64,000 nt of DNA from Henckelia pumila (taxonomy: Eukaryota; Streptophyta; Magnoliopsida; Lamiales; Gesneriaceae). Each line of letters begins with the position of its first letter. Positions within the stretch are counted from its first letter, which is position 1. The notes below the pieces were generated by a model, which did not search any database, had not been told where the DNA came from, and worked only from the letters and a program-made list of their open reading frames with translations. The stretch lies in assembly GCF_033568475.1 (NCBI RefSeq), contig NC_133121.1, positions 56,767,905 through 56,831,904 on the forward strand. The letters run 5' to 3'. The translations under genes were made by a program, and so were the position numbers. Of the stretch, positions 1 to 64,000 are shown piece by piece.

Positions 1-2
1 AT

Positions 3-672
3 GGAACGTGTTCTATTACTAAAAATTGGCTACCTTCGGAACCGAACTTTGTCAGACTAGATGTTGATGCTGGAATGGATTTGAAAACTAACAAAGGCAG
101 CCTAGGAGCAGTAGTTCGAAACTCTTCTGGCATGGTTGTGGAAGCGAAGGCTGGGTTGATGCGGCATCGGGGCTCGGTGAAAGGAATGAAATTAGAAGCT
201 ATTAGATTTGGTATGGAGTTTTGTCAACATCTTGATGTTTCAAACATTTGTATTTTTTTAAACTCATTATTGGCGATACAAAAAGTTACAAAAACAAATG
301 GGTCCGGGCTATGCTACACCGGATGATCTTCACCCGGTGCATCATCTGCCATTGATTGGGCACCTGGGCCCACTTCATTGGGCATGGGGCCTACACATTT
401 TTGTGGGCCCCATGCCCAATGAATGACATATGTTGTACCGGGTGTAGATCACCCGGCATAGCATCTGCCAAACAAGTGAGGTTCTCGGACAAGATTCTGT
501 AATCGCTAAGGACATTCGAGATTATTTGAAATCTAATAGGTTTGCTTCAATCCGGCACATGGGGAGGAAGGCAAACCAAGCAGCTCACAGCCTTGCGAAG
601 AGAGCACTGTTATTGGAATGTAATTTCGAATGGTTACAAGGGGCTTTCCACCTTGGTTTGATAGTATTGTAA
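3..672 (+). pseudogene. LINE RNase H-like domain, disrupted by a MITE
   Basis: One frame reads from the window start through LDVDAG (first catalytic Asp) and KLEAIRFGM (catalytic Glu) to a NSLLAIQKV segment, where the third acidic residue is Asn instead of the usual Asp. The frame is then broken by the insertion at 301-469. After the insertion it resumes as GQDSVIAKDIRDYLKSN, then a segment with RHMGRKANQAAHSLAKRA typical of the RNase H C-terminus, and stops with TAA at 670-672. The domain once belonged to a retroelement polyprotein; with the insertion and the D-to-N change it is dead. Assignment to the RVT_3 type is by motif only. Confidence 0.65.
301..469. mobile_element. Foldback MITE, probably Mutator-like
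   Basis: A 169-bp insertion whose two halves are imperfect inverted copies: GCTATGCTACACCGG near the left end faces its inverse near the right end, and the centre folds on a GGGCATGGGGCC / GGCCCCATGCCC stem. It is flanked by AAACAAATG (292-300) and AAACAAGTG (470-478), a 9-bp duplication with one mismatch. A 9-bp TSD and foldback shape fit a Mutator-derived MITE. Confidence 0.6.
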
Positions 673-729
673 TGACACTTAATTAATTCAGCGTAATGTT
701 ATTGGCTTTTTTTTCTTTGAAAAAAAAAG

Positions 730-1216
730 ATTAAATCTCAATTTCGAAACGAGACCAATCACAACAATACTGACTTTCAACTAAAATACAAAATAGCCGG
801 CGGCAAAAATATTTATTTGCAATTAATTGTTATGCAAATTGCTAAAAAATCCTCAATGCAAACATGTTTTGTTCTGTATTTTTTAGCCACTTTTTTGTAC
901 CACAAATTTTGTTAATTTGTATCACATTTTGTAAGATTTTGTACCACATCTTATATGGTTTTGTACCACATTTTATGACTAGGGATTCCAAAACAAAACA
1001 TATTTATATTTAAAAATTTTTGAACAAATTGCCCATTGTTTCAAGAATAGCCCACAAAATATCTATCTATCTGTGCGAAAAAGGACCACAAAAATATCTA
1101 AATCTAAATTGGTAATAAAGGCTAGGAGTTTTTATTGGCGACTCTCTCTCCCTATTTTCGATCATTCTCGTGTATTGATCTAGTTAATTCCCAAACATTC
1201 TCCAAATCTTTTCAAG
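730..1216 (+). promoter_or_regulatory. Intergenic region with probable promoter and 5'UTR start of the F-box gene
   Basis: AT-rich DNA without a supported ORF. Around 1140-1160 lies a CT-rich stretch (GACTCTCTCTCCC), a common transcription-start context in plants, about 60 bases before the first splice donor of the downstream gene. No convincing TATA box was found, and the start site is an inference. Confidence 0.3.
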
Positions 1217-2103
1217 GTAAGAGATTTGCGCCTTTGAAATAATCTATTTTCTGTCAATGTTGTTGTAAACTATAGTTTTGGTGGAACTTGGAAGGAATGC
1301 CCTGATCGATGTTTGGTCTCTGTGAATTGCTACTTGGATCTTGTGATTGCTGCTAGATTGTATTTTTGTATCTGTGATTTTGTGAAGTATTTTTTTTCCC
1401 CCTTTTGTTTTGGTTTTTGGTTCGTACTTCCATTGCTATTAAATTAAAGCTTTATTACGGGAAGAAAATCACCAAGGCGCATGGTAAAACTTGAAATCGC
1501 TAGTTCTCATTTTTTATTTTTATTTTCATATTTAAAAATAGCTAAGTTCTTCGTGACATCTCTTCATCCTTCCAGGGAGAAACAAATGTGTGAATATCTG
1601 ACCTATGAGGTATATATAGCAGGAAATGGGACGGATTAGTTTTCTTCTAGGAAGAACCTTGACTCGAAAAATTTCATTGCTGTGGGTTTCTGTTTGTTGA
1701 TTTTCATACGATCAATTTGAATAATTTGGAATACATGTGTTCTGCTGTCATGGAATGTGATTTCTTTCTTGAACTTTAGTCTTTCTAGGAATAAGGTTAA
1801 GAAGGTTAGGGGCTGAAATGTTTTTCTTTGCTTTTGACAAGTGTAGCATAACTACATAACAAATAAACTATTGTTTGTGATTATCATATCAATAAGGCGG
1901 TTGCACATCTCTACTTTCATGAGACGAGGTATGAATACATTTATTAAATCTTGCTGTTAACATAATTTTTATCAAGAACATCATTTTCGTGTTCTTGTCT
2001 TGATCTATGCGCGATAATAATTTTTTTATGAATCTTGACTCATGTAAGACAATTGCATTGTGTGAAATTATTCGCCGGTTAAACTTGGATTTGCATGATG
2101 TAG
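1217..2103 (+). other. Probable 5'UTR intron of the F-box gene
   Basis: A near-consensus donor CAAG|GTAAGAG at 1216/1217 and an acceptor GATGTAG|GATTTT ending at 2103 bracket 887 T-rich bases with many ATGs and stops. Splicing would leave about 40 bases of leader before the ATG at 2146. Leader introns of this kind are common in plant genes. Extra small exons inside cannot be excluded. Confidence 0.5.
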
Positions 2104-2145
2104 GATTTTATGTCATTTGAATTATAACCAAGCAATCTGATCCCG

Positions 2146-3549
2146 ATGGATGATTTGCCAGAGCATTTGGCATGGGAAATTTTAGGCAGGATTAAGAGAA
2201 CAGTGGATAAAAACTCTGTATCTCTAAGTTGTAAGCGCCTCCATGAATTGGATAGTCAGCAAAGAAACTCTATTCGAGTTGGTTGTGGCTTGGATCCAGC
2301 AAATGATGCATTGATATCTTTGTGCAATAGATTTCAGAACTTGGAAAAAGTGGAAATATCTTACTCGGGTTGGATGTCCAGATTAGGAAAACAGTTGGAT
2401 GACCAGGGGCTTCGGATTCTTTCAAACAGCTGTCCCCTGATGACAGATCTCACCTTAAGTTACTGCACTTTTATCACTGATGCTGGCTTAAGCCACCTGG
2501 CTTCTTGCTCCCATCTTTCAGCCTTGAAGTTAATTTTTACTCCCAGAATAAGTGGTTTTGGGATATTATCTGCGGTAATGGGATGTAAAAATCTTACCCT
2601 TTTGCACCTTATTCGTTGTCTTAATGTTGTAAGCGTGGAATGGCTAGAGTATCTTGGCAAGCTTGAAACCCTAGAAGATCTCTGCATCAAGAACTGTAGG
2701 GCGATTGGGGAAGGTGATCTAATAAAGCTGGGGCCTACTTGGCAAAAATTGAAGAGATTGCAATTCGAGGTAGATGCCAATTATCGTTACATGAAGGTAT
2801 ACGATAGGTTAGCCATAGATCAGTGGCAGAAGCAGTGGATTCCATGTGACAGCATGCAAGAACTTAAGCTGGTGAATGGCATCATAAGCCCTGGCCGAGG
2901 TCTTGCTTGTGTACTAGGGAAATGCAAGAACTTGGAAAAAATTCACTTAGACATGTGTGTCGGTGTGAGAGACTCGGATATAATAGGTTTAGCCCATAAA
3001 TCTAGTAACCTTCGATCCATTTCTCTCCGTTTCCCTTCAGATTTTTCGCTCCCGCTTTTGATGAACAATGCAATAAGACTAACAGATAGATGTTTAGAGG
3101 CACTGGCTCTAAATTGCGCACAACTTGAATCGGTCAGATTATCATTCTCTGATGGCGAGTTCCCTTCCTTTTCATCATTTACTTTACACGGGATCCTTAC
3201 ATTAGTAGAAAAGTGCCCAATACGGGAACTCTCTCTTGACCACGTTTATTCTTTCAATGATGTTGGCATGGAAGCCCTTTGCTCTGCACAATATCTTCAA
3301 ACTTTAGTGCTGACTCGATGCCAAGAAATTACGGACGAAGGGCTGCAACTTGTGGGACAATATCCTCAGCTTTGTACCTTAAAGCTTAGCAAATGTCTGG
3401 GAATAACTGATGATGGATTGAAACCGCTTGTGGGATCACTCAAACTAAAAGTTTTAGCAGTTGATGATTGTCCGCAGATATCTGAAAGAGGCGTTCAAGG
3501 GGCTGCTGCTTCAGTGACTTTCAAACAAGATCTGTCATGGATGTATTGA
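2146..3549 (+). CDS. F-box/LRR-repeat protein
   Basis: An intact, single-exon coding region of 467 aa. Residues 1-40 (starting MDDLPEHLAWEILGRI) fit an F-box, the segment that binds the SKP1 subunit of SCF ubiquitin ligases. The rest consists of leucine-rich repeats of the cysteine-containing/RNI type, seen as repeated blocks such as LTDLTLSYC-like and LVLTRCQEITDEGL ... LKLSKCLGITDDGL near the C-terminus, ending in the motif QDLSWMY. By family knowledge it should be the substrate-recognition subunit of an SCF E3 ligase; the substrate is unknown. The start follows a leader that appears to be spliced. Base composition is gene-like and there are no frame breaks, in contrast to the repeats around it. 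The length is typical for plant F-box/LRR proteins of this subgroup. Confidence 0.9.
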   Translation: MDDLPEHLAWEILGRIKRTVDKNSVSLSCKRLHELDSQQRNSIRVGCGLDPANDALISLCNRFQNLEKVEISYSGWMSRLGKQLDDQGLRILSNSCPLMTDLTLSYCTFITDAGLSHLASCSHLSALKLIFTPRISGFGILSAVMGCKNLTLLHLIRCLNVVSVEWLEYLGKLETLEDLCIKNCRAIGEGDLIKLGPTWQKLKRLQFEVDANYRYMKVYDRLAIDQWQKQWIPCDSMQELKLVNGIISPGRGLACVLGKCKNLEKIHLDMCVGVRDSDIIGLAHKSSNLRSISLRFPSDFSLPLLMNNAIRLTDRCLEALALNCAQLESVRLSFSDGEFPSFSSFTLHGILTLVEKCPIRELSLDHVYSFNDVGMEALCSAQYLQTLVLTRCQEITDEGLQLVGQYPQLCTLKLSKCLGITDDGLKPLVGSLKLKVLAVDDCPQISERGVQGAAASVTFKQDLSWMY

Positions 3550-5160
3550 GTTCGTGTGTGTTGTGTTTTTCATGGAATATGGTCACATCTTTTTTATTTT
3601 GCATTCAAATTTGTTATTGTGGAGTTGTGTTGCTATTATATATTCAGTGTGTAGAGCAAATTTTTTCAATTTGGCAATGGAAGTCTGGGATTGTATTTGT
3701 TTGGTGTGGAAAAAGGAGTGTTAAATCTGAATGCGAAGAAAATCACAATATATTTTTCATCATAATTTTATTTTTTGAGGAGTTCGTCATAATTTTTTTT
3801 ATCCGTATATTTGGGTCATAAATAATTTTATGTCAAGCAGTTGACAGGGGTGGCGTTGCACAGGGATAAGGGAGCAGCTCTCCTCCCATAACTTTTGATG
3901 GAAATGATACGTTTAATCTTGGGGAAATTGGGGAAAAGTCTCTACACACAAACACAACTTGTGATTCATTACCCATATAAGAATTTTTTGTTTTGCACTC
4001 CCTGCTGTAGATAAACTCTTTTTTTCTCACTCCCTATTTCATCTTTTTATTTCATTTCTCTTTTTAAATTTTTTTTATATCCATTAATAATAATATAATA
4101 CTATTTCCCTTCAAATTTTCTCCTTTGTTTCTCTTTCCTCCCCCTTCCTCTTTCTCACGCTCTTCCCCTCCTCTTTCATGCCCGAAGACATAAATCCCTA
4201 TCCCAAATCATCCACCGACTAAGTTCAATGACCAGCAACTCCTGCTCCATTTGATTGCCTTTGCGTCGCTTCAAACTCAGGATAGCTTTGCCCGTCTTTG
4301 CTCCTGCCTCCACTTCTCTCCGATCCCTAACGACCACCGTAGCTCTCCGTCGCCGCCGTAGTCACTCGCCATTAATCACTCCGGTTTGCTCTATTTCTTA
4401 ATTTTTACGTTGTTGTGTGCTTGTATGCTTATTAATTTGTAAAGTATGATTTTGGATTGAAATTTGGCGTAAAAAATGAGATCTAGGATTACAATATTGG
4501 ATTTTGTATTATGTGTGTGTATAGTTGTGCATATGGATATGTCATATGTGGCTTGCTTTGGATTACTTTCTTCAATTATGTCCTCATTCTTCTTGCTTGA
4601 ATGAGTATGATGTTTTATCGAAATGGTTGTGCATCTGGTTACTGCTATATTGATTGTGGCGAATGTGACTTGCATTTTAGTTGATTGGTATTTGACGAAT
4701 GTGACTGTGGTTTTTGAATCAAATTGGATGTTTGCGTCATTGAAGATGAGCTCTTATTTAATGAAGGGGATGAAAAAAGTTTGAATTTTCATGAAACAGT
4801 GTATTATATATACTTCGATGAAATCTAAAATTTGCCCTGAAATTCTAGAATCAAAATCATTTAAATAAATTATTTGTCACATTTTTGTTGGTTTTTGTGC
4901 TTGTACGTTCAATTTGTGTCGAATTCTCTTTGACATATGTTGGTTTATTCTATTTATGGTGGTTTTTTCCTCAAATATTTCTTGTTTTTATTGAAAATGT
5001 GTTGATCTGTTTTTGACACGTGCTGATTTTTGTTTGGATTATGCTGTTTTTTGTTTGAATTATGCTGATTTTGAAGCAGTACATGATAATCCGAAGAAAT
5101 CTATTAAATTACGCTGCTTTTCGTTATGACATAAGGCACATTGTTTTATTTTTTCATTTA
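3550..5160. other. Intergenic region, no supported gene
   Basis: It contains the 3'UTR of the F-box gene (no perfect AATAAA seen close to the stop), a pyrimidine-rich tract at about 4110-4390 that looks like the leader of a former gene, and AT-rich DNA. No convincing ORF. Confidence 0.4.
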
Positions 5161-5577
5161 GAAATGATTCGAAAACGAGTAGGATCTGAGGTGAAAGCTA
5201 GTACCTGGAGGCCGTATGAGTCACCTAGTCGTTGCTCTGCTTCAGTATTTCGGAGTACAATGGAAGAACTTTCACCTGTAATCGGGAGAAGACAACTATA
5301 GTAGATAAAAGATTCTCCATTCTTGGAATGGTTGAAGATGCCAAAGCTTAGCTTTAGTTGTTTGAAGGTTGAGGCAATGTTGAAAAGGTTTGATGTTTAG
5401 TTTTTGTCCTTCAAATTTGGGGATGATAGTGTATCGGTTCCTTTTAAGTTGTCAGAGTTTTCCATTGTGATGGAATTAAAATATGTTAGACAACCGGTGA
5501 ATATTGATTTGAAAAAGGAATCTTTCTTTGTAATATAGTTTGATGAAAATGGACCAAGGGAAATGAGAATGGAGTGA
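5161..5577 (+). pseudogene. Decayed coding remnant, possibly transposon-associated
   Basis: A single plus-strand frame stays protein-like from about 5164 to 5577 but has stops at about 5299-5304, 5398-5400 and 5536-5538. The readable part includes SPFLEWLKMPKLSFSC and a segment with VPFKLSEFSIVMELKYV. The style recalls domains found in plant Mutator/CACTA-associated genes (DUF1985 or PMD-like), but I cannot assign it firmly. It may continue upstream in degraded form. Confidence 0.3.
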
Positions 5578-5694
5578 ACAATTTTTTTGGTGTATTTTAT
5601 ACTGTACTTTGATCGGATGGATAACTATGTTAATGAAGTTGGTACAGTATTTTGGTATAATGGATGTTTAATTTCCATTTATTTAATCATCATA

Positions 5695-6334
5695 CATGTA
5701 TGAAAGATGTATCAAATTTAACAGAATCTTATACAACAATTAGACATTATTATACTTTATTTGCAAGCTAGAGTACTACATATCGATATATATGGTATTG
5801 CGTTTCTGATCCCGTACCAACACCAAAATGTAAAACATGTATGGACGATGTACCAAATTTAACAAATTCTCATAACACAATTAGACGTTATTATATTTCA
5901 TTTGTGACAAAATGTACTATGTATCCATATAATTGGTATTGCGTTTCTGACCACACACCAACACCACCATGGAAAACATGTATGAAAGATGTACCAAATT
6001 TAACAGAATCTCATACTACAATGAGACATTATTATACTTCCTCTGAAAGCTAAAGTATTACGTATCGATATAATTGGTACTGCGTTTCTAAACACACACA
6101 AACACTATGGAAAATATGTATGGAAGATGTATCAAATTTAACAAAATCTCAAACCATAATTAGACATTATTATACTTCATTTGCAAGCTAAAATACTACA
6201 TATCGATATAATTGGTATTGAGTTTCTGACTACGCACCAAAACCACCATGGAAAATATGTATGAAAGATGTACCAAATTTAACAGAATCTCATACCACAA
6301 TGAGACATTATTATACTTCATTTGCAAGCTAAAG
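5695..6334. repeat. Tandem array of ~140-bp units, ~4.5 copies
   Basis: Units begin at about 5695, 5836, 5977, 6115 and 6255, each with ATGTATGAAAGATGTACCAA (or a near match), followed by a TTAACAGAATCTCATACCAC-like stretch and ACTACATATCGATATAATTG. The last copy is cut off at GCTAAAG, exactly where the LTR-like sequence TGAAACGTCCC begins, so the array predates that insertion. Confidence 0.85.
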
Positions 6335-7209
6335 TGAAACGTCCCTAACCTCTACCTTAATTAATTATTATATAAAATGCGGATTTTTAAAAATAATTCC
6401 ATGACCTATCTGTTTCTACTAGAAACCACCTGCCTCAACTCAGCAAGTAAATAAATCAACACCAGACAGAAAATTAATACGATGAGAACATGAATTTTCC
6501 AAAACAAGACCAATTCCAAACGAAAGCGTGAAGATAATGAAAATAGTTAAATAATTTACATGCCATAAATTACAATCTATAAGTTCTTACATTTACATTT
6601 ACCAAAAAAAAAATAAAAAATTAAAGACTTCAAAACTTTTACGTTTAAATAACTTATGCGGAAGACTAGCATAGATCGGAGGGATGTGTCGTGCCCGCAT
6701 CGCAATACACTCAGGAATCATGCCTTTCGATCTCAACGAAAGTCTAACCTGCACCAAGCAAAGTAGTAAGCCTAAAAGCTCAACAATTATAAACCATGAA
6801 ATAATGAGGGTTTAAAATACATGCGTAATACTTAAAATATTAGTACATACATACCTTGAAACTTACTCGGAAAAGGTCTTAAAGGTACAAGGAAATGAGA
6901 CTTGGAACTAAAAAAAAAGGTTGCATGCAATGTAATGAACTCACACCTTTAAACATAAAATTTCATAACTTTAACGGAAAAGAAGACTTGGAATTATGAA
7001 GAAATCACATACAAAGAACTCATGTAACTTAACTCAAATTCACGCTTTTAAACATGAACATTACTCACACTTTTAAACATAAACTTTCATATACTTAAAT
7101 TTTAAAATTTCCTCTATTCTTTCATAAACTTCACTATAAACTTTCCTCTGTGAATTTAGATCCTCGATTGTGACCTTTTGTTTTGATCGATCGATGGCTA
7201 CAGTACTAT

Positions 7210-7400
7210 GCCGGCAAGGACACCGAGATCTCTCCCGATGCCACATTGCCCCTTTCATCTGGTTTGGTAGGGGAGCCGAGATATTTTCCAGCCGCACACT
7301 ACACGTTTGATTTGGTAGGGGAGCTGAGATGTCTCCCAGCCGCACACTACACATCTAATTTGGAAAGTGAGTCGAGGCATCCCCCGACCGATATTGCACG
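7210..7400. repeat. Minisatellite-like repeat, ~55-bp unit
   Basis: About three diverged copies of a unit containing TTTGGTAGGGGAGCCGAGAT followed by CAGCCGCACACTACAC, inside the G1 LTR. Confidence 0.6.
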
Positions 7401-8046
7401 TCTCGTCACAATCAACTCACTTAATTCAAACTTTACTTTCATTGACTTCAAACTTTTAAATTTACTCCAACTACAACTTAAACTTTTGCTTGACTTGCAA
7501 ATGCAAAGACCAATCCTTCAACTTTTGCAAAACTTTATTTAACTCATAAGATGGAACACCACTTTAATATACAAAATTCAAGGATGAAAACATGATTTAA
7601 AACAAGGAAAGCATGATGGTAAGTGTCTGCCCCTAGGCTACTAATCACCCAATCACACACCGAGCGTTCAAACCTTAAATTCTATAACTTGACCATTCCT
7701 TAACCAAATCGACTTTCGATTGAACCGACACCCTCTATACATTCTAAGTCCAAAAGATCAGGTTATAGCCTCCAAATACAACCCGAGCAACCTGATCAAA
7801 ACTAATTTCCGGCCAGCCCCTAAACTCGCCAAAAATTTGCGCTAACCACCTCAACTTGTCACGCCCCTAACTCGATCATAACTAACCCGAACGCTTCCAA
7901 TTTGAACCAAAACGACCACGACGTCCTAAAATTGACCTAGGATCAGACCACAGCCAGCCCAGGCGTCAAAAACCAACAACTTGAACCAAGGGGCCGCAGA
8001 AAACACACTAGAGCTAAAAAATCTGCCCATCACACCCAAGAGTAAC

Positions 8047-8557
8047 TGTCACGCCTCGGGCCCAGGCCTGCGCCTACGCTACTGCACACAGTGGGCCCCT
8101 ATAGCAACTACTTTATATTCGTCCTTGCTTTACGAAAATGATTAATCCAAGTTGTTATAGAAGTCCATTGTAACCTATTTTAAACTCATTTTAATGCTTT
8201 AATTTTTTCCATGTGGGACAGGGTCTCACAATCACCCCTACTTCAGAACGCGACGTTCTCGTCGCGACCTAACCTTCGATCCACCAACACCGGGAATCTA
8301 GAGGTGGCTCATACGGGTTCAAGAGGTGGCTCCCGTCATGTAGCACTTTGCCTCGCAGGTTCAAGAGGTGGCTCCCACGCACGTAGCACTTTGCCCCGCA
8401 TAGCACTTTGCACACAATGGGCTCTTATAGCAACTACTTCGTATTCGTCCTCGCTTTATGAAAATTATTAACCCAAGTTCCTATAGAAGTCCATTGTAGC
8501 CCATTTTAAACTCATTTTAAAGCTTTCATTTTTCTCATGTGGGACAGGGGTCTCACA
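8047..8557 (-). mobile_element. TRIM-like miniature LTR element with perfect 5-bp TSD
   Basis: The 511-bp insertion starts TGTCACGCC and ends GGTCTCACA, flanked on both sides by GTAAC (8042-8046 and 8558-8562). The left 184 bp (8047-8230) and the right ~160 bp (about 8395-8557) are copies of each other (both contain TATAGAAGTCCATTGTA and CATGTGGGACAGGG). Only about 165 bp lie between them, with a repeated GGTTCAAGAGGTGGCTCCC motif. On the minus strand a purine-rich AAGTAGGGGTGAT precedes TGTGAGACCC, fitting a PPT-LTR junction. No coding capacity. Confidence 0.65.
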
Positions 8558-9610
8558 GTAACTCACCTATTTGCACCCCTCAATATCAACCGACACCCAA
8601 CCAGCACCTATGCGCACCCCATGGACTCTCCCTAGGTCCGTCCCTAGCCCCCGGAATAGCCCAAGGTTCGACCATCCCCTTTCCAAGGTCTGAACCAATC
8701 CATCGACACTAACGACCAACAAACAAAACATATCCTTTGCAACTACTCTATGACCAGCCCCTAAACCGGTTACCACCTACATCAAAACACCATTAAAAGA
8801 CACTATAATCATGCTCAAACTCTTAACTTGGGCAGCCCTTAAACCATGTATGCAAAACTATCGAAATTTGGGAAAAAACAACTCAACATGATGACTATAA
8901 AATTTTCTAATATCAAGTAATCTTCAAGGATTATAAATGACTCATTCCAACACCCAAAAATAAGCATAAAATCGAAATTTGAAAGGAACCCCAATGATGT
9001 TTGGGAAAAAAATTCAAAATAATGCATATTCATCCAAGGCTCAACTTCCAAATCAACTCATAAGTCATTGTTAACATCAAATACAAGAAGGACTTGAAAT
9101 TTAGACATGCATACCTACTGAATTTTTGAAATAAATTCGAAACCCTTACTAGAAATTTAGGAAAAAATCGAAATAACAACAAAAATAAAACATACATCAA
9201 TATATCTTTGCTTGGTGGTCAAAAGAAAAAATTATACTTGCCTAGAACTTGAAATGCACAAGAAAAATGGAATGGAACTAGCTGGGACGTGAGCCTATCA
9301 GCTGCTTCGACCTCCAAAGCATGCCCTCTGGACAGCATGGTGGTGGTGGGTGGTCGACGGTGGCCGGAAAAGCTCAAGGGGAGGGGGCCGACGGGATTCT
9401 AGGGAGAGGAGACATGAGGGCGGCGGGTTTGGGATTGGGTTTTATTTTGTGTTGTGTTGTGTTTATGTTTTAGGTGTATAAATATGTGTATGTTTATGTG
9501 TATGCATGTATAGGTAGATGTGTGAGTGGAGAGAATTAAAAGTGCTACTCTCACTTATTAAAGTGTTATTTCCTCAATACAACTTTAACACTACTAACTT
9601 TACACCTATT

Positions 9611-9761
9611 GGTGGTGCATGCTATCGCCCATTCTGTTTCTCCCTCCCAATGTCAATTCATTTGCGATAATGAGAATTTTCCTTTTTGGTTGGTTGATCT
9701 TGTATCTAATGACTTTAAGTTTGATTAATAAAATACAAGGTTCACTGGTAAAAAAAAAAAA
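9611..9761 (+). mobile_element. Short retroposed fragment with poly(A) and 15-bp TSD
   Basis: A 151-bp insert ends in TTAATAAAATACAAGG...GGT followed by an A tract, and is flanked by identical AACTTTACACCTATT at 9596-9610 and 9762-9776. A poly(A) end, an AATAAA signal and a long TSD are marks of target-primed reverse transcription: a 5'-truncated LINE or a processed transcript. The source is not recognised. Confidence 0.8.
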
Positions 9762-10606
9762 ACTTTACACCTATTAAAATTTATAATTTTGAAAATTCCA
9801 AAATTAAAATATTTAATTGAATTTCACTAGTCCGATTTTGAAAATGCTAACATTTTGGAAAATCATAAAATAAACTCAAAAGTGCCTTAAAAGCGATTTT
9901 GATCACCCGGAAAATCTTAAAAATAAAAACTTGATTTATTCTCCCCAAATCCTCACAAATCTCATATCTTGAAATTTTAAGGGTTTTACCTCCAAAATCC
10001 ACCGTTACCTCATGCCGGAACCGGAAGCCACTGAACTCAAGAATCTCATTAATAATAAAACAAATAAAGATCTGAAAGAATTTAAACACTAGCTTAGAAA
10101 TTAAAATCAATACTTAAATATTTGGTGTCATAATGATAAGTAAAATATTTAAATAATAAATGAAGTGATTAAAATAATTTAAACAAACTAGATGAACTTT
10201 TAAAAGTCAATTAAATAAATACACAAGTGGAATAAAAGCTTTAAAACAAATTGGACAATAAAAAACATTTAAATAATTAAGCTAGACATTTAAAATAATT
10301 TAAATAAGTAACCCGTAGACTTAGTTATTTTAAATAAAAAAATTGTACAATTAAAATCGTTTAAATAAGCAAGCCTATAACTTTAAAATCTTTAAAACAA
10401 TTAAGTTTCACAATAAAATCATTTAAATAAATAAACTTAAACAATTAAAAGCATTAATTAAATATTAAGTAATATAAAATCATTTGAATAAATAATTAAT
10501 ATCTTAGTAACACATAATTCAAATTCAATTAAACTTAAAAATAATAATCACAACATTTATTTAATTTAATGCATGTGATTTTGTAGATTGAATTTTAGGT
10601 GCTACA

Positions 10607-11949
10607 ATTTCTTCCCCCTTAAATGGAATTTCGTCTTCGAAATTCAAGACTTACTAACTAGATCTGGATTCAAATAATCAAGTCAACACTAAATTTTCTA
10701 ACTCTGCCCCATTTGAGTCGACTCTAATCAGCTTTCGTTGCGCACTCTGATGCTTACTGATATATATATCATCAAGGATCTGACTAACTCTTACTGCAAC
10801 ATATATTCACGATTCTAATTTATTCTCAAGTGATGGTTTCCTAAGAGAAATTTCTAATAAATGTTCCAATGTGACTTTAAGAGTTCTTAATTCGCCACCT
10901 AAATCCCTAAAACATCTGATACTTTCCTTAGTTTGATAGCTTTGAATCCTAGGTCACAACTTCAAGCAATCGAGTCCATAAAACCAATAAATAATTTATG
11001 TCAGTCACAACCATAAATTAAAAGCTTCCTCACAACGAGACTACGCTTAATGCTTATTTACCAATTAAGCTTAATACATATAATATAGAATTTGAGCTCT
11101 TGAGAAATCCACAATTTTCCAAAATACTTAGCAACTAGCCACTAAACTTTTCAAAATAAAATAGCTAAGGAAACTATACAATTCTACCTCATGTACCAAA
11201 CTATGCGGCATACCCAAGACGATAAGCCAAAATATCAATCTCCTCAACAATCGCATACAGACCGACAAATGAGTTAGTTTCCCTATATACCCAAATCAAT
11301 AGTGTTACGAAATGATGATGCCTTAAAAAACAACATAACAACCAATTTGAAATTCTAAAGGCCTACGCCACTTATTAGCAAAGTTTTGCATAATGATCCT
11401 GGACCGCGCTCATCCCCTTATTAGTTACTATAGCTCACAACGCTTCTATGGATAATTAAAATTTTCCTAAGCAACGACTCTAGTTCAGCTAACCTTCAAG
11501 TGGGACAAATGACTCTTCTCACTTAGGATTGATTGACCCATTTTTATAAATTAAATCTAATTCCTTGAAAAGAAAACATAACCATAAAATGTTTGGTTCC
11601 AAGATATTATCCGAGTATATATAGAATCCAAATGGGCAACTAAACAGATCTCATTCATACATTCACCAATTTATACTTTCGTCCCTTTGACATTCTTGAT
11701 TCCACCAAAAGTTCAATTCATAGTTAAAATTTCCAATGGTTTTAGCCACTTTTTCTATCTCAGACGCAACGATTAAGTAATCCCTATTTACTTTTGAAGC
11801 CAAAATGTACCATGAGCTAGTATCCGTTTATGGGATTAGATTGTCTCTAAGTACCAACTAATTCTTACATATTGCATGAAGACATATCTCAAACCTCTAG
11901 TTCGACTTGACAACAGGTCTAGAAATCCAAAAATTCCAAAATTATTATA
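10607..11949 (-). other. Degenerate internal region of element G1
   Basis: Begins with the presumed polypurine tract (10607-10622 on the minus strand). The rest is AT-rich, without an ORF longer than about 60 codons and without recognisable pol motifs. It is interrupted by the TR-GAG element and probably continues at 17004-17191 and 26254-26933. Confidence 0.35.
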
Positions 11950-11954
11950 TGGTA

Positions 11955-13394
11955 TGTAGTGACCCGCGCCGTGATCACCTACTAATCAGAACTTAAGCAT
12001 GCATTTAACTTAATTAAACATAATTAGAGAAATAACAGCGGAAAATCTTAAAGATAAACAATTCCAAGATAAATAAATCTTGATACAACCAAATCGAATA
12101 AAATCTTTATCTAGAAATCCTCTGATGACCCTTGCTACCAAGCCCTGGTCACCGATCAACTACTGATCTCGCTCCTGGTCCACCTGCAAAACCTGCCCCG
12201 TCGAATGAGGTGTCCGAGATAAAAGCAGGGACGTGAGCGCTAACGCCCAATACGTAAAATATTGAATATACAGGTCTATATGATGCATGCAACATGAACT
12301 ATGAATGATCTGGGTAACTGAGATCATATCTGGAAAATCATGCTCAGTTCATAGGCGCCTCCAGTATGCGCACGCTGCTCCGAAGATCCAGTGGGTGCCA
12401 CACATACTGAACCCGATCTTGGACTATCACCGTCCTGGGTAAAAAACCGTACACGCTGCCCCGTCGGTCCAATGGGTGTCACACGGTACCCGATCGTATA
12501 ATAACAACAACCCTAGGGCTGAGCGACCCTAGAACAACTGGTTATCTCAAAAGGATAACAGGCTCAACATGGTATGCAAATGCCGCATACAAATCATGAA
12601 TAGTAAATCATGCATATTATGACAGATAATAATGCAACACATAATTATGCAACACATAAACATGTATATTCAGCTGGCTATCTCAGTCTGTACTTACATA
12701 CCTTAGTTCTACTAGGCAAGCTATACCAGCTCTAAAGTCCAAGCATATAATCTGCACTACAATGCAAAAATACTCATGCATTAAAACAATATTCTAAAAG
12801 CCTTAACTGCGCTAGGATTCAAAGCTATACCTGCGTCCGTCGTCAGCCCGCTGATGACGATTGCCCCAGAACTTGGGCACCACTCCGCAGCAACCCTGGA
12901 GCGCCTCGCCAACCTCCAGACCAAGCCTAGGAAGGATGAAATCACTCCTAAACTCCTAAAACTAGGCTGAAACCGAGATAGAAAGATAGGAATTGGTGTG
13001 AAATTGTGGCCCTCGGAACCCATATTTATAGGCCACGATCGGAAGCTCCGATCGTAGGATCGGAAGCTCCGATCAACACCTGCAGCTACGTGTTCAATCC
13101 TCGAAGACACTTGGCACTGGACAGGAATCGGAAGCTCCGAACTGATCGGAAGCTCCAAACTGGTTCAGAAGCTCCGATCGAACCGCTTCTTCCGAACTGT
13201 TTCCGGGTGCTTCCGAACTGGTTTTGGACCCCCGGGACCTACCCTACCATTTTCGGACGTTCCGGATCTGATTTTCATCTTATTTTAACCAAATAAGGAC
13301 TCCTTAAACATGTTTTGACACTTTTAAAATTATATGTCATTTTTTAACATGTTTAAAATCACCTAATCTTGTAAAATGGAACCGGGCTACTACA
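11955..13394 (-). repeat. 3' LTR of the TR-GAG element
   Basis: 1440 bp, near-identical to 15548-16998. It has a TATA box (complement TATAAATA) at 13023-13030. Immediately upstream in transcription sense (13033-13250) lies a cluster of short palindromes built on ATCGGAAGCTCCGAT. This copy carries one palindrome more than the other LTR at the TATA-proximal end. Confidence 0.9.
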
Positions 13395-14524
13395 TTCTCC
13401 CCCTACTTAAGATATTTCGTCCTCGAACAATCTTAAGTACTGAATGCAGTAAAATACTGAATAAACGTATGAAGTACCGATATGGACTTGAATAAGAACA
13501 ACAAGTTCTTTATTCTCTCATTATCAATCATGACTGTGTCCTGATGAAAAATTGTAATCACTTGACAACTCAAAATCATATCTCTAATCTCATGGGAAAA
13601 CCACCCAAATAAGTCTTACAATCACTTAATAAAAAAGCCAAATCACCATTCTGATCATATCCCCGATCACTATCTAAAACTCTGCTAAGGCCAGACTATA
13701 CTGATCGAATCTCCTGGTTCTCCCCCAGTAACACCTGCGAAAACTTTTCATTCAGAATGTACTCTTGTCAAAAAATCCTTTCCAAGACCATTTTGTCAAC
13801 GGAAACTAAAATCTGTATCTCTGATAAAGTATGACGATAACTTTCAATTATCTTGGCACTAATCCAGCACCAATATAAAATTCATAAGAATATTTCTTTT
13901 GGTAATTATACCCCTTGCTATAACTGTGCAAAATATCAAGACTCAGGTAGCCTCCCCCAATAGCCTATCTGGAATAAACCTCCCAGAAAACACCGGCGTA
14001 GGTCGCGCTTCCTATCCCGTCTTTGAACAATCCAGCACAGTCCTCAGCACCTGGTATAATGCATCACTAAAAGTATGATGAAAATCCATCATCAATAAAC
14101 AATTACTCAAACACTAAGTATCTAAGGAAACAAGTCAACTCTGGCACTATGTCAAATCACTGAATTTTTGAATCAAAGGAAAAATCCTAGAACTGATCAT
14201 CTGAAAACTAGCACAACTCTAATCCTTGGTTATGCAAATATCAACTAATTCAACACAGTTGAATATTGATCAAAAAATACTTGGAATTTAAATTTAGAAA
14301 ATTCCCAAATCATAAATCCACATGATTGTCAAAATACAACTTATTAACATTCTGTTATCACAAAACAGAATTATCAAACGGAATACTCAAATACGTCATC
14401 CGTCAAAATCATTCTGAGTGTCATCATTCTTTTCTGACTGCGTCTGAGATCCCTGCAAAGCATAAATCTGACCCTGCATCCGAGACTGTTGACCATCACC
14501 ATGATGCCTACTCTGGGTCCTCTG
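13395..14524 (-). other. Non-coding interior of the TR-GAG element
   Basis: Starts with the polypurine tract (complement of TTCTCCCCCTACTTAAG). The remaining ~1.1 kb have no ORF and no recognisable pol remnant. This is where pol would lie in an autonomous relative. Confidence 0.6.
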
Positions 14525-15469
14525 CTACACTGATGCCTGAGACTGTCTACTCACCTGAGATCCCATCCTAGATGCTTGTCCACTTTGTCCGCTACGCTTG
14601 GGACAATCTCTCTTGAAGTGATCAACACTTCCACAGATGAAACAAGCTCCAGCAGCGGCTCTACAATTCTCAGTGGGATGATCTCTCCCACAATGATCAC
14701 ACTGCAACTTTTTCTTGCCCGACTGACGAGTCTCACCAGATCCTTTAGATGAAGAAGATCCGGATTTCTTAAACGACTGAGTACGGGGACCCAAAGAACT
14801 CGTGGGACTTGACGAGATGAATGACCTGTTGCGTCGAATACTGTCCTCTGCCTGGTGACATCGACTCACTAAACCCTCGTAAGTCATGTCATCTCCCACA
14901 GCAACTCGGTCATGAATCTCCGGATTAAGGCCTTGGAGGAACAGATTATACTTCGCCTCTGAACTATCGGAAATCTGGGGGCAATAAGGCAAAAACTCAA
15001 AGAACTTCAACTGGTACTCCTCAATCGACATTGATCCCTGCCGCAAACCCAGCAACTCACTTGTCTTCGTCTTTCGGAGAGCAGGAGGAAAATACAGCTT
15101 ATGAAAAGCCGTGCGGAACTCATCCCAAGTAGCAACTCCTCGGGCTACAATAAAAGGCACAGAAGTAGAATCCCACCACTTCCGAGCTCGTCCTTCGACC
15201 AGGAAATCAAGAGTCTCCATCCGCTGCTCCTCAGTGCATCGGAACTCCCGAAAACAAACTTCCATATGTCGTAGCCAGTTTCCCGCATCCTTCGGTGACT
15301 CTCCTCCGACTAAAGGCTTCGGACCCATCTGCATAAACCTATGCATGCTGAAACGCCTGTGATCATCATGGCGATGGTGATGACGGCCCCGATGATGCTC
15401 TCGATCATCCTGATCACCCCAGCGTCCACCTATGCTGCCTTGACTACTCTCGTCACCATGACCCGCCAT
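14525..15469 (-). CDS. gag: Gag protein of a chromovirus-like TR-GAG element
   Basis: An intact 314-aa Gag. A His/Asp-rich N-terminus (residues about 24-38) is followed by a retrotransposon capsid domain from PLVGGESPKDAGNWL (52-66) to about residue 212, with the family-typical KWWDS and FHKLYFPPALR segments. Two zinc knuckles follow: C257-X2-C260-X3-H264-X4-C269 and C276-X2-C279-X4-H284-X4-C289. Gag forms virus-like particles and binds the RNA. The gene sits just downstream of the primer site, as expected. Unlike every other coding region of the gypsy elements on this strand it is free of stops and frameshifts, although no pol is present. The start ATG is the first after the leader. Confidence 0.9.
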   Translation of the reverse strand: MAGHGDESSQGSIGGRWGDQDDREHHRGRHHHRHDDHRRFSMHRFMQMGPKPLVGGESPKDAGNWLRHMEVCFREFRCTEEQRMETLDFLVEGRARKWWDSTSVPFIVARGVATWDEFRTAFHKLYFPPALRKTKTSELLGLRQGSMSIEEYQLKFFEFLPYCPQISDSSEAKYNLFLQGLNPEIHDRVAVGDDMTYEGLVSRCHQAEDSIRRNRSFISSSPTSSLGPRTQSFKKSGSSSSKGSGETRQSGKKKLQCDHCGRDHPTENCRAAAGACFICGSVDHFKRDCPKRSGQSGQASRMGSQVSRQSQASV

Positions 15470-15527
15470 CTACACGATGATTTAAGGTTAAACCCAATTC
15501 CAACAATCTAGTTCCCAAGATTACTAT

Positions 15528-15545
15528 GCATGCTATGATACCATA
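15528..15545 (-). other. Primer binding site, tRNA-iMet type
   Basis: On the minus strand the sequence reads TGGTATCATAGCATGC, two to three bases inside the 5' LTR end. It matches the initiator-Met complement TGGTATCAGAGC with one mismatch. Confidence 0.7.
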
Positions 15546-15547
15546 AA

Positions 15548-16998
15548 TGTAGTGACCCGCGCCGTGATCACCTACTAATCAGAACTTAAGCATGCATTTA
15601 ACTTAATTAAACATAATTAGAGAAATAACAGCGGAAAATCTTAAAGATAAACAATTCCAAGATAAATAAATCTTGATACAACCAAATCGAATAAAATCTT
15701 TATCTAGAAATCCTCTGATGACCCTTGCTACCAAGCCTTGGTCACCGATCAACTACTGATCTCTCTCCTGGTCCACCTGCAAAACCTGCCCAGTCGAATG
15801 GGGTGTTCGAGATAAAAGCATGGACGTGAGCGCTAACGTCCAGTACGTAAAGTATTGAATATACAGGTCTATATGATGCATGCAACATGAACTATGAATG
15901 ATCTGGGTAACTGGGATCATATCTGGAAAATCATGCTCAGTTCATAGGCGCCTCCAGTATGCGCACGCTGCTCCGAAGATCCAGTGGGTGCCACACATAC
16001 CAAACCCGATCTTGGACTATCACCGTCCTTGGTAAAAAACCGTACACGCTGCTCCGTCGGTTCAGTGGGTGTCACACGGTGCCCGATCATATAATAACAA
16101 CAACCCTAGGGCTAAGCGACCCTAAAACAACTGGTTATCTCAAAAGGATAACAGACACAACATGGTATGCAAATGCCGCATACAAATCATGAACAGTAAA
16201 TCATGCATATTATGACAGATAATAATGCAACACATAAACATGTATATTCAGCTGGCTATCTCAGTCTGTACTTACGTACCTTAGTTCTACTAGGCAAGCT
16301 ATACCAGCTCTAAAGTCCAAGTCTATAATCCGCACTACAATGCAAAAATACTCATGCATTAAAACAATATTCTAAAAGCCTTAACTGTGCTATAGCATAC
16401 TCCCTATTTACTATAAGGATTCAAAGCTATACCTGCGTCCGTCGTCAGCCCGCTGATGACGATTGCCCCAGAACTTGGGCACCACTCCGCAGCAACCCTG
16501 GAGCACCTTGCCAACCTCCAGACCAAGCCTAGGAAGGATGGAATCACTCCTAAACTCCTAAAACTAGGCTGAAACCGAGAGAGAAAGATAGGAATAATTG
16601 GTGTGAAATTGTGGCCCTCGGAACCCATATTTATAGGCCACGATCGGAAGCTGCGATCTCCACCTGCAGCTACGTGTTCAATCCTCGAAGACACTTGGAA
16701 CTGGACAGGGATCGGAAGCTCCGAACGGGGATCGGAATCTCCGAACTGATCGGAAGCTCCGAACTGGTTCGGAAGCACAGATCGAACCGCTTCTTCCGAA
16801 CTGTTTCCGGGTGCTTCCGAACTGGTTTTGGACCCCTGGGACCTACCCTACCATTTTCGGACGTTCCGGATCTGATTTTCCACTTATTTTAACCAAATAA
16901 GGATTCCTTAAACATGTTTTGACACTTTTAAAATTATATGTCATTTTCTAACATGTTTAAAATCACCTAATCTTGTAAAATGGAACCGGGCTACTACA
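15548..16998 (-). repeat. 5' LTR of the TR-GAG element
   Basis: 1451 bp; the promoter-bearing copy, with TATA (complement) at 16628-16635 and palindromes of the GGAAGCTCCGA type at about 16640-16820. It differs from the other LTR by scattered substitutions, fewer palindromes, and an extra ~24 bp near 16392-16415 (CATACTCCCTATTTACTATA region). Confidence 0.9.
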
Positions 16999-17003
16999 TG
17001 GTA

Positions 17004-17191
17004 CAACCTGAATTCATATTTCAAGAACTTAGTATAAAATTGGACACCTCGAAGAGTTTGTAACGCGATCGTAAATGCTTTCTCATTGTTCCTACAGTAC
17101 ATCAATATTTCACCGATAAATAAATCTACATCTTATCCAGAAAAACTACCTGAATATTTTATTCATCATTCTCTGTACCCATAGTTGGTTC
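17004..17191 (-). other. Host fragment between two insertions
   Basis: 188 bp between the TR-GAG and G2 insertions, continuous with 11949 on the left and 26254 on the right if both insertions are removed. No gene seen; presumably G1 interior. Confidence 0.5.
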
Positions 17192-17196
17192 ATTAG

Positions 17197-19189
17197 TGTG
17201 GGGATCTCGGGTGCTAATCTCATCTTAAGGGGCAATTAAAAGTTTAACATAGTTAACTCATAATCATCAACCAAGCATGAAATAAATGAAACAAAAAAAA
17301 TAATTTTTTTAATAGAGTGGCTCACCAGGCTGCGCTCGAGTGAGCTGAGCTCTGCCTGGCCTGTTGAAATTATTCTCTTTAGCTGTTCTTGGTTGCTTCT
17401 CTGATATATACCATCTACAAATGTCAAATATTATTAAAAATGGAAGAAAACATGATAACTCAACATAGAACATGCAAACAACATCTTTATTTCTCATACG
17501 TTCTCCCAAAATTTAATATCAATTGTACAAAACTCAAACATTACTACAACATAAGTGTAGTTGAAGTATTTCACATGTTCTAAAATGTACAACACGTTTG
17601 ACGACAAACTCTAATCCAAAACCCGAAGTCATCACGTGCTAATATTTTTATCTCGAGCTATTCACGACCTCTCTGTCCAGCTCCTGCCCCACCTATTGTC
17701 ATGCACACATACAAAACACAGCAATAGCCGGATAACTCCGGTGAGAATAAAATTACAGTATAAATAATAAAACATGCAATATAATAAACATGAATGCAAT
17801 GCATGTTTCAAAGGTAGGCTATCAAATATGATAATAACAGAATTCGGTTCTTGGGATCCCGGGGAATAAAATCTTAAACCAATCACCAACTCACCCAACC
17901 GAGGTGACGTCAAGTATCTTATTTCTCTTGACTTTGGTGCAACTATAATGAGTCATCTAGCTCTGAAAGTAAATCTACATTCCATGCCACTCAACTATAG
18001 CCCTCCAAACGTCATCTGCACTTTAAGCCTTTTAGCCCTCTGTGCTTTTCAGGCTGGAGTTCAAGATGAATGCAACATAATCTGTATGCATGAAAGACTG
18101 TAAAACATCTTGAACATCTAATAAAATAAGCAATAAAAACAACAAAATCATCAACATCACATAAAGACATATAAGGAAAAAGTATGTGATTTACAAGGGA
18201 ATACTCGAGAATCATATCTATCTCGAGTGTTCTATCCCATCTGGATATGCTGTCATTTATACCTTTCAATATCGAGTATGAAAGTACTTCCAATCTGAAA
18301 ATACAAGAATGAACATAAATAATAATCTGCTCTAAGTCATGGCAAGTCAATCAACTCATACTAACTTCAAACCTTCTTCAATCTTTCTCGGTTCGAAGGC
18401 TACCGTCTCGTCTCAACACATTTTGATACCTAGATGAAAATGGAATATTAATGAGCCACAAACTCAGCTAGACATTTAATCTAAGCTCAACTAATTCAAT
18501 AGACTCAAAAGTGTAGCAATTCTGAAACCGACGGCGTAACAGCTAAAAATCGGCGATCCAAACTAGATGTCTAACAATCCAACAATCCAAACTCATTCAA
18601 AAACATAATATACCAGCATGTATACGTTCAAAATCCAAACCATCAGAAATGAAGGGTTTCAAAATTAGCTTCAATAAATCATATCAAATCCGAACGACAA
18701 TCATTTACCGATCCGTCTTTAAATATATAATCGGTACGAGCTCAAGCACATTTATATCCAAGAATAATAAAATTTCATCTTCAACATAAAAATAAAATAT
18801 GAGAGAACTCAATAAAATTTATACCAAAACGTAGCTCTCAGAGCGGTAGTCACAAATATATATTTATCTTGAAATTCTGACGGCCGGATCGAAAGATATC
18901 GGAGCTTCAAGGCATAAAAAATGGCGTCTTCAAGAAATCTGAAATCTCCCCTTTTTTATTCTGATATTCAAGTTGAAGAGATAAGAAACAAGTGGGTTAT
19001 TTGATATATATTAGCCAAATTGCAGTTTAGTCCCTGAACTTTTGGTTATTTGCAATTCAGTCCCTAAAAAAGCGATTTAATTCAATTTCAATCTTAAATA
19101 ATTTAAGAATATTAGAATTTAATTCTAAACTCTAAATATTCTCAAATTAAATATTTTTGGATTAAAATTAAATAATCTTGGTTCTTACA
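17197..19189 (-). repeat. 3' LTR of G2
   Basis: 1993 bp, ends TGTGGGG...CTTACA, followed on the inside by a polypurine tract (complement of TTTCTCCTCCTCTAAG). It lacks about 71 bp present in the other LTR within the GCTCGAGCGAGC palindrome cluster. Confidence 0.9.
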
Positions 19190-19249
19190 TTTCTCCTCCT
19201 CTAAGATATGATTTCGTCCCCGAAATCGCATGCAATCTGTATATGCAAT

Positions 19250-22200
19250 CTATATACACATAAGATAATGAAATAATAGTAAATTGAATAAGAACTCACA
19301 TCGGTGAAATAACTCAGGAAATATTTGTCTCATGTCTGACTCAATATCCCAAGTCACTTCTTCAGTGCCATGTCGACTCCACTGAACTTTAACTAACTGA
19401 ATCGTCTTGTTTCTGAGCTGCTTTTATTTGCGATCAAGAATCTGAATAGGCTGTTCAAAGTAGCTAAGAGTTTCGTCAAGTTCAGCTTCATCAGGTTGAA
19501 GAATATGGGAAGGATCAGACTGATACTTCCAAAGCACAAAGACATGAAATACATCATGAATACCAGATAAAAATGGAGGAAGAGCGAGTCGATAAGAAAG
19601 ATCGCCTATCTTCTCGATAATCTCATACGGACCAATAAAATGTGGAGATAACTTTCCTTTCTTGCCTAATCTGACTGTACCTCTAAAATGAGAAATCTTC
19701 AAGAATACTCTGTCTCCCCAATCAAAAGATAGAGGTCGACGTCTGATATTTGCATATTTTGCTTGTCTGTCTTGAGTTGTTTTCATTCTCTTCTAAATAA
19801 GCTTTACTTTTTCAGTCATTTCACAAATCATATCAGGCCCAATATCAGGTGTTTCTGAGATATCATCCCAGTACGACGGTGATCTACATTTCTTTACGTA
19901 CAGTGCTTCAAATGGAGCCATTTCAATGCTGGTCTGATAGCTGTTATTATAAAAAAATTCTGCAAGTGGTAATGAATCTTGCCACGTAGTTCCAAAATCT
20001 AGCACCACAGCTCTAAGTATATCCTCAAGTGTTTGGATAGTCCGCTCTGACTGTCCGTCTGTTTGAGGATGATATGCTGTACTCAGATGCAATTGAGTAC
20101 CAAGAGCTTGCTGTAATCTATACCAAAAGTGTGACGTAAATCTAGGGTATCGATCTTAAACGATAGATTTAGGCACACCAAGTAATCTTACCACTTCTCT
20201 GACGTAGATTTCAGCCATCTCATCATGTCTATACGTCATTTTGTACGGAATAAAGCATGCTGATTTCGTCAATCTGTCAATAATAACCCAAATGGCATCG
20301 CAACCCCTGGATGAACGTGGTAACTGTGTAACGAAATCCATGGAAATGTGATCCCATTTCCATTCTGGAATAGATAAACTTTGCAATAGACCACCTGGCT
20401 TCTTTCTTTCAGCTTTTACCTATTGGCAATTCAGACATTTGGAAACAAAATCAGTCACATCTGACTTCATCTGTTTCCACCAATACTGCATCTTCAGATC
20501 ATTATACATTTTTCTGCCACCAGGATGAATACTTAATCTGCTGCTATGAGCCTCTCTCATAATATGCTGTTTCAAATCTGAGACATATGGCACAAAAAGT
20601 CTGTTATTCACATATAAAACATCATCAGCACTGACCTGATATTCAGATTGATGTCCAGATCTGACCATCTCAATCGATTTCTGAATATTCTGATTGTTCT
20701 TCTTTGATTCGTATCAACAGTTCTGGCTCAGCTTTAATAGCACAAACTCGGATAGGCTGCATATCTGTCTCAAATACTAATCCAGAAATACAACAATCTT
20801 CTACCAATTGAGATACATCTATCGTAGATAAGGATAAAGAACATACCTTTCTACTCAAGGCATCTGCAGCTGCATTGGATTTTCCTGGATAGTATTTTAT
20901 CTCGCAATCGAAATCTTTCAGTAAATCTAGCCATATACGCTGTCTCATATTCAATTCTGACTGCAAAAATAGATATTTCAAGCTTTTGTGATCAGAATAG
21001 ATTTAAAGCTTCTCACCGTAAAGGAAATGTTGTCATATCTTCAAAGAAAATACAATGGCTGCCAATTCAAGATCATGAATTGGGTATATGGTCTTGTGTG
21101 GCTTCAACTGTCTCGAGGCATAAGCAATGACATGATCTCTCTGTATCAGGACACAACCTAAACCCCTATGATAAGCATCACAATATACTAAAAAATCACC
21201 CGTACCTGATGGAATTGTCAATAAAGGTGCACTTGTAAGCCTCTTCTTAAACTCTTAAGAAACTAGCTTCACAAGCTTCAGTCCAGACATACGACATATT
21301 TGTTTGTGTCAATTGTGTAATAAGCTTGGCAATGCTGGAAAAATCCCGGATAAATCGACGATAATATCCTGCTAAGTCCATGAAACTCTGTATTTCTGAC
21401 ACTGATGTAGTTCTAGGCCAGTTGATCACTGCCTCTACCTTGTTTGGATCCACTAAAATTCCATCACCTGAAATAATATGCCCAAGAAACACAACTTTCT
21501 GCAACCAAAATTCACATTTTTATAATTTGGCATATAATTTCTCAGTTCTCAAAGTCTATAATACGATTCTGAGATGAAAGATAATGACAAAGTCGTCCAA
21601 ATATTTATGAAATACTCTATTCATCAATCCCATAAATACTGCAGGTGCGTTGGTTAAACCAAAAGGCATGACAATAAATTCATAATGACCATACCTTGTT
21701 CTGAAAGCAGTTTTAGGGATATATTCATCTCGTACCCGTAGATGATGATATCCGAATGTCAAATCAATCTTAGAATAGATATCTGAACCCTGCAACTGAT
21801 CAAACAAGTCGTCGATTCTGAGCAATGGATACTTATTCTTTACTGTCGCCTTATTCAGTTGCCGATAATCGATACACAACTGCATAGAACCATCTTTATT
21901 TTGTACAAAAAGTACCGGAGCGCCCCAGGGTGAAACTCTCGGCCTAATGTACCCTTTGGAAGTCAATCTTCCAATTGATCTTTCAACTCCTTCAATTCAA
22001 TCGGTGTCATTCGGTAAGGAGCTTTAGATATCGGTTGCGTACCTGGCGTTAACTCAATGCTGAAGTCTATTTCTCAAACTTGAGGTAAACAAGGAATTTC
22101 ATCAGGAAATACATCAGCAAACTCATGCACCACTGAAATGTCTGTCACTGCTGGACTGGATTTCAACACATCTACTGCATAAATCAGAAATCTTTCTGCC

Positions 22201-23845
22201 CCTCTCTGCAATAAACGGGTCATGGATAACATAGATATCAAAGGGATCTTGGCTCGAGAACCCTTACCATAGAATTTCCATTCATCTGTCATTTCAGGTC
22301 TAAATCTGACCATTTTCTGGAAACATTCCATGGTCGCCCTGTACTTGGTTAACATGTCTAGACCAATAATGCAATCAAAATTTGATAATCCAAGTACTAT
22401 GCAATCCAAGTCAATCACATTCCCGTCATATTGCAAGGCACAATTTCGAATCAGTCTAACAAATACAATGCCTTCACCCAAAGGTGAAGAAATAGAAAAA
22501 ACATCAGGAAATGACTTAGACGATAAAGAATGCATCATAGCAAATTTCTCAGATATGAATGTACGTGATGCACCTGTATCTATCAAAACATAAGCAGGAT
22601 AACCAAAGATAAAGAAGTTACCTGCTATAACATCGTCAGGTGCTGCTTGAGCCTGCTCCTCAGTCAATGCAAATACTATTGCCTGTTGCCTAGGAGGTTG
22701 AGTCATAGTCTGCTTCCTCCTGTTCTGGTCTGTTGCTATGGCTGAAATGAATGCACTGCTTGCCTTTCTGGCTGAGGTACTGGTCTAGATGAACTTGCAC
22801 TATCTACTCGTTCTGTTGCTCTTTGAGGGCATACCTTGGCATAGTGACCTGGTTTATGACAAATATTACAAGTACCTTATACTTCTCTGCACTGATCAGT
22901 ATCATGTCGTCCACCACACTTACCACAATAAACTCCGGAATCACTGAACCTCTGACCTAAACCAAACTGCCTCTGGCCACTAGAACTGGAAGAACTACTA
23001 CCTATCTTCTTGAATTGCTTCCCTTTTGGCCGGAATCTAGAATCCTTTCTGCCACTAATACTGCTTCCTCCCTCAAATCTGTAAGGTGGTTGCGGCAGTG
23101 ATGGCGGATTCTGTGGCAATGATGCTGGTACTGGTTGTTGAGGTGGTTGTGGAATGAACGGTGATCCTCTCTATCTTAACAAACCTGCCTCTGCTCCCTT
23201 AGCTCTATTCAGTGCATCAGCAAAGGTATTAGGTCGCGCACTATTCACCAAAGTGAAGACATCTGGATTCAAGCCATTAATAAACTGATCCGCCATTGCT
23301 TCATCACTTGCTGCTATATGTGGGGAAAATTTCAAAAGGCTAGAAAATTTGGCAACATAGTCTTCTATATTCAGCTGACCCTGTTTCAAACTTGCAAGTT
23401 CTGCTCCTTTGTCTTTTTCGTAGGAGACTGGAAAGAAACGTTGATAGAATTCAGTTTTAAATACAGACCAAGTGATAGTCGTACCTCGATGTTCTAGAGC
23501 TTTCTATATAGTAATCCACCAACTTTTAGCAACTTCGTGAAGTTGATGCACTTCCAGTCTGATACAACGATCATCAGAATAGTCAAGTGATTCAAACAAC
23601 TGTTCTATATCTTCTAGCCAATTCTCACAATCCAATGAATTCTCTGTCCCTTTCAGCGTTGGCGGTTTGAACGACTGAAATCATTTCAACAGAGTCTCCA
23701 TCAGTGTGGCAATCACATCCATGAGATCAACAGATGTACTACCCTGTGCATTCTGAGGTTCGATCACTGGCTGTGGTATATTTGGCTGATCTGGCTGAGG
23801 AATAGCCACTGTCTGTTTATTCACCAGTGCTTTACAGGGAGGCAT
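19250..23845 (-). pseudogene. G2 gag-pol polyprotein, multiply broken
   Basis: Reading leftward from a start at 23845, the order is as follows. Gag (to about 22877) with zinc knuckle CGKCGGRHDTDQC. Protease with active site YVLIDTGASRTF (near 22600). Reverse transcriptase (about 21960-21560) with [15 protein letters not shown]. RNase H (near 21190) with [12 protein letters not shown]. Integrase with zinc-binding segment and core (about 20660-19800). Finally a chromodomain-like tail VKVQWSRHGTEEVTW ending at TAG 19250-19252. Breaks include nonsense codons at about 19793 and 20417 (both CAG to TAG), 20157, 19424 and 23676 (TGA in Gag), and several frameshifts. No functional protein can be made. 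Confidence 0.85.
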
Positions 23846-24184
23846 ATCTGATTGTCAAACAGATTAGTGCATAAACAATATCATATTCTGCAATTTATTT
23901 CATCCTTCTCTGATTAGCATTCTCATGCATTCTCATGAGAATTTAGGTTCTGGTCAAGGATAATCTTGAATAATATTGCACATAGAACATGTATTGGCAA
24001 TGAAAGCACATAATCATGCAATCACATAATTCTTGCAATATAATAATATAGCATGCTCACATATAATGCACATAATCAGATACAACATGTAATCTCATGC
24101 AATATAAAGCCATCAGACAGACTCAATCTACCCCGCTCATTAACTTCTATCTCAGTCTAGAACCTATGTTCTGATACCACCTGT

Positions 24185-26248
24185 TGTGGGGACCTCGGGT
24201 GCTAATCTTATCTTAAGGGGCAATTAAAAATTAAACATAGTTAACTCATAATCATCAACCAAGCATGAAAGAAATGAAAAAAAAATATTTTTTTAAATAG
24301 AGTGACTCGCTCGAGCGAGCGCATGGTGCGCTCGCGTGAGCATCGCTCGGTTCAAGTACCCCCTTGGCTCGCTCGAGCGCACCAGGCTGCGCTCGAGCGA
24401 GCTGAGCTCTGCCCGGACTGCTGAAATTACTCTCTTTAGCTATTCTTGGTTGCTTCTCTGATATATAACATATACAAATGTCAAATATGATTAACAATGG
24501 AAGAAAACATGATAACTCAACATAAAACATGCAAACAACATCTTTATTCCTCATATGTTCTCCCAAAAGTTAATATCAATTGTAGAAAACTCAAAGATTA
24601 CTACAACATAAGTCTCGTTGAAGTATTTCACATGTTCTAAAATGCACAAAACGTTTGACGACAAACTATAATCCAAAACTCGAACTCACCACGTGCTAAT
24701 CTTTCTATCTCGAGCTATTCACGACCTCTCTGTCCAGCTCCTGCCCCACCTATTTCCATGCACACATTCAAAACTCTTCAATAGCCGCATAAATCCGGTG
24801 AGAATAAAATCCCAGTATAAATAGCAAAACATGCAATATAATAAACATGAATGCAATGCATATTTAAAAGGTAGGCTATCAAATATGATAATAACAGAAT
24901 CTCGGTTCTTGGGATCCCGGGGAATAAAATCTTAAACCAATCACCAACTAACCCAATCGAGGTGACATCAAGTATCTTATTTCCCCTGACTTTGGTACAA
25001 ATATAGTGAGTCATCTAGCTCTGGAAGTAAATCTACATTTCATGCCACTCAACTATAGCCCTCCAAACGTCATCTGCACTCTAGGCCTTTTAGCCCTCTG
25101 TGCTTTTCAAGATGGAGTTCAAGATGAATGCAACATAATCTGTATGCATTAAAGACTGTAAAACATCTTGAACATCTAATCAAATAAGCAAGAAAATCAA
25201 CAAAATCATCAACATCACATAAAGACATATAAGGAAACAAGTATGTGATTTACAAGGGAATACTCGAGAATCATATCTATCTCGAGTTTTCTATCCCATC
25301 TGGATATGTTGTCATTTATACCTTTCAATATGGAGTCTGAAAGTACTTCCAATATAGAAATACATCAATGAACATAAATCATAATCTTCTCCAAGTCATG
25401 GCAAGTCAATCAACTCATACTAACTTCAAAGCTTCTTCAATCTTTCTCGGTTCGAAGGCTACCGTCTCGGCTCAACACACTTTGATACCAAGCTGAAAAT
25501 GGAATATTAATGAGCCACAAACTCAGCTAGACATTCAATCAAAGCTTAACTAATTCAATAGACTCAAAAGTGTAGCAATTTTGAGACCGACGACGTAACG
25601 GCTAAAAATCGGCGATCCAAACTAGATCTCTAACAATCCAACAATCCAAACTCATTCAAAAACATAATATACCAGCATGTATATGTTCAAAATCCATACA
25701 ATCAGAAATGAAGGGTTTTGAAATTAGCTTTAATAAATCATATCAAATCCGAACGACAATCTTTTATCGATCCGTCTTCGAATATATAATCGGTACGGGC
25801 TCAAGCACATTTATATCCAAGAATAATAAAATTCCATCTTCAACATAAAAATCAAATATGAGAGAACTCAATAAAAGTTGTACCATAACGTAGCTCTCAG
25901 AGCGGTGATCACAGATATATATTTATCATGAAAATCTGACGGCCGGATCGAAAGATATCGGAGCTTCAACGCGTCAAAAATGGCGCCTTCAAGAAATCTG
26001 AAATCTTCCCTTCTTTATTCTGATATTCACGTTGAAGAGATAAGAAACAAGTGGGTTATTATATATATATTAGCTAAATTACAGTTTAGTCCCTGAACTT
26101 TTGGCTATTTGCAATTCAGTCCCTGGAAAAATGATTTAATTAAATTTCAATCCTAAATAATTTAAGAATATTATAATTTAATTCTAAACTCTAAATATTT
26201 CCAAATTAAATATTCTCGGATTAAAATTATATAATCCTGGTCCTTACA
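24185..26248 (-). repeat. 5' LTR of G2
   Basis: 2064 bp. Carries a cluster of CG-rich palindromes (GCTCGAGCGAGC type) at 24305-24412, close to the U5 end in transcription sense. Confidence 0.9.
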
Positions 26249-26253
26249 ATTAG

Positions 26254-26933
26254 TCTTACCGATCGACATTCACAAAATCTTGGAATGCAAATGTAAAGTA
26301 CCCAAAAGTGCTCTAGGGAAAGCTCTATTTCCCTATATCGCGACTTATCACCCAAATTATCGATTCTAAACGGGAAATATTCACTCCCGAATATGCCCCA
26401 AATCCTAATCATATGATTAACACAACCATACAGCTTACCAAAGTCGTCTGTTTACTCTTATTGATCCTGTTTAAAATGAAACAACCCATTCAACTAATTC
26501 ACTGACTAGCAGTCTTTTCTCTAGAAGTAGATATAATTGATAGTCGTCATTCCTCGGAACACAACAATAACTTAGGATTTTTATCTAGTATTAATACTAA
26601 ATTTCAATGGTCTAAACATTTATTATGCGATTACGAGCCAAATATCTACACAAAAAATCAAAATGATAGTTGAAACTATAATCCACCCAAATCCTCATCA
26701 TGATGGATCATGAAAGGAAACAAACATACAAGTAATGCTGCTCAATACGAAATGAAATAGTGCAAGCATTACAAGAAAATGAGATGGACATAAAAATCGG
26801 GATAAGTGAATACAACTTACTCATAATTCAATTCTAGGGGTAAGTGAATAATAATGGATGCTCCAAGAACAATGAATATGAGCCAACAAGATAACAAATC
26901 TCATGATCACTCATCCATGGGTAATGATATCAT
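26254..26933 (-). other. Host segment right of G2, no gene seen
   Basis: 680 bp of AT-rich sequence without credible ORF; presumably the continuing degraded interior of G1. It ends at the copia A LTR start. Confidence 0.35.
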
Positions 26934-28851
26934 TGAAAGAGTGGGTGCCCGGTTAGCCAACTTGTGGCTAAGGGCTTTTGTGACTCTATGTGTAAACAAT
27001 CTTTGTTTAATATAATTTACACTTTTATATTGGCATTTACTTTATCTTTTATCATATTATTATGTTGTGACGTACTATACGATGTTTAGATAAAGACCTT
27101 GAATATACTAGAGTGCATGTAAGATGTGATAGTAGAATTGAATGACTATCATGAAACACATCTTATAATCACTGTATATTCTAAATAATTCCTAGTCAAT
27201 TGAGCCGTCCGCTAAGAAGGATAAGGATCGCTCGAGATTGAGACTAGCATTTGCGATGTCAAGTACCACGTTTCATTGTTATAGAACATAGAGATGTTTG
27301 AAGCATGCAAATGGATATTCATATGATGGTTGATCGAACTACCCTATTCGGACTTTCCAAGTGGTTATCATTAATTGAGTGGATAAGTCCGCGGTTTTGG
27401 TTGTACACCATTAGTCCTTACTACTTGAAACATCATGGAGACTCTATATGCTAGTACTATACTTTGACTCGTTTACCGACTCTATGAGGGTCATCAGGTG
27501 TCGGGATTGGGTATAGTTACGACACATATAGGAGTCGATGCTTTTTTGTCAAGGATTCACCACACGCTTGCGAGTGTGGATATCCTATGCGATCTGAGGA
27601 GATATTAGTGTGACAAATCTCTGGCCAGAGTACTTGATGTGATTTAGGTTACTTGGTTTCCTAGTAGCACATGCGATGTCACTATTTGATCTTCAAGATG
27701 CACTGCATAGTTATCGAATCTCGAACGAATCTCGATGTACCAATGGTTGTTGATTCGATCGGGATATTTGGATGAAGGGACCGTACTGTACGCTAACTAA
27801 AACCTACTGGTTCTTGATGACACTATCAGTGATACCTAGGGAATCATGGGGCGATGTTGCTAGGCGCTCTTACCATGATTCGATGGGTAAGTCGGAAATT
27901 GTTGTTCCGAGTTATAAGGAGTTGTGAGCCCACGGCTAGCTGTATCCCTGAACCATTGAGGGTCACACAAGTAATGAATTACTAATCCCCGTTGAGATAG
28001 TTAAATTTAAAGAGTTAAATTTAGCGAAAGAGAAGTTGGACTTTTTAACTAAGGGAGTGGAATTTCCTAAAATGACATAGGGATGGGCATTTTTGGAAAT
28101 TACTGAATTCGGAATCAGAAAAATTATCTCGACTTTAAAAGGTGCAGAAATGGTTTCTGTGCACATTGGTGAAATCGGTTTATCAATCGGAGTCAAGATG
28201 AATTGTATATTAATTTCTATAATAACAGGCTTGGCTTGTTGGGCTTAAGTTATGGATAATGGGCCCTAAGGAGTTAGTGTCCTATTAGACATATAACTTA
28301 ATCCAGTACAGAAATTATATATATAGTAGATGGTGCAGTTTTCGAAAATCACTAATTGATTGTCTTGCAATTTTCAAAAATTCTGCAACACACACATCTA
28401 CAGTTTTCGAAATATCCTAGAACAGTTCTAAGGAGATTTTCGAATTCTATCTCCTTTTTGAGAGAAAATTTAGTCTGTGATTTTTAGAAAATTACATTCT
28501 GAATTGACAGATCAAATATGTAAATCTCTTCGATAAACATCTGATTGATTTCTAGTGCAATCAATCAGAGGGTTTTAGTTTTCTGTTCGTGGACCTAATT
28601 CAGGAGATTGATCGAGCGAGTCATCAGTTCCTGGGATTTACAACAAGAGCAGATTAATCTGTTGGTGTCCATAATCAAGCCATAGCTTAAAGAGGTAAAA
28701 TATTAATTGTTATTATTATTTTACATGTTGATTTTAATCGTTAGGATTTGATACCCATGATATGAAATTGTTCCATATAAGAAAATAAAAATTTTTAAAC
28801 TTCCGCTACTCCGGGTATCATATCACACTGATCTGAAAACGTGTTCCAACA
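26934..28851 (+). repeat. 5' LTR of copia element A
   Basis: Starts TGAAAGAGTGGGTGCCC and ends GTTCCAACA, immediately followed by a tRNA-iMet primer site. Near-copy of 35320-37177. A TATATATAG motif at about 28316-28325 is a candidate promoter. Only the LTR and ~180 bp of leader precede the G3 insertion, so the rest of copia A should lie to the right of the window. Confidence 0.85.
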
Positions 28852-28852
28852 G

Positions 28853-28870
28853 TGGTATCAGAGACAGGTT
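28853..28870 (+). other. Copia A primer binding site (tRNA-iMet)
   Basis: TGGTATCAGAGACAGGTT, two bases after the LTR end; typical copia primer site with one mismatch to the usual AGAGCCAGG. Confidence 0.85.
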
Positions 28871-29035
28871 GCGCTCAGATCAAATGATTAAAATTTATCG
28901 ATTGTACAAAATTTTTAAGCCTCGGGTTTTTAGAAACAAAAACAAAATTTTTAAAAATAAATTTGAAGGGCAACACGGGCTGCGATCGGCGCTGCCCATG
29001 GGCAGCAACTTGATCGCTGCCGGGGGCAGCGATCG
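28871..29035 (+). other. Copia A leader with GC-rich hairpins
   Basis: AT-rich leader turning into GC-rich inverted motifs built on GGCAGC / GCTGCC (28965-29035), where G3 interrupts it. The copia B leader has a longer version of the same structure. Confidence 0.6.
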
Positions 29036-30604
29036 TGTAGTGATCCTGCATGGAATCACCTACTAACTGGCAATTAATAGCATGCATTAAACTTAATACA
29101 GCAAAATACTTAACAGAGTACAAACGTGCGGAAACATAATCCATAATTTACATATTAGCTTAGTAACATAATCCAGGCTTAAATCTGTAGTGATACAACC
29201 AAATCGAAGAACTTAAAAGTAAACATTATACAGCTAAAACATATCCTGCTGTATAAATTCCCCTGAAAAGCTCCGGCTCCCTAGTCCTGCCTCGAACTAC
29301 CGGCTCCGTCCATCCTGCGACCTGCCACATGGAATAGGGTGTCCAAGATAACAACTAGGACGTGAGCACTAACGCCCAGTACATAGACATGAGTAAACAT
29401 ATGTATATAATGCATGCAACATGATGACTGGTAAATGGTCATCTGAAAAGTCATGCTCAAAAACGGCGCCACATGAGTGCTGCCACCGCACGGATCAACC
29501 TTTGGGTGCAACCACACTCGTCTAGTACACCAGAGTAGACAGACATAAATGCCCCCGCCGTCGCGGTATTCTTAGTTACAGACTATCGAGTATAGAGCTG
29601 AGCGGCTCTATAGTCAGGTATAACAAGGTATAGGCTCAACATGTATATGCACATGACATATGAATATCGAAAGCGGTAAATCATATATCATGCCATATAA
29701 TAATGCCAAATAAATGCAACATATAAACATGTATACTCGCTGGCAATCTCAGTCAATGTGTACGTACCTCTAGGCTAGTTCAAGTATAGTAAGATCCTAG
29801 GTTCCAAGCCTTTATTCAAAAGTTCACCATATCACTACATAAATTCTATAAGCCTTAACTAAGCTAATAAGTACTCCCAAAACTTAAATAGATTCCCGGA
29901 CCATACCTTCGACCGTAGATAGCCCTTTGAAGTCGCTGACTCTGGATGACTATAACAACTTCTTTGTTATTCCAGAATCTCACTATTACCGATAGGGCCC
30001 TCTGTATAACTCTTACTATAAACTGAACACTCGGAATACTTGATTTATATCTAATTTCTCGTCCGAATGGCCCTATTTATAGGCAAAATATGCCGGAGTT
30101 CGGAGCCTCCAAATTGGGGTTCGGGGCCTCCGAACCTGCATGCCCGACACTTGTCAAAAATCGTGGATTAGTCATCTGGCATTGCTGTCTAAGGGAGTTT
30201 GGAGCCTCCGAACTGGGTTCGGAGCCTTCGAAATGGCTGAGTTCGGAGCCTCCTAAGTGCTGGGTTCGGATGGTCCAAACTTGGTCTTTGAGTTCGGATG
30301 GTCCGAACTCATTTTGGTGCCTCCAAACTGTCCGAGACCCCCGGGACCCTTCCTACCACTTTCGGACGTTTCGGAGCTGATTTTCTACTTATTTTTACCA
30401 AATAAGGACTCCTTAATCATGTTTTGCTACATTTAAAATTATATGACATATCATAGCACGAAAAGTGGAACTTGGCTACTACCTTTATATGTAGCGATCC
30501 ATCTGGTAATTTTGAAGTCCAATTAAGCCTCAGAATTGGTTAATTACTAACCCTTAATCATGTTTAACATATTATTATCTTAAAATGGGTTCTGGGTTAC
30601 TACA
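29036..30604 (-). repeat. 3' LTR of G3
   Basis: 1569 bp, minus-strand start TGTAGTAACCC and end GGATCACTACA. TATA box (complement) at 30074-30081. Next to it at 30090-30340 lies an array of short palindromes of the GTTCGGAGCCTCCGAAC and GTTCGGATGGTCCGAAC types. Confidence 0.85.
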
Positions 30605-30722
30605 TTCTCCCCACCTTTAGATATTTCATCCGCGAAATAAAATCTAAAGACAAATCGAGATAACAATATGAAACATCAAACCATGTTTTATTACAACAAC
30701 TGTAATTACAACTACATGGTAA

Positions 30723-33700
30723 TCAAAAATACAAAGCAAACAACTCAGGATATTCTGCTTGCATACGACTCTCAGTTTACCAAGTTGCTTCTTTAATGCC
30801 TCGGCGCTGCCACTGTACCATCACAAGTGGTATAGTCTTGTTCCGAAGAACTTTCTCCTTTCTGTCTAAGATACGGATTGGTCGTTCAACAAAAGACAGA
30901 TCTGGCTCTAGCTGAATATCAGTAGACTGAATCACATGAGATTCATCAGCTATATACTATCGAAGTAACGACACATGAAAAACATTATGTATAATGGAAA
31001 GATTTGGAGGTAACGCCAAACGACATGAAACATCTCCGATCTTTTCCAATATCTGGAAAGGTCTAATAAAACAAGGAGACAACTTGCCTTTCACGCCGAA
31101 TCTCATCACCTTCCTGAAAGGTGATACTTGTAGAAACACATATTCACCAGGTTCAAAGTGAAGTGGCCTGCGACGAATATTAGCATAACTGGCATGTCTA
31201 TCTTGAGCAACTTTGATCCTATGCTTGATCAAATCTACCTTATCTATAATCTGCTGCACCAATTTAGGACCCTCGACTTGTCGTTCCCCGACTTCATCCC
31301 AGAATAACGGAGTATGACACCGTCGACCGTACAATGCCTCGAAAGGTGCCATATCAATACTACGATGATAACTGTTATTGTAGGCAAATTCGATCAAAGG
31401 TAACTGATCCTGCCAAGATAAGCCAAAGTCCATGACAGAAGAATGTAGCATATGCTCCAATGTACGAATCGTCCGCTCTGACTGTCCGTCAGTCTCCGGA
31501 TGATATGCAGTGCTCAAACTCAGAGTGGTACCCAACGCCTCCTGAAAACTACCCCAAAAACGTGAGGTAAATCGCGGGTCTCTATCACTGACTATGCTCA
31601 CTGGAATCCCATGCAATCGCACTATCTCTTGGATGTATAAACGTGCCATGCGATCATAAGAATATTCCCGATTATAAGGAATAAAGTGTGCTGATTTCGT
31701 CAAACGGTCAACAACGACCCATATAGCATCACACTGATGTGAAGTCATAGGTAAGTGGGTAACAAAATCCATAGTCACATGCTCCCACTTCCATTCGGGA
31801 ATCTCAAGATTCTGCAATAATCCACCTGATCGTCGATGTTCAGCCTTGACCTGTTGACAAACCAAACATCTCGAAACAAATTGATACATACTCCTCTTCA
31901 TCCCTTTCCACCAGAATCTAGTTCGCAAGTCCTTATACATTTTCATGCTTCCAGGATGAACTGATAATCGACTCCTGTGAGCTTGAGATAGAACATCGTT
32001 CCTGAGCTCCGTAACATTAGGTACAACCAATCGATTAGATAAGCACAATAAACCATCTGCCTGAAAATGAAATCCAGATGTATTAACTCCATTGGCTAAA
32101 TGTGCCAAACGCTGAGTTTTAACATCAGATATCTGAGCATCTTTGATCCGAGAATACAATGCTGGCTTAGACAAAATAGTATACAATCGAATCCCATTTC
32201 TCCTTTTCTTGTGCTTGAGCGTAAAACTCAATGAACAACACTCTTGAATCATATGAGATACTTCACTAGTCTGAAGTGCAGAAAGTCTCACCTGCCGACT
32301 CAAGGCATCAGCAGTAAGATTAACAGAACCTGGATGATATTTGATTTCAAAATCATAATCCTTCAGAAGATCCATCCAGCGTCTCTGTCGCATATTCAAC
32401 TCCGCCTGAGTGAATAAATACTTCAAACTCTTGTGATCCGTGAATATCTCAAATTTCTCTCCATAAAGATAATGCCTCCAGATCTTGAGTGCAAATACAA
32501 TGGCGGCTAACTCGAGATCATGTACTGGATAATTACTCTCATGCGTCTTCAACTGTCGAGAAGCATAGGCAATAACATGTCCATGCTGTGTCAGAACACT
32601 TCCTAACCCCTGACCAGAGGCATCAGTATAGACAACATAACCTCCTGATCCAGAAGGTAGAGCTAGAACAGGTGCAGTAGTAAGACGTCCACGCAGCTCG
32701 TGAAATGACTCCTCACAATCCGAGGACCATATGAAGGCAACATCTTTCCGTGTAAGCTGTGTCAAAGGTCTGGCCAACTGTGCAAAATTCTCGATGAACC
32801 GACGGTAATATCCAGCTAGACCCAAGAAACTACGAATCTCAGCAACCGTCGTCGGACGAGACCAGTTCAGCACTGCCTCTATCTTACTAGGATCAACAGA
32901 TATCCCTTCATTAGAAATCACATGACCGAGAAACACTACCCGATCAAGCAAAAATTCACACTTGCTCAATTTCGCATACAGCTGCTTATCTTGTAACGTC
33001 TGTAAAACAATCCTCAAATGCTGTGCATGCTCATCCTTGTCATGAGAATAGAAAAGAATATCATCAATGAAGACGATGACAAATCTATCCAGATATTCTC
33101 GAAATACCTGATTCATCAGATAAAATAAAGACTGCCGGTGCATTCGTCAAACCGAATGGCATCACCAGAAATTCATAATGCCCGTATCTGGTCCTGAAAG
33201 CAGTCGTAGAAATATCTGAGTTTCGTACCCGCATCTGGTGGTATCCAGATCTCAGATCTATCTTGGAGTAGACATAAGTACCCTATAATTGATCGAACAG
33301 ATCATCAATCCGCGGCAAAGGATACTTATTCTTGATGGTGACACGATTCAACTGCCTGTAATCAATACACAATCGCATCGATCCATCTTTCTTCTTGACG
33401 AACAAAACAGGTGCTCCCCACGGAGAAATAATCGGACGAATATATCCCTTATCAATCAGATCTTGTAACTGCTGTTTCAATTCCCTCATCTTTGATGGTG
33501 CAAGACGATAAGGCGCACGGGATATAGGCGTAGTTTCTGGTACTAAATCAATACCAAATTCAACCTCTCGCACCGGAGGAAAAATAGGAATCTCATTAGG
33601 GAATACATCAGGAAAATCACTGACTACCGGTAACTGATCAATACCCGTACTACTCATGGACATATCAACTGCATAGATAAGGTATCCCTCCCCACCTGAC

Positions 33701-35187
33701 TCCAAGACATGACATGCCTTCGGAGTCAAAACAAGTGGCATTGGAGGTCGCGCACCCTCACCATAAAAATACCAGCTATCACCCTTAGCAGGATGAAACT
33801 GTACCAGATGCTGATAACAATCCACAGTAGCATGATACAAAGTCAGCATATCTATTCCCAAAATACAGTCAAAATCTGCCATCGCTAATATCACCAGATT
33901 AGCTGACAATACATTACCCTCAAACTCAGAAAGCAACCCATCACTAGACACTTAGTTACTATCTCCTGCTCCAGCGAAGTAGATACAACTAAATCCATAT
34001 CTAATGATACATAAGGTAATCTATGTCTCTTAACAAAATGACTAGAAATAAAGGAATGCGATGCTTCAGTATCAATTAAAACAAGTGCAGGAATACCACA
34101 TAACAAAAAGGTACCTGCCAACATGCGATCGATTCCCTCAGTAGCCTGTTCTTGAGATAGAGCAAATACCTGCCCTTGAGTCTGGGGACGGTAACCAGAA
34201 GAACTCTGTGGTGCTGGCTGCTGTCGTGGAAAAGTAGAAGCCTGAGATCTAACCTGTGATCCTGATCCACTAGCAGAACCCATGCGCTGAGCACAATCTC
34301 TCCGCAGATGTTTCTGCTGACCGCAAATATAACAAGTACCAGTAGCTCTCCGACATGAAGCTACAGGATGCTTCCCTCCACAGTGACTACAAAACTCCTC
34401 CTTCTTCTTCTTCTTCTTCCCAAAACGGAACATACCTCGTGAACCATGAGATCCAGATGAAGTAGTAGGAGTAGAAGAAGACGTAGGTCCAGATTGCACA
34501 ACAAATTGAGCTCTAGGCTCAAATGATCCACTAAGCTAGGCTGGCATAAAAAACTGTGCACGCCTGTTTCTGGTCTCCACAAGACGGCAACGGTTCACCA
34601 AAGTATCATAAGATACTGGGTCATCACAGACAACAACCTGTGAGTAGATATCTTGGTTCAGGCCTTCTAGAAAGAGATCATACTTCAATGCATCACTCCC
34701 ATTAATATGAGGACTGAAAGGTAGCAGATCAAGAAATCGTTGCTGATATTGATCAATAGTCATTGATCCTTGCCTCAGAGTAAGCAACTCCATCGATCGT
34801 GCTTGGCGAACAGCTGGAGGAAAATACAGTTTCTGGAACTGCTCACAGAAATCTCCCCAAGTCACCTGTCCTCTCTCAGTACATGCCTGAGCAGCTTTGG
34901 CATCCCACCAAAAACATGCTCGATCCTCTAGAACAAATTCTAGAACTTTCAATTTCTGATCCTTAGTACAATCGAAAGCACGAAAAGTACTCTCGAGTTT
35001 AGACATCCAACTTCTTGCTTGTTCAGGATTCTCGCCTCCCACCAATGGTTTCGGTCCTACTTGCATGAATTTTGATAGATTAGCGACGTCTACCCTCATG
35101 ATGATGATGTTGATCATCATGATTGCGGTGATGACGATGATGATGACCACCTCCCTGGCCAATACTACCGTGACTCTCGTCAGCCAT
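30723..35187 (-). pseudogene. G3 gag-pol polyprotein, multiply broken
   Basis: Gag starts MADESHGSIG at 35187, shifts frame near 35085, and has a TAG at 34536-34538. It carries two zinc knuckles (FCSHCGGKHPVASC and CYICGQQKHLRRDC). Protease shows LIDTEASHSF, i.e. D-T-E-A instead of the usual D-T-G-A. A frameshift near 33920 follows. RT with [16 protein letters not shown] is stopped by TAG at 33283-33285 and shifts frame again near 33130. The remaining 728-codon stretch contains [10 protein letters not shown] (RT active site), RNase H ([10 protein letters not shown]), integrase zinc segment and core ([15 protein letters not shown]) and ends at TAG 30957. In-frame chromodomain-like sequence (VMVQWQRRGIKEATW, then a stop) continues to 30723. 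The element is inactive. Confidence 0.85.
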
Positions 35188-35319
35188 ATCCTGAAAAGAA
35201 TTGCACATTAAAATCCCAAATGCGCAAGAATTACTCAAAACTAATTCTAAATCCCAAGTACTAATCCCAAAATCTAAGCATGCTCTGATACCAAAAATGT
35301 AGTGACCCTGCATGGAATC

Positions 35320-37177
35320 TGAAAGAGTGGGTGCCCAGTGAGCCAACTTGTGGCTATGGGCTTTGATGACTCTTTGTATAAACAATCTTTTGTTTAATAT
35401 AATTTACATTTTTTAATGGCAATGACTTTATCTTTCTTCATATTGTTATATTATGATATACTATTGTTGTTTTGATAAAGACCTTGAATATACTATAGTG
35501 TATGTAAGATGTGGTAGAACATGGGGATGTCTATCATGAAATACATCTTATAGTCACTGTATATTCTAAACTGTTCCTAGTCGATTGAGCCGTACGATAA
35601 TAAGGATAAGGATCGCTCGATTTTGAGACTAGCATTTGCGATGCGGAGTACCACGTTTCATTGGTAGGGAACATGGAGATGTTCGAAGCATGCAAATGGA
35701 TATTCATAGGATGAATAATCGAACTACCCTATCCGGACTTTCCAAGTGGTTATCACTTATCGAGTGGATAAAGTCCGCGGTTTTGGTTGTACACCATTAG
35801 TCCTTACTACTTGAAACATCATGGAGACTCTATATGCTAGTACTGTGCTTTGACTCGTTTACCGACTCTATGGGGGTCATCAGGTGTCGGGATTGGGTAC
35901 AGTTACAACACATATAGGAGTCGATGCATTGTTGTCAAGGATTCACCACATACTTGCGAGTGTGGATATCCTATGCGATCTGAGGAGATATTAGTGTGAC
36001 GAATCTCTGTCCAGAGTACTTGATGTGATTTAAGAAATGGTTTCTTAGTAGCACATGCGATGTCACTAATTTGATCTTCAAGATGTATTGCATAGTTATC
36101 GAATCTTGAGCGACTCTCGATATACCAATGGTTGTTGATTCGATCGGGATATATGGATGAAGGGACCGTACTGTATGCTAACCAAAATCTACTGGTTCTT
36201 GTAGGCACTATCAGTGATACCTAGGGAATCATGGGGCGATGTTGCTAGGCGCTTTACCATGATTCGTTGGGCAAGTCGGAAAGTGTTGTTCCGAGTCACA
36301 AGGAGTTGTGAGCCCACGGCTAGCTGTATCCCTGAACCATTGAGGGTCACACAGTGTAATGGAGTTTTAATCCCCGTTGAGATAGTTAAATTTAAAGAGT
36401 TAAATTTAATGAATAAAGAAGTTGGACTTCTTAAATAAGAGTAAGGGAGTAGGATTTCCTAAAATGACATAGGGATGGACATTTTTGGAAACCACTGAAT
36501 ACGGATTCAGGAAAATTTATCTTGACTTTAAAATGTGCAGAAATGGTTTCTGTGCACATTGGTAAAATCGGTTTATCAATCGGAGTCACGATGAATTTTA
36601 TATTAATTTCTGAACGTGCGGGCTGTGCTTGTCGGGCCTCAACTTATGACTAATGGGCCCTAAGCTGTTAGTGGCCTGCATTATAAATAAGTTATTGCAG
36701 TACAGAAATTACACACAACAGGTCATAATTTGAGACAGTTTTTCGAAAACCCTAGCCTCCTCTCTCTCAAAGTGGCCGTACACCCTCCCTCACTCTACCT
36801 GAGATTTTCAGGTCTGTGATTTTGAATTGCAGTCTGGAATAGCGAATCAAATTCGTTTATTTTCTTCGTAGAAAACTTCTAATAGATTTTCTAGTGCAAT
36901 CTATCAGAGGGATTAAACCTCTATTCGTGGACCTGATTGAAGGAGTTCATCAGTTCCTGGGAGAGACAACAAGAGCAGAGAAATCTGTTGGAGTCCAATA
37001 ATCTCGCTTCGAGATTGAAGGTAAAATTTAATAATTGTTATTTAATTTTACACACACTTATAATTTAATCGTTAAACGGTTGATACCCACACTATGGAAT
37101 TGTTCCATAATAAAATTTTTAAACTTCTGCTGCACCGGGTATCAATCGTGATTGATCTGAACGCCAGTTTTCCAACA
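35320..37177 (+). repeat. 5' LTR of copia element B
   Basis: Starts TGAAAGAGTGGGTGCCC inside the G3 LTR and ends TTTTCCAACA; clear copy of 26934-28851 with scattered differences and indels. Confidence 0.85.
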
Positions 37178-37178
37178 G

Positions 37179-37196
37179 TGGTATCAAAGCCAGGTT
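37179..37196 (+). other. Copia B primer binding site (tRNA-iMet)
   Basis: TGGTATCAAAGCCAGGTT, one base after the LTR end; one mismatch to the usual copia site. Confidence 0.85.
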
Positions 37197-37297
37197 GCTC
37201 AGATCAAACGATTAAATTAATCGATTGTACAAAAATTTTTGGGTCTTGTTTTTTTTAAAAAAACAAAATAAATATTTTAAAAAAAAAAATTTTTTTC

Positions 37298-37527
37298 GGG
37301 CAAAACCCGGGCAGCGATTGGATCGCTGCCCGGTGGGGCAGCGACGGTCACTGCCCCGGGCGGCGCACGGCGCCGCCCAAAAGGGGCGCACAGCGCCGCC
37401 CACGGCGGCGCACGTCGCCGCCCAGGGGCGGCGCTCAGCGCCGCCAGGGCAGCGCTCGGCGCTGCCCTAAAGGGGCAGCCGGGCTGCCCCGGCCCGCGCC
37501 CACGGGTGCGGGCCGGCCCGGGAGTGT
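37298..37527 (+). repeat. GC-rich palindromic array in the copia B leader
   Basis: About 230 bp of almost pure G+C in an AT-rich window, made of repeated inverted motifs such as GGGCGGCGCACGGCGCCGCC and GGGCAGCG / CGCTGCCC. As RNA it should form a chain of very stable stem-loops. The array ends where RT coding begins. Confidence 0.85.
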
Positions 37528-38611
37528 CCTGAGGGGTTCACATCCATGGGAAGCGAGCATAAGGTATGCAAGCTTCAGAGATCAATTTATGGTCTAAAAC
37601 AAGCATCAAGAAGTTGGAACCAGAAATTTTATGAAACAATAAAAGATTTTGGTTTCATCAAGAACCCGGAGGAACTGTGCGTGTACAAGAAAGTAGTTAA
37701 GGATGCTGTGACATTCTTAGTACTTTATGTTGATGACATCCTACTCATTGGGAATGATGTAGGGATGTTGCAGTCAACAAAGATATGGTTATCAGGTAGA
37801 TTCTCGATGAAGGATTTGGGTGAGGCATCCTACATTCTTGGGATACAGATCTATAGAGTTAGATCTAAGAGAATGATAGGACTCACTCAATCAACCTACA
37901 TCGACACCATATTGAAACGGTTTTCAATGGATGGGTCCAAGAGAGGACATCTACCCATGTGTCATGGAGTTTCTTTATCCAAGTCTATGTGTCCCAAGAC
38001 TGATGCAGAGATAGAGAATATGACACATGTACCATATGCGTCAGCTATAGGTAGTATCATGTATGGGATGATATCTACCAGACCGGATGTAGCATTTGCT
38101 CTGAGTGTCACGAGCAAATATCAGGCTAATCCTGGTCAAATGCATTGGAAAGCCGTGAAGGACATTCTTAAGTACTTACGAAGGACTAAGAATATGTTCA
38201 TGGTATATGGAGGACGAGATCTGAAATTGGAAGGCTATACCGACTCTAGCTTCCAAAGTGACGTGGATGACTCGAAGTCAACCTCTGGATTTGTGTTCAT
38301 GCTCAATGGCGGTGCTGTCTCTTGGAAGAGTTCCAAGCAGGACACCACAGCGGATTCCACCACTGAGGCTGAATACATTGCAGCATCAGCTGCTGCTAAA
38401 GAGGCCGTTTGGATGAGGAAGTTCGTCCAAGAGTTGGGCGTCATTCCTGAATTTGTTGGTCCAGTCCCGGTGTACTGTGACAACACGGGTGCCATTGCTC
38501 AAGCAAAGGAACCAAGGTCTCATCAAAGATCCAAACACGTACTGAGGAAATACCACATCATCCGGGAGATTGTGGAAAGAGGAGACATCACTGTCGAACG
38601 AGTGGCCTCTG
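37528..38611 (+). pseudogene. Copia B reverse transcriptase / RNase H fragment
   Basis: An open frame starts mid-RT (PEGFTS, then SIYGLKQASRSWNQKF), contains the RT active site LVLYVDDILLIGN and a full copia RNase H with GYTDSSFQSDVDDSKSTSGF and TTEAEYIAASAAAKEAVW, and breaks off at VERVAS where the E1 LTR enters (38612). Gag, protease, integrase and the first part of RT are missing: the leader array is joined directly to RT, an internal deletion of several kb. The ATG at 37546 is therefore only an internal Met. Sequence style is of the common Tork/TAR-like copia type (low confidence). Confidence 0.85.
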
Positions 38612-39185
38612 TGATGAAACTTAAAATTTGTAATTATTTATATGTTAAAAAGTGTGTTTTAAAATTTAAGTTTAATTAAAATTATGAAGTTGTATTATTT
38701 TAGTGTTATGTGTTTATATTTAAATGTTTTACTAAAATGTTGTATTTTACGGTTTGCGCAGGTTTGGTAAAAATAAAATTACTCAAGCTACAGTGGTCAT
38801 AATGGAGTAATCTCAAAACCTGTAGAATCACAAAAGAGGCATCTTCAACTTTGTAGAAGACAAAAAATTCCAAAAACTTCATTAAGATGATCAAAATAAT
38901 AAAACATCAAAATGGAGATAGATTTACTTTTACTATGACCAGCTTGAAGTAAAAATATCATAAGTATTTCATATTTTATCCAAAAGGGGTGAATGAGTTG
39001 TCCAAACACATCTACACAAAATATCCTACGTGTTCTATGTTGAAAAGAAAGGCTGAATCGGTGGTCTAAGGCATCAAACATGCCAATTAAAGTTGGGTCA
39101 TGGTATTGACATTCAAGGAGACAAGCACCCACCAACTTTACTATTTCACATTTAATAAGCCTTGGACTCTTCCTCTCATTTGGCC

Positions 39186-39193
39186 TATAAATA
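39186..39193 (+). promoter_or_regulatory. LTR promoter TATA box
   Basis: TATAAATA in the context GGCCTATAAATAGATGTG; the same box stands at 48436-48443, 51438-51445, 53203-53210, 63175-63182 and, inverted, at 50756-50763. Transcription would start about 30 bases downstream. Confidence 0.75.
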
Positions 39194-39400
39194 GATGTGT
39201 TGTATAAGCTTTGTAGTGTGCAAGAGTGTAGAGAATTCTTCATTTGTAAAATAAATATTGTGTGTGTGAGAATAAAAGTTTGAGTGTGCAAGTTTCTCAA
39301 GTTCAAGTATGAAATTTCTTTTATCTTTATTCTTGAGTTTCATGTTCATGGAAAGCTAAATCTTTTTATGTCAAGGTGAAAAGGTTTCATTGTTGGTCAA

Positions 39401-39472
39401 GTAAGATTGTCTATATTTTGTATATTCTTTTCTTTTCTATTTTTATTTTTACTAATTGATCTTTATTTGTAG
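39401..39472 (+). other. 72-nt intron within the E1 LTR
   Basis: Donor TCAA|GTAAGATT, acceptor TTTATTTGTAG|GTATAA, T-rich interior and a branch-site-like ACTAATTG 22 bases before the end. Also at 50477-50548 (inverted), 51653-51724, 53418-53489 and 63388-63459. In the LTR at 47862 exactly these 72 bases are missing (junction 48650/48651). Confidence 0.8.
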
Positions 39473-39622
39473 GTATAATTTTGGATGATTTGTTGTTATC
39501 TATTTACATCAAATGCTTGGTACCTTGAATGTGGTTACCTTGATTTGTTGTCAAATATGATACAATAAATACTACAATAATTATATACTATAAATATATG
39601 TATCTATTTATAATAAAGTCAT

Positions 39623-39878
39623 ATATATTATTTAGACGATAGCGTGACACTGTCGGTTGTTCTAAATAATATATTGTGATTTGAACTAACATTTACTTTC
39701 TCGCATCTAACTTTTACTTTATCGCAACTAACATTTACTTTTCCGCAACTAACATTTACTTTCTCGCATCTAACTTTTACTTTTCCGCAACTAACATTTA
39801 CTTTATCGCATCTAACATAAAGTCATATATTTTATTTAGACGATAGCGTGGCTCTGCCGGTTGTTCTAAATAAAATAT
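39623..39878. repeat. Two LTR hairpins flanking a 20-bp tandem repeat
   Basis: Hairpin 1 has 14-bp perfect arms ATATATTATTTAGA (39623-39636) and TCTAAATAATATAT (39661-39674), with an inner imperfect palindrome around GCGTGACAC. Hairpin 2 has arms ATATTTTATTTAGA (39827-39840) and TCTAAATAAAATAT (39865-39878). Between them (39685-39815) run about six copies of a 20-bp unit of the form CGCAACTAACATTTACTTTT. The array length differs among LTR copies. Confidence 0.85.
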
Positions 39879-40291
39879 TGTGATTTGATCTAACATTTAC
39901 TTTTATGTCAATTTATATTTATGCATTTATATATATATTATGGGTACCATGTATTAAATATCGGTTAATCTGATATTAATATAGTGGGAACTATATTATA
40001 TGATATACTTGTTTAAATATTTCATTGTTCTTTTATGTTTATTTTTATTTTAGTTTCTTTTATTTATTTTTATTTAGCAATCTTAATTAAACCAACAATG
40101 AACCTTTGAAACCTTGACAATTTTATAATTTGTGTATTTGAAGTTTTATAATAATATTTTCATCTATAATATATTATTGCTAAAATTAAACTTACAACAT
40201 CCTCTCCGTGGATCGATCTCGTACTCACGAGTATATTACTTGCAGACAACCTACACTTGGGTGAATTACAATTTAAGTTGTAGCAAGTTTT

Positions 40292-40309
40292 TGGCGCCGT
40301 TGCCGGGGA
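40292..40309 (+). other. E1 primer binding site (tRNA-Asp)
   Basis: TGGCGCCGTTGCCGGGGA is the exact complement of the 3' end of plant tRNA-Asp(GUC) including CCA, the primer typical of Athila-type elements. Confidence 0.85.
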
Positions 40310-40365
40310 GGTATAAATTAAGTTTAATTTTGTTATTATGTAAATAGTATGTTGTTTTTAATTGT

Positions 40366-43300
40366 ATGATTGTTTGGAGTCGTAAACAAAGTGGTAGACT
40401 TGTTCGAGTAACTGAAAATATTTTAAACATGGACGATAATTCTAATAATCAAGATGATAATAATAATAATAATCATCATCAAGATTATGAACAACCAAGA
40501 ACACTTAGGCACCATATGAATCCAATAAGAACTAGTACACCATCTTGTTTAGTTTTTCCTCCTAATGCATCTAATTTCAATTTTAAGCCACAAGTCATTC
40601 AACTTTTACCAAATTTTCATGGCTTAGATTCTGAAAATCCATATTTGCATTTAAGAGAATTTGAGGAGGTTTGCAACACTTATAATGATCAAAATTGTAG
40701 CATGGATACTGTTCGATTAAAGCTTTTCCCTTTTTCCTTAAAAGATAAAGCTAAAACATGGTTGCAAAATTTGAGATCAAGTTCAATAAGATCATGGGAA
40801 GAAATGCAACAACAATTTCTAAAAAAGTTTTTTCCTTCCCATAGAACAAACTCTTTTAAAAGACAAATTACAACTTTTTCTCAAAAACAAGGGGAAACAT
40901 TTTATCAATGTTGGGATAGATATAAAGAGTTACTTAATACATGCCCACATCATGGTTTTGAAATATGGAGAATAGTTTCTCACTTTTATGAAGGTTTAAT
41001 ACCTAAAGATAGGCAAATGATAGAATTCATGTGTAATGGAACTTTTGAAGATAAAAACCCAAATGAAGCTATGGAATATTTGGAGTCATTAGCAGAAAAT
41101 GCTCAAAATTGGGATAATATAGGCTCAATTGAACCACCAAGTAAAACCAATAATTCAACAAATGGGGGTGGTATTTATCATCTTAAAGATGATGTAGATG
41201 TTCAAGCTAAACTTGCATCTTTAGCAAGAAAAATCGAGTCATTAGAAATGAAAAAGAGTGATCAATTAAAAAGTGTTCAAGAAATTGTTTGTCATATATG
41301 TGACACACATGATCATCTTACAAAAAATTGTCCTACTTTGCCTTCATTTAAAGAATGTCTCCATGAACAAGCCAATTATGTTAACAATTTTAAAAAACCA
41401 ACATTAGATCCTTTTTCACAAACATACAATCCTGGTTGGAGAAATCATCCCAATTTTAGTTGGAGGAACGATAATAATGCACAACCTTCACAACAACCTT
41501 TTCAAAAAAACCAAAATCATCAAGGTTATGCTCCTTATATCCCACCTCCAAGAAAAAATTTTGAAGATGAAATTCATGCATACATTCAAAAGCAAGAGTC
41601 TATCAATATTCAAAACATTCAATCTATGAATGATTTGAAAGAAACTCTTGCAAAATTTGCATCTTCACTTAATATTCATGAAAAAGGAAAATTTCCATCT
41701 CAACCACAACCTAATCCTAAAAATCAAAATCAAGAAAAATTTGATCAAGTAAAATCTGTTATTACTCTTAGAAGTGGTAAAATAGTTAATGATCCATATA
41801 GTGATGAAAACAAATATCAGTCAAACTCAAAGAGTAAGGATGAAAATCTTGATACTTTCGAGAAAGATGATACTTTGAGTCCTAAGATTAAGAAAGTTGA
41901 TGATAAATTATCTGAAATAATATGTGAGTCAAATAAGCATGTTCCTTTCCCTCATGCATTAGTTAATAATAAAAAACAAAAAAATGATTCTGATATTTAT
42001 GAAGTTTTTAAACAAGTAAAAATAAATATTCCATTATTAGATGCTATTAAACAAGTGCCTTCTTATGCAAAGTTTTTAAAAGATTTATGTACTGTAAAAA
42101 GACAATTGCATGTAAAGAAGAAAGCATTCTTAACGGAGCAAGTAAGTTCTATTATTCAAAATAATTCTACTTTGAAATATAAAGATCCCGGTTGTCCAAC
42201 AATTTCATGTATTATTGGAAAAAATAAAATTAAAAAAGCTTTGTTAGATTTGGGAGCAAGTGTGAATTTAATTCCTTATTCAGTTTATGAAAAGCTTAAG
42301 TTGGGAGATTTAAAACCTACATCTGTTACTCTTTTACTAGCCGATAGGTCAATCAAAATACCTAGAGGTATCGTAGAAGATGTGTTAGTTCAAGTCGATA
42401 AATTCATATATCCTGTGGATTTTATTGTCTTGGATACACAACCAATAGAAGTACATAACGAAATTCCAGTAATATTGGGACGTCCATTTCTAGCAACTTC
42501 AAATGCTTTAATTAATTGTCGAAATGGAATAATGAAATTGTCTTTTGGAAATATGACTTTAGAACTTAATGTGTTCAATTTATGTAAACAACCAAGTATT
42601 AATGAAGATGAAGATGATAATGCAATAGAAACAATTGTGGAAGAAAATATACACCAAGAAAACTTAAATCAACAATCTGAAGTTTGTTTAGTGGAAAGTT
42701 TTGATTCAAAAAATGTTTTTAAATCAAAGTTATTTGAAGAAATTAATGAACTTGAAGAAGTAAAAGAAAATGATCATCCAAAACTTGAATTAAAACCCTT
42801 GCCAATAGAACTAAAATATGCTTTTCTTGGTGAAAATCAAACATATCCTATTGTAATATCTTCTACCCTCTTACCAAAACAAGAAGAAGATGTAATAACA
42901 CTACTTAAAAAACACAAAAATGCAATTGGATGGACTTTGCAAGATATAAAAGGTATAAATCCTTTAATCTACACACATAGAATTCACTTGGAAGAAAATG
43001 CTAAAACATATCAACAACCACAAAGAAGATTAAATCCACACATGAAAGAAGTTGTTAAAAATGAAGTTTTAAAACTATTAGATGCCGGAATTATTTATCC
43101 AATCTCGGATAGTAAATGGGTAAGTCCAACACAAGTAGTACCAAAAAAATCAGGCATCACTGTTATAAAAAATGAAAAGGGAGAATTATTACAAGCTAGG
43201 ATTCCATCTAGTTGGCGTATGTGCATTGATTATAGAAAATTAAATGATGCAACTAGAAAAGATCACTTTCCGTTACCATTTTTAGATCAAATTTTAGAGA

Positions 43301-45675
43301 AAGTGGCAGGTAATCCTTATTATTGTTTTCTTGATGGGTATTCGGGGTATTATCAAATACCAATATCATTAGAAGATCAAGAAAAAACTACTTTCACTTG
43401 TCCGTTCGGAACTTTTGCTTTTAAAAGAATGCCATTTGGTTTATGTAATGCCCCGGCTACTTTTCAAAGATGCATGCTAAGTATTTTTAGTGACATGATT
43501 GAAGAATTTGTGGAAGTTTTTATGGATGATATAACTGTTTTTGGAAACTCATTTGAAAACTGTCTTAAAAATTTGGAAGAAGTTTTAAAAAGATGTGAAG
43601 AAAAAAATTTTGTTTTAAATTGGGAAAAATGTCACTACATGGTTAAATCCGGAATTGTGTTAGGGCATGTCATATCTGAAAAAGGAATTGAAGTTGATAA
43701 AGCTAAGGTTGATGTTATTGCTAATCTACCATCACCAAACACGATCAAAGAAATTCGATCATTTTTGGGTCATGCGGGATTTTATAGAAGATTTATAAAA
43801 AATTTTAGCATAATATCGAAACCAATTTCAAATCTTTTAACAAAAGATGCACAATTTGAATGGACTCAAGAATGTGAAACTGCTTTTAAAAAAATAATTA
43901 ATCTTTTAACTACATCACCTATTTTACAACCTCCTGATTGGTCTTTACCATTTGAATTAATGTGTGATGCAAGTGATTATGCTGTAGGAGCCGTGTTAGG
44001 ACAAAGAAAAGAAGGTAAACCTTATGTGATCTATTATGCAAGTAGAACCTTAAATAGTGCTCAAATCAATTATTCAACAACTGAAAAAGAATTACTTTCA
44101 GTAGTGTTTGCATTAGATAAATTTCGATCCTATTTAATTGGTTCTACTACTATTGTTTACACTGATCATTCTGCCATAAAATATTTATCAAATAAACAAG
44201 ATGCTAAGCCGAGATTAATAAGATGGATTTTGTTGTTACAAGAATTTGATCTTGTAATAAAAGATAAAAAAGGAAAAGAAAATGTAGTAGCCGATCATTT
44301 ATCAAGAATAATTTCTAAATCATCTCAAAATGAAATACCAATAAATGAAAATTTTCCGGATGATCAACTATTTTATGCTACTACTATGCCTTGGTTTGCT
44401 AATATTGTAAATTTTCTTGTGACAAATAAAATGCCTTCTCATTGGAGTTCACAAGATAAAAATAAATTCTTGAAAGAGGTCAAAAAATTTTATTGGGATG
44501 ATCCTTATTTGTTTAAGTATTGTCCTGATCAAATTTTTCGACGATGCATACCCGACAATGAGGTAAGTAGTGTCATTAAATTTTGTCATTCTGAGGCATG
44601 TGGAGGTCATTTTTCGTCAAAGAAAACAGCTGCAAAAATCTTTCAATGTGGATTTTATTGGCCTTCTTTATTCAAAGATACACATTCATTTTGCAAATCT
44701 TGTGAAAATTGTCAGAAAATGGGTTCAATTTCAAAACGAAACATGATGCCTTTAAATCCAATCATGATTATTGAAATATTTGACAGTTGGGGAATAGATT
44801 TTATGGGTCCATTTCCATTATCTTTTGGATTCACTTATATTTTAGTAGCTGTCGATTATGTTTCAAAATGGATTGAAGCAATTGCATGTAGAACTAATGA
44901 TCATAAAGTTGTGATAAAATTTTTGAAAGAAAATATTTTTAGTCGATTTGGAATACCTAGAGCTATAATAAGTGATGGGGGAAGTCATTTTATAAATAAA
45001 TCATTTTCTTCGTTGTTAAGAAAATATGGTATTACACATAAAGTCTCTACTCCATATCACCCTCAAACGAATGGTCAGGTTGAACTTGCAAATAAAGAAA
45101 TAAAACAAATTTTGGAAAAAACAGTCAATCCAAATCGAAAAGATTGGTCTTTAAGATTAAGTGATGCATTATGGGCATATAGAACTGCATTTAAAACATC
45201 AATGGGGATGTCACCATAAAGATTAGTTTTTGGAAAGCATTGTCATTTACCTGTTGAAATTGAACATAAAGCTTATTGGGCAATTAAAGCGTTTAATACT
45301 AATTTAGATGATGCATCTAAATCAAGAAAATTGCAATTAAATGAACTAGAAGAATTAAGAAATGATGCATATGAAAATGAAAAGATTTATAAAGATAAAA
45401 CAAAAGCATTTCATGATAAAAATATTATGAGAAAATCTTTTGAAATCGGACAAAAAGTTTTACTTTATAATTCTCGCTTGCATTTGTTTCCAGGAAAACT
45501 TAGATCGCGATGGTCTGGACCATTTATTGTTAAATTTGTCTATCCTAATGGTGCTGTTGATGTTGAAAATCCTAAAAATAATAATGTATTTAAAGTTAAT
45601 GGGCAAAGACTTAAACCGTTTATAGAAAATGAAGTTCTTAATGAAGAGTTTATGCCTTTATATGATCCAACTTAA
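40366..45675 (+). pseudogene. gag-pol: E1 gag-pol polyprotein with one nonsense codon
   Basis: The frame is identical in layout to the intact 1769-aa E2 protein and differs from it at about fifteen residues. It is interrupted by a single TAA at 45217-45219, where E2 has TAT (Tyr, codon 1618), in the region after the integrase catalytic core. The remaining ~150 codons stay open to 45675. The capsid region, zinc knuckle, protease (DLGAS), RT (FMDD), RNase H and the integrase DDE core are all upstream of the stop, so a truncated product lacking the integrase C-terminus is possible. The ATG at 40429 ([10 protein letters not shown]) is an alternative start. Confidence 0.9.
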
Positions 45676-45682
45676 TTGTTAC

Positions 45683-45707
45683 TTATATTTTTATTTTATT
45701 TTTGCAG
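45683..45707 (+). promoter_or_regulatory. Splice-acceptor-like site after E1 pol
   Basis: An uninterrupted T-rich tract (TTATATTTTTATTTTATTTT) followed by GCAG ends at 45707, just after the pol stop. The ~119 bases from there to the accessory ORF start contain no ATG. E2 has the same arrangement (AG at 59722-59723). Confidence 0.5.
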
Positions 45708-45826
45708 AAATTAGGACACTTCCCGGTTAAGTGGCGGATAACGGTACTCCGTGGCTCTTACAGTCGGTTAAATTGGTTTCCCACAATAACTGATCAAAAA
45801 AAAAAATATATTTCTTTATTTTCAAA

Positions 45827-46381
45827 ATGGAAGAAGCTATCAAAGAACATGGAAAATATATTTGTTCTTCTGTTTCTAAAAAAGTTCGAAGAATGATTTA
45901 TGAATGCAGACGTGAAAGATTGAGAATTCTTATGCAAAAAGGAATTCCGGAGGATATTCGTCTTATAATTGAAGCCAAGGTTCGAATAGGTGGCGAAGTT
46001 CCAAAATTCTTATATGTTCGAAATATGTCCGGACTAGGAAAAAGCACCTATGCGAAGAAAAGGAGGGCAAAAGGGTTAGATGTTTGTCATAAATGTGCCA
46101 GATGGACTTGTAACAAACGATGCAGATCTTTGGGATGTGTTTCCACAAATAGAGAAGATAAAATTGATTTCATTAAGAATGGGCTGAGTAAAGAGTCATT
46201 GGATGATATCTCATTGACTCTTGAGACGCATTCTAGTGGATATGTACAAGGTCAACTTCTCCGTTTATGGAAACTATTCCAAGCGCAGCGTCATGGTAAT
46301 GGTCTTGGGAATCTGACTAAAAAAGACCCTATTTGCCAATTTATAAGAAAATTGGATGGGAAGCCAACCCTCAACTCATAA
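45827..46381 (+). CDS. Accessory protein with carlavirus NABP-like basic/Cys domain (E1 copy)
   Basis: An intact 184-aa ORF downstream of pol. Central region: a helix-like segment GIPEDIRLIIEAKVR, a short Gly/Ser linker, the strongly basic stretch YAKKRRAK (75-82), then cysteines C87, C90, C95 and C99 and a downstream FIKNGL segment. This order (conserved hydrophobic segment, S-x-Y-A-x-K-R-R-A-K, C-H-x-C, further Cys pair, F-I-x-x-G) is the hallmark of the cysteine-rich nucleic-acid-binding proteins of carlaviruses (Betaflexiviridae, Pfam Carla_C4). Homology is inferred from motif order, not from a search. In those viruses the protein binds nucleic acid and has been linked to suppression of host defence; its role here is unknown. 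The ~67-residue C-terminal part (from about 118) has no match I recognise. It differs from the E2 copy at about 12% of residues. Confidence 0.7.
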   Translation: MEEAIKEHGKYICSSVSKKVRRMIYECRRERLRILMQKGIPEDIRLIIEAKVRIGGEVPKFLYVRNMSGLGKSTYAKKRRAKGLDVCHKCARWTCNKRCRSLGCVSTNREDKIDFIKNGLSKESLDDISLTLETHSSGYVQGQLLRLWKLFQAQRHGNGLGNLTKKDPICQFIRKLDGKPTLNS

Positions 46382-47861
46382 GAAGACGTTGAAGTCATCA
46401 TTGATTCAACATGTTACGAAATGGTTTGTGTTTGTTCCTCATCTTCAATAAATTCCAGGTGATATCTCTTTCATCATGTACTCTTTATTTTTCTTGTAAA
46501 AAAAAAAAAAAAAAAATTAAAAACAATGTCATATTCAGGTTTGGGGGAGGGTTTATCTCTAAAAAAAAAAAAAAAATTTAAAATTTAAAAAAAATATATA
46601 TATATTTCTATAATAATATTTATTTTTCTTTTTCAATGGCAGAGTAAGGAGTCAAAAACTCCTGACACGCATTAGTTTTTATTTATCATTTTATCACAAT
46701 AGATTAGATTTTAATATTCCGTATATATTTAAATTGCAAACTACTAAGAAAATGAAGTCTTTTTGTATAGATGTTTATTTATTATTCTTTTTATCAATTT
46801 AATAAAAAATATATAATTGATGGGATATAAGTTATAAATAATATATAATTGTGTGTTTTCAAATACATATTTTTTAAAACTTTTATGAGTATATAATTAA
46901 AGTGATATTGATTGAATAAATAATAACATGTATAATTGAGGGAATTAATTTGTAAAAGTGCAATAGTTACTCACATAAATTTTGTGAGTGAGGGGTAAGA
47001 ATTGAGAAAACAACTTATAAGCTTTTATTGATTATTAAGAAATGGTTGATTACTAAATTAAACCCATTTTGAAAAAAAAAAAAAAAATGAAAATTGGCTG
47101 CAAAGTTGTTTGAAGTTTGATTGTAAAGATGTAGAGTATTAATATCTCTACTATAATTATTAATGTAATAGATTTACCTCATAAAAAATAAAAAAATAAA
47201 TAAACTTTGAAAAAAAAATGTTACATTTTCAAAGTTTATTGGAGGTATTTGATTATGTAAAAACAATTTTGCAGCCAAGCAAAAAAAAAAAAAACAAAAA
47301 AAAAAAACAAAAAAACAAAAAAACAAAAAAAAAATGGGTTTATTCTTTGTAAATCATCCTATCTTATTTTCAATATTAGGTTATTTGATTGTCTGCTTTA
47401 CTAGCCATTTTCAAAGAGTGTATAATTTTCTTCCAACTCCACGAGTGAAAAACAGCTATATATGAAATACTTTAACCCGAGAGAATATGGAGTTGAGACT
47501 TTTACATTAAGATTCCTGATATTATACATGTTATGAAATGATTTCTATTATCATTTTAATTATATTATTCTCAAAGTTTTTAGAAAATATTTATATAAAA
47601 AAATTATATATATTTAATATTTTGATATTGTGTGTAATATATATGTATACCCCATCCAATTATATATTAATATATTAGTTGATAATGAGATTTATAAATA
47701 AACATATGATCTCCTCACAAGTGTGTTTTTAAAATTTTAAAGTTTGCAAATTTGAATATATATATTAAGGAATAAAAATCTAACTTGTGATTTTATGATA
47801 TTTTATGATATTTTATGATATTTTATTACTAAGGGACTAGTAATTAGCCGGTTTGGGGGTG
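46382..47861 (+). other. 3' non-coding region of E1
   Basis: Low-complexity AT-rich DNA with long A tracts, an extra purine tract GGTTTGGGGGAGGG (about 46540-46553), a large nested inverted repeat (47046-47358), three copies of TTTTATGATAT near 47795-47825 and the polypurine tract CCGGTTTGGGGGTG (47849-47861). No ORF. Confidence 0.7.
47046..47358. repeat. Nested foldback in the E1 3' region
   Basis: Outer arms ATTAAACCCATTTTG / AAAATGGGTTTATT, middle arms TTGGCTGCAAA / TTTTGCAGCCAAG, inner perfect 15-bp hairpin AATAAACTTTGAAAA / TTTTCAAAGTTTATT. The same structure stands in E2 at 61800-62103. Confidence 0.75.
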
Positions 47862-49543
47862 TGATGAAACTTAAAATTTGTAATTATTTATATGTTAAAA
47901 AGTGTGTTTTAAAATTTAAGTTTAATTAAAATTATGAAGTTGTATTATTTTAGTGTTATGTGTTTATATTTAAATGTTTTACTAAAATGTTGTATTTTAC
48001 GGTTTGCGCAGGTTTGGTAAAAATAAAATTACTCAAGCTACAGTGGTCATAATGGAGTAATCTCAAAACCTGTAGAATCACAAAAGAGGCATCTTCAACT
48101 TTGTAGAAGACAAGAAATTCCAAAAACTTCATTAAGATGATCAAAATAATAAAACATCAAAATGGAGATAGATTTACTTTTACTATGACCAGCTTGGAGT
48201 AAATATATCATAAGTATTTCATATTTTATCCAAAAGGGGTGAATGAGTTGTCCAAACACATCTACACAAAATATCCTACGTGTTCTATGTTGAAAAGAAA
48301 GGCTGAATCGGTGGTCTAAGGCATCAAACATGCCAATTAAAGTTGGGTCATGGTATTGACATTCAAGGAGACAAGCACCCACCAACTTTACTATTTCACA
48401 TTTAATAAGCCTTGGACTCTTCCTCTCATTTGGCCTATAAATAGATGTGTTGTATAAGCTTTGTAGTGTGCAAGAGTGTAGAGAATTCTTCATTTGTAAA
48501 ATAAATATTGTGTGTGTGAGAATAAAAGTTTGAGTGTGCAAGTTTCTCAAGTTCAAGTATGAAATTTCTTTTATCTTTATTCTTGAGTTTCATGTTCATG
48601 GAAAGCTAAATCTTTTTATGTCAAGGTGAAAAGGTTTCATTGTTGGTCAAGTATAATTTTGGATGATTTGTTGTTATCTATTTACATCAAATGCTTGGTA
48701 CCTTGAATGTGGTTACCTTGATTTGTTGTCAAATATGATACAATAATTACTACAATAATTATATACTATAAATATATGTATCTATTTATAATAAAGTCAT
48801 ATATATTATTTAGACGATAGCGTGACACTGTCGGTTGTTCTAAATAATATATTGTGATTTGAACTAACATTTACTTTATCGCATCTAACTTTTACTTTAT
48901 CGCAACTAACATTTACTTTTCCGCAACTAACATTTACTTTCTCGCATCTAACTTAAAGTCATATATTTTATTTAGACGATAGCGTGGCTCTGCCGGTTGT
49001 TCTAAATAAAATATTGTGATTTGATCTAACATTTACTTTTATGTCAATTTATATTTATGCATTTATATATATATTATGGGTACCATGTATTAAATATCGG
49101 TGGATATTAATATAGTGGGAACTATATTATATGATATACTTGTTTAAATATTTAATTGTTCTTTTTATGTTTATATTTATTCATCTATATATATATTATG
49201 GGTACCATGTATTAAATATCGGTTAATCTGATATTAATATAGTGGGAACTATATTATATGATATACTTGTTTAAATATTTCATTGTTCTTTTATGTTTAT
49301 TTTTATTTTAGTTTCTTTTATTTATTTTTATTTAGCAATCTTAATTAAACCAACAATGAACCTTTGAAACCTTGACAATTTTATAATTTGTGTATTTGAA
49401 GTTTTATAATAATATTTTCATCTATAATATATTATTGCTAAAATTAAACTTACAACATCCTCTCCGTGGATCGATCTCGTACTCACGAGTATATTACTTG
49501 CAGACAACCTACACTTGGGTGAATTACAATTTAAGTTGTAGCA
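47862..49543 (+). repeat. 3' LTR-position copy of E1, intron-less
   Basis: Begins TGATGAAACTT after the polypurine tract. It lacks the 72-nt intron, has two fewer 20-bp repeat units, and carries a ~130-bp tandem duplication around TATTATGGGTACCATGTATT (49068-49260) absent from the E1 5' LTR. The end is followed by AGTTTTT, i.e. the leader bases that normally lie between LTR and primer site, then by an inverted LTR. Confidence 0.85.
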
Positions 49544-49551
49544 AGTTTTTG

Positions 49552-51337
49552 TAAATTGTAATTCACCCAAGTGTAGGTTGTCTGCAAGTAATATACTCGT
49601 GAGTACGAGATCGATCCACGGAGAGGATGTTGTAAGTTTAATTTTAGCAATAATATATTATAGATGAAAATATTATTATAAAACTTCAAATACACAAATT
49701 ATAAAATTGTCAAGGTTTCAAAGGTTCATTGTTGGTTTAATTAAGATTGCTAAATAAAAATAAATAAAAGAAACTAAAATAAAAATAAACATAAAAGAAC
49801 AATGAAATATTTAAACAAGTATATCATATAATATAGTTCCCACTATATTAATATCAGATTAACCGATATTTAATACATGGTACCCATAATATATATATAG
49901 ATGAATAAATATAAACATAAAAAGAATAATTAAATATTTAAACAAGTATATCATATAATATAGTTCCCACTATATTAATATCCACCGATATTTAATACAT
50001 GGTACCCATAATATATATATAAATGCATAAATATAAATTGACATAAAAGTAAATGTTAGATCAAATCACAATATTTTATTTAGAACAACCGGCAGAGCCA
50101 CGCTATCGTCTAAATAAAATATATGACTTTATGTTAGATGCGATAAGGTAAATGTTAGTTGCGGAAAAGTAAAAGTTAGATGCGAGAAAGTAAATGTTAG
50201 TTGCGGAAAAGTAAATGTTAGTTGCGATAAAGTAAAAGTTAGATGCGATAAAGTAAATGTTAGTTCAAATCACAATATATTATTTAGAACAACCGACAGT
50301 GTCACGCTATCGTCTAAATAATATATATGACTTTATTATAAATAGATACATATATTTATAGTATATAATTATTGTAGTAATTATTGTATCATATTTGACA
50401 ACAAATCAAGGTAACCACATTCAAGGTACCAAGCATTTGATGTAAATAGATAACAACAAATCATCCAAAATTATACCTACAAATAAAGATCAATTAGTAA
50501 AAATAAAAATAGAAAAAAAAAGAATATACAAAATATAGACAATCTTACTTGACCAACAATGAAACCTTTTCACCTTGACATAAAAAGATTTAGCTTTCCA
50601 TGAACATGAAACTCAAGAATAAAGATAAAAGAAATTTCATACTTGAACTTGAGAAACTTGCACACTCAAACTTTTATTCTCACACACACAATATTTATTT
50701 TACAAATGAAGAATTCTCTACACTCTTGCACACTACAAATCTTATACAACACATCTATTTATAGGCCAAATGAGAGGAAGAGTCCAAGGCTCATTAAATG
50801 TGAAATAGTAAAGTTGGTGGGTGCTTGTCTCCTTGAATGTCAATACCATGACCCAACTTTAATTGGCATGTTTGATGCCTTAGACCACCGATTCAGCCTT
50901 TCATTTCAACATAGAACACGTAGGATATTTTGTGTAGATGTGTTTGGACAACTCATTCACCCCTTTTGGATAAAATATGAAATACTTATGATATTTTTAC
51001 TCCAAGCTGGTCATAGTAAAAGTAAATCTATCTCAATTTTGATGTTTTATTATTTTGATCATCTTAATGAAGTTTTTGGAATTTCTTGTCTTCTACAAAG
51101 TTGAAGATGCCTCTTTTGTGATTCTACAGGTTTTGAGATTACTCCATTATGACCACTGTAGCTTGAGTAATTTTATTTTTACCAAACCTGCGCAAACCGT
51201 AAAATTCAACATTTTAGTAAAACATTTAAATATAAACACATAACACTAAAATAATACAACTTCATAATTTTAATTAAACTTAAATTTTAAAACACACTTT
51301 TTAACATATAAATAATTACAAATTTTAAGTTTCATCA
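49552..51337 (-). repeat. Inverted LTR copy
   Basis: Reverse complement of the same LTR family: starts TAAATTGTAATTCACCC (missing the last ~12-18 LTR bases) and ends AAGTTTCATCA. It has the intron (50477-50548), the ~130-bp duplication and an inverted TATA box at 50756-50763. With the preceding LTR it forms a head-to-head palindrome with arms of about 1.7 kb and virtually no spacer. Confidence 0.9.
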
Positions 51338-52668
51338 CATAGTAAAGTTGGTGGGTGCTTGTCTCCTTGAATGTCAATACCATGACCCAACTTTAATTGT
51401 CATGTTTGATGCCTTAGACTCTTCCTCTCATTTGGCCTATAAATAGATGTGTTGTATAAGCTTTGTAGTGTGCAAGAGTGTAGAGAATTCTTCATTTGTA
51501 AAATAAATATTGTGTGTGTGAGAATAAAAGTTTGAGTGTGCAAGTTTCTCAAGTTCAAGTATGAAATTTCTTTTATCTTTATTCTTGAGTTTCATGTTCA
51601 TGGAAAGCTAAATCTTTTTATGTCAAGGTGAAAAGGTTTCATTGTTGGTCAAGTAAGATTGTCTATATTTTGTATATTCTTTTTTTTTCTATTTTTATTT
51701 TTACTAATTGATCTTTATTTGTAGGTATAATTTTGGATGATTTGTTGTTATCTATTTACATCAAATGCTTGGTACCTTGAATGTGGTTACCTTGATTTGT
51801 TGTCAAATATGATACAATAATTACTACAATAATTATATACTATAAATATATGTATCTATTTATAATAAAGTCATATATATTATTTAGATGATAGCGTGAC
51901 ACTGTCGGTTGTTCTAAATAATATATTGTGATTTGAACTAACATTTACTTTATCGCATCTAACTTTTACTTTATCGCAACTAACATTTACTTTTCCGCAA
52001 CTAACATTTACTTTCTCGCATCTAACTTTTACTTTTCCGCAACTAACATTTACTTTATCGCATCTAACATAAAGTCATATATTTTATTTAGACGATAGCG
52101 TGGCTCTGCCGGTTGTTCTAAATAAAATATTGTGATTTGATCTAACATTTACTTTTATGTCAATTTATATTTATGCATTTATATATATATTATGGGTACC
52201 ATGTATTAAATATCGGTGGATATTAATATAGTGGAAACTATATTATATGATATACTTGTTTAAATATTTAATTATTCTTTTTATGTTTATATTTATTCAT
52301 CTATATATATATTATGGGTACCATGTATTAAATATCGGTTAATCTGATATTAATATAGTGGGAACTATATTATATGATATACTTGTTTAAATATTTCATT
52401 GTTCTTTTATGTTTATTTTTATTTTAGTTTCTTTTATTTATTTTTATTTAGCAATCTTAATTAAACCAACAATGAACCTTTGAAACCTTGACAATTTTAT
52501 AATTTGTGTATTTGAAGTTTTATAATAATATTTTCATCTATAATATATTATTGCTAAAATTAAACTTACAACATCCTCTCCGTGGATCGATCTCGTACTC
52601 ACGAGTATATTACTTGCAGACAACCTACACTTGGGTGAATTACAATTTAAGTTGTAGCAAGTTTTTGG
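51338..52668 (+). repeat. Chimeric LTR fragments
   Basis: 51338-51419 is a second, short inverted LTR piece (equivalent to about 50803-50884). At a GACT microhomology (51417-51420) it switches to a forward LTR fragment that starts just upstream of the TATA box and runs to the LTR end plus AGTTTTTGG, the first bases of the primer site. It has the intron and the duplication. Confidence 0.85.
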
Positions 52669-54302
52669 AGTGTGTTTTAAAATTTAAGTTTAATTAAAAT
52701 TATGAAGTTGTATTATTTTAGTGTTATGTGTTTATATTTAAATGTTTTACTAAAATGTTGTATTTTACGGTTTACGCAGGTTTGGTAAAAATAAAATTAC
52801 TCAAGCTACAGAGGTCATAATGGAGTAATCTCAAAACCTGTAGAATCACAAAAGAGGCATCTTCAACTTTGTAGAAGACAAGAAATTCCAAAAACTTCAT
52901 TAAGATGATCAAAATAATAAAACATCAAAATGGAGATAGATTTACTTTTACTATGACCAGCTTGGAGTAAAAATATCATAAGTATTTCATATTTTATCCA
53001 AAAGGGGTGAATGAGTTGTCCAAACACATCTACACAAAATATCCTACGTGTTCTATGTTGAAAAGAAAGGCTGAATCGTGGTCTAAGGCATCAAACATGC
53101 CAATTAAAGTTGGGTCATGGTATTGACATTCAAGGAGACAAGCACCCACCAACTTTACTATTTCACATTTAATAAGCCTTGGACTCTTCCTCTCATTTGG
53201 CCTATAAATAGATATGTTGTATAAGCTTTGTAGTGTGCAAGAGTGTAGAGAATTCTTCATTTGTAAAATAAATATTGTGTGTGTGAGAATAAAAGTTTGA
53301 GTGTGCAAGTTTCTCAAGTTCAAGTATGAAATTTCTTTTATCTTTATTCTTGAGTTTCATGTTCATGGAAAGCTAAATCTTTTTATGTCAAGGTGAAAAG
53401 GTTTCATTGTTGGTCAAGTAAGATTGTCTATATTTTGTATATTCTTTTCTTTTCTATTTTTATTTTTACTAATTGATCTTTATTTGTAGGTATAATTTTG
53501 GATGATTTGTTGTTATCTATTTACATCAAATGCTTGGTACCTTGAATGTGGTTACCTTGATTTGTTGTCAAATATGATACAATAAATACTACAATAATTA
53601 TATACTATAAATATATGTATCTATTTATAATAAAGTCATATATATTATTTAGACGATAGCGTGACACTGTCGGTTGTTCTAAATAATATATTGTGATTTG
53701 AACTAACATTTACTTTCTCGCATCTAACTTTTACTTTATCGCAACTAACATTTACTTTTCCGCAACTAACATTTACTTTCTCGCATCTAACTTTTACTTT
53801 TCCGCAACTAACATTTGCTTTATCGCATCTAACATAAAGTCATATATTTTATTTAGACGATAGCGTGGCTCTGCCGGTTGTTCTAAATAAAATATTGTGA
53901 TTTGATCTAACATTTACTTTTATGTCAATTTATATTTATGCATTTATATATATATTATGGGTACCATGTATTAAATATCGGTTAATCTGATATTAATATA
54001 GTGGGAACTATATTATATGATATACTTGTTTAAATATTTCATTGTTCTTTTATGTTTATTTTTATTTTAGTTTCTTTTATTTATTTTTATTTAGCAATCT
54101 TAATTAAACCAACAATGAACCTTTGAAACCTTGACAATTTTATAATTTGTGTATTTGAAGTTTTATAATAATATTTTCATCTATAATATATTATTGCTAA
54201 AATTAAACTTACAACATCCTCTCCGTGGATCGATCTCGTACTCACGAGTATATTACTTGCAGACAACCTACACTTGGGTGAATTACAATTTAAGTTGTAG
54301 CA
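52669..54302 (+). repeat. 5' LTR of E2, first 39 bp missing
   Basis: Begins at AGTGTGTTTTAAAATTTAAG, LTR position 40, directly joined to the preceding LTR fragment. It has the intron (53418-53489) and no ~130-bp duplication, like the E1 5' LTR. Confidence 0.9.
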
Positions 54303-54308
54303 AGTTTT

Positions 54309-54326
54309 TGGCGCCGTTGCCGGGGA
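54309..54326 (+). other. E2 primer binding site (tRNA-Asp)
   Basis: TGGCGCCGTTGCCGGGGA, perfect complement of the tRNA-Asp 3' end, seven bases after the LTR end. Confidence 0.85.
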
Positions 54327-54381
54327 GGTATAAATTAAGTTTAATTTTTTATTATGTAAATAGTATGTTGTTTTTAATTGT

Positions 54382-57300
54382 ATGATTGTTTGGAGTCGTA
54401 AACAAAGTGGTAGACTTGTTCGAGTAACTGAAAATATTTTAAACATGGACGATAATTCTAATAATCAAGATGATAATAATAATAATAATCATCATCAAGA
54501 TTATGAACAACCAAGAACACTTAGGCACCATATGAACCCAATAAGAACTAGTACACCATCTTGTTTAGTTTTTCCTCCTGATGCATCTAATTTCAATTTT
54601 AAGCCACAAGTCATTCAACTTTTACCAAATTTTCATGGCTTAGATTCTGAAAATCCATATTTGCATTTAAGAGAATTTGAGGAGGTTTGCAACACTTATA
54701 ATGATCAAAATTGTAGCATGGATACTGTTCGATTAAAGCTTTTCCCTTTTTCCTTAAAAGATAAAGCTAAAACATGGTTGCAAAATTTGAGATCAAGTTC
54801 AATAAGATCATGGGAAGAAATGCAACAACAATTTCTAAAAAAGTTTTTTCCTTCCCATAGAACAAACTCTTTTAAAAGACAAATTACAACTTTTTCTCAA
54901 AAACAAGGGGAAACATTTTATCAATGTTGGGATAGATATAAAGAGTTACTTAATACATGCCCACATCATGGTTTTGAAATATGGAGAATAGTTTCTCACT
55001 TTTATGAAGGTTTAATACCTAAAGATAGGCAAATGATAGAATTCATGTGTAATGGAACTTTTGAAGATAAAAACCCAAATGAAGCTATGGAATATTTGGA
55101 GTCATTAGCAGAAAATGCTCAAAATTGGGATAATATAGGCTCAATTGAACCACCAAGTAAAACCAATAATTCAACAAATGGGGGTGGTATTTATCATCTT
55201 AAAGATGATGTAGATGTTCAAGCTAAACTTGCATCTTTAGCAAGAAAAATCGAGTCATTAGAAATGAAAAAGAGTGATCAATTAAAAAGTGTTCAAGAAA
55301 TTGTTTGTCATATATGTGACACACATGATCATCTTACAAAAAATTGTCCTACTTTGCCTTCATTTAAAGAATGTCTCCATGAACAAGCCAATTATGTTAA
55401 CAATTTTAAAAAACCAACATTAGATCCTTTTTCACAAACATACAATCCTGGTTGGAGAAATCATCCCAATTTTAGTTGGAGGAACGATAATAATGCACAA
55501 CCTTCACAACAACCTTTTCAAAATAACCAAAATCATCAAGGTTATGCTCCTTATATCCCACCTCCAAGAAAAAATTTTGAAGATGAAATTCATGCATACA
55601 TTCAAAAGCAAGAGTCTATCAATATTCAAAACATTCAATCTATGAATGATTTGAAAGAAACTCTTGCAAAATTTGCATCTGCACTTAATATTCATGAAAA
55701 AGGAAAATTTCCATCTCAACCACAACCTAATCCTAAAAATCAAAATCAAGAAAAATTTGATCAAGTAAAATCTGTTATTACTCTTAGAAGTGGTAAAATA
55801 GTTAATGATCCATATAGTGATGAAAACAAATATCAGTCAAACTCAAAGAGTAAGGATGAAAATCTTGATACTTTCGAGAAAGATGATACTTTGAGTCCTA
55901 AGATTAAGAAAGTTGATGATAAATTATCTGAAATAATATGTGAGTCAAATAAGCATGTTCCTTTCCCTCATGCATTAGTTAATAATAAAAAACAAAAAAA
56001 TGATTCTGATATTTATGAAGTTTTTAAACAAGTAAAAATAAATATTCCATTATTAGATGCTATTAAACAAGTGCCTTCTTATGCAAAGTTTTTAAAAGAT
56101 TTATGTACTGTAAAAAGACAATTGCATGTAAAGAAGAAAGCATTCTTAACGGAGCAAGTAAGTTCTATTATTCAAAATAATTCTACTTTGAAATATAAAG
56201 ATCCCGGTTGTCCAACAATTTCATGTATTATTGGAAAAAATAAAATTAAAAAAGCTTTGTTAGATTTGGGAGCAAGTGTGAATTTAATTCCTTATTCAGT
56301 TTATGAAAAGCTTAAGTTGGGAGATTTAAAACCTACATCTGTTACTCTTTTACTAGCCGATAGGTCAATCAAAATACCTAGAGGTATCGTAGAAGATGTG
56401 TTAGTTCAAGTCGATAAATTCATATATCCTGTGAATTTTATTGTCTTGGATACACAACCAATAGAAGTACATAACGAAATTCCAGTAATATTGGGACGTC
56501 CATTTCTAGCAACTTCAAATGCTTTAATTAATTGTCGAAATGGAATAATGAAATTGTCTTTTGGAAATATGACTTTAGAACTTAATGTGTTCAATTTATG
56601 TAAACAACCAAGTATTAATGAAGATGAAGATGATAATGCAATAGAAACAATTGTGGAAGAAAATATACACCAAGAAAACTTAAATCAACAATCTGAAGTT
56701 TGTTTAGTGGAAAGTTTTGATTCAAAAAATGTTTTTAAATCAAAGTTATTTGAAGAAATTAATGAACTTGAAGAAGTAAAAGAAAATGATCATCCAAAAC
56801 TTGAATTAAAACCCTTGCCAATAGAATTAAAATATGCTTTTCTTGGTGAAAATCAAACATATCCTATTGTAATATCTTCTACCCTCTTACCAAAACAAGA
56901 AGAAGATGTAATAACACTACTTAAAAAACACAAAAATGCAATTGGATGGACTTTGCAAGATATAAAAGGTATAAATCCTTTAATCTACACACATAGAATT
57001 CACTTGGAAGAAAATGCTAAAACATATCAACAACCACAAAGAAGATTAAATCCACACATGAAAGAAGTTGTTAAAAATGAAGTTTTAAAACTATTAGATA
57101 CCGGAATTATTTATCCAATCTCGGATAGTAAATGGGTAAGTCCAACACAAGTAGTACCAAAAAAATCAGGCATCACTGTTATAAAAAATGAAAAGGGAGA
57201 ATTATTACAAGCTAGGATTCCATCTAGTTGGCGTATGTGCATTGATTATAGAAAATTAAATGATGCAACTAGAAAAGATCACTTTCCGTTACCATTTTTA

Positions 57301-59691
57301 GATCAAATTTTAGAGAAAGTGGCAGGTAATCCTTATTATTGTTTTCTTGATGGGTATTCGGGGTATTATCAAATACCAATATCATTAGAAGATCAAGAAA
57401 AAACTACTTTCACTTGTCCGTTCGGAACTTTTGCTTTTAAAAGAATGCCATTTGGTTTATGTAATGCCCCGGCTACTTTTCAAAGATGCATGCTAAGTAT
57501 TTTTAGTGACATGATTGAAGAATTTGTGGAAGTTTTTATGGATGATATAACTGTTTTTGGAAACTCATTTGAAAACTGTCTTAAAAATTTGGAAGAAGTT
57601 TTAAAAAGATGTGAAGAAAAAAATCTTGTTTTAAATTGGGAAAAATGTCACTACATGGTTAAATCCGGAATTGTGTTAGGGCATGTCATATCTGAAAAAG
57701 GAATTGAAGTTGATAAAGCTAAGGTTGATGTTATTGCTAATCTACCATCACCAAACACGATCAAAGAAATTCGATCATTTTTGGGTCATGCGGGATTTTA
57801 TAGAAGATTTATAAAAAATTTTAGCATAATATCGAAACCAATTTCAAATCTTTTAACAAAAGATGCACAATTTGAATGGACTCAAGAATGTGAAACTGCT
57901 TTTAAAAAAATAATTAATCTTTTAACTACATCACCTATTTTACAACCTCCTGATTGGTCTTTACCATTTGAATTAATGTGTGATGCAAGTGATTATGCTG
58001 TAGGAGCCGTGTTAGGACAAAGAAAAGAAGGTAAACCTTATGTGATCTATTATGCAAGTAGAACCTTAAATAGTGCTCAAATCAATTATTCAACAACTGA
58101 AAAAGAATTACTTTCAGTAGTGTTTGCATTAGATAAATTTCGATCCTATTTAATTGGTTCTACTACTATTGTTTACACTGATCATTCTGCCATAAAATAT
58201 TTATCAAATAAACAAGATGCTAAGCCGAGATTAATAAGATGGATTTTGTTGTTACAAGAATTTGATCTTGTAATAAGAGATAAAAAAGGAAAAGAAAATG
58301 TAGTAGCCGATCATTTATCAAGAATAATTTTTGAATCATCTCAAAATGAAATACCAATAAATGAAAATTTTCCGGATGATCAACTATTTTATGCTACTAC
58401 TATGCCTTGGTTTGCTAATATTGTAAATTTTCTTGTGACAAATAAAATGCCTTCTCATTGGAATTCACAAGATAAAAATAAATTCTTGAAAGAGGTCAAA
58501 AAATTTTATTGGGATGATCCTTATTTGTTTAAGTATTGTCCTGATCAAATTTTTCGACGATGCATACCCGACAATGAGGTAAGTAGTGTCATTAAATTTT
58601 GTCATTCTGAGGCATGTGGAGGTCATTTTTCGTCAAAGAAAACAGCTGCAAAAATCTTTCAATGTGGATTTTATTGGCCTTCTTTATTCAAAGATACACA
58701 TTCATTTTGCAAATCTTGTGAAAATTGTCAGAAAATGGGTTCAATTTCAAAACGAAACATGATGCCTTTAAATCCAATCATGATTATTGAAATATTTGAC
58801 AGTTGGGGAATAGATTTTATGGGTCCATTTCCATTATCTTTTGGATTCACTTATATTTTAGTAGCTGTCGATTATGTTTCAAAATGGATTGAAGCAATTG
58901 CATGTAGAACTAATGATCATAAAGTTGTGATAAAATTTTTGAAAGAAAATATTTTTAGTCGATTTGGAATACCTAGAGCTATAATAAGTGATGGGGGAAG
59001 TCATTTTATAAATAAATCATTTTCTTCGTTGTTAAGAAAATATGGTATTACACATAAAGTCTCTACTCCATATCACCCTCAAACGAATGGTCAGGTTGAA
59101 CTTGCAAATAAAGAAATAAAACAAATTTTGGAAAAAACAGTCAATCCAAATCGAAAAGATTGGTCTTTAAGATTAAGTGATGCATTATGGGCATATAGAA
59201 CTGCATTTAAAACATCATTGGGGATGTCACCATATAGATTAGTTTTTGGAAAGCATTGTCATTTACCTGTTGAAATTGAACATAAAGCTTATTGGGCAAT
59301 TAAAGCATTTAATACTAATTTAGATGATGCATCTAAATCAAGAAAATTGCAATTAAATGAACTAGAAGAATTAAGAAATGATGCATATGAAAATGCAAAG
59401 ATTTATAAAGATAAAACAAAAGCATTTCATGATAAAAATATTATGAGAAAATCTTTTGAAATCGGAAAAAAAGTTTTACTTTATAATTCTCGCTTGCATT
59501 TGTTTCCAGGAAAACTTAGATCGCGATGGTCTGGACCATTTATTGTTAAATTTGTCTATCCTCATGGTGCTGTTGATGTTGAAAATCCTAAAAATAATAA
59601 TGTATTTAAAGTTAATGGGCAAAGACTTAAACCGTTTATAGAAAATGAAGTTCTTAATGAAGAGTTTATGCCTTTATATGATCCAACTTAA
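54382..59691 (+). CDS. gag-pol: Intact Athila-like gag-pol polyprotein
   Basis: 1769 aa without a break. Capsid (retrotransposon gag) about residues 85-215. Zinc knuckle C309-X2-C312-X4-H317-X4-C322. Protease with LLDLGAS at 626-632 (D628; D-L-G-A-S is the Athila-type variant of D-T/S-G). Reverse transcriptase with the VFMDD active site, D1054-D1055. RNase H starting near D1201 ([14 protein letters not shown]). Integrase with zinc-binding segment (from about 1410) and catalytic D1478, D1537 and E1573, giving exact DD35E spacing. No chromodomain is seen, as expected outside the chromoviruses. All catalytic residues I can check are present, so this copy may be competent. The ATG at 54445 ([10 protein letters not shown]) is an alternative start. 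Upstream leader ATGs are followed by quick stops. Confidence 0.95.
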
Positions 59692-59698
59692 TTGTTAC

Positions 59699-59723
59699 TT
59701 ATATTTTTATTTTATTTTTGCAG
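59699..59723 (+). promoter_or_regulatory. Splice-acceptor-like site after E2 pol
   Basis: T-rich tract ending TTTTGCAG at 59723, eight codons or so after the pol stop. The following 116 bases to the accessory ORF contain no ATG but a conserved GC-richer segment (CACTTCCCGGTTAAGTGGCG, about 59733-59752) able to fold. Confidence 0.5.
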
Positions 59724-59839
59724 AATTGAGTTCACTTCCCGGTTAAGTGGCGGATAACGGTACTCCGTGACTACTTTCAGTCGGTTTTATTTCAATTTCC
59801 CAAAATAATTGAATATATATATATATATAAATATATATT

Positions 59840-60391
59840 ATGGATGAAGATATCAAAAAACTTGGTAAATATTTTCCATCTGTTTCTAAAAAAGTTCTGA
59901 GAATGATTTATGAAGGCAGATGTGAAAGATTGAGAATGCTTATGCAAAAAGGAATCCCGGAGGATATTCGTCTTATAATTGAAGCCAAGGTTCGATTAGG
60001 TGGTGAAGTTCCAAAATTCTTACTTGTTCGAAATATGTCTGGACTAGGAAAAAGTACCTATGCGAAGAAAAGAAGGGCTAAAAGGTTAGATGTTTGTCAT
60101 AATTGTGCCAGATGGACTTGTAATAGACAATGCAGATCTTTGGGATATGTTTCCACAAATAGAGAAGATAAAATTGATTTCATTAAGAATGGGCTGAGTA
60201 AAGAATCATTGGATGATATCTCATTGACTCTTGAGACGCATTCTAGTGGAGATGTAAAAGGTCAACTTCTCCGTTTATGGAAACTATTCCAAGCGCAGCG
60301 TCATGGTGATGGTCTTGGGAATCTGACTAAAAAAGACCCTATTTGCCAATTTATAAGAAAATTGGATGGTAAGCCAACCCTCGACTCATAA
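59840..60391 (+). CDS. Accessory protein with carlavirus NABP-like basic/Cys domain (E2 copy)
   Basis: An intact 183-aa ORF, homologue of 45827-46381. Basic stretch YAKKRRAKR (74-82), cysteines C86, C89, C94 and C98 with H87, hydrophobic segment GIPEDIRLIIEAKVR (38-52) before and FIKNGLS (114-120) after. All four cysteines and the basic stretch are kept in both copies although the proteins otherwise differ at roughly one residue in eight, which argues that the zinc-binding/basic core matters. Resemblance to carlavirus cysteine-rich nucleic-acid-binding proteins is by motif order. The alternative is an unrelated retroelement zinc-binding protein. The C-terminal half (SLTLETHSSG...) is not recognised. 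The position after pol is where Athila elements carry an env-like ORF, but no signal peptide or membrane segment is visible. Confidence 0.7.
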   Translation: MDEDIKKLGKYFPSVSKKVLRMIYEGRCERLRMLMQKGIPEDIRLIIEAKVRLGGEVPKFLLVRNMSGLGKSTYAKKRRAKRLDVCHNCARWTCNRQCRSLGYVSTNREDKIDFIKNGLSKESLDDISLTLETHSSGDVKGQLLRLWKLFQAQRHGDGLGNLTKKDPICQFIRKLDGKPTLDS

Positions 60392-60584
60392 ATATTGAAG
60401 GAACACTGTGAGCCACAATCACATCACTGTTTATACGCATGCATGTTATTATTATATATTATTATTTTTTTTTACTATTTTTATCATTTTGTTCTCATCT
60501 GTATTCCTATTTCTGTCTTATTCCTTGTTTTCCTTATAAAATCACTCAACTCTCTCTATATTTTTTAAAAGAAAAGAAAAAAAC
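60392..60584 (+). promoter_or_regulatory. Spacer upstream of LOG, possible own promoter/leader
   Basis: 193 bp with a TATA-like TATAAAA at 60535-60541 and a CT-rich stretch (CACTCAACTCTCTC) just after it, then an A-rich leader before the ATG. It looks like a plant core promoter plus 5'UTR and may have come with the captured gene. E1 lacks it from position 60401 on. Confidence 0.35.
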
Positions 60585-61223
60585 ATGACAGGATCTTCTT
60601 CACAAAAATTGAAAAATATTTGTGTCTTTTGTGGTTCTAATACTGGAAAGAATGAAATATTTGTTGATGCAGCAATTAATCTTGGAAAAAAGTTAGCAGA
60701 GAGAAAAATTCACTTGGTTTACGGAGGAGGCAATATAGGGTTAATGGGATCTATTTCAACAGCAGCTCATCTTGGAGGTAGTCAGGTTTTGGGTATTATT
60801 CCTACAGCTTTAGCTGAAGGAAATATTACAGGTGTTACGGTTGGGGAAGAGTTGAAAGTTTCATCAATGTACGAGAGAATAACTAAAATGATAGAAAATT
60901 CTGATGCTTTTATTGCCTTACCTGGTGGTTTTGGTACTTTAGAAGAAATTTTTCATGTTGTTTCTTGGGCACAACTTAATATCCATAATAAACCTGTTGG
61001 CTTGTTGAATATCAATAACTATTATGATGGTTTGTTGACTTTTCTCGATGTAGCCGTGGAACAAAATTTTATTTCAGAAAATTCACGAAGGATGCTCATC
61101 TCTGCTTCGAATGAAGACCAATTAATTGATGATCTCCAAGCTTTTGTTCATCAACCTGATTCAGCTATAACAAAGATCAATTGGTCTCAACCAACCAGTA
61201 AGAAAAGAAAACTGGATCATTGA
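60585..61223 (+). CDS. LOG: LOG-type cytokinin riboside 5'-monophosphate phosphoribohydrolase inside a retrotransposon
   Basis: An intact, intronless 212-aa ORF. Family hallmarks: N-terminal NICVFCGSNTGKN (11-23), the nucleotide-binding YGGGNIGLMG (46-55), the Arg of SSMYERITKM (R98) and the signature PGGFGTLEE (113-121), followed by WAQLNIHNKPVGLLN (128-142). LOG enzymes release active free-base cytokinins from their riboside 5'-monophosphates in the cytosol/nucleus. Length matches plant LOGs (about 210-230 aa). Differences: the Lys that usually follows the conserved Arg is Ile99, and the signature has Phe116 where most plant LOGs have Tyr. The C-terminus ends in SKKRKLDH, a possible nuclear-localisation signal. 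Plant LOG genes normally have several introns, so an intronless copy between pol/accessory ORF and 3' LTR suggests capture through an mRNA. The last two codons and stop (ATCATTGA) are also present in E1, which otherwise lacks the gene. Confidence 0.92.
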   Translation: MTGSSSQKLKNICVFCGSNTGKNEIFVDAAINLGKKLAERKIHLVYGGGNIGLMGSISTAAHLGGSQVLGIIPTALAEGNITGVTVGEELKVSSMYERITKMIENSDAFIALPGGFGTLEEIFHVVSWAQLNIHNKPVGLLNINNYYDGLLTFLDVAVEQNFISENSRRMLISASNEDQLIDDLQAFVHQPDSAITKINWSQPTSKKRKLDH

Positions 61224-62600
61224 TTCAACATGTCATGAAATGGTTTGTGTTTGTTCCTCATCTTCAATAATTCCAGGTGATATCTCTTTCATCATGTACT
61301 CTTTATTTTTCTCTAAAAAAAAAAAAAAAAAAAAATTTAAAATTTAAAAAAAATATATATATATTTCTATAATAATATTTATTTTTCTTTTTCAATGGCA
61401 GAGTAAGGAGTCAAAAACTCCTGACACGCATTAGTTTTTATTTATCATTTTATCACAATAGATTAGATTTTAATATTCCGTATATATTTAAATTGCAAAC
61501 TACTAAGAAAATGAAGTCTTTTTGTATAGATGTTTATTTATTCTTCTTTTTACCAATTTAATAGAAAATATATAATTGATGGGATATAAGTTATAAATAA
61601 TATATAATTGTGTGTTTTCAAATATATATTTTCTAAAACTTTTATGAGTATATAATTAAAGTGATATTGATTGAATAAATAATAACATGTATAATTGAGG
61701 GAATTAATTTGTAAAAGTATAATAGTTACTCACATAAATTTTGTGAGTGAGGGGTAAGAATTGAGAAAACAACTTATAAGCTTTTATTGATTATTAAGAA
61801 ATGGTTGATTACTAGATTAAACCCATTTTGAAAAAAAAAAAAGAAAAAAAAATGAAAAATGAAAATTGGCTGCAAAGTTGTTTGAAGTTTGATTGTAAAG
61901 ATGTAGAGTATTAATATCTCTACTATAATTATTAATGTAATAGATTTACCTCATAAAAAATAAAAAAATAAATAAACTTTGAAAAAAAAATGTTACATTT
62001 TCAAAGTTTATTGGAGGTATTTGATTATGTAAAAACAATTTTGCAGCCAAGCAAAAAAACAAAAAAACAAAAAAAAAATGGGTTTATTCTTTGTAAATCA
62101 TCCTATCTTATTTTCAATATTAGGTTATTTGATTGTCTGCTTTACTAGCCATTTTCAAAGAGTGTATAATTTTCTTCCAACTCCACGAGTGAAAAACAGC
62201 TATATATGAAATACTTTAACCCGAGAGAATATGGAGTTGAGACTTTTACATTAATATTCCTGATGATATACATGTTATGAAAATGATTTCTATTATCCTT
62301 TTAATTATATTATTCTCAAAGTTTTTAGAAAATATTTATGTAAAAAAAAAAATTATATATATTTAATATTTTGATATTGTGTGAAATATATATGTATAGC
62401 CCATCCAATTACATATTAATATATTGGTTGATAATGAGATTTATAAATAAACATATGATCTCCTCACAAGTGTGTTTTTAAAATTTTAAAGTTTGCAAAT
62501 TTAAATATATATATTAAGGAATAAAAATCTAACTTGTGATTTTATGATATTTTATGATATTTTATTACTAAGGGACTAGTAATTAGCCGGTTTGGGGGTG
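61224..62600 (+). other. 3' non-coding region of E2 with foldback and PPT
   Basis: Nearly identical to the E1 counterpart but missing about 60 bp that in E1 hold an extra purine tract. Contains the foldback (61800-62103), two TTTTATGATAT copies and the polypurine tract CCGGTTTGGGGGTG ending at 62600. No ORF. Confidence 0.75.
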
Positions 62601-64000
62601 TGATGAAACTTAAAATTTGTAATTATTTATATGTTAAAAAGTGTGTTTTAAAATTTAAGTTTAATTAAAATTATGAAGTTGTATTATTTTAGTGTTATGT
62701 GTTTATATTTAAATGTTTTACTAAAATGTTGTATTTTACGGTTTACGCAGGTTTGGTAAAAATAAAATTACTCAAGCTACAGAGGTCATAATGGAGTAAT
62801 CTCAAAACCTGTAGAATCACAAAAGAGGCATCTTCAACTTTGTAGAAGACAAGAAATTCCAAAAACTTCATTAAGATGATCAAAATAATAAAACATCAAA
62901 ATGGAGATAGATTTACTTTTACTATGACCAGCTTGGAGTAAAAATATCATAAGTATTTCATATTTTATCCAAAAGGGGTGAATGAGTTGTCCAAACACAT
63001 TTACACAAAATATCCTACGTGTTCTATGTTGAAAAGAAAGGCTGAATCGGTGGTCTAAGGCATCAAACATGCCAATTAAAGTTGGGTCATGGTATTGACA
63101 TTCAAGGAGACAAGCACCCACCAACTTTACTATTTCACATTTAATAAGCCTTGGACTCTTCCTCTCATTTGGCCTATAAATAGATGTGTTGTATAAGCTT
63201 TGTAGTGTGCAAGAGTGTAGAGAATTCTTCATTTGTAAAATAAATATTGTGTGTGAGAATAAAAGTTTGAGTGTGCAAGTTTCTCAAGTTCAAGTATGAA
63301 ATTTCTTTTATCTTTATTCTTGAGTTTCATGTTCATGGAAAGCTAAATCTTTTTATGTCAAGGTGAAAAGGTTTCATTGTTGGTCAAGTAAGATTGTCTA
63401 TATTTTGTATATTCTTTTCTTTTCTATTTTTATTTTTACTAATTGATCTTTATTTGTAGGTATAATTTTGGATGATTTGTTGTTATCTATTTACATCAAA
63501 TGCTTGGTACCTTGAATGTGGTTACCTTGATTTGTTGTCAAATATGATACAATAAATACTACAATAATTATATACTATAAATATATGTATCTATTTATAA
63601 TAAAGTCATATATATTATTTAGACGATAGCGTGACACTGTCGGTTGTTCTAAATAATATATTGTGATTTGAACTAACATTTACTTTCTCGCATCTAACTT
63701 TTACTTTATCGCAACTAACATTTACTTTTCCGCAACTAACATTTACTTTCTCGCATCTAACTTTTACTTTTCCGCAACTAACATTTACTTTATCGCATCT
63801 AACATAAAGTCATATATTTTATTTAGACGATAGCGTGGCTCTGCCGGTTGTTCTAAATAAAATATTGTGATTTGATCTAACATTTACTTTTATGTCAATT
63901 TATATTTATGCATTTATATATATATTATGGGTACCATGTATTAAATATCGGTTAATCTGATATTAATATAGTGGGAACTATATTATATGATATACTTGTT
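62601..64000 (+). repeat. 3' LTR of E2 (cut by the window end)
   Basis: Starts TGATGAAACTT; 1400 bp are visible with TATA (63175-63182), intron (63388-63459), hairpins and repeat array, matching the E2 5' LTR type. Confidence 0.9.

Follow-up and report, generated by a model that had tools for sequence, protein, structure and literature searches.

A LOG-family gene with a changed base pocket in an Athila-type retrotransposon of Henckelia pumila

The window, a stretch of 64,000 nucleotides of Henckelia pumila DNA, contains an open reading frame of the LONELY GUY (LOG) family inside an LTR retrotransposon, which raises the question of whether this is a gene of the element and what its product may do. 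The GAG-POL proteins are considered sufficient for the transposition of plant LTR elements (PMC7264820), and it is said to be rare for an extra gene with recognisable biochemistry to become fixed (PMC9289625). One such case is a Gypsy element of orchids with an AlkB-type 2-ODD domain, in which a plant Ty3 element likewise fixed an extra enzyme gene, but that element is of the Tat/Ogre type and the enzyme is an RNA demethylase (PMC9289625). The YgdH domain, as in LOG, was found in the Gypsy consensuses of two Citrus species and, once the filter was relaxed, in those of P. trichocarpa, a finding that accords with Steinbauerova et al. 2011 according to the same paper (PMC9289625). The presence of LOG in plant Gypsy elements is already known at the domain level, and the Citrus and Populus elements resemble ours in having a LOG-family domain inside a plant Gypsy element. 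The LOG section of PMC9289625 describes no cysteine-rich protein (CRP), changed pocket, tail or clade analysis, and does not name the carrier lineage. By title and start of abstract, it was the only relevant paper on LOG in retrotransposons among the open-licence matches listed, and no report of a CRP in a retrotransposon, a change in the LOG pocket or the tail was seen in these listings. The main text of the Retand paper (PMC11963269) uses none of the terms lysine decarboxylase, cytokinin and carlavirus.

The LOG-bearing element, hereafter element 2, lies on the forward strand. Its 5' LTR (52669..54302) lacks ∼41 nt of the outer edge when compared with the LTR at 38610 and adjoins a rearranged LTR array. 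A sequence resembling a primer-binding site (PBS), TGGCGCCGTTGCCGGGG (54309..54325), is located 6 nt past the end of the 5' LTR, and we take it to be the tRNA-Asp type PBS of Athila and Calypso. The open gag-pol ORF (54382..59691; 1769 aa) had Pfam matches to gag, protease, reverse transcriptase (RT), RNase H and integrase, the protease match being below its cut-off (22.9 versus 24.3 bits), and no chromodomain was matched in the element by Pfam. Directly past the pol stop, TTTTTGCAG (59715..59723) is common to element 2 and a sister copy in the window, and it is a possible 3' splice site for the RNA of the accessory genes. Two accessory ORFs follow: the first (59840..60391; 183 aa) encodes a carlavirus-type CRP, and the second (60585..61223; 212 aa) encodes the LOG-family protein, which ends in KKRKLDH. 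A TATAAAA sequence (60535..60541), 50 nt 5' of the LOG start codon, is a possible internal promoter. The 3' LTR (∼62599..64000) runs past the end of the window, and the G-rich GGTTTGGGGG at 62589, just 5' of it, is possibly part of a polypurine tract. The two LTRs were 99.6% identical, with 3 mismatches and 3 gap columns in 1,363 aligned columns, and this near-identity indicates that element 2 moved recently. In the earlier note, the LOG gene followed an accessory ORF and preceded the 3' LTR in an otherwise intact element with an open gag-pol; the placement and the open gag-pol stood, while the intactness is limited, as both LTRs are incomplete in the window.

Element 2 combines a single gag-pol ORF, a PBS a few nucleotides past the LTR and extra coding sequence 3' of pol, and it was assigned to the Athila-type Ty3 elements on the basis of this structure. 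The single gag-pol ORF and the PBS a few bp past the LTR are shared with Athila, Calypso and Diaspora, and additional coding sequence downstream of pol, before the 3' LTR, is found in Athila and Calypso as well; in Calypso and Diaspora the PBS is of the tRNA-Asp type and begins 5 bp after the LTR (PMC1142308). Unlike in Athila and Calypso, the extra ORFs of element 2 encode the CRP and LOG and are not env-like, and no env-like gene was found 3' of its pol. Diaspora, a member of the same group, is also devoid of env, and in Tpb1-1, from the Diaspora clade, pol and the LTR are separated by a long interval with a poly(A) run and an apparent retrogene, in which no ORFs were identifiable (PMC1142308).

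The window contains a second copy of the family, element 1 (38610..∼49543, forward strand), which has gag-pol and a CRP ORF (45827-46381) but no LOG, so that one of the two family copies in the window carries the gene. The gag-pol of element 1 has a premature stop in its integrase part. Compared up to this stop, the two elements differed at 13 of 4851 gag-pol nucleotides, while their CRP ORFs differed at 34 of 549 (dN/dS ∼0.47, from this one pair only), and marked divergence begins right after TTTTTGCAG (45699 and 59715). As the CRP diverges far more than gag-pol, the block downstream of pol has a separate history, which probably involved exchange or recombination between subfamilies. Loss of LOG from element 1 is likelier than its insertion into element 2, because the clade of LOG relatives is wide.

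Between the two elements (49552-52649), pieces of LTR are arrayed in both orientations. They include inverted-repeat arms of 1239 nt (100% identical), and a further pair of 1359 nt (99%) is formed with the 5' LTR of element 1. A Ty1/copia-type reverse transcriptase ORF (37546-38679; RVT_2, E 3.6e-29) runs into the element 1 LTR at 38610, which suggests that element 1 inserted into a copia element.

The LOG ORF (60585-61223, forward strand) runs uninterrupted from ATG to TGA over 212 codons plus the stop. Its product matched PF03641 (Pfam, E 5.3e-39) and TIGR00730 (177.4 bits, cut-off 96.35). The 300-bit cut-off of the equivalog model NF058542 was missed by the window LOG (122.9 bits), and since the Arabidopsis host LOG P0241 misses it too (132.4 bits), this model does not discriminate here. 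The predicted body of the protein has the LOG fold (2a33_B, E 9e-24), the same as that of AtLOG3, and the best PDB matches, both by sequence and by fold, were plant LOGs. The description of a complete LOG ORF with the catalytic Arg and the PGGFGTLEE signature was thus borne out, Arg98 and PGGFGTLEE both being present. The window LOG was 46.2-49.5% identical to 26 host sequences. Identities of ≤49.5% rule out a recent origin as a one-off retrocopy of any of the sampled host LOGs, and the near-identity to a host mRNA that the earlier note had named as a sign of such a retrocopy was not seen for the sampled hosts.

The residues of the active site were counted in 117 relatives, taken from the best 120 of 7973 matches to the window LOG with P0002, P0003 and P0015 left out, and in 120 host proteins, the best 120 of 7990 matches to Arabidopsis At2g37210 (numbered names among them are LOG1, LOG3 or LOG4). 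The catalytic residues were largely kept in the relatives: Arg98 was present in 112 and missing in 5, and Glu121 was present in 114 and missing in 3. Thr118 (117/117), Trp128 (116/117) and Met95 (105/117) were also retained, and His96 was found in 51 of the 117, the window having Tyr there. Lys99 and Glu124, which are Lys and Glu in all 120 hosts, were each replaced in 113 of the 117 relatives. Position 99 was occupied by Met (42), Ile (36) or Leu (35), and position 124 by Gln (60), His (49) or other residues (4). The same four relatives, P0066, P0088, P0089 and P0099, kept both Lys99 and Glu124. The window protein has Met95, Tyr96, Ile99, His124 and Trp128 next to its intact PGGFGTLEE, so that the adenine/prenyl pocket set Met96, His97, Lys100, Glu125 and Trp129 (CgLOG numbers) is not complete in it. 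In 42 element-type sequences, left after nine were dropped and near-copies thinned, the residue was retained in 82% of cells at the 57 sites that do not differ between the two bacterial LOGs and ≥25 of the 26 hosts; for the 84 sites that are conserved among the hosts and not in the bacteria, the figure was 46%.

The window positions 99 and 124 correspond to Lys100 and Glu125 of CgLOG, which belong to its adenine/prenyl site, while Arg99 and Glu122 are catalytic (PMC4979012). The prenyl site was inferred by superposition, there being no LOG structure with a natural substrate at that time; Glu125 and Trp129 are supplied by the neighbouring subunit, and alanine substitutions in the AMP site almost completely abolished activity, with the exception of S19A (PMC4979012). 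In CgLOGII, Lys156Ala, at the same position as Lys99, had no activity on AMP, while changes of the prenyl-site residues Phe152, Phe153 and Met185 did not lead to a loss of AMP activity (PMC5379747). Loss of Lys99 could therefore abolish the activity of the window protein, by analogy with CgLOG and CgLOGII precedents that were measured on AMP. Compared with the type I LOGs AtLOG3 (At2g37210), CgLOG and CpLOG, the retrotransposon-encoded protein, which we call retroLOG, has the same fold, the catalytic Arg/Glu pair and PGGxGTxxE, and differs in the replacement of Lys100 and Glu125 (CgLOG numbers), in an added basic tail and in being encoded by a retrotransposon. Judged by its sequence, the window protein is a LOG homologue that may or may not activate cytokinins, as the base-pocket pair is replaced; the earlier designation as an intact cytokinin-activating LOG is not supported at Lys99 and Glu124, though the catalytic pair stays.

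The relatives of the window LOG (best 120 of 7973 matches) were 57-88% identical to it and represented clusters of up to 327 members. Reevesia accounted for 26 of these 120 entries, on 14 contigs, and Diplodiscus for 8, on 7 contigs. From this copy number and dispersal, we infer that the listed relatives are mostly element-borne. In the annotated Xanthoceras protein P0002, two LOG pieces flank a stretch of 38 aa that corresponds to pol residues 527-564 (55% identity, E 3e-7). Among the 240 fetched LOG and CRP relatives, pol sequence was found only in P0002 and in the CRP relative P0204, and none joined a CRP to a LOG, the pairing being seen in the window alone. Matching sizes of the longest contigs between the LOG and CRP lists (4511, 2128 and 905 bp) were considered as evidence of CRP-LOG linkage and rejected: 905 bp is too short for both genes, and the matches at 4511 and 2128 bp are near chance by a rough estimate.

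A tree was calculated from 52 thinned element-type sequences plus the window LOG, 25 of the 120 host sequences, part of LOG8 (1ydh) and two bacterial LOGs; P0002, P0003, P0014, P0015, P0095 and P0102 were dropped beforehand. The 53 element-type sequences formed one side of a branch (99/94), with the bacterial LOGs outside. P0066, P0088 and P0099 branched outside the remaining 50, which grouped at 100/99, and the window LOG paired with P0001 (100/86) and then with P0004 (99/80). For this host sampling, which is mostly of the LOG1/3/4 type plus part of one LOG8, the element LOGs appear to share a single origin and to have been captured once. The search of the ORF against other plants that the earlier note had proposed thus returned multicopy relatives in one clade apart from the sampled hosts. 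We place the genera named among these relatives in the rosids and the asterids, and LOG has apparently been kept by Athila-type elements of both. Because the listed relatives form one widespread clade with a changed pocket, LOG looks like a maintained gene of the element and not like a one-off capture. When the LOG alignment was scanned over viral contigs, 25 loci were found, with a best-segment identity of ≤50%, and a scan of the same kind with the RT piece gave 3 pattern matches and 0 relatives.

Most relatives carry a C-terminal tail that is absent from nearly all of the hosts. An LxLxL sequence was present within the last 12 residues in 98 of the 120 relatives (best 120 of 7973) and in none of the 120 hosts, a basic cluster within the last 20 residues in 106 of the relatives and one of the hosts, and both together in 93 of the 120 relatives, with no sequences dropped. 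In 41 thinned relatives plus the window LOG, counting those that reach the columns concerned, the last three leucine columns of the tail were conserved (entropy 0.66, 0.51 and 0.19 bits) the first column was less uniform (1.05), and the residues separating the leucines varied (1.57, 1.53 and 1.99). LxLxL is one consensus of the EAR repression motif, and DLNx(x)P is the second EAR consensus. The relative P0117 ends in DLNLTP, which fits the latter, and the repressors ZCT1 and ZCT2 have LDLNLTP, ending in the same six residues (PMC9956375). The four relatives with both Lys99 and Glu124 have no LxLxL. The window LOG, P0001 and P0004 end in KKRKLDH or KKRKLDD, also without LxLxL; neither EAR consensus is present in the window LOG, which has only the basic cluster KKRKLDH, and its last ten residues were predicted with pLDDT <50. 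As LxLxL is missing, an EAR role cannot apply to the window protein.

The first accessory ORF encodes a protein with the sequence KKRRAKR followed by C-x2-C-x4-C-x3-C. It matched PF05515 (Viral_NABP; E 1.2e-5, 25.9 bits, cut-off 23) and PF01623 (Carla_C4; E 7.2e-5, 23.1 bits, cut-off 20.9); the CRP of element 1 was below the cut-off for PF05515 (20.9 bits) and above it for PF01623 (24.1 bits). PF05515 was found in 18 of 18 members of the CRP alignment A2 and PF01623 in 17 of 18 (E ≤0.001), and every one of the best 120 of 227 CRP relatives matched PF01623. In 93 aligned sequences, the basic run (76-81) and the cysteines 86, 89, 94 and 98 were conserved at ≥90% or did not vary at all. Populus, Xanthoceras, Acer, Rhamnella and Orobanche were the hosts named among the best 120 of 227, and in P0204 from Rhamnella the CRP follows an integrase end that was 77% identical to that of element 2 (111 aa, E 1e-55). 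The basic stretch, the four-cysteine finger and the matches to both families are shared with carlavirus-type CRPs such as p12 of chrysanthemum virus B (CVB), from which the window CRP differs in being retrotransposon-encoded and 183 aa long, viral CRPs being generally shorter. Neither this resemblance nor the EAR-like tail of most listed LOG relatives figures in the earlier note. The predicted structure was poor (pLDDT 71.1, pTM 0.34). The top 4 of 25 BFVD hits of this model were proteins of filamentous viruses and were not significant (E 0.30-2.6); those named RNA silencing suppressor came from fig latent virus 1, chrysanthemum virus B and cowpea mild mottle virus, and one from garlic virus A was named nucleic-acid binding protein. 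A search of the PDB gave 0 hits, and a scan of the CRP alignment over viral contigs gave 30 pattern matches and 0 relatives. CVB p12 suppresses silencing weakly and also works as a transcription factor, causing hyperplasia (PMC12172455).

With somewhat more than even confidence, we read retroLOG as a long-maintained accessory gene of an Athila-type Ty3 lineage of eudicots that would encode an active nuclear phosphoribohydrolase working beside the CRP. The cDNA of a host LOG would have been captured once by the element lineage and would at first have kept the canonical pocket, as in the four sequences of the P0066/P0088 type without LxLxL; later the base pocket would have changed and the LxLxL tail arisen, and the tail would then have been shortened in the subclade of the window. 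The window protein would be an active nucleoside-5'-monophosphate phosphoribohydrolase, most likely with a changed or broadened base preference, that acts on a cytokinin-like or other modified purine nucleotide and is directed to the nucleus by its basic tail. The CRP, by analogy with its viral counterparts, may act as a silencing suppressor or transcription factor. It is an attractive idea that the two proteins jointly make the cell more permissive for the expression and transmission of the element, through division and reduced silencing.

A plain cytokinin-activating LOG, which would free iP and tZ from their riboside monophosphates and drive the division of element-expressing cells, is an unlikely reading in our judgement. 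It agrees with Arg98, Glu121, PGGFGTLEE, Trp128 and Met95, all kept in the window, with the AtLOG3-like fold and with the plant LOGs as best PDB matches, and the prenyl site of CgLOG was itself inferred without a natural-substrate structure (PMC4979012). However, the window and 113 of 117 relatives have other residues in place of Lys99 and Glu124, whose equivalents form part of the adenine/prenyl site lining in CgLOG, AtLOG3 and CpLOG (PMC4979012), and a change at the Lys99 position in CgLOGII (Lys156Ala) cost the activity on AMP (PMC5379747). The loss of Lys99, together with the conserved basic and LxLxL tail of the relatives and the DLNLTP of P0117 that matches the end of LDLNLTP in ZCT1 and ZCT2 (PMC9956375), would also fit a non-enzyme, that is, a nucleotide-binding or scaffold protein that, in the relatives, would use its tail in the nucleus to recruit TOPLESS-type co-repressors or to titrate them. 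This we consider improbable, since a dead enzyme would not need Arg98 and Glu121, kept in 112 and 114 of 117 relatives, and the window copy has no LxLxL. That LOG is a passenger, a host cDNA of no use to the element that carries it, is very improbable: without selection, one would not expect a clade 57-88% identical to the window LOG in which most ORFs are intact and catalytic sites and a patterned tail persist. Even so, element 1 has no LOG and differs from element 2 at only 13 of 4851 gag-pol nucleotides, so that members of the family also spread without the gene; plant LTR elements are documented to capture genes (PMC7264820), and the related element Tpb1-1 has an apparent retrogene after pol (PMC1142308).

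A bolder form of the preferred reading, the maintained and active phosphoribohydrolase, is possible but doubtful. Here the captured LOG would have become a nuclear effector with a rebuilt pocket for a new nucleotide substrate and, in most lineages, an EAR tail that recruits TOPLESS; together with a virus-type zinc-finger silencing suppressor, it would reprogramme host cells as plant pathogens and viruses do. Should the two accessory genes indeed affect silencing as well as hormone or nucleotide metabolism, there would be retrotransposons equipped with pathogen-like effector genes. The clade offers a natural series, from a canonical pocket without LxLxL, through a changed pocket with LxLxL, to a changed pocket with a shortened tail, and this series makes the question of function testable with recombinant proteins. 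The CRP is a lead on the origin of the cysteine-rich proteins of filamentous plant viruses.

Several further features were seen in the window. In both elements, a match to snoR71 (RF00097; 45.4 bits, gathering threshold 40) lies antisense to gag on the reverse strand (40848-40958 and 54864-54974), and RF00097 is perhaps a retrotransposon-derived Rfam family. The LTRs contain an internal minisatellite, AACTAACATTTACTTTATCGC, with 21/42/63-nt periods, located at 63671-63805 and at equivalent places in the other LTR copies. Two more Ty3-type elements are present on the reverse strand (19613-22706 and 30957-35162), with pol pieces 24-37% identical to element 2, and direct repeats ∼7058 nt apart occur at 17320-25535. 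An ORF of 467 aa (2146-3549), probably a host gene, contains leucine-rich repeats (LRR_6, over its cut-off) and an F-box match that fell short of the threshold (19.7 versus 25.5 bits). A tandem array at 5694-6335 consists of ∼4.6 copies of a 141-nt unit.
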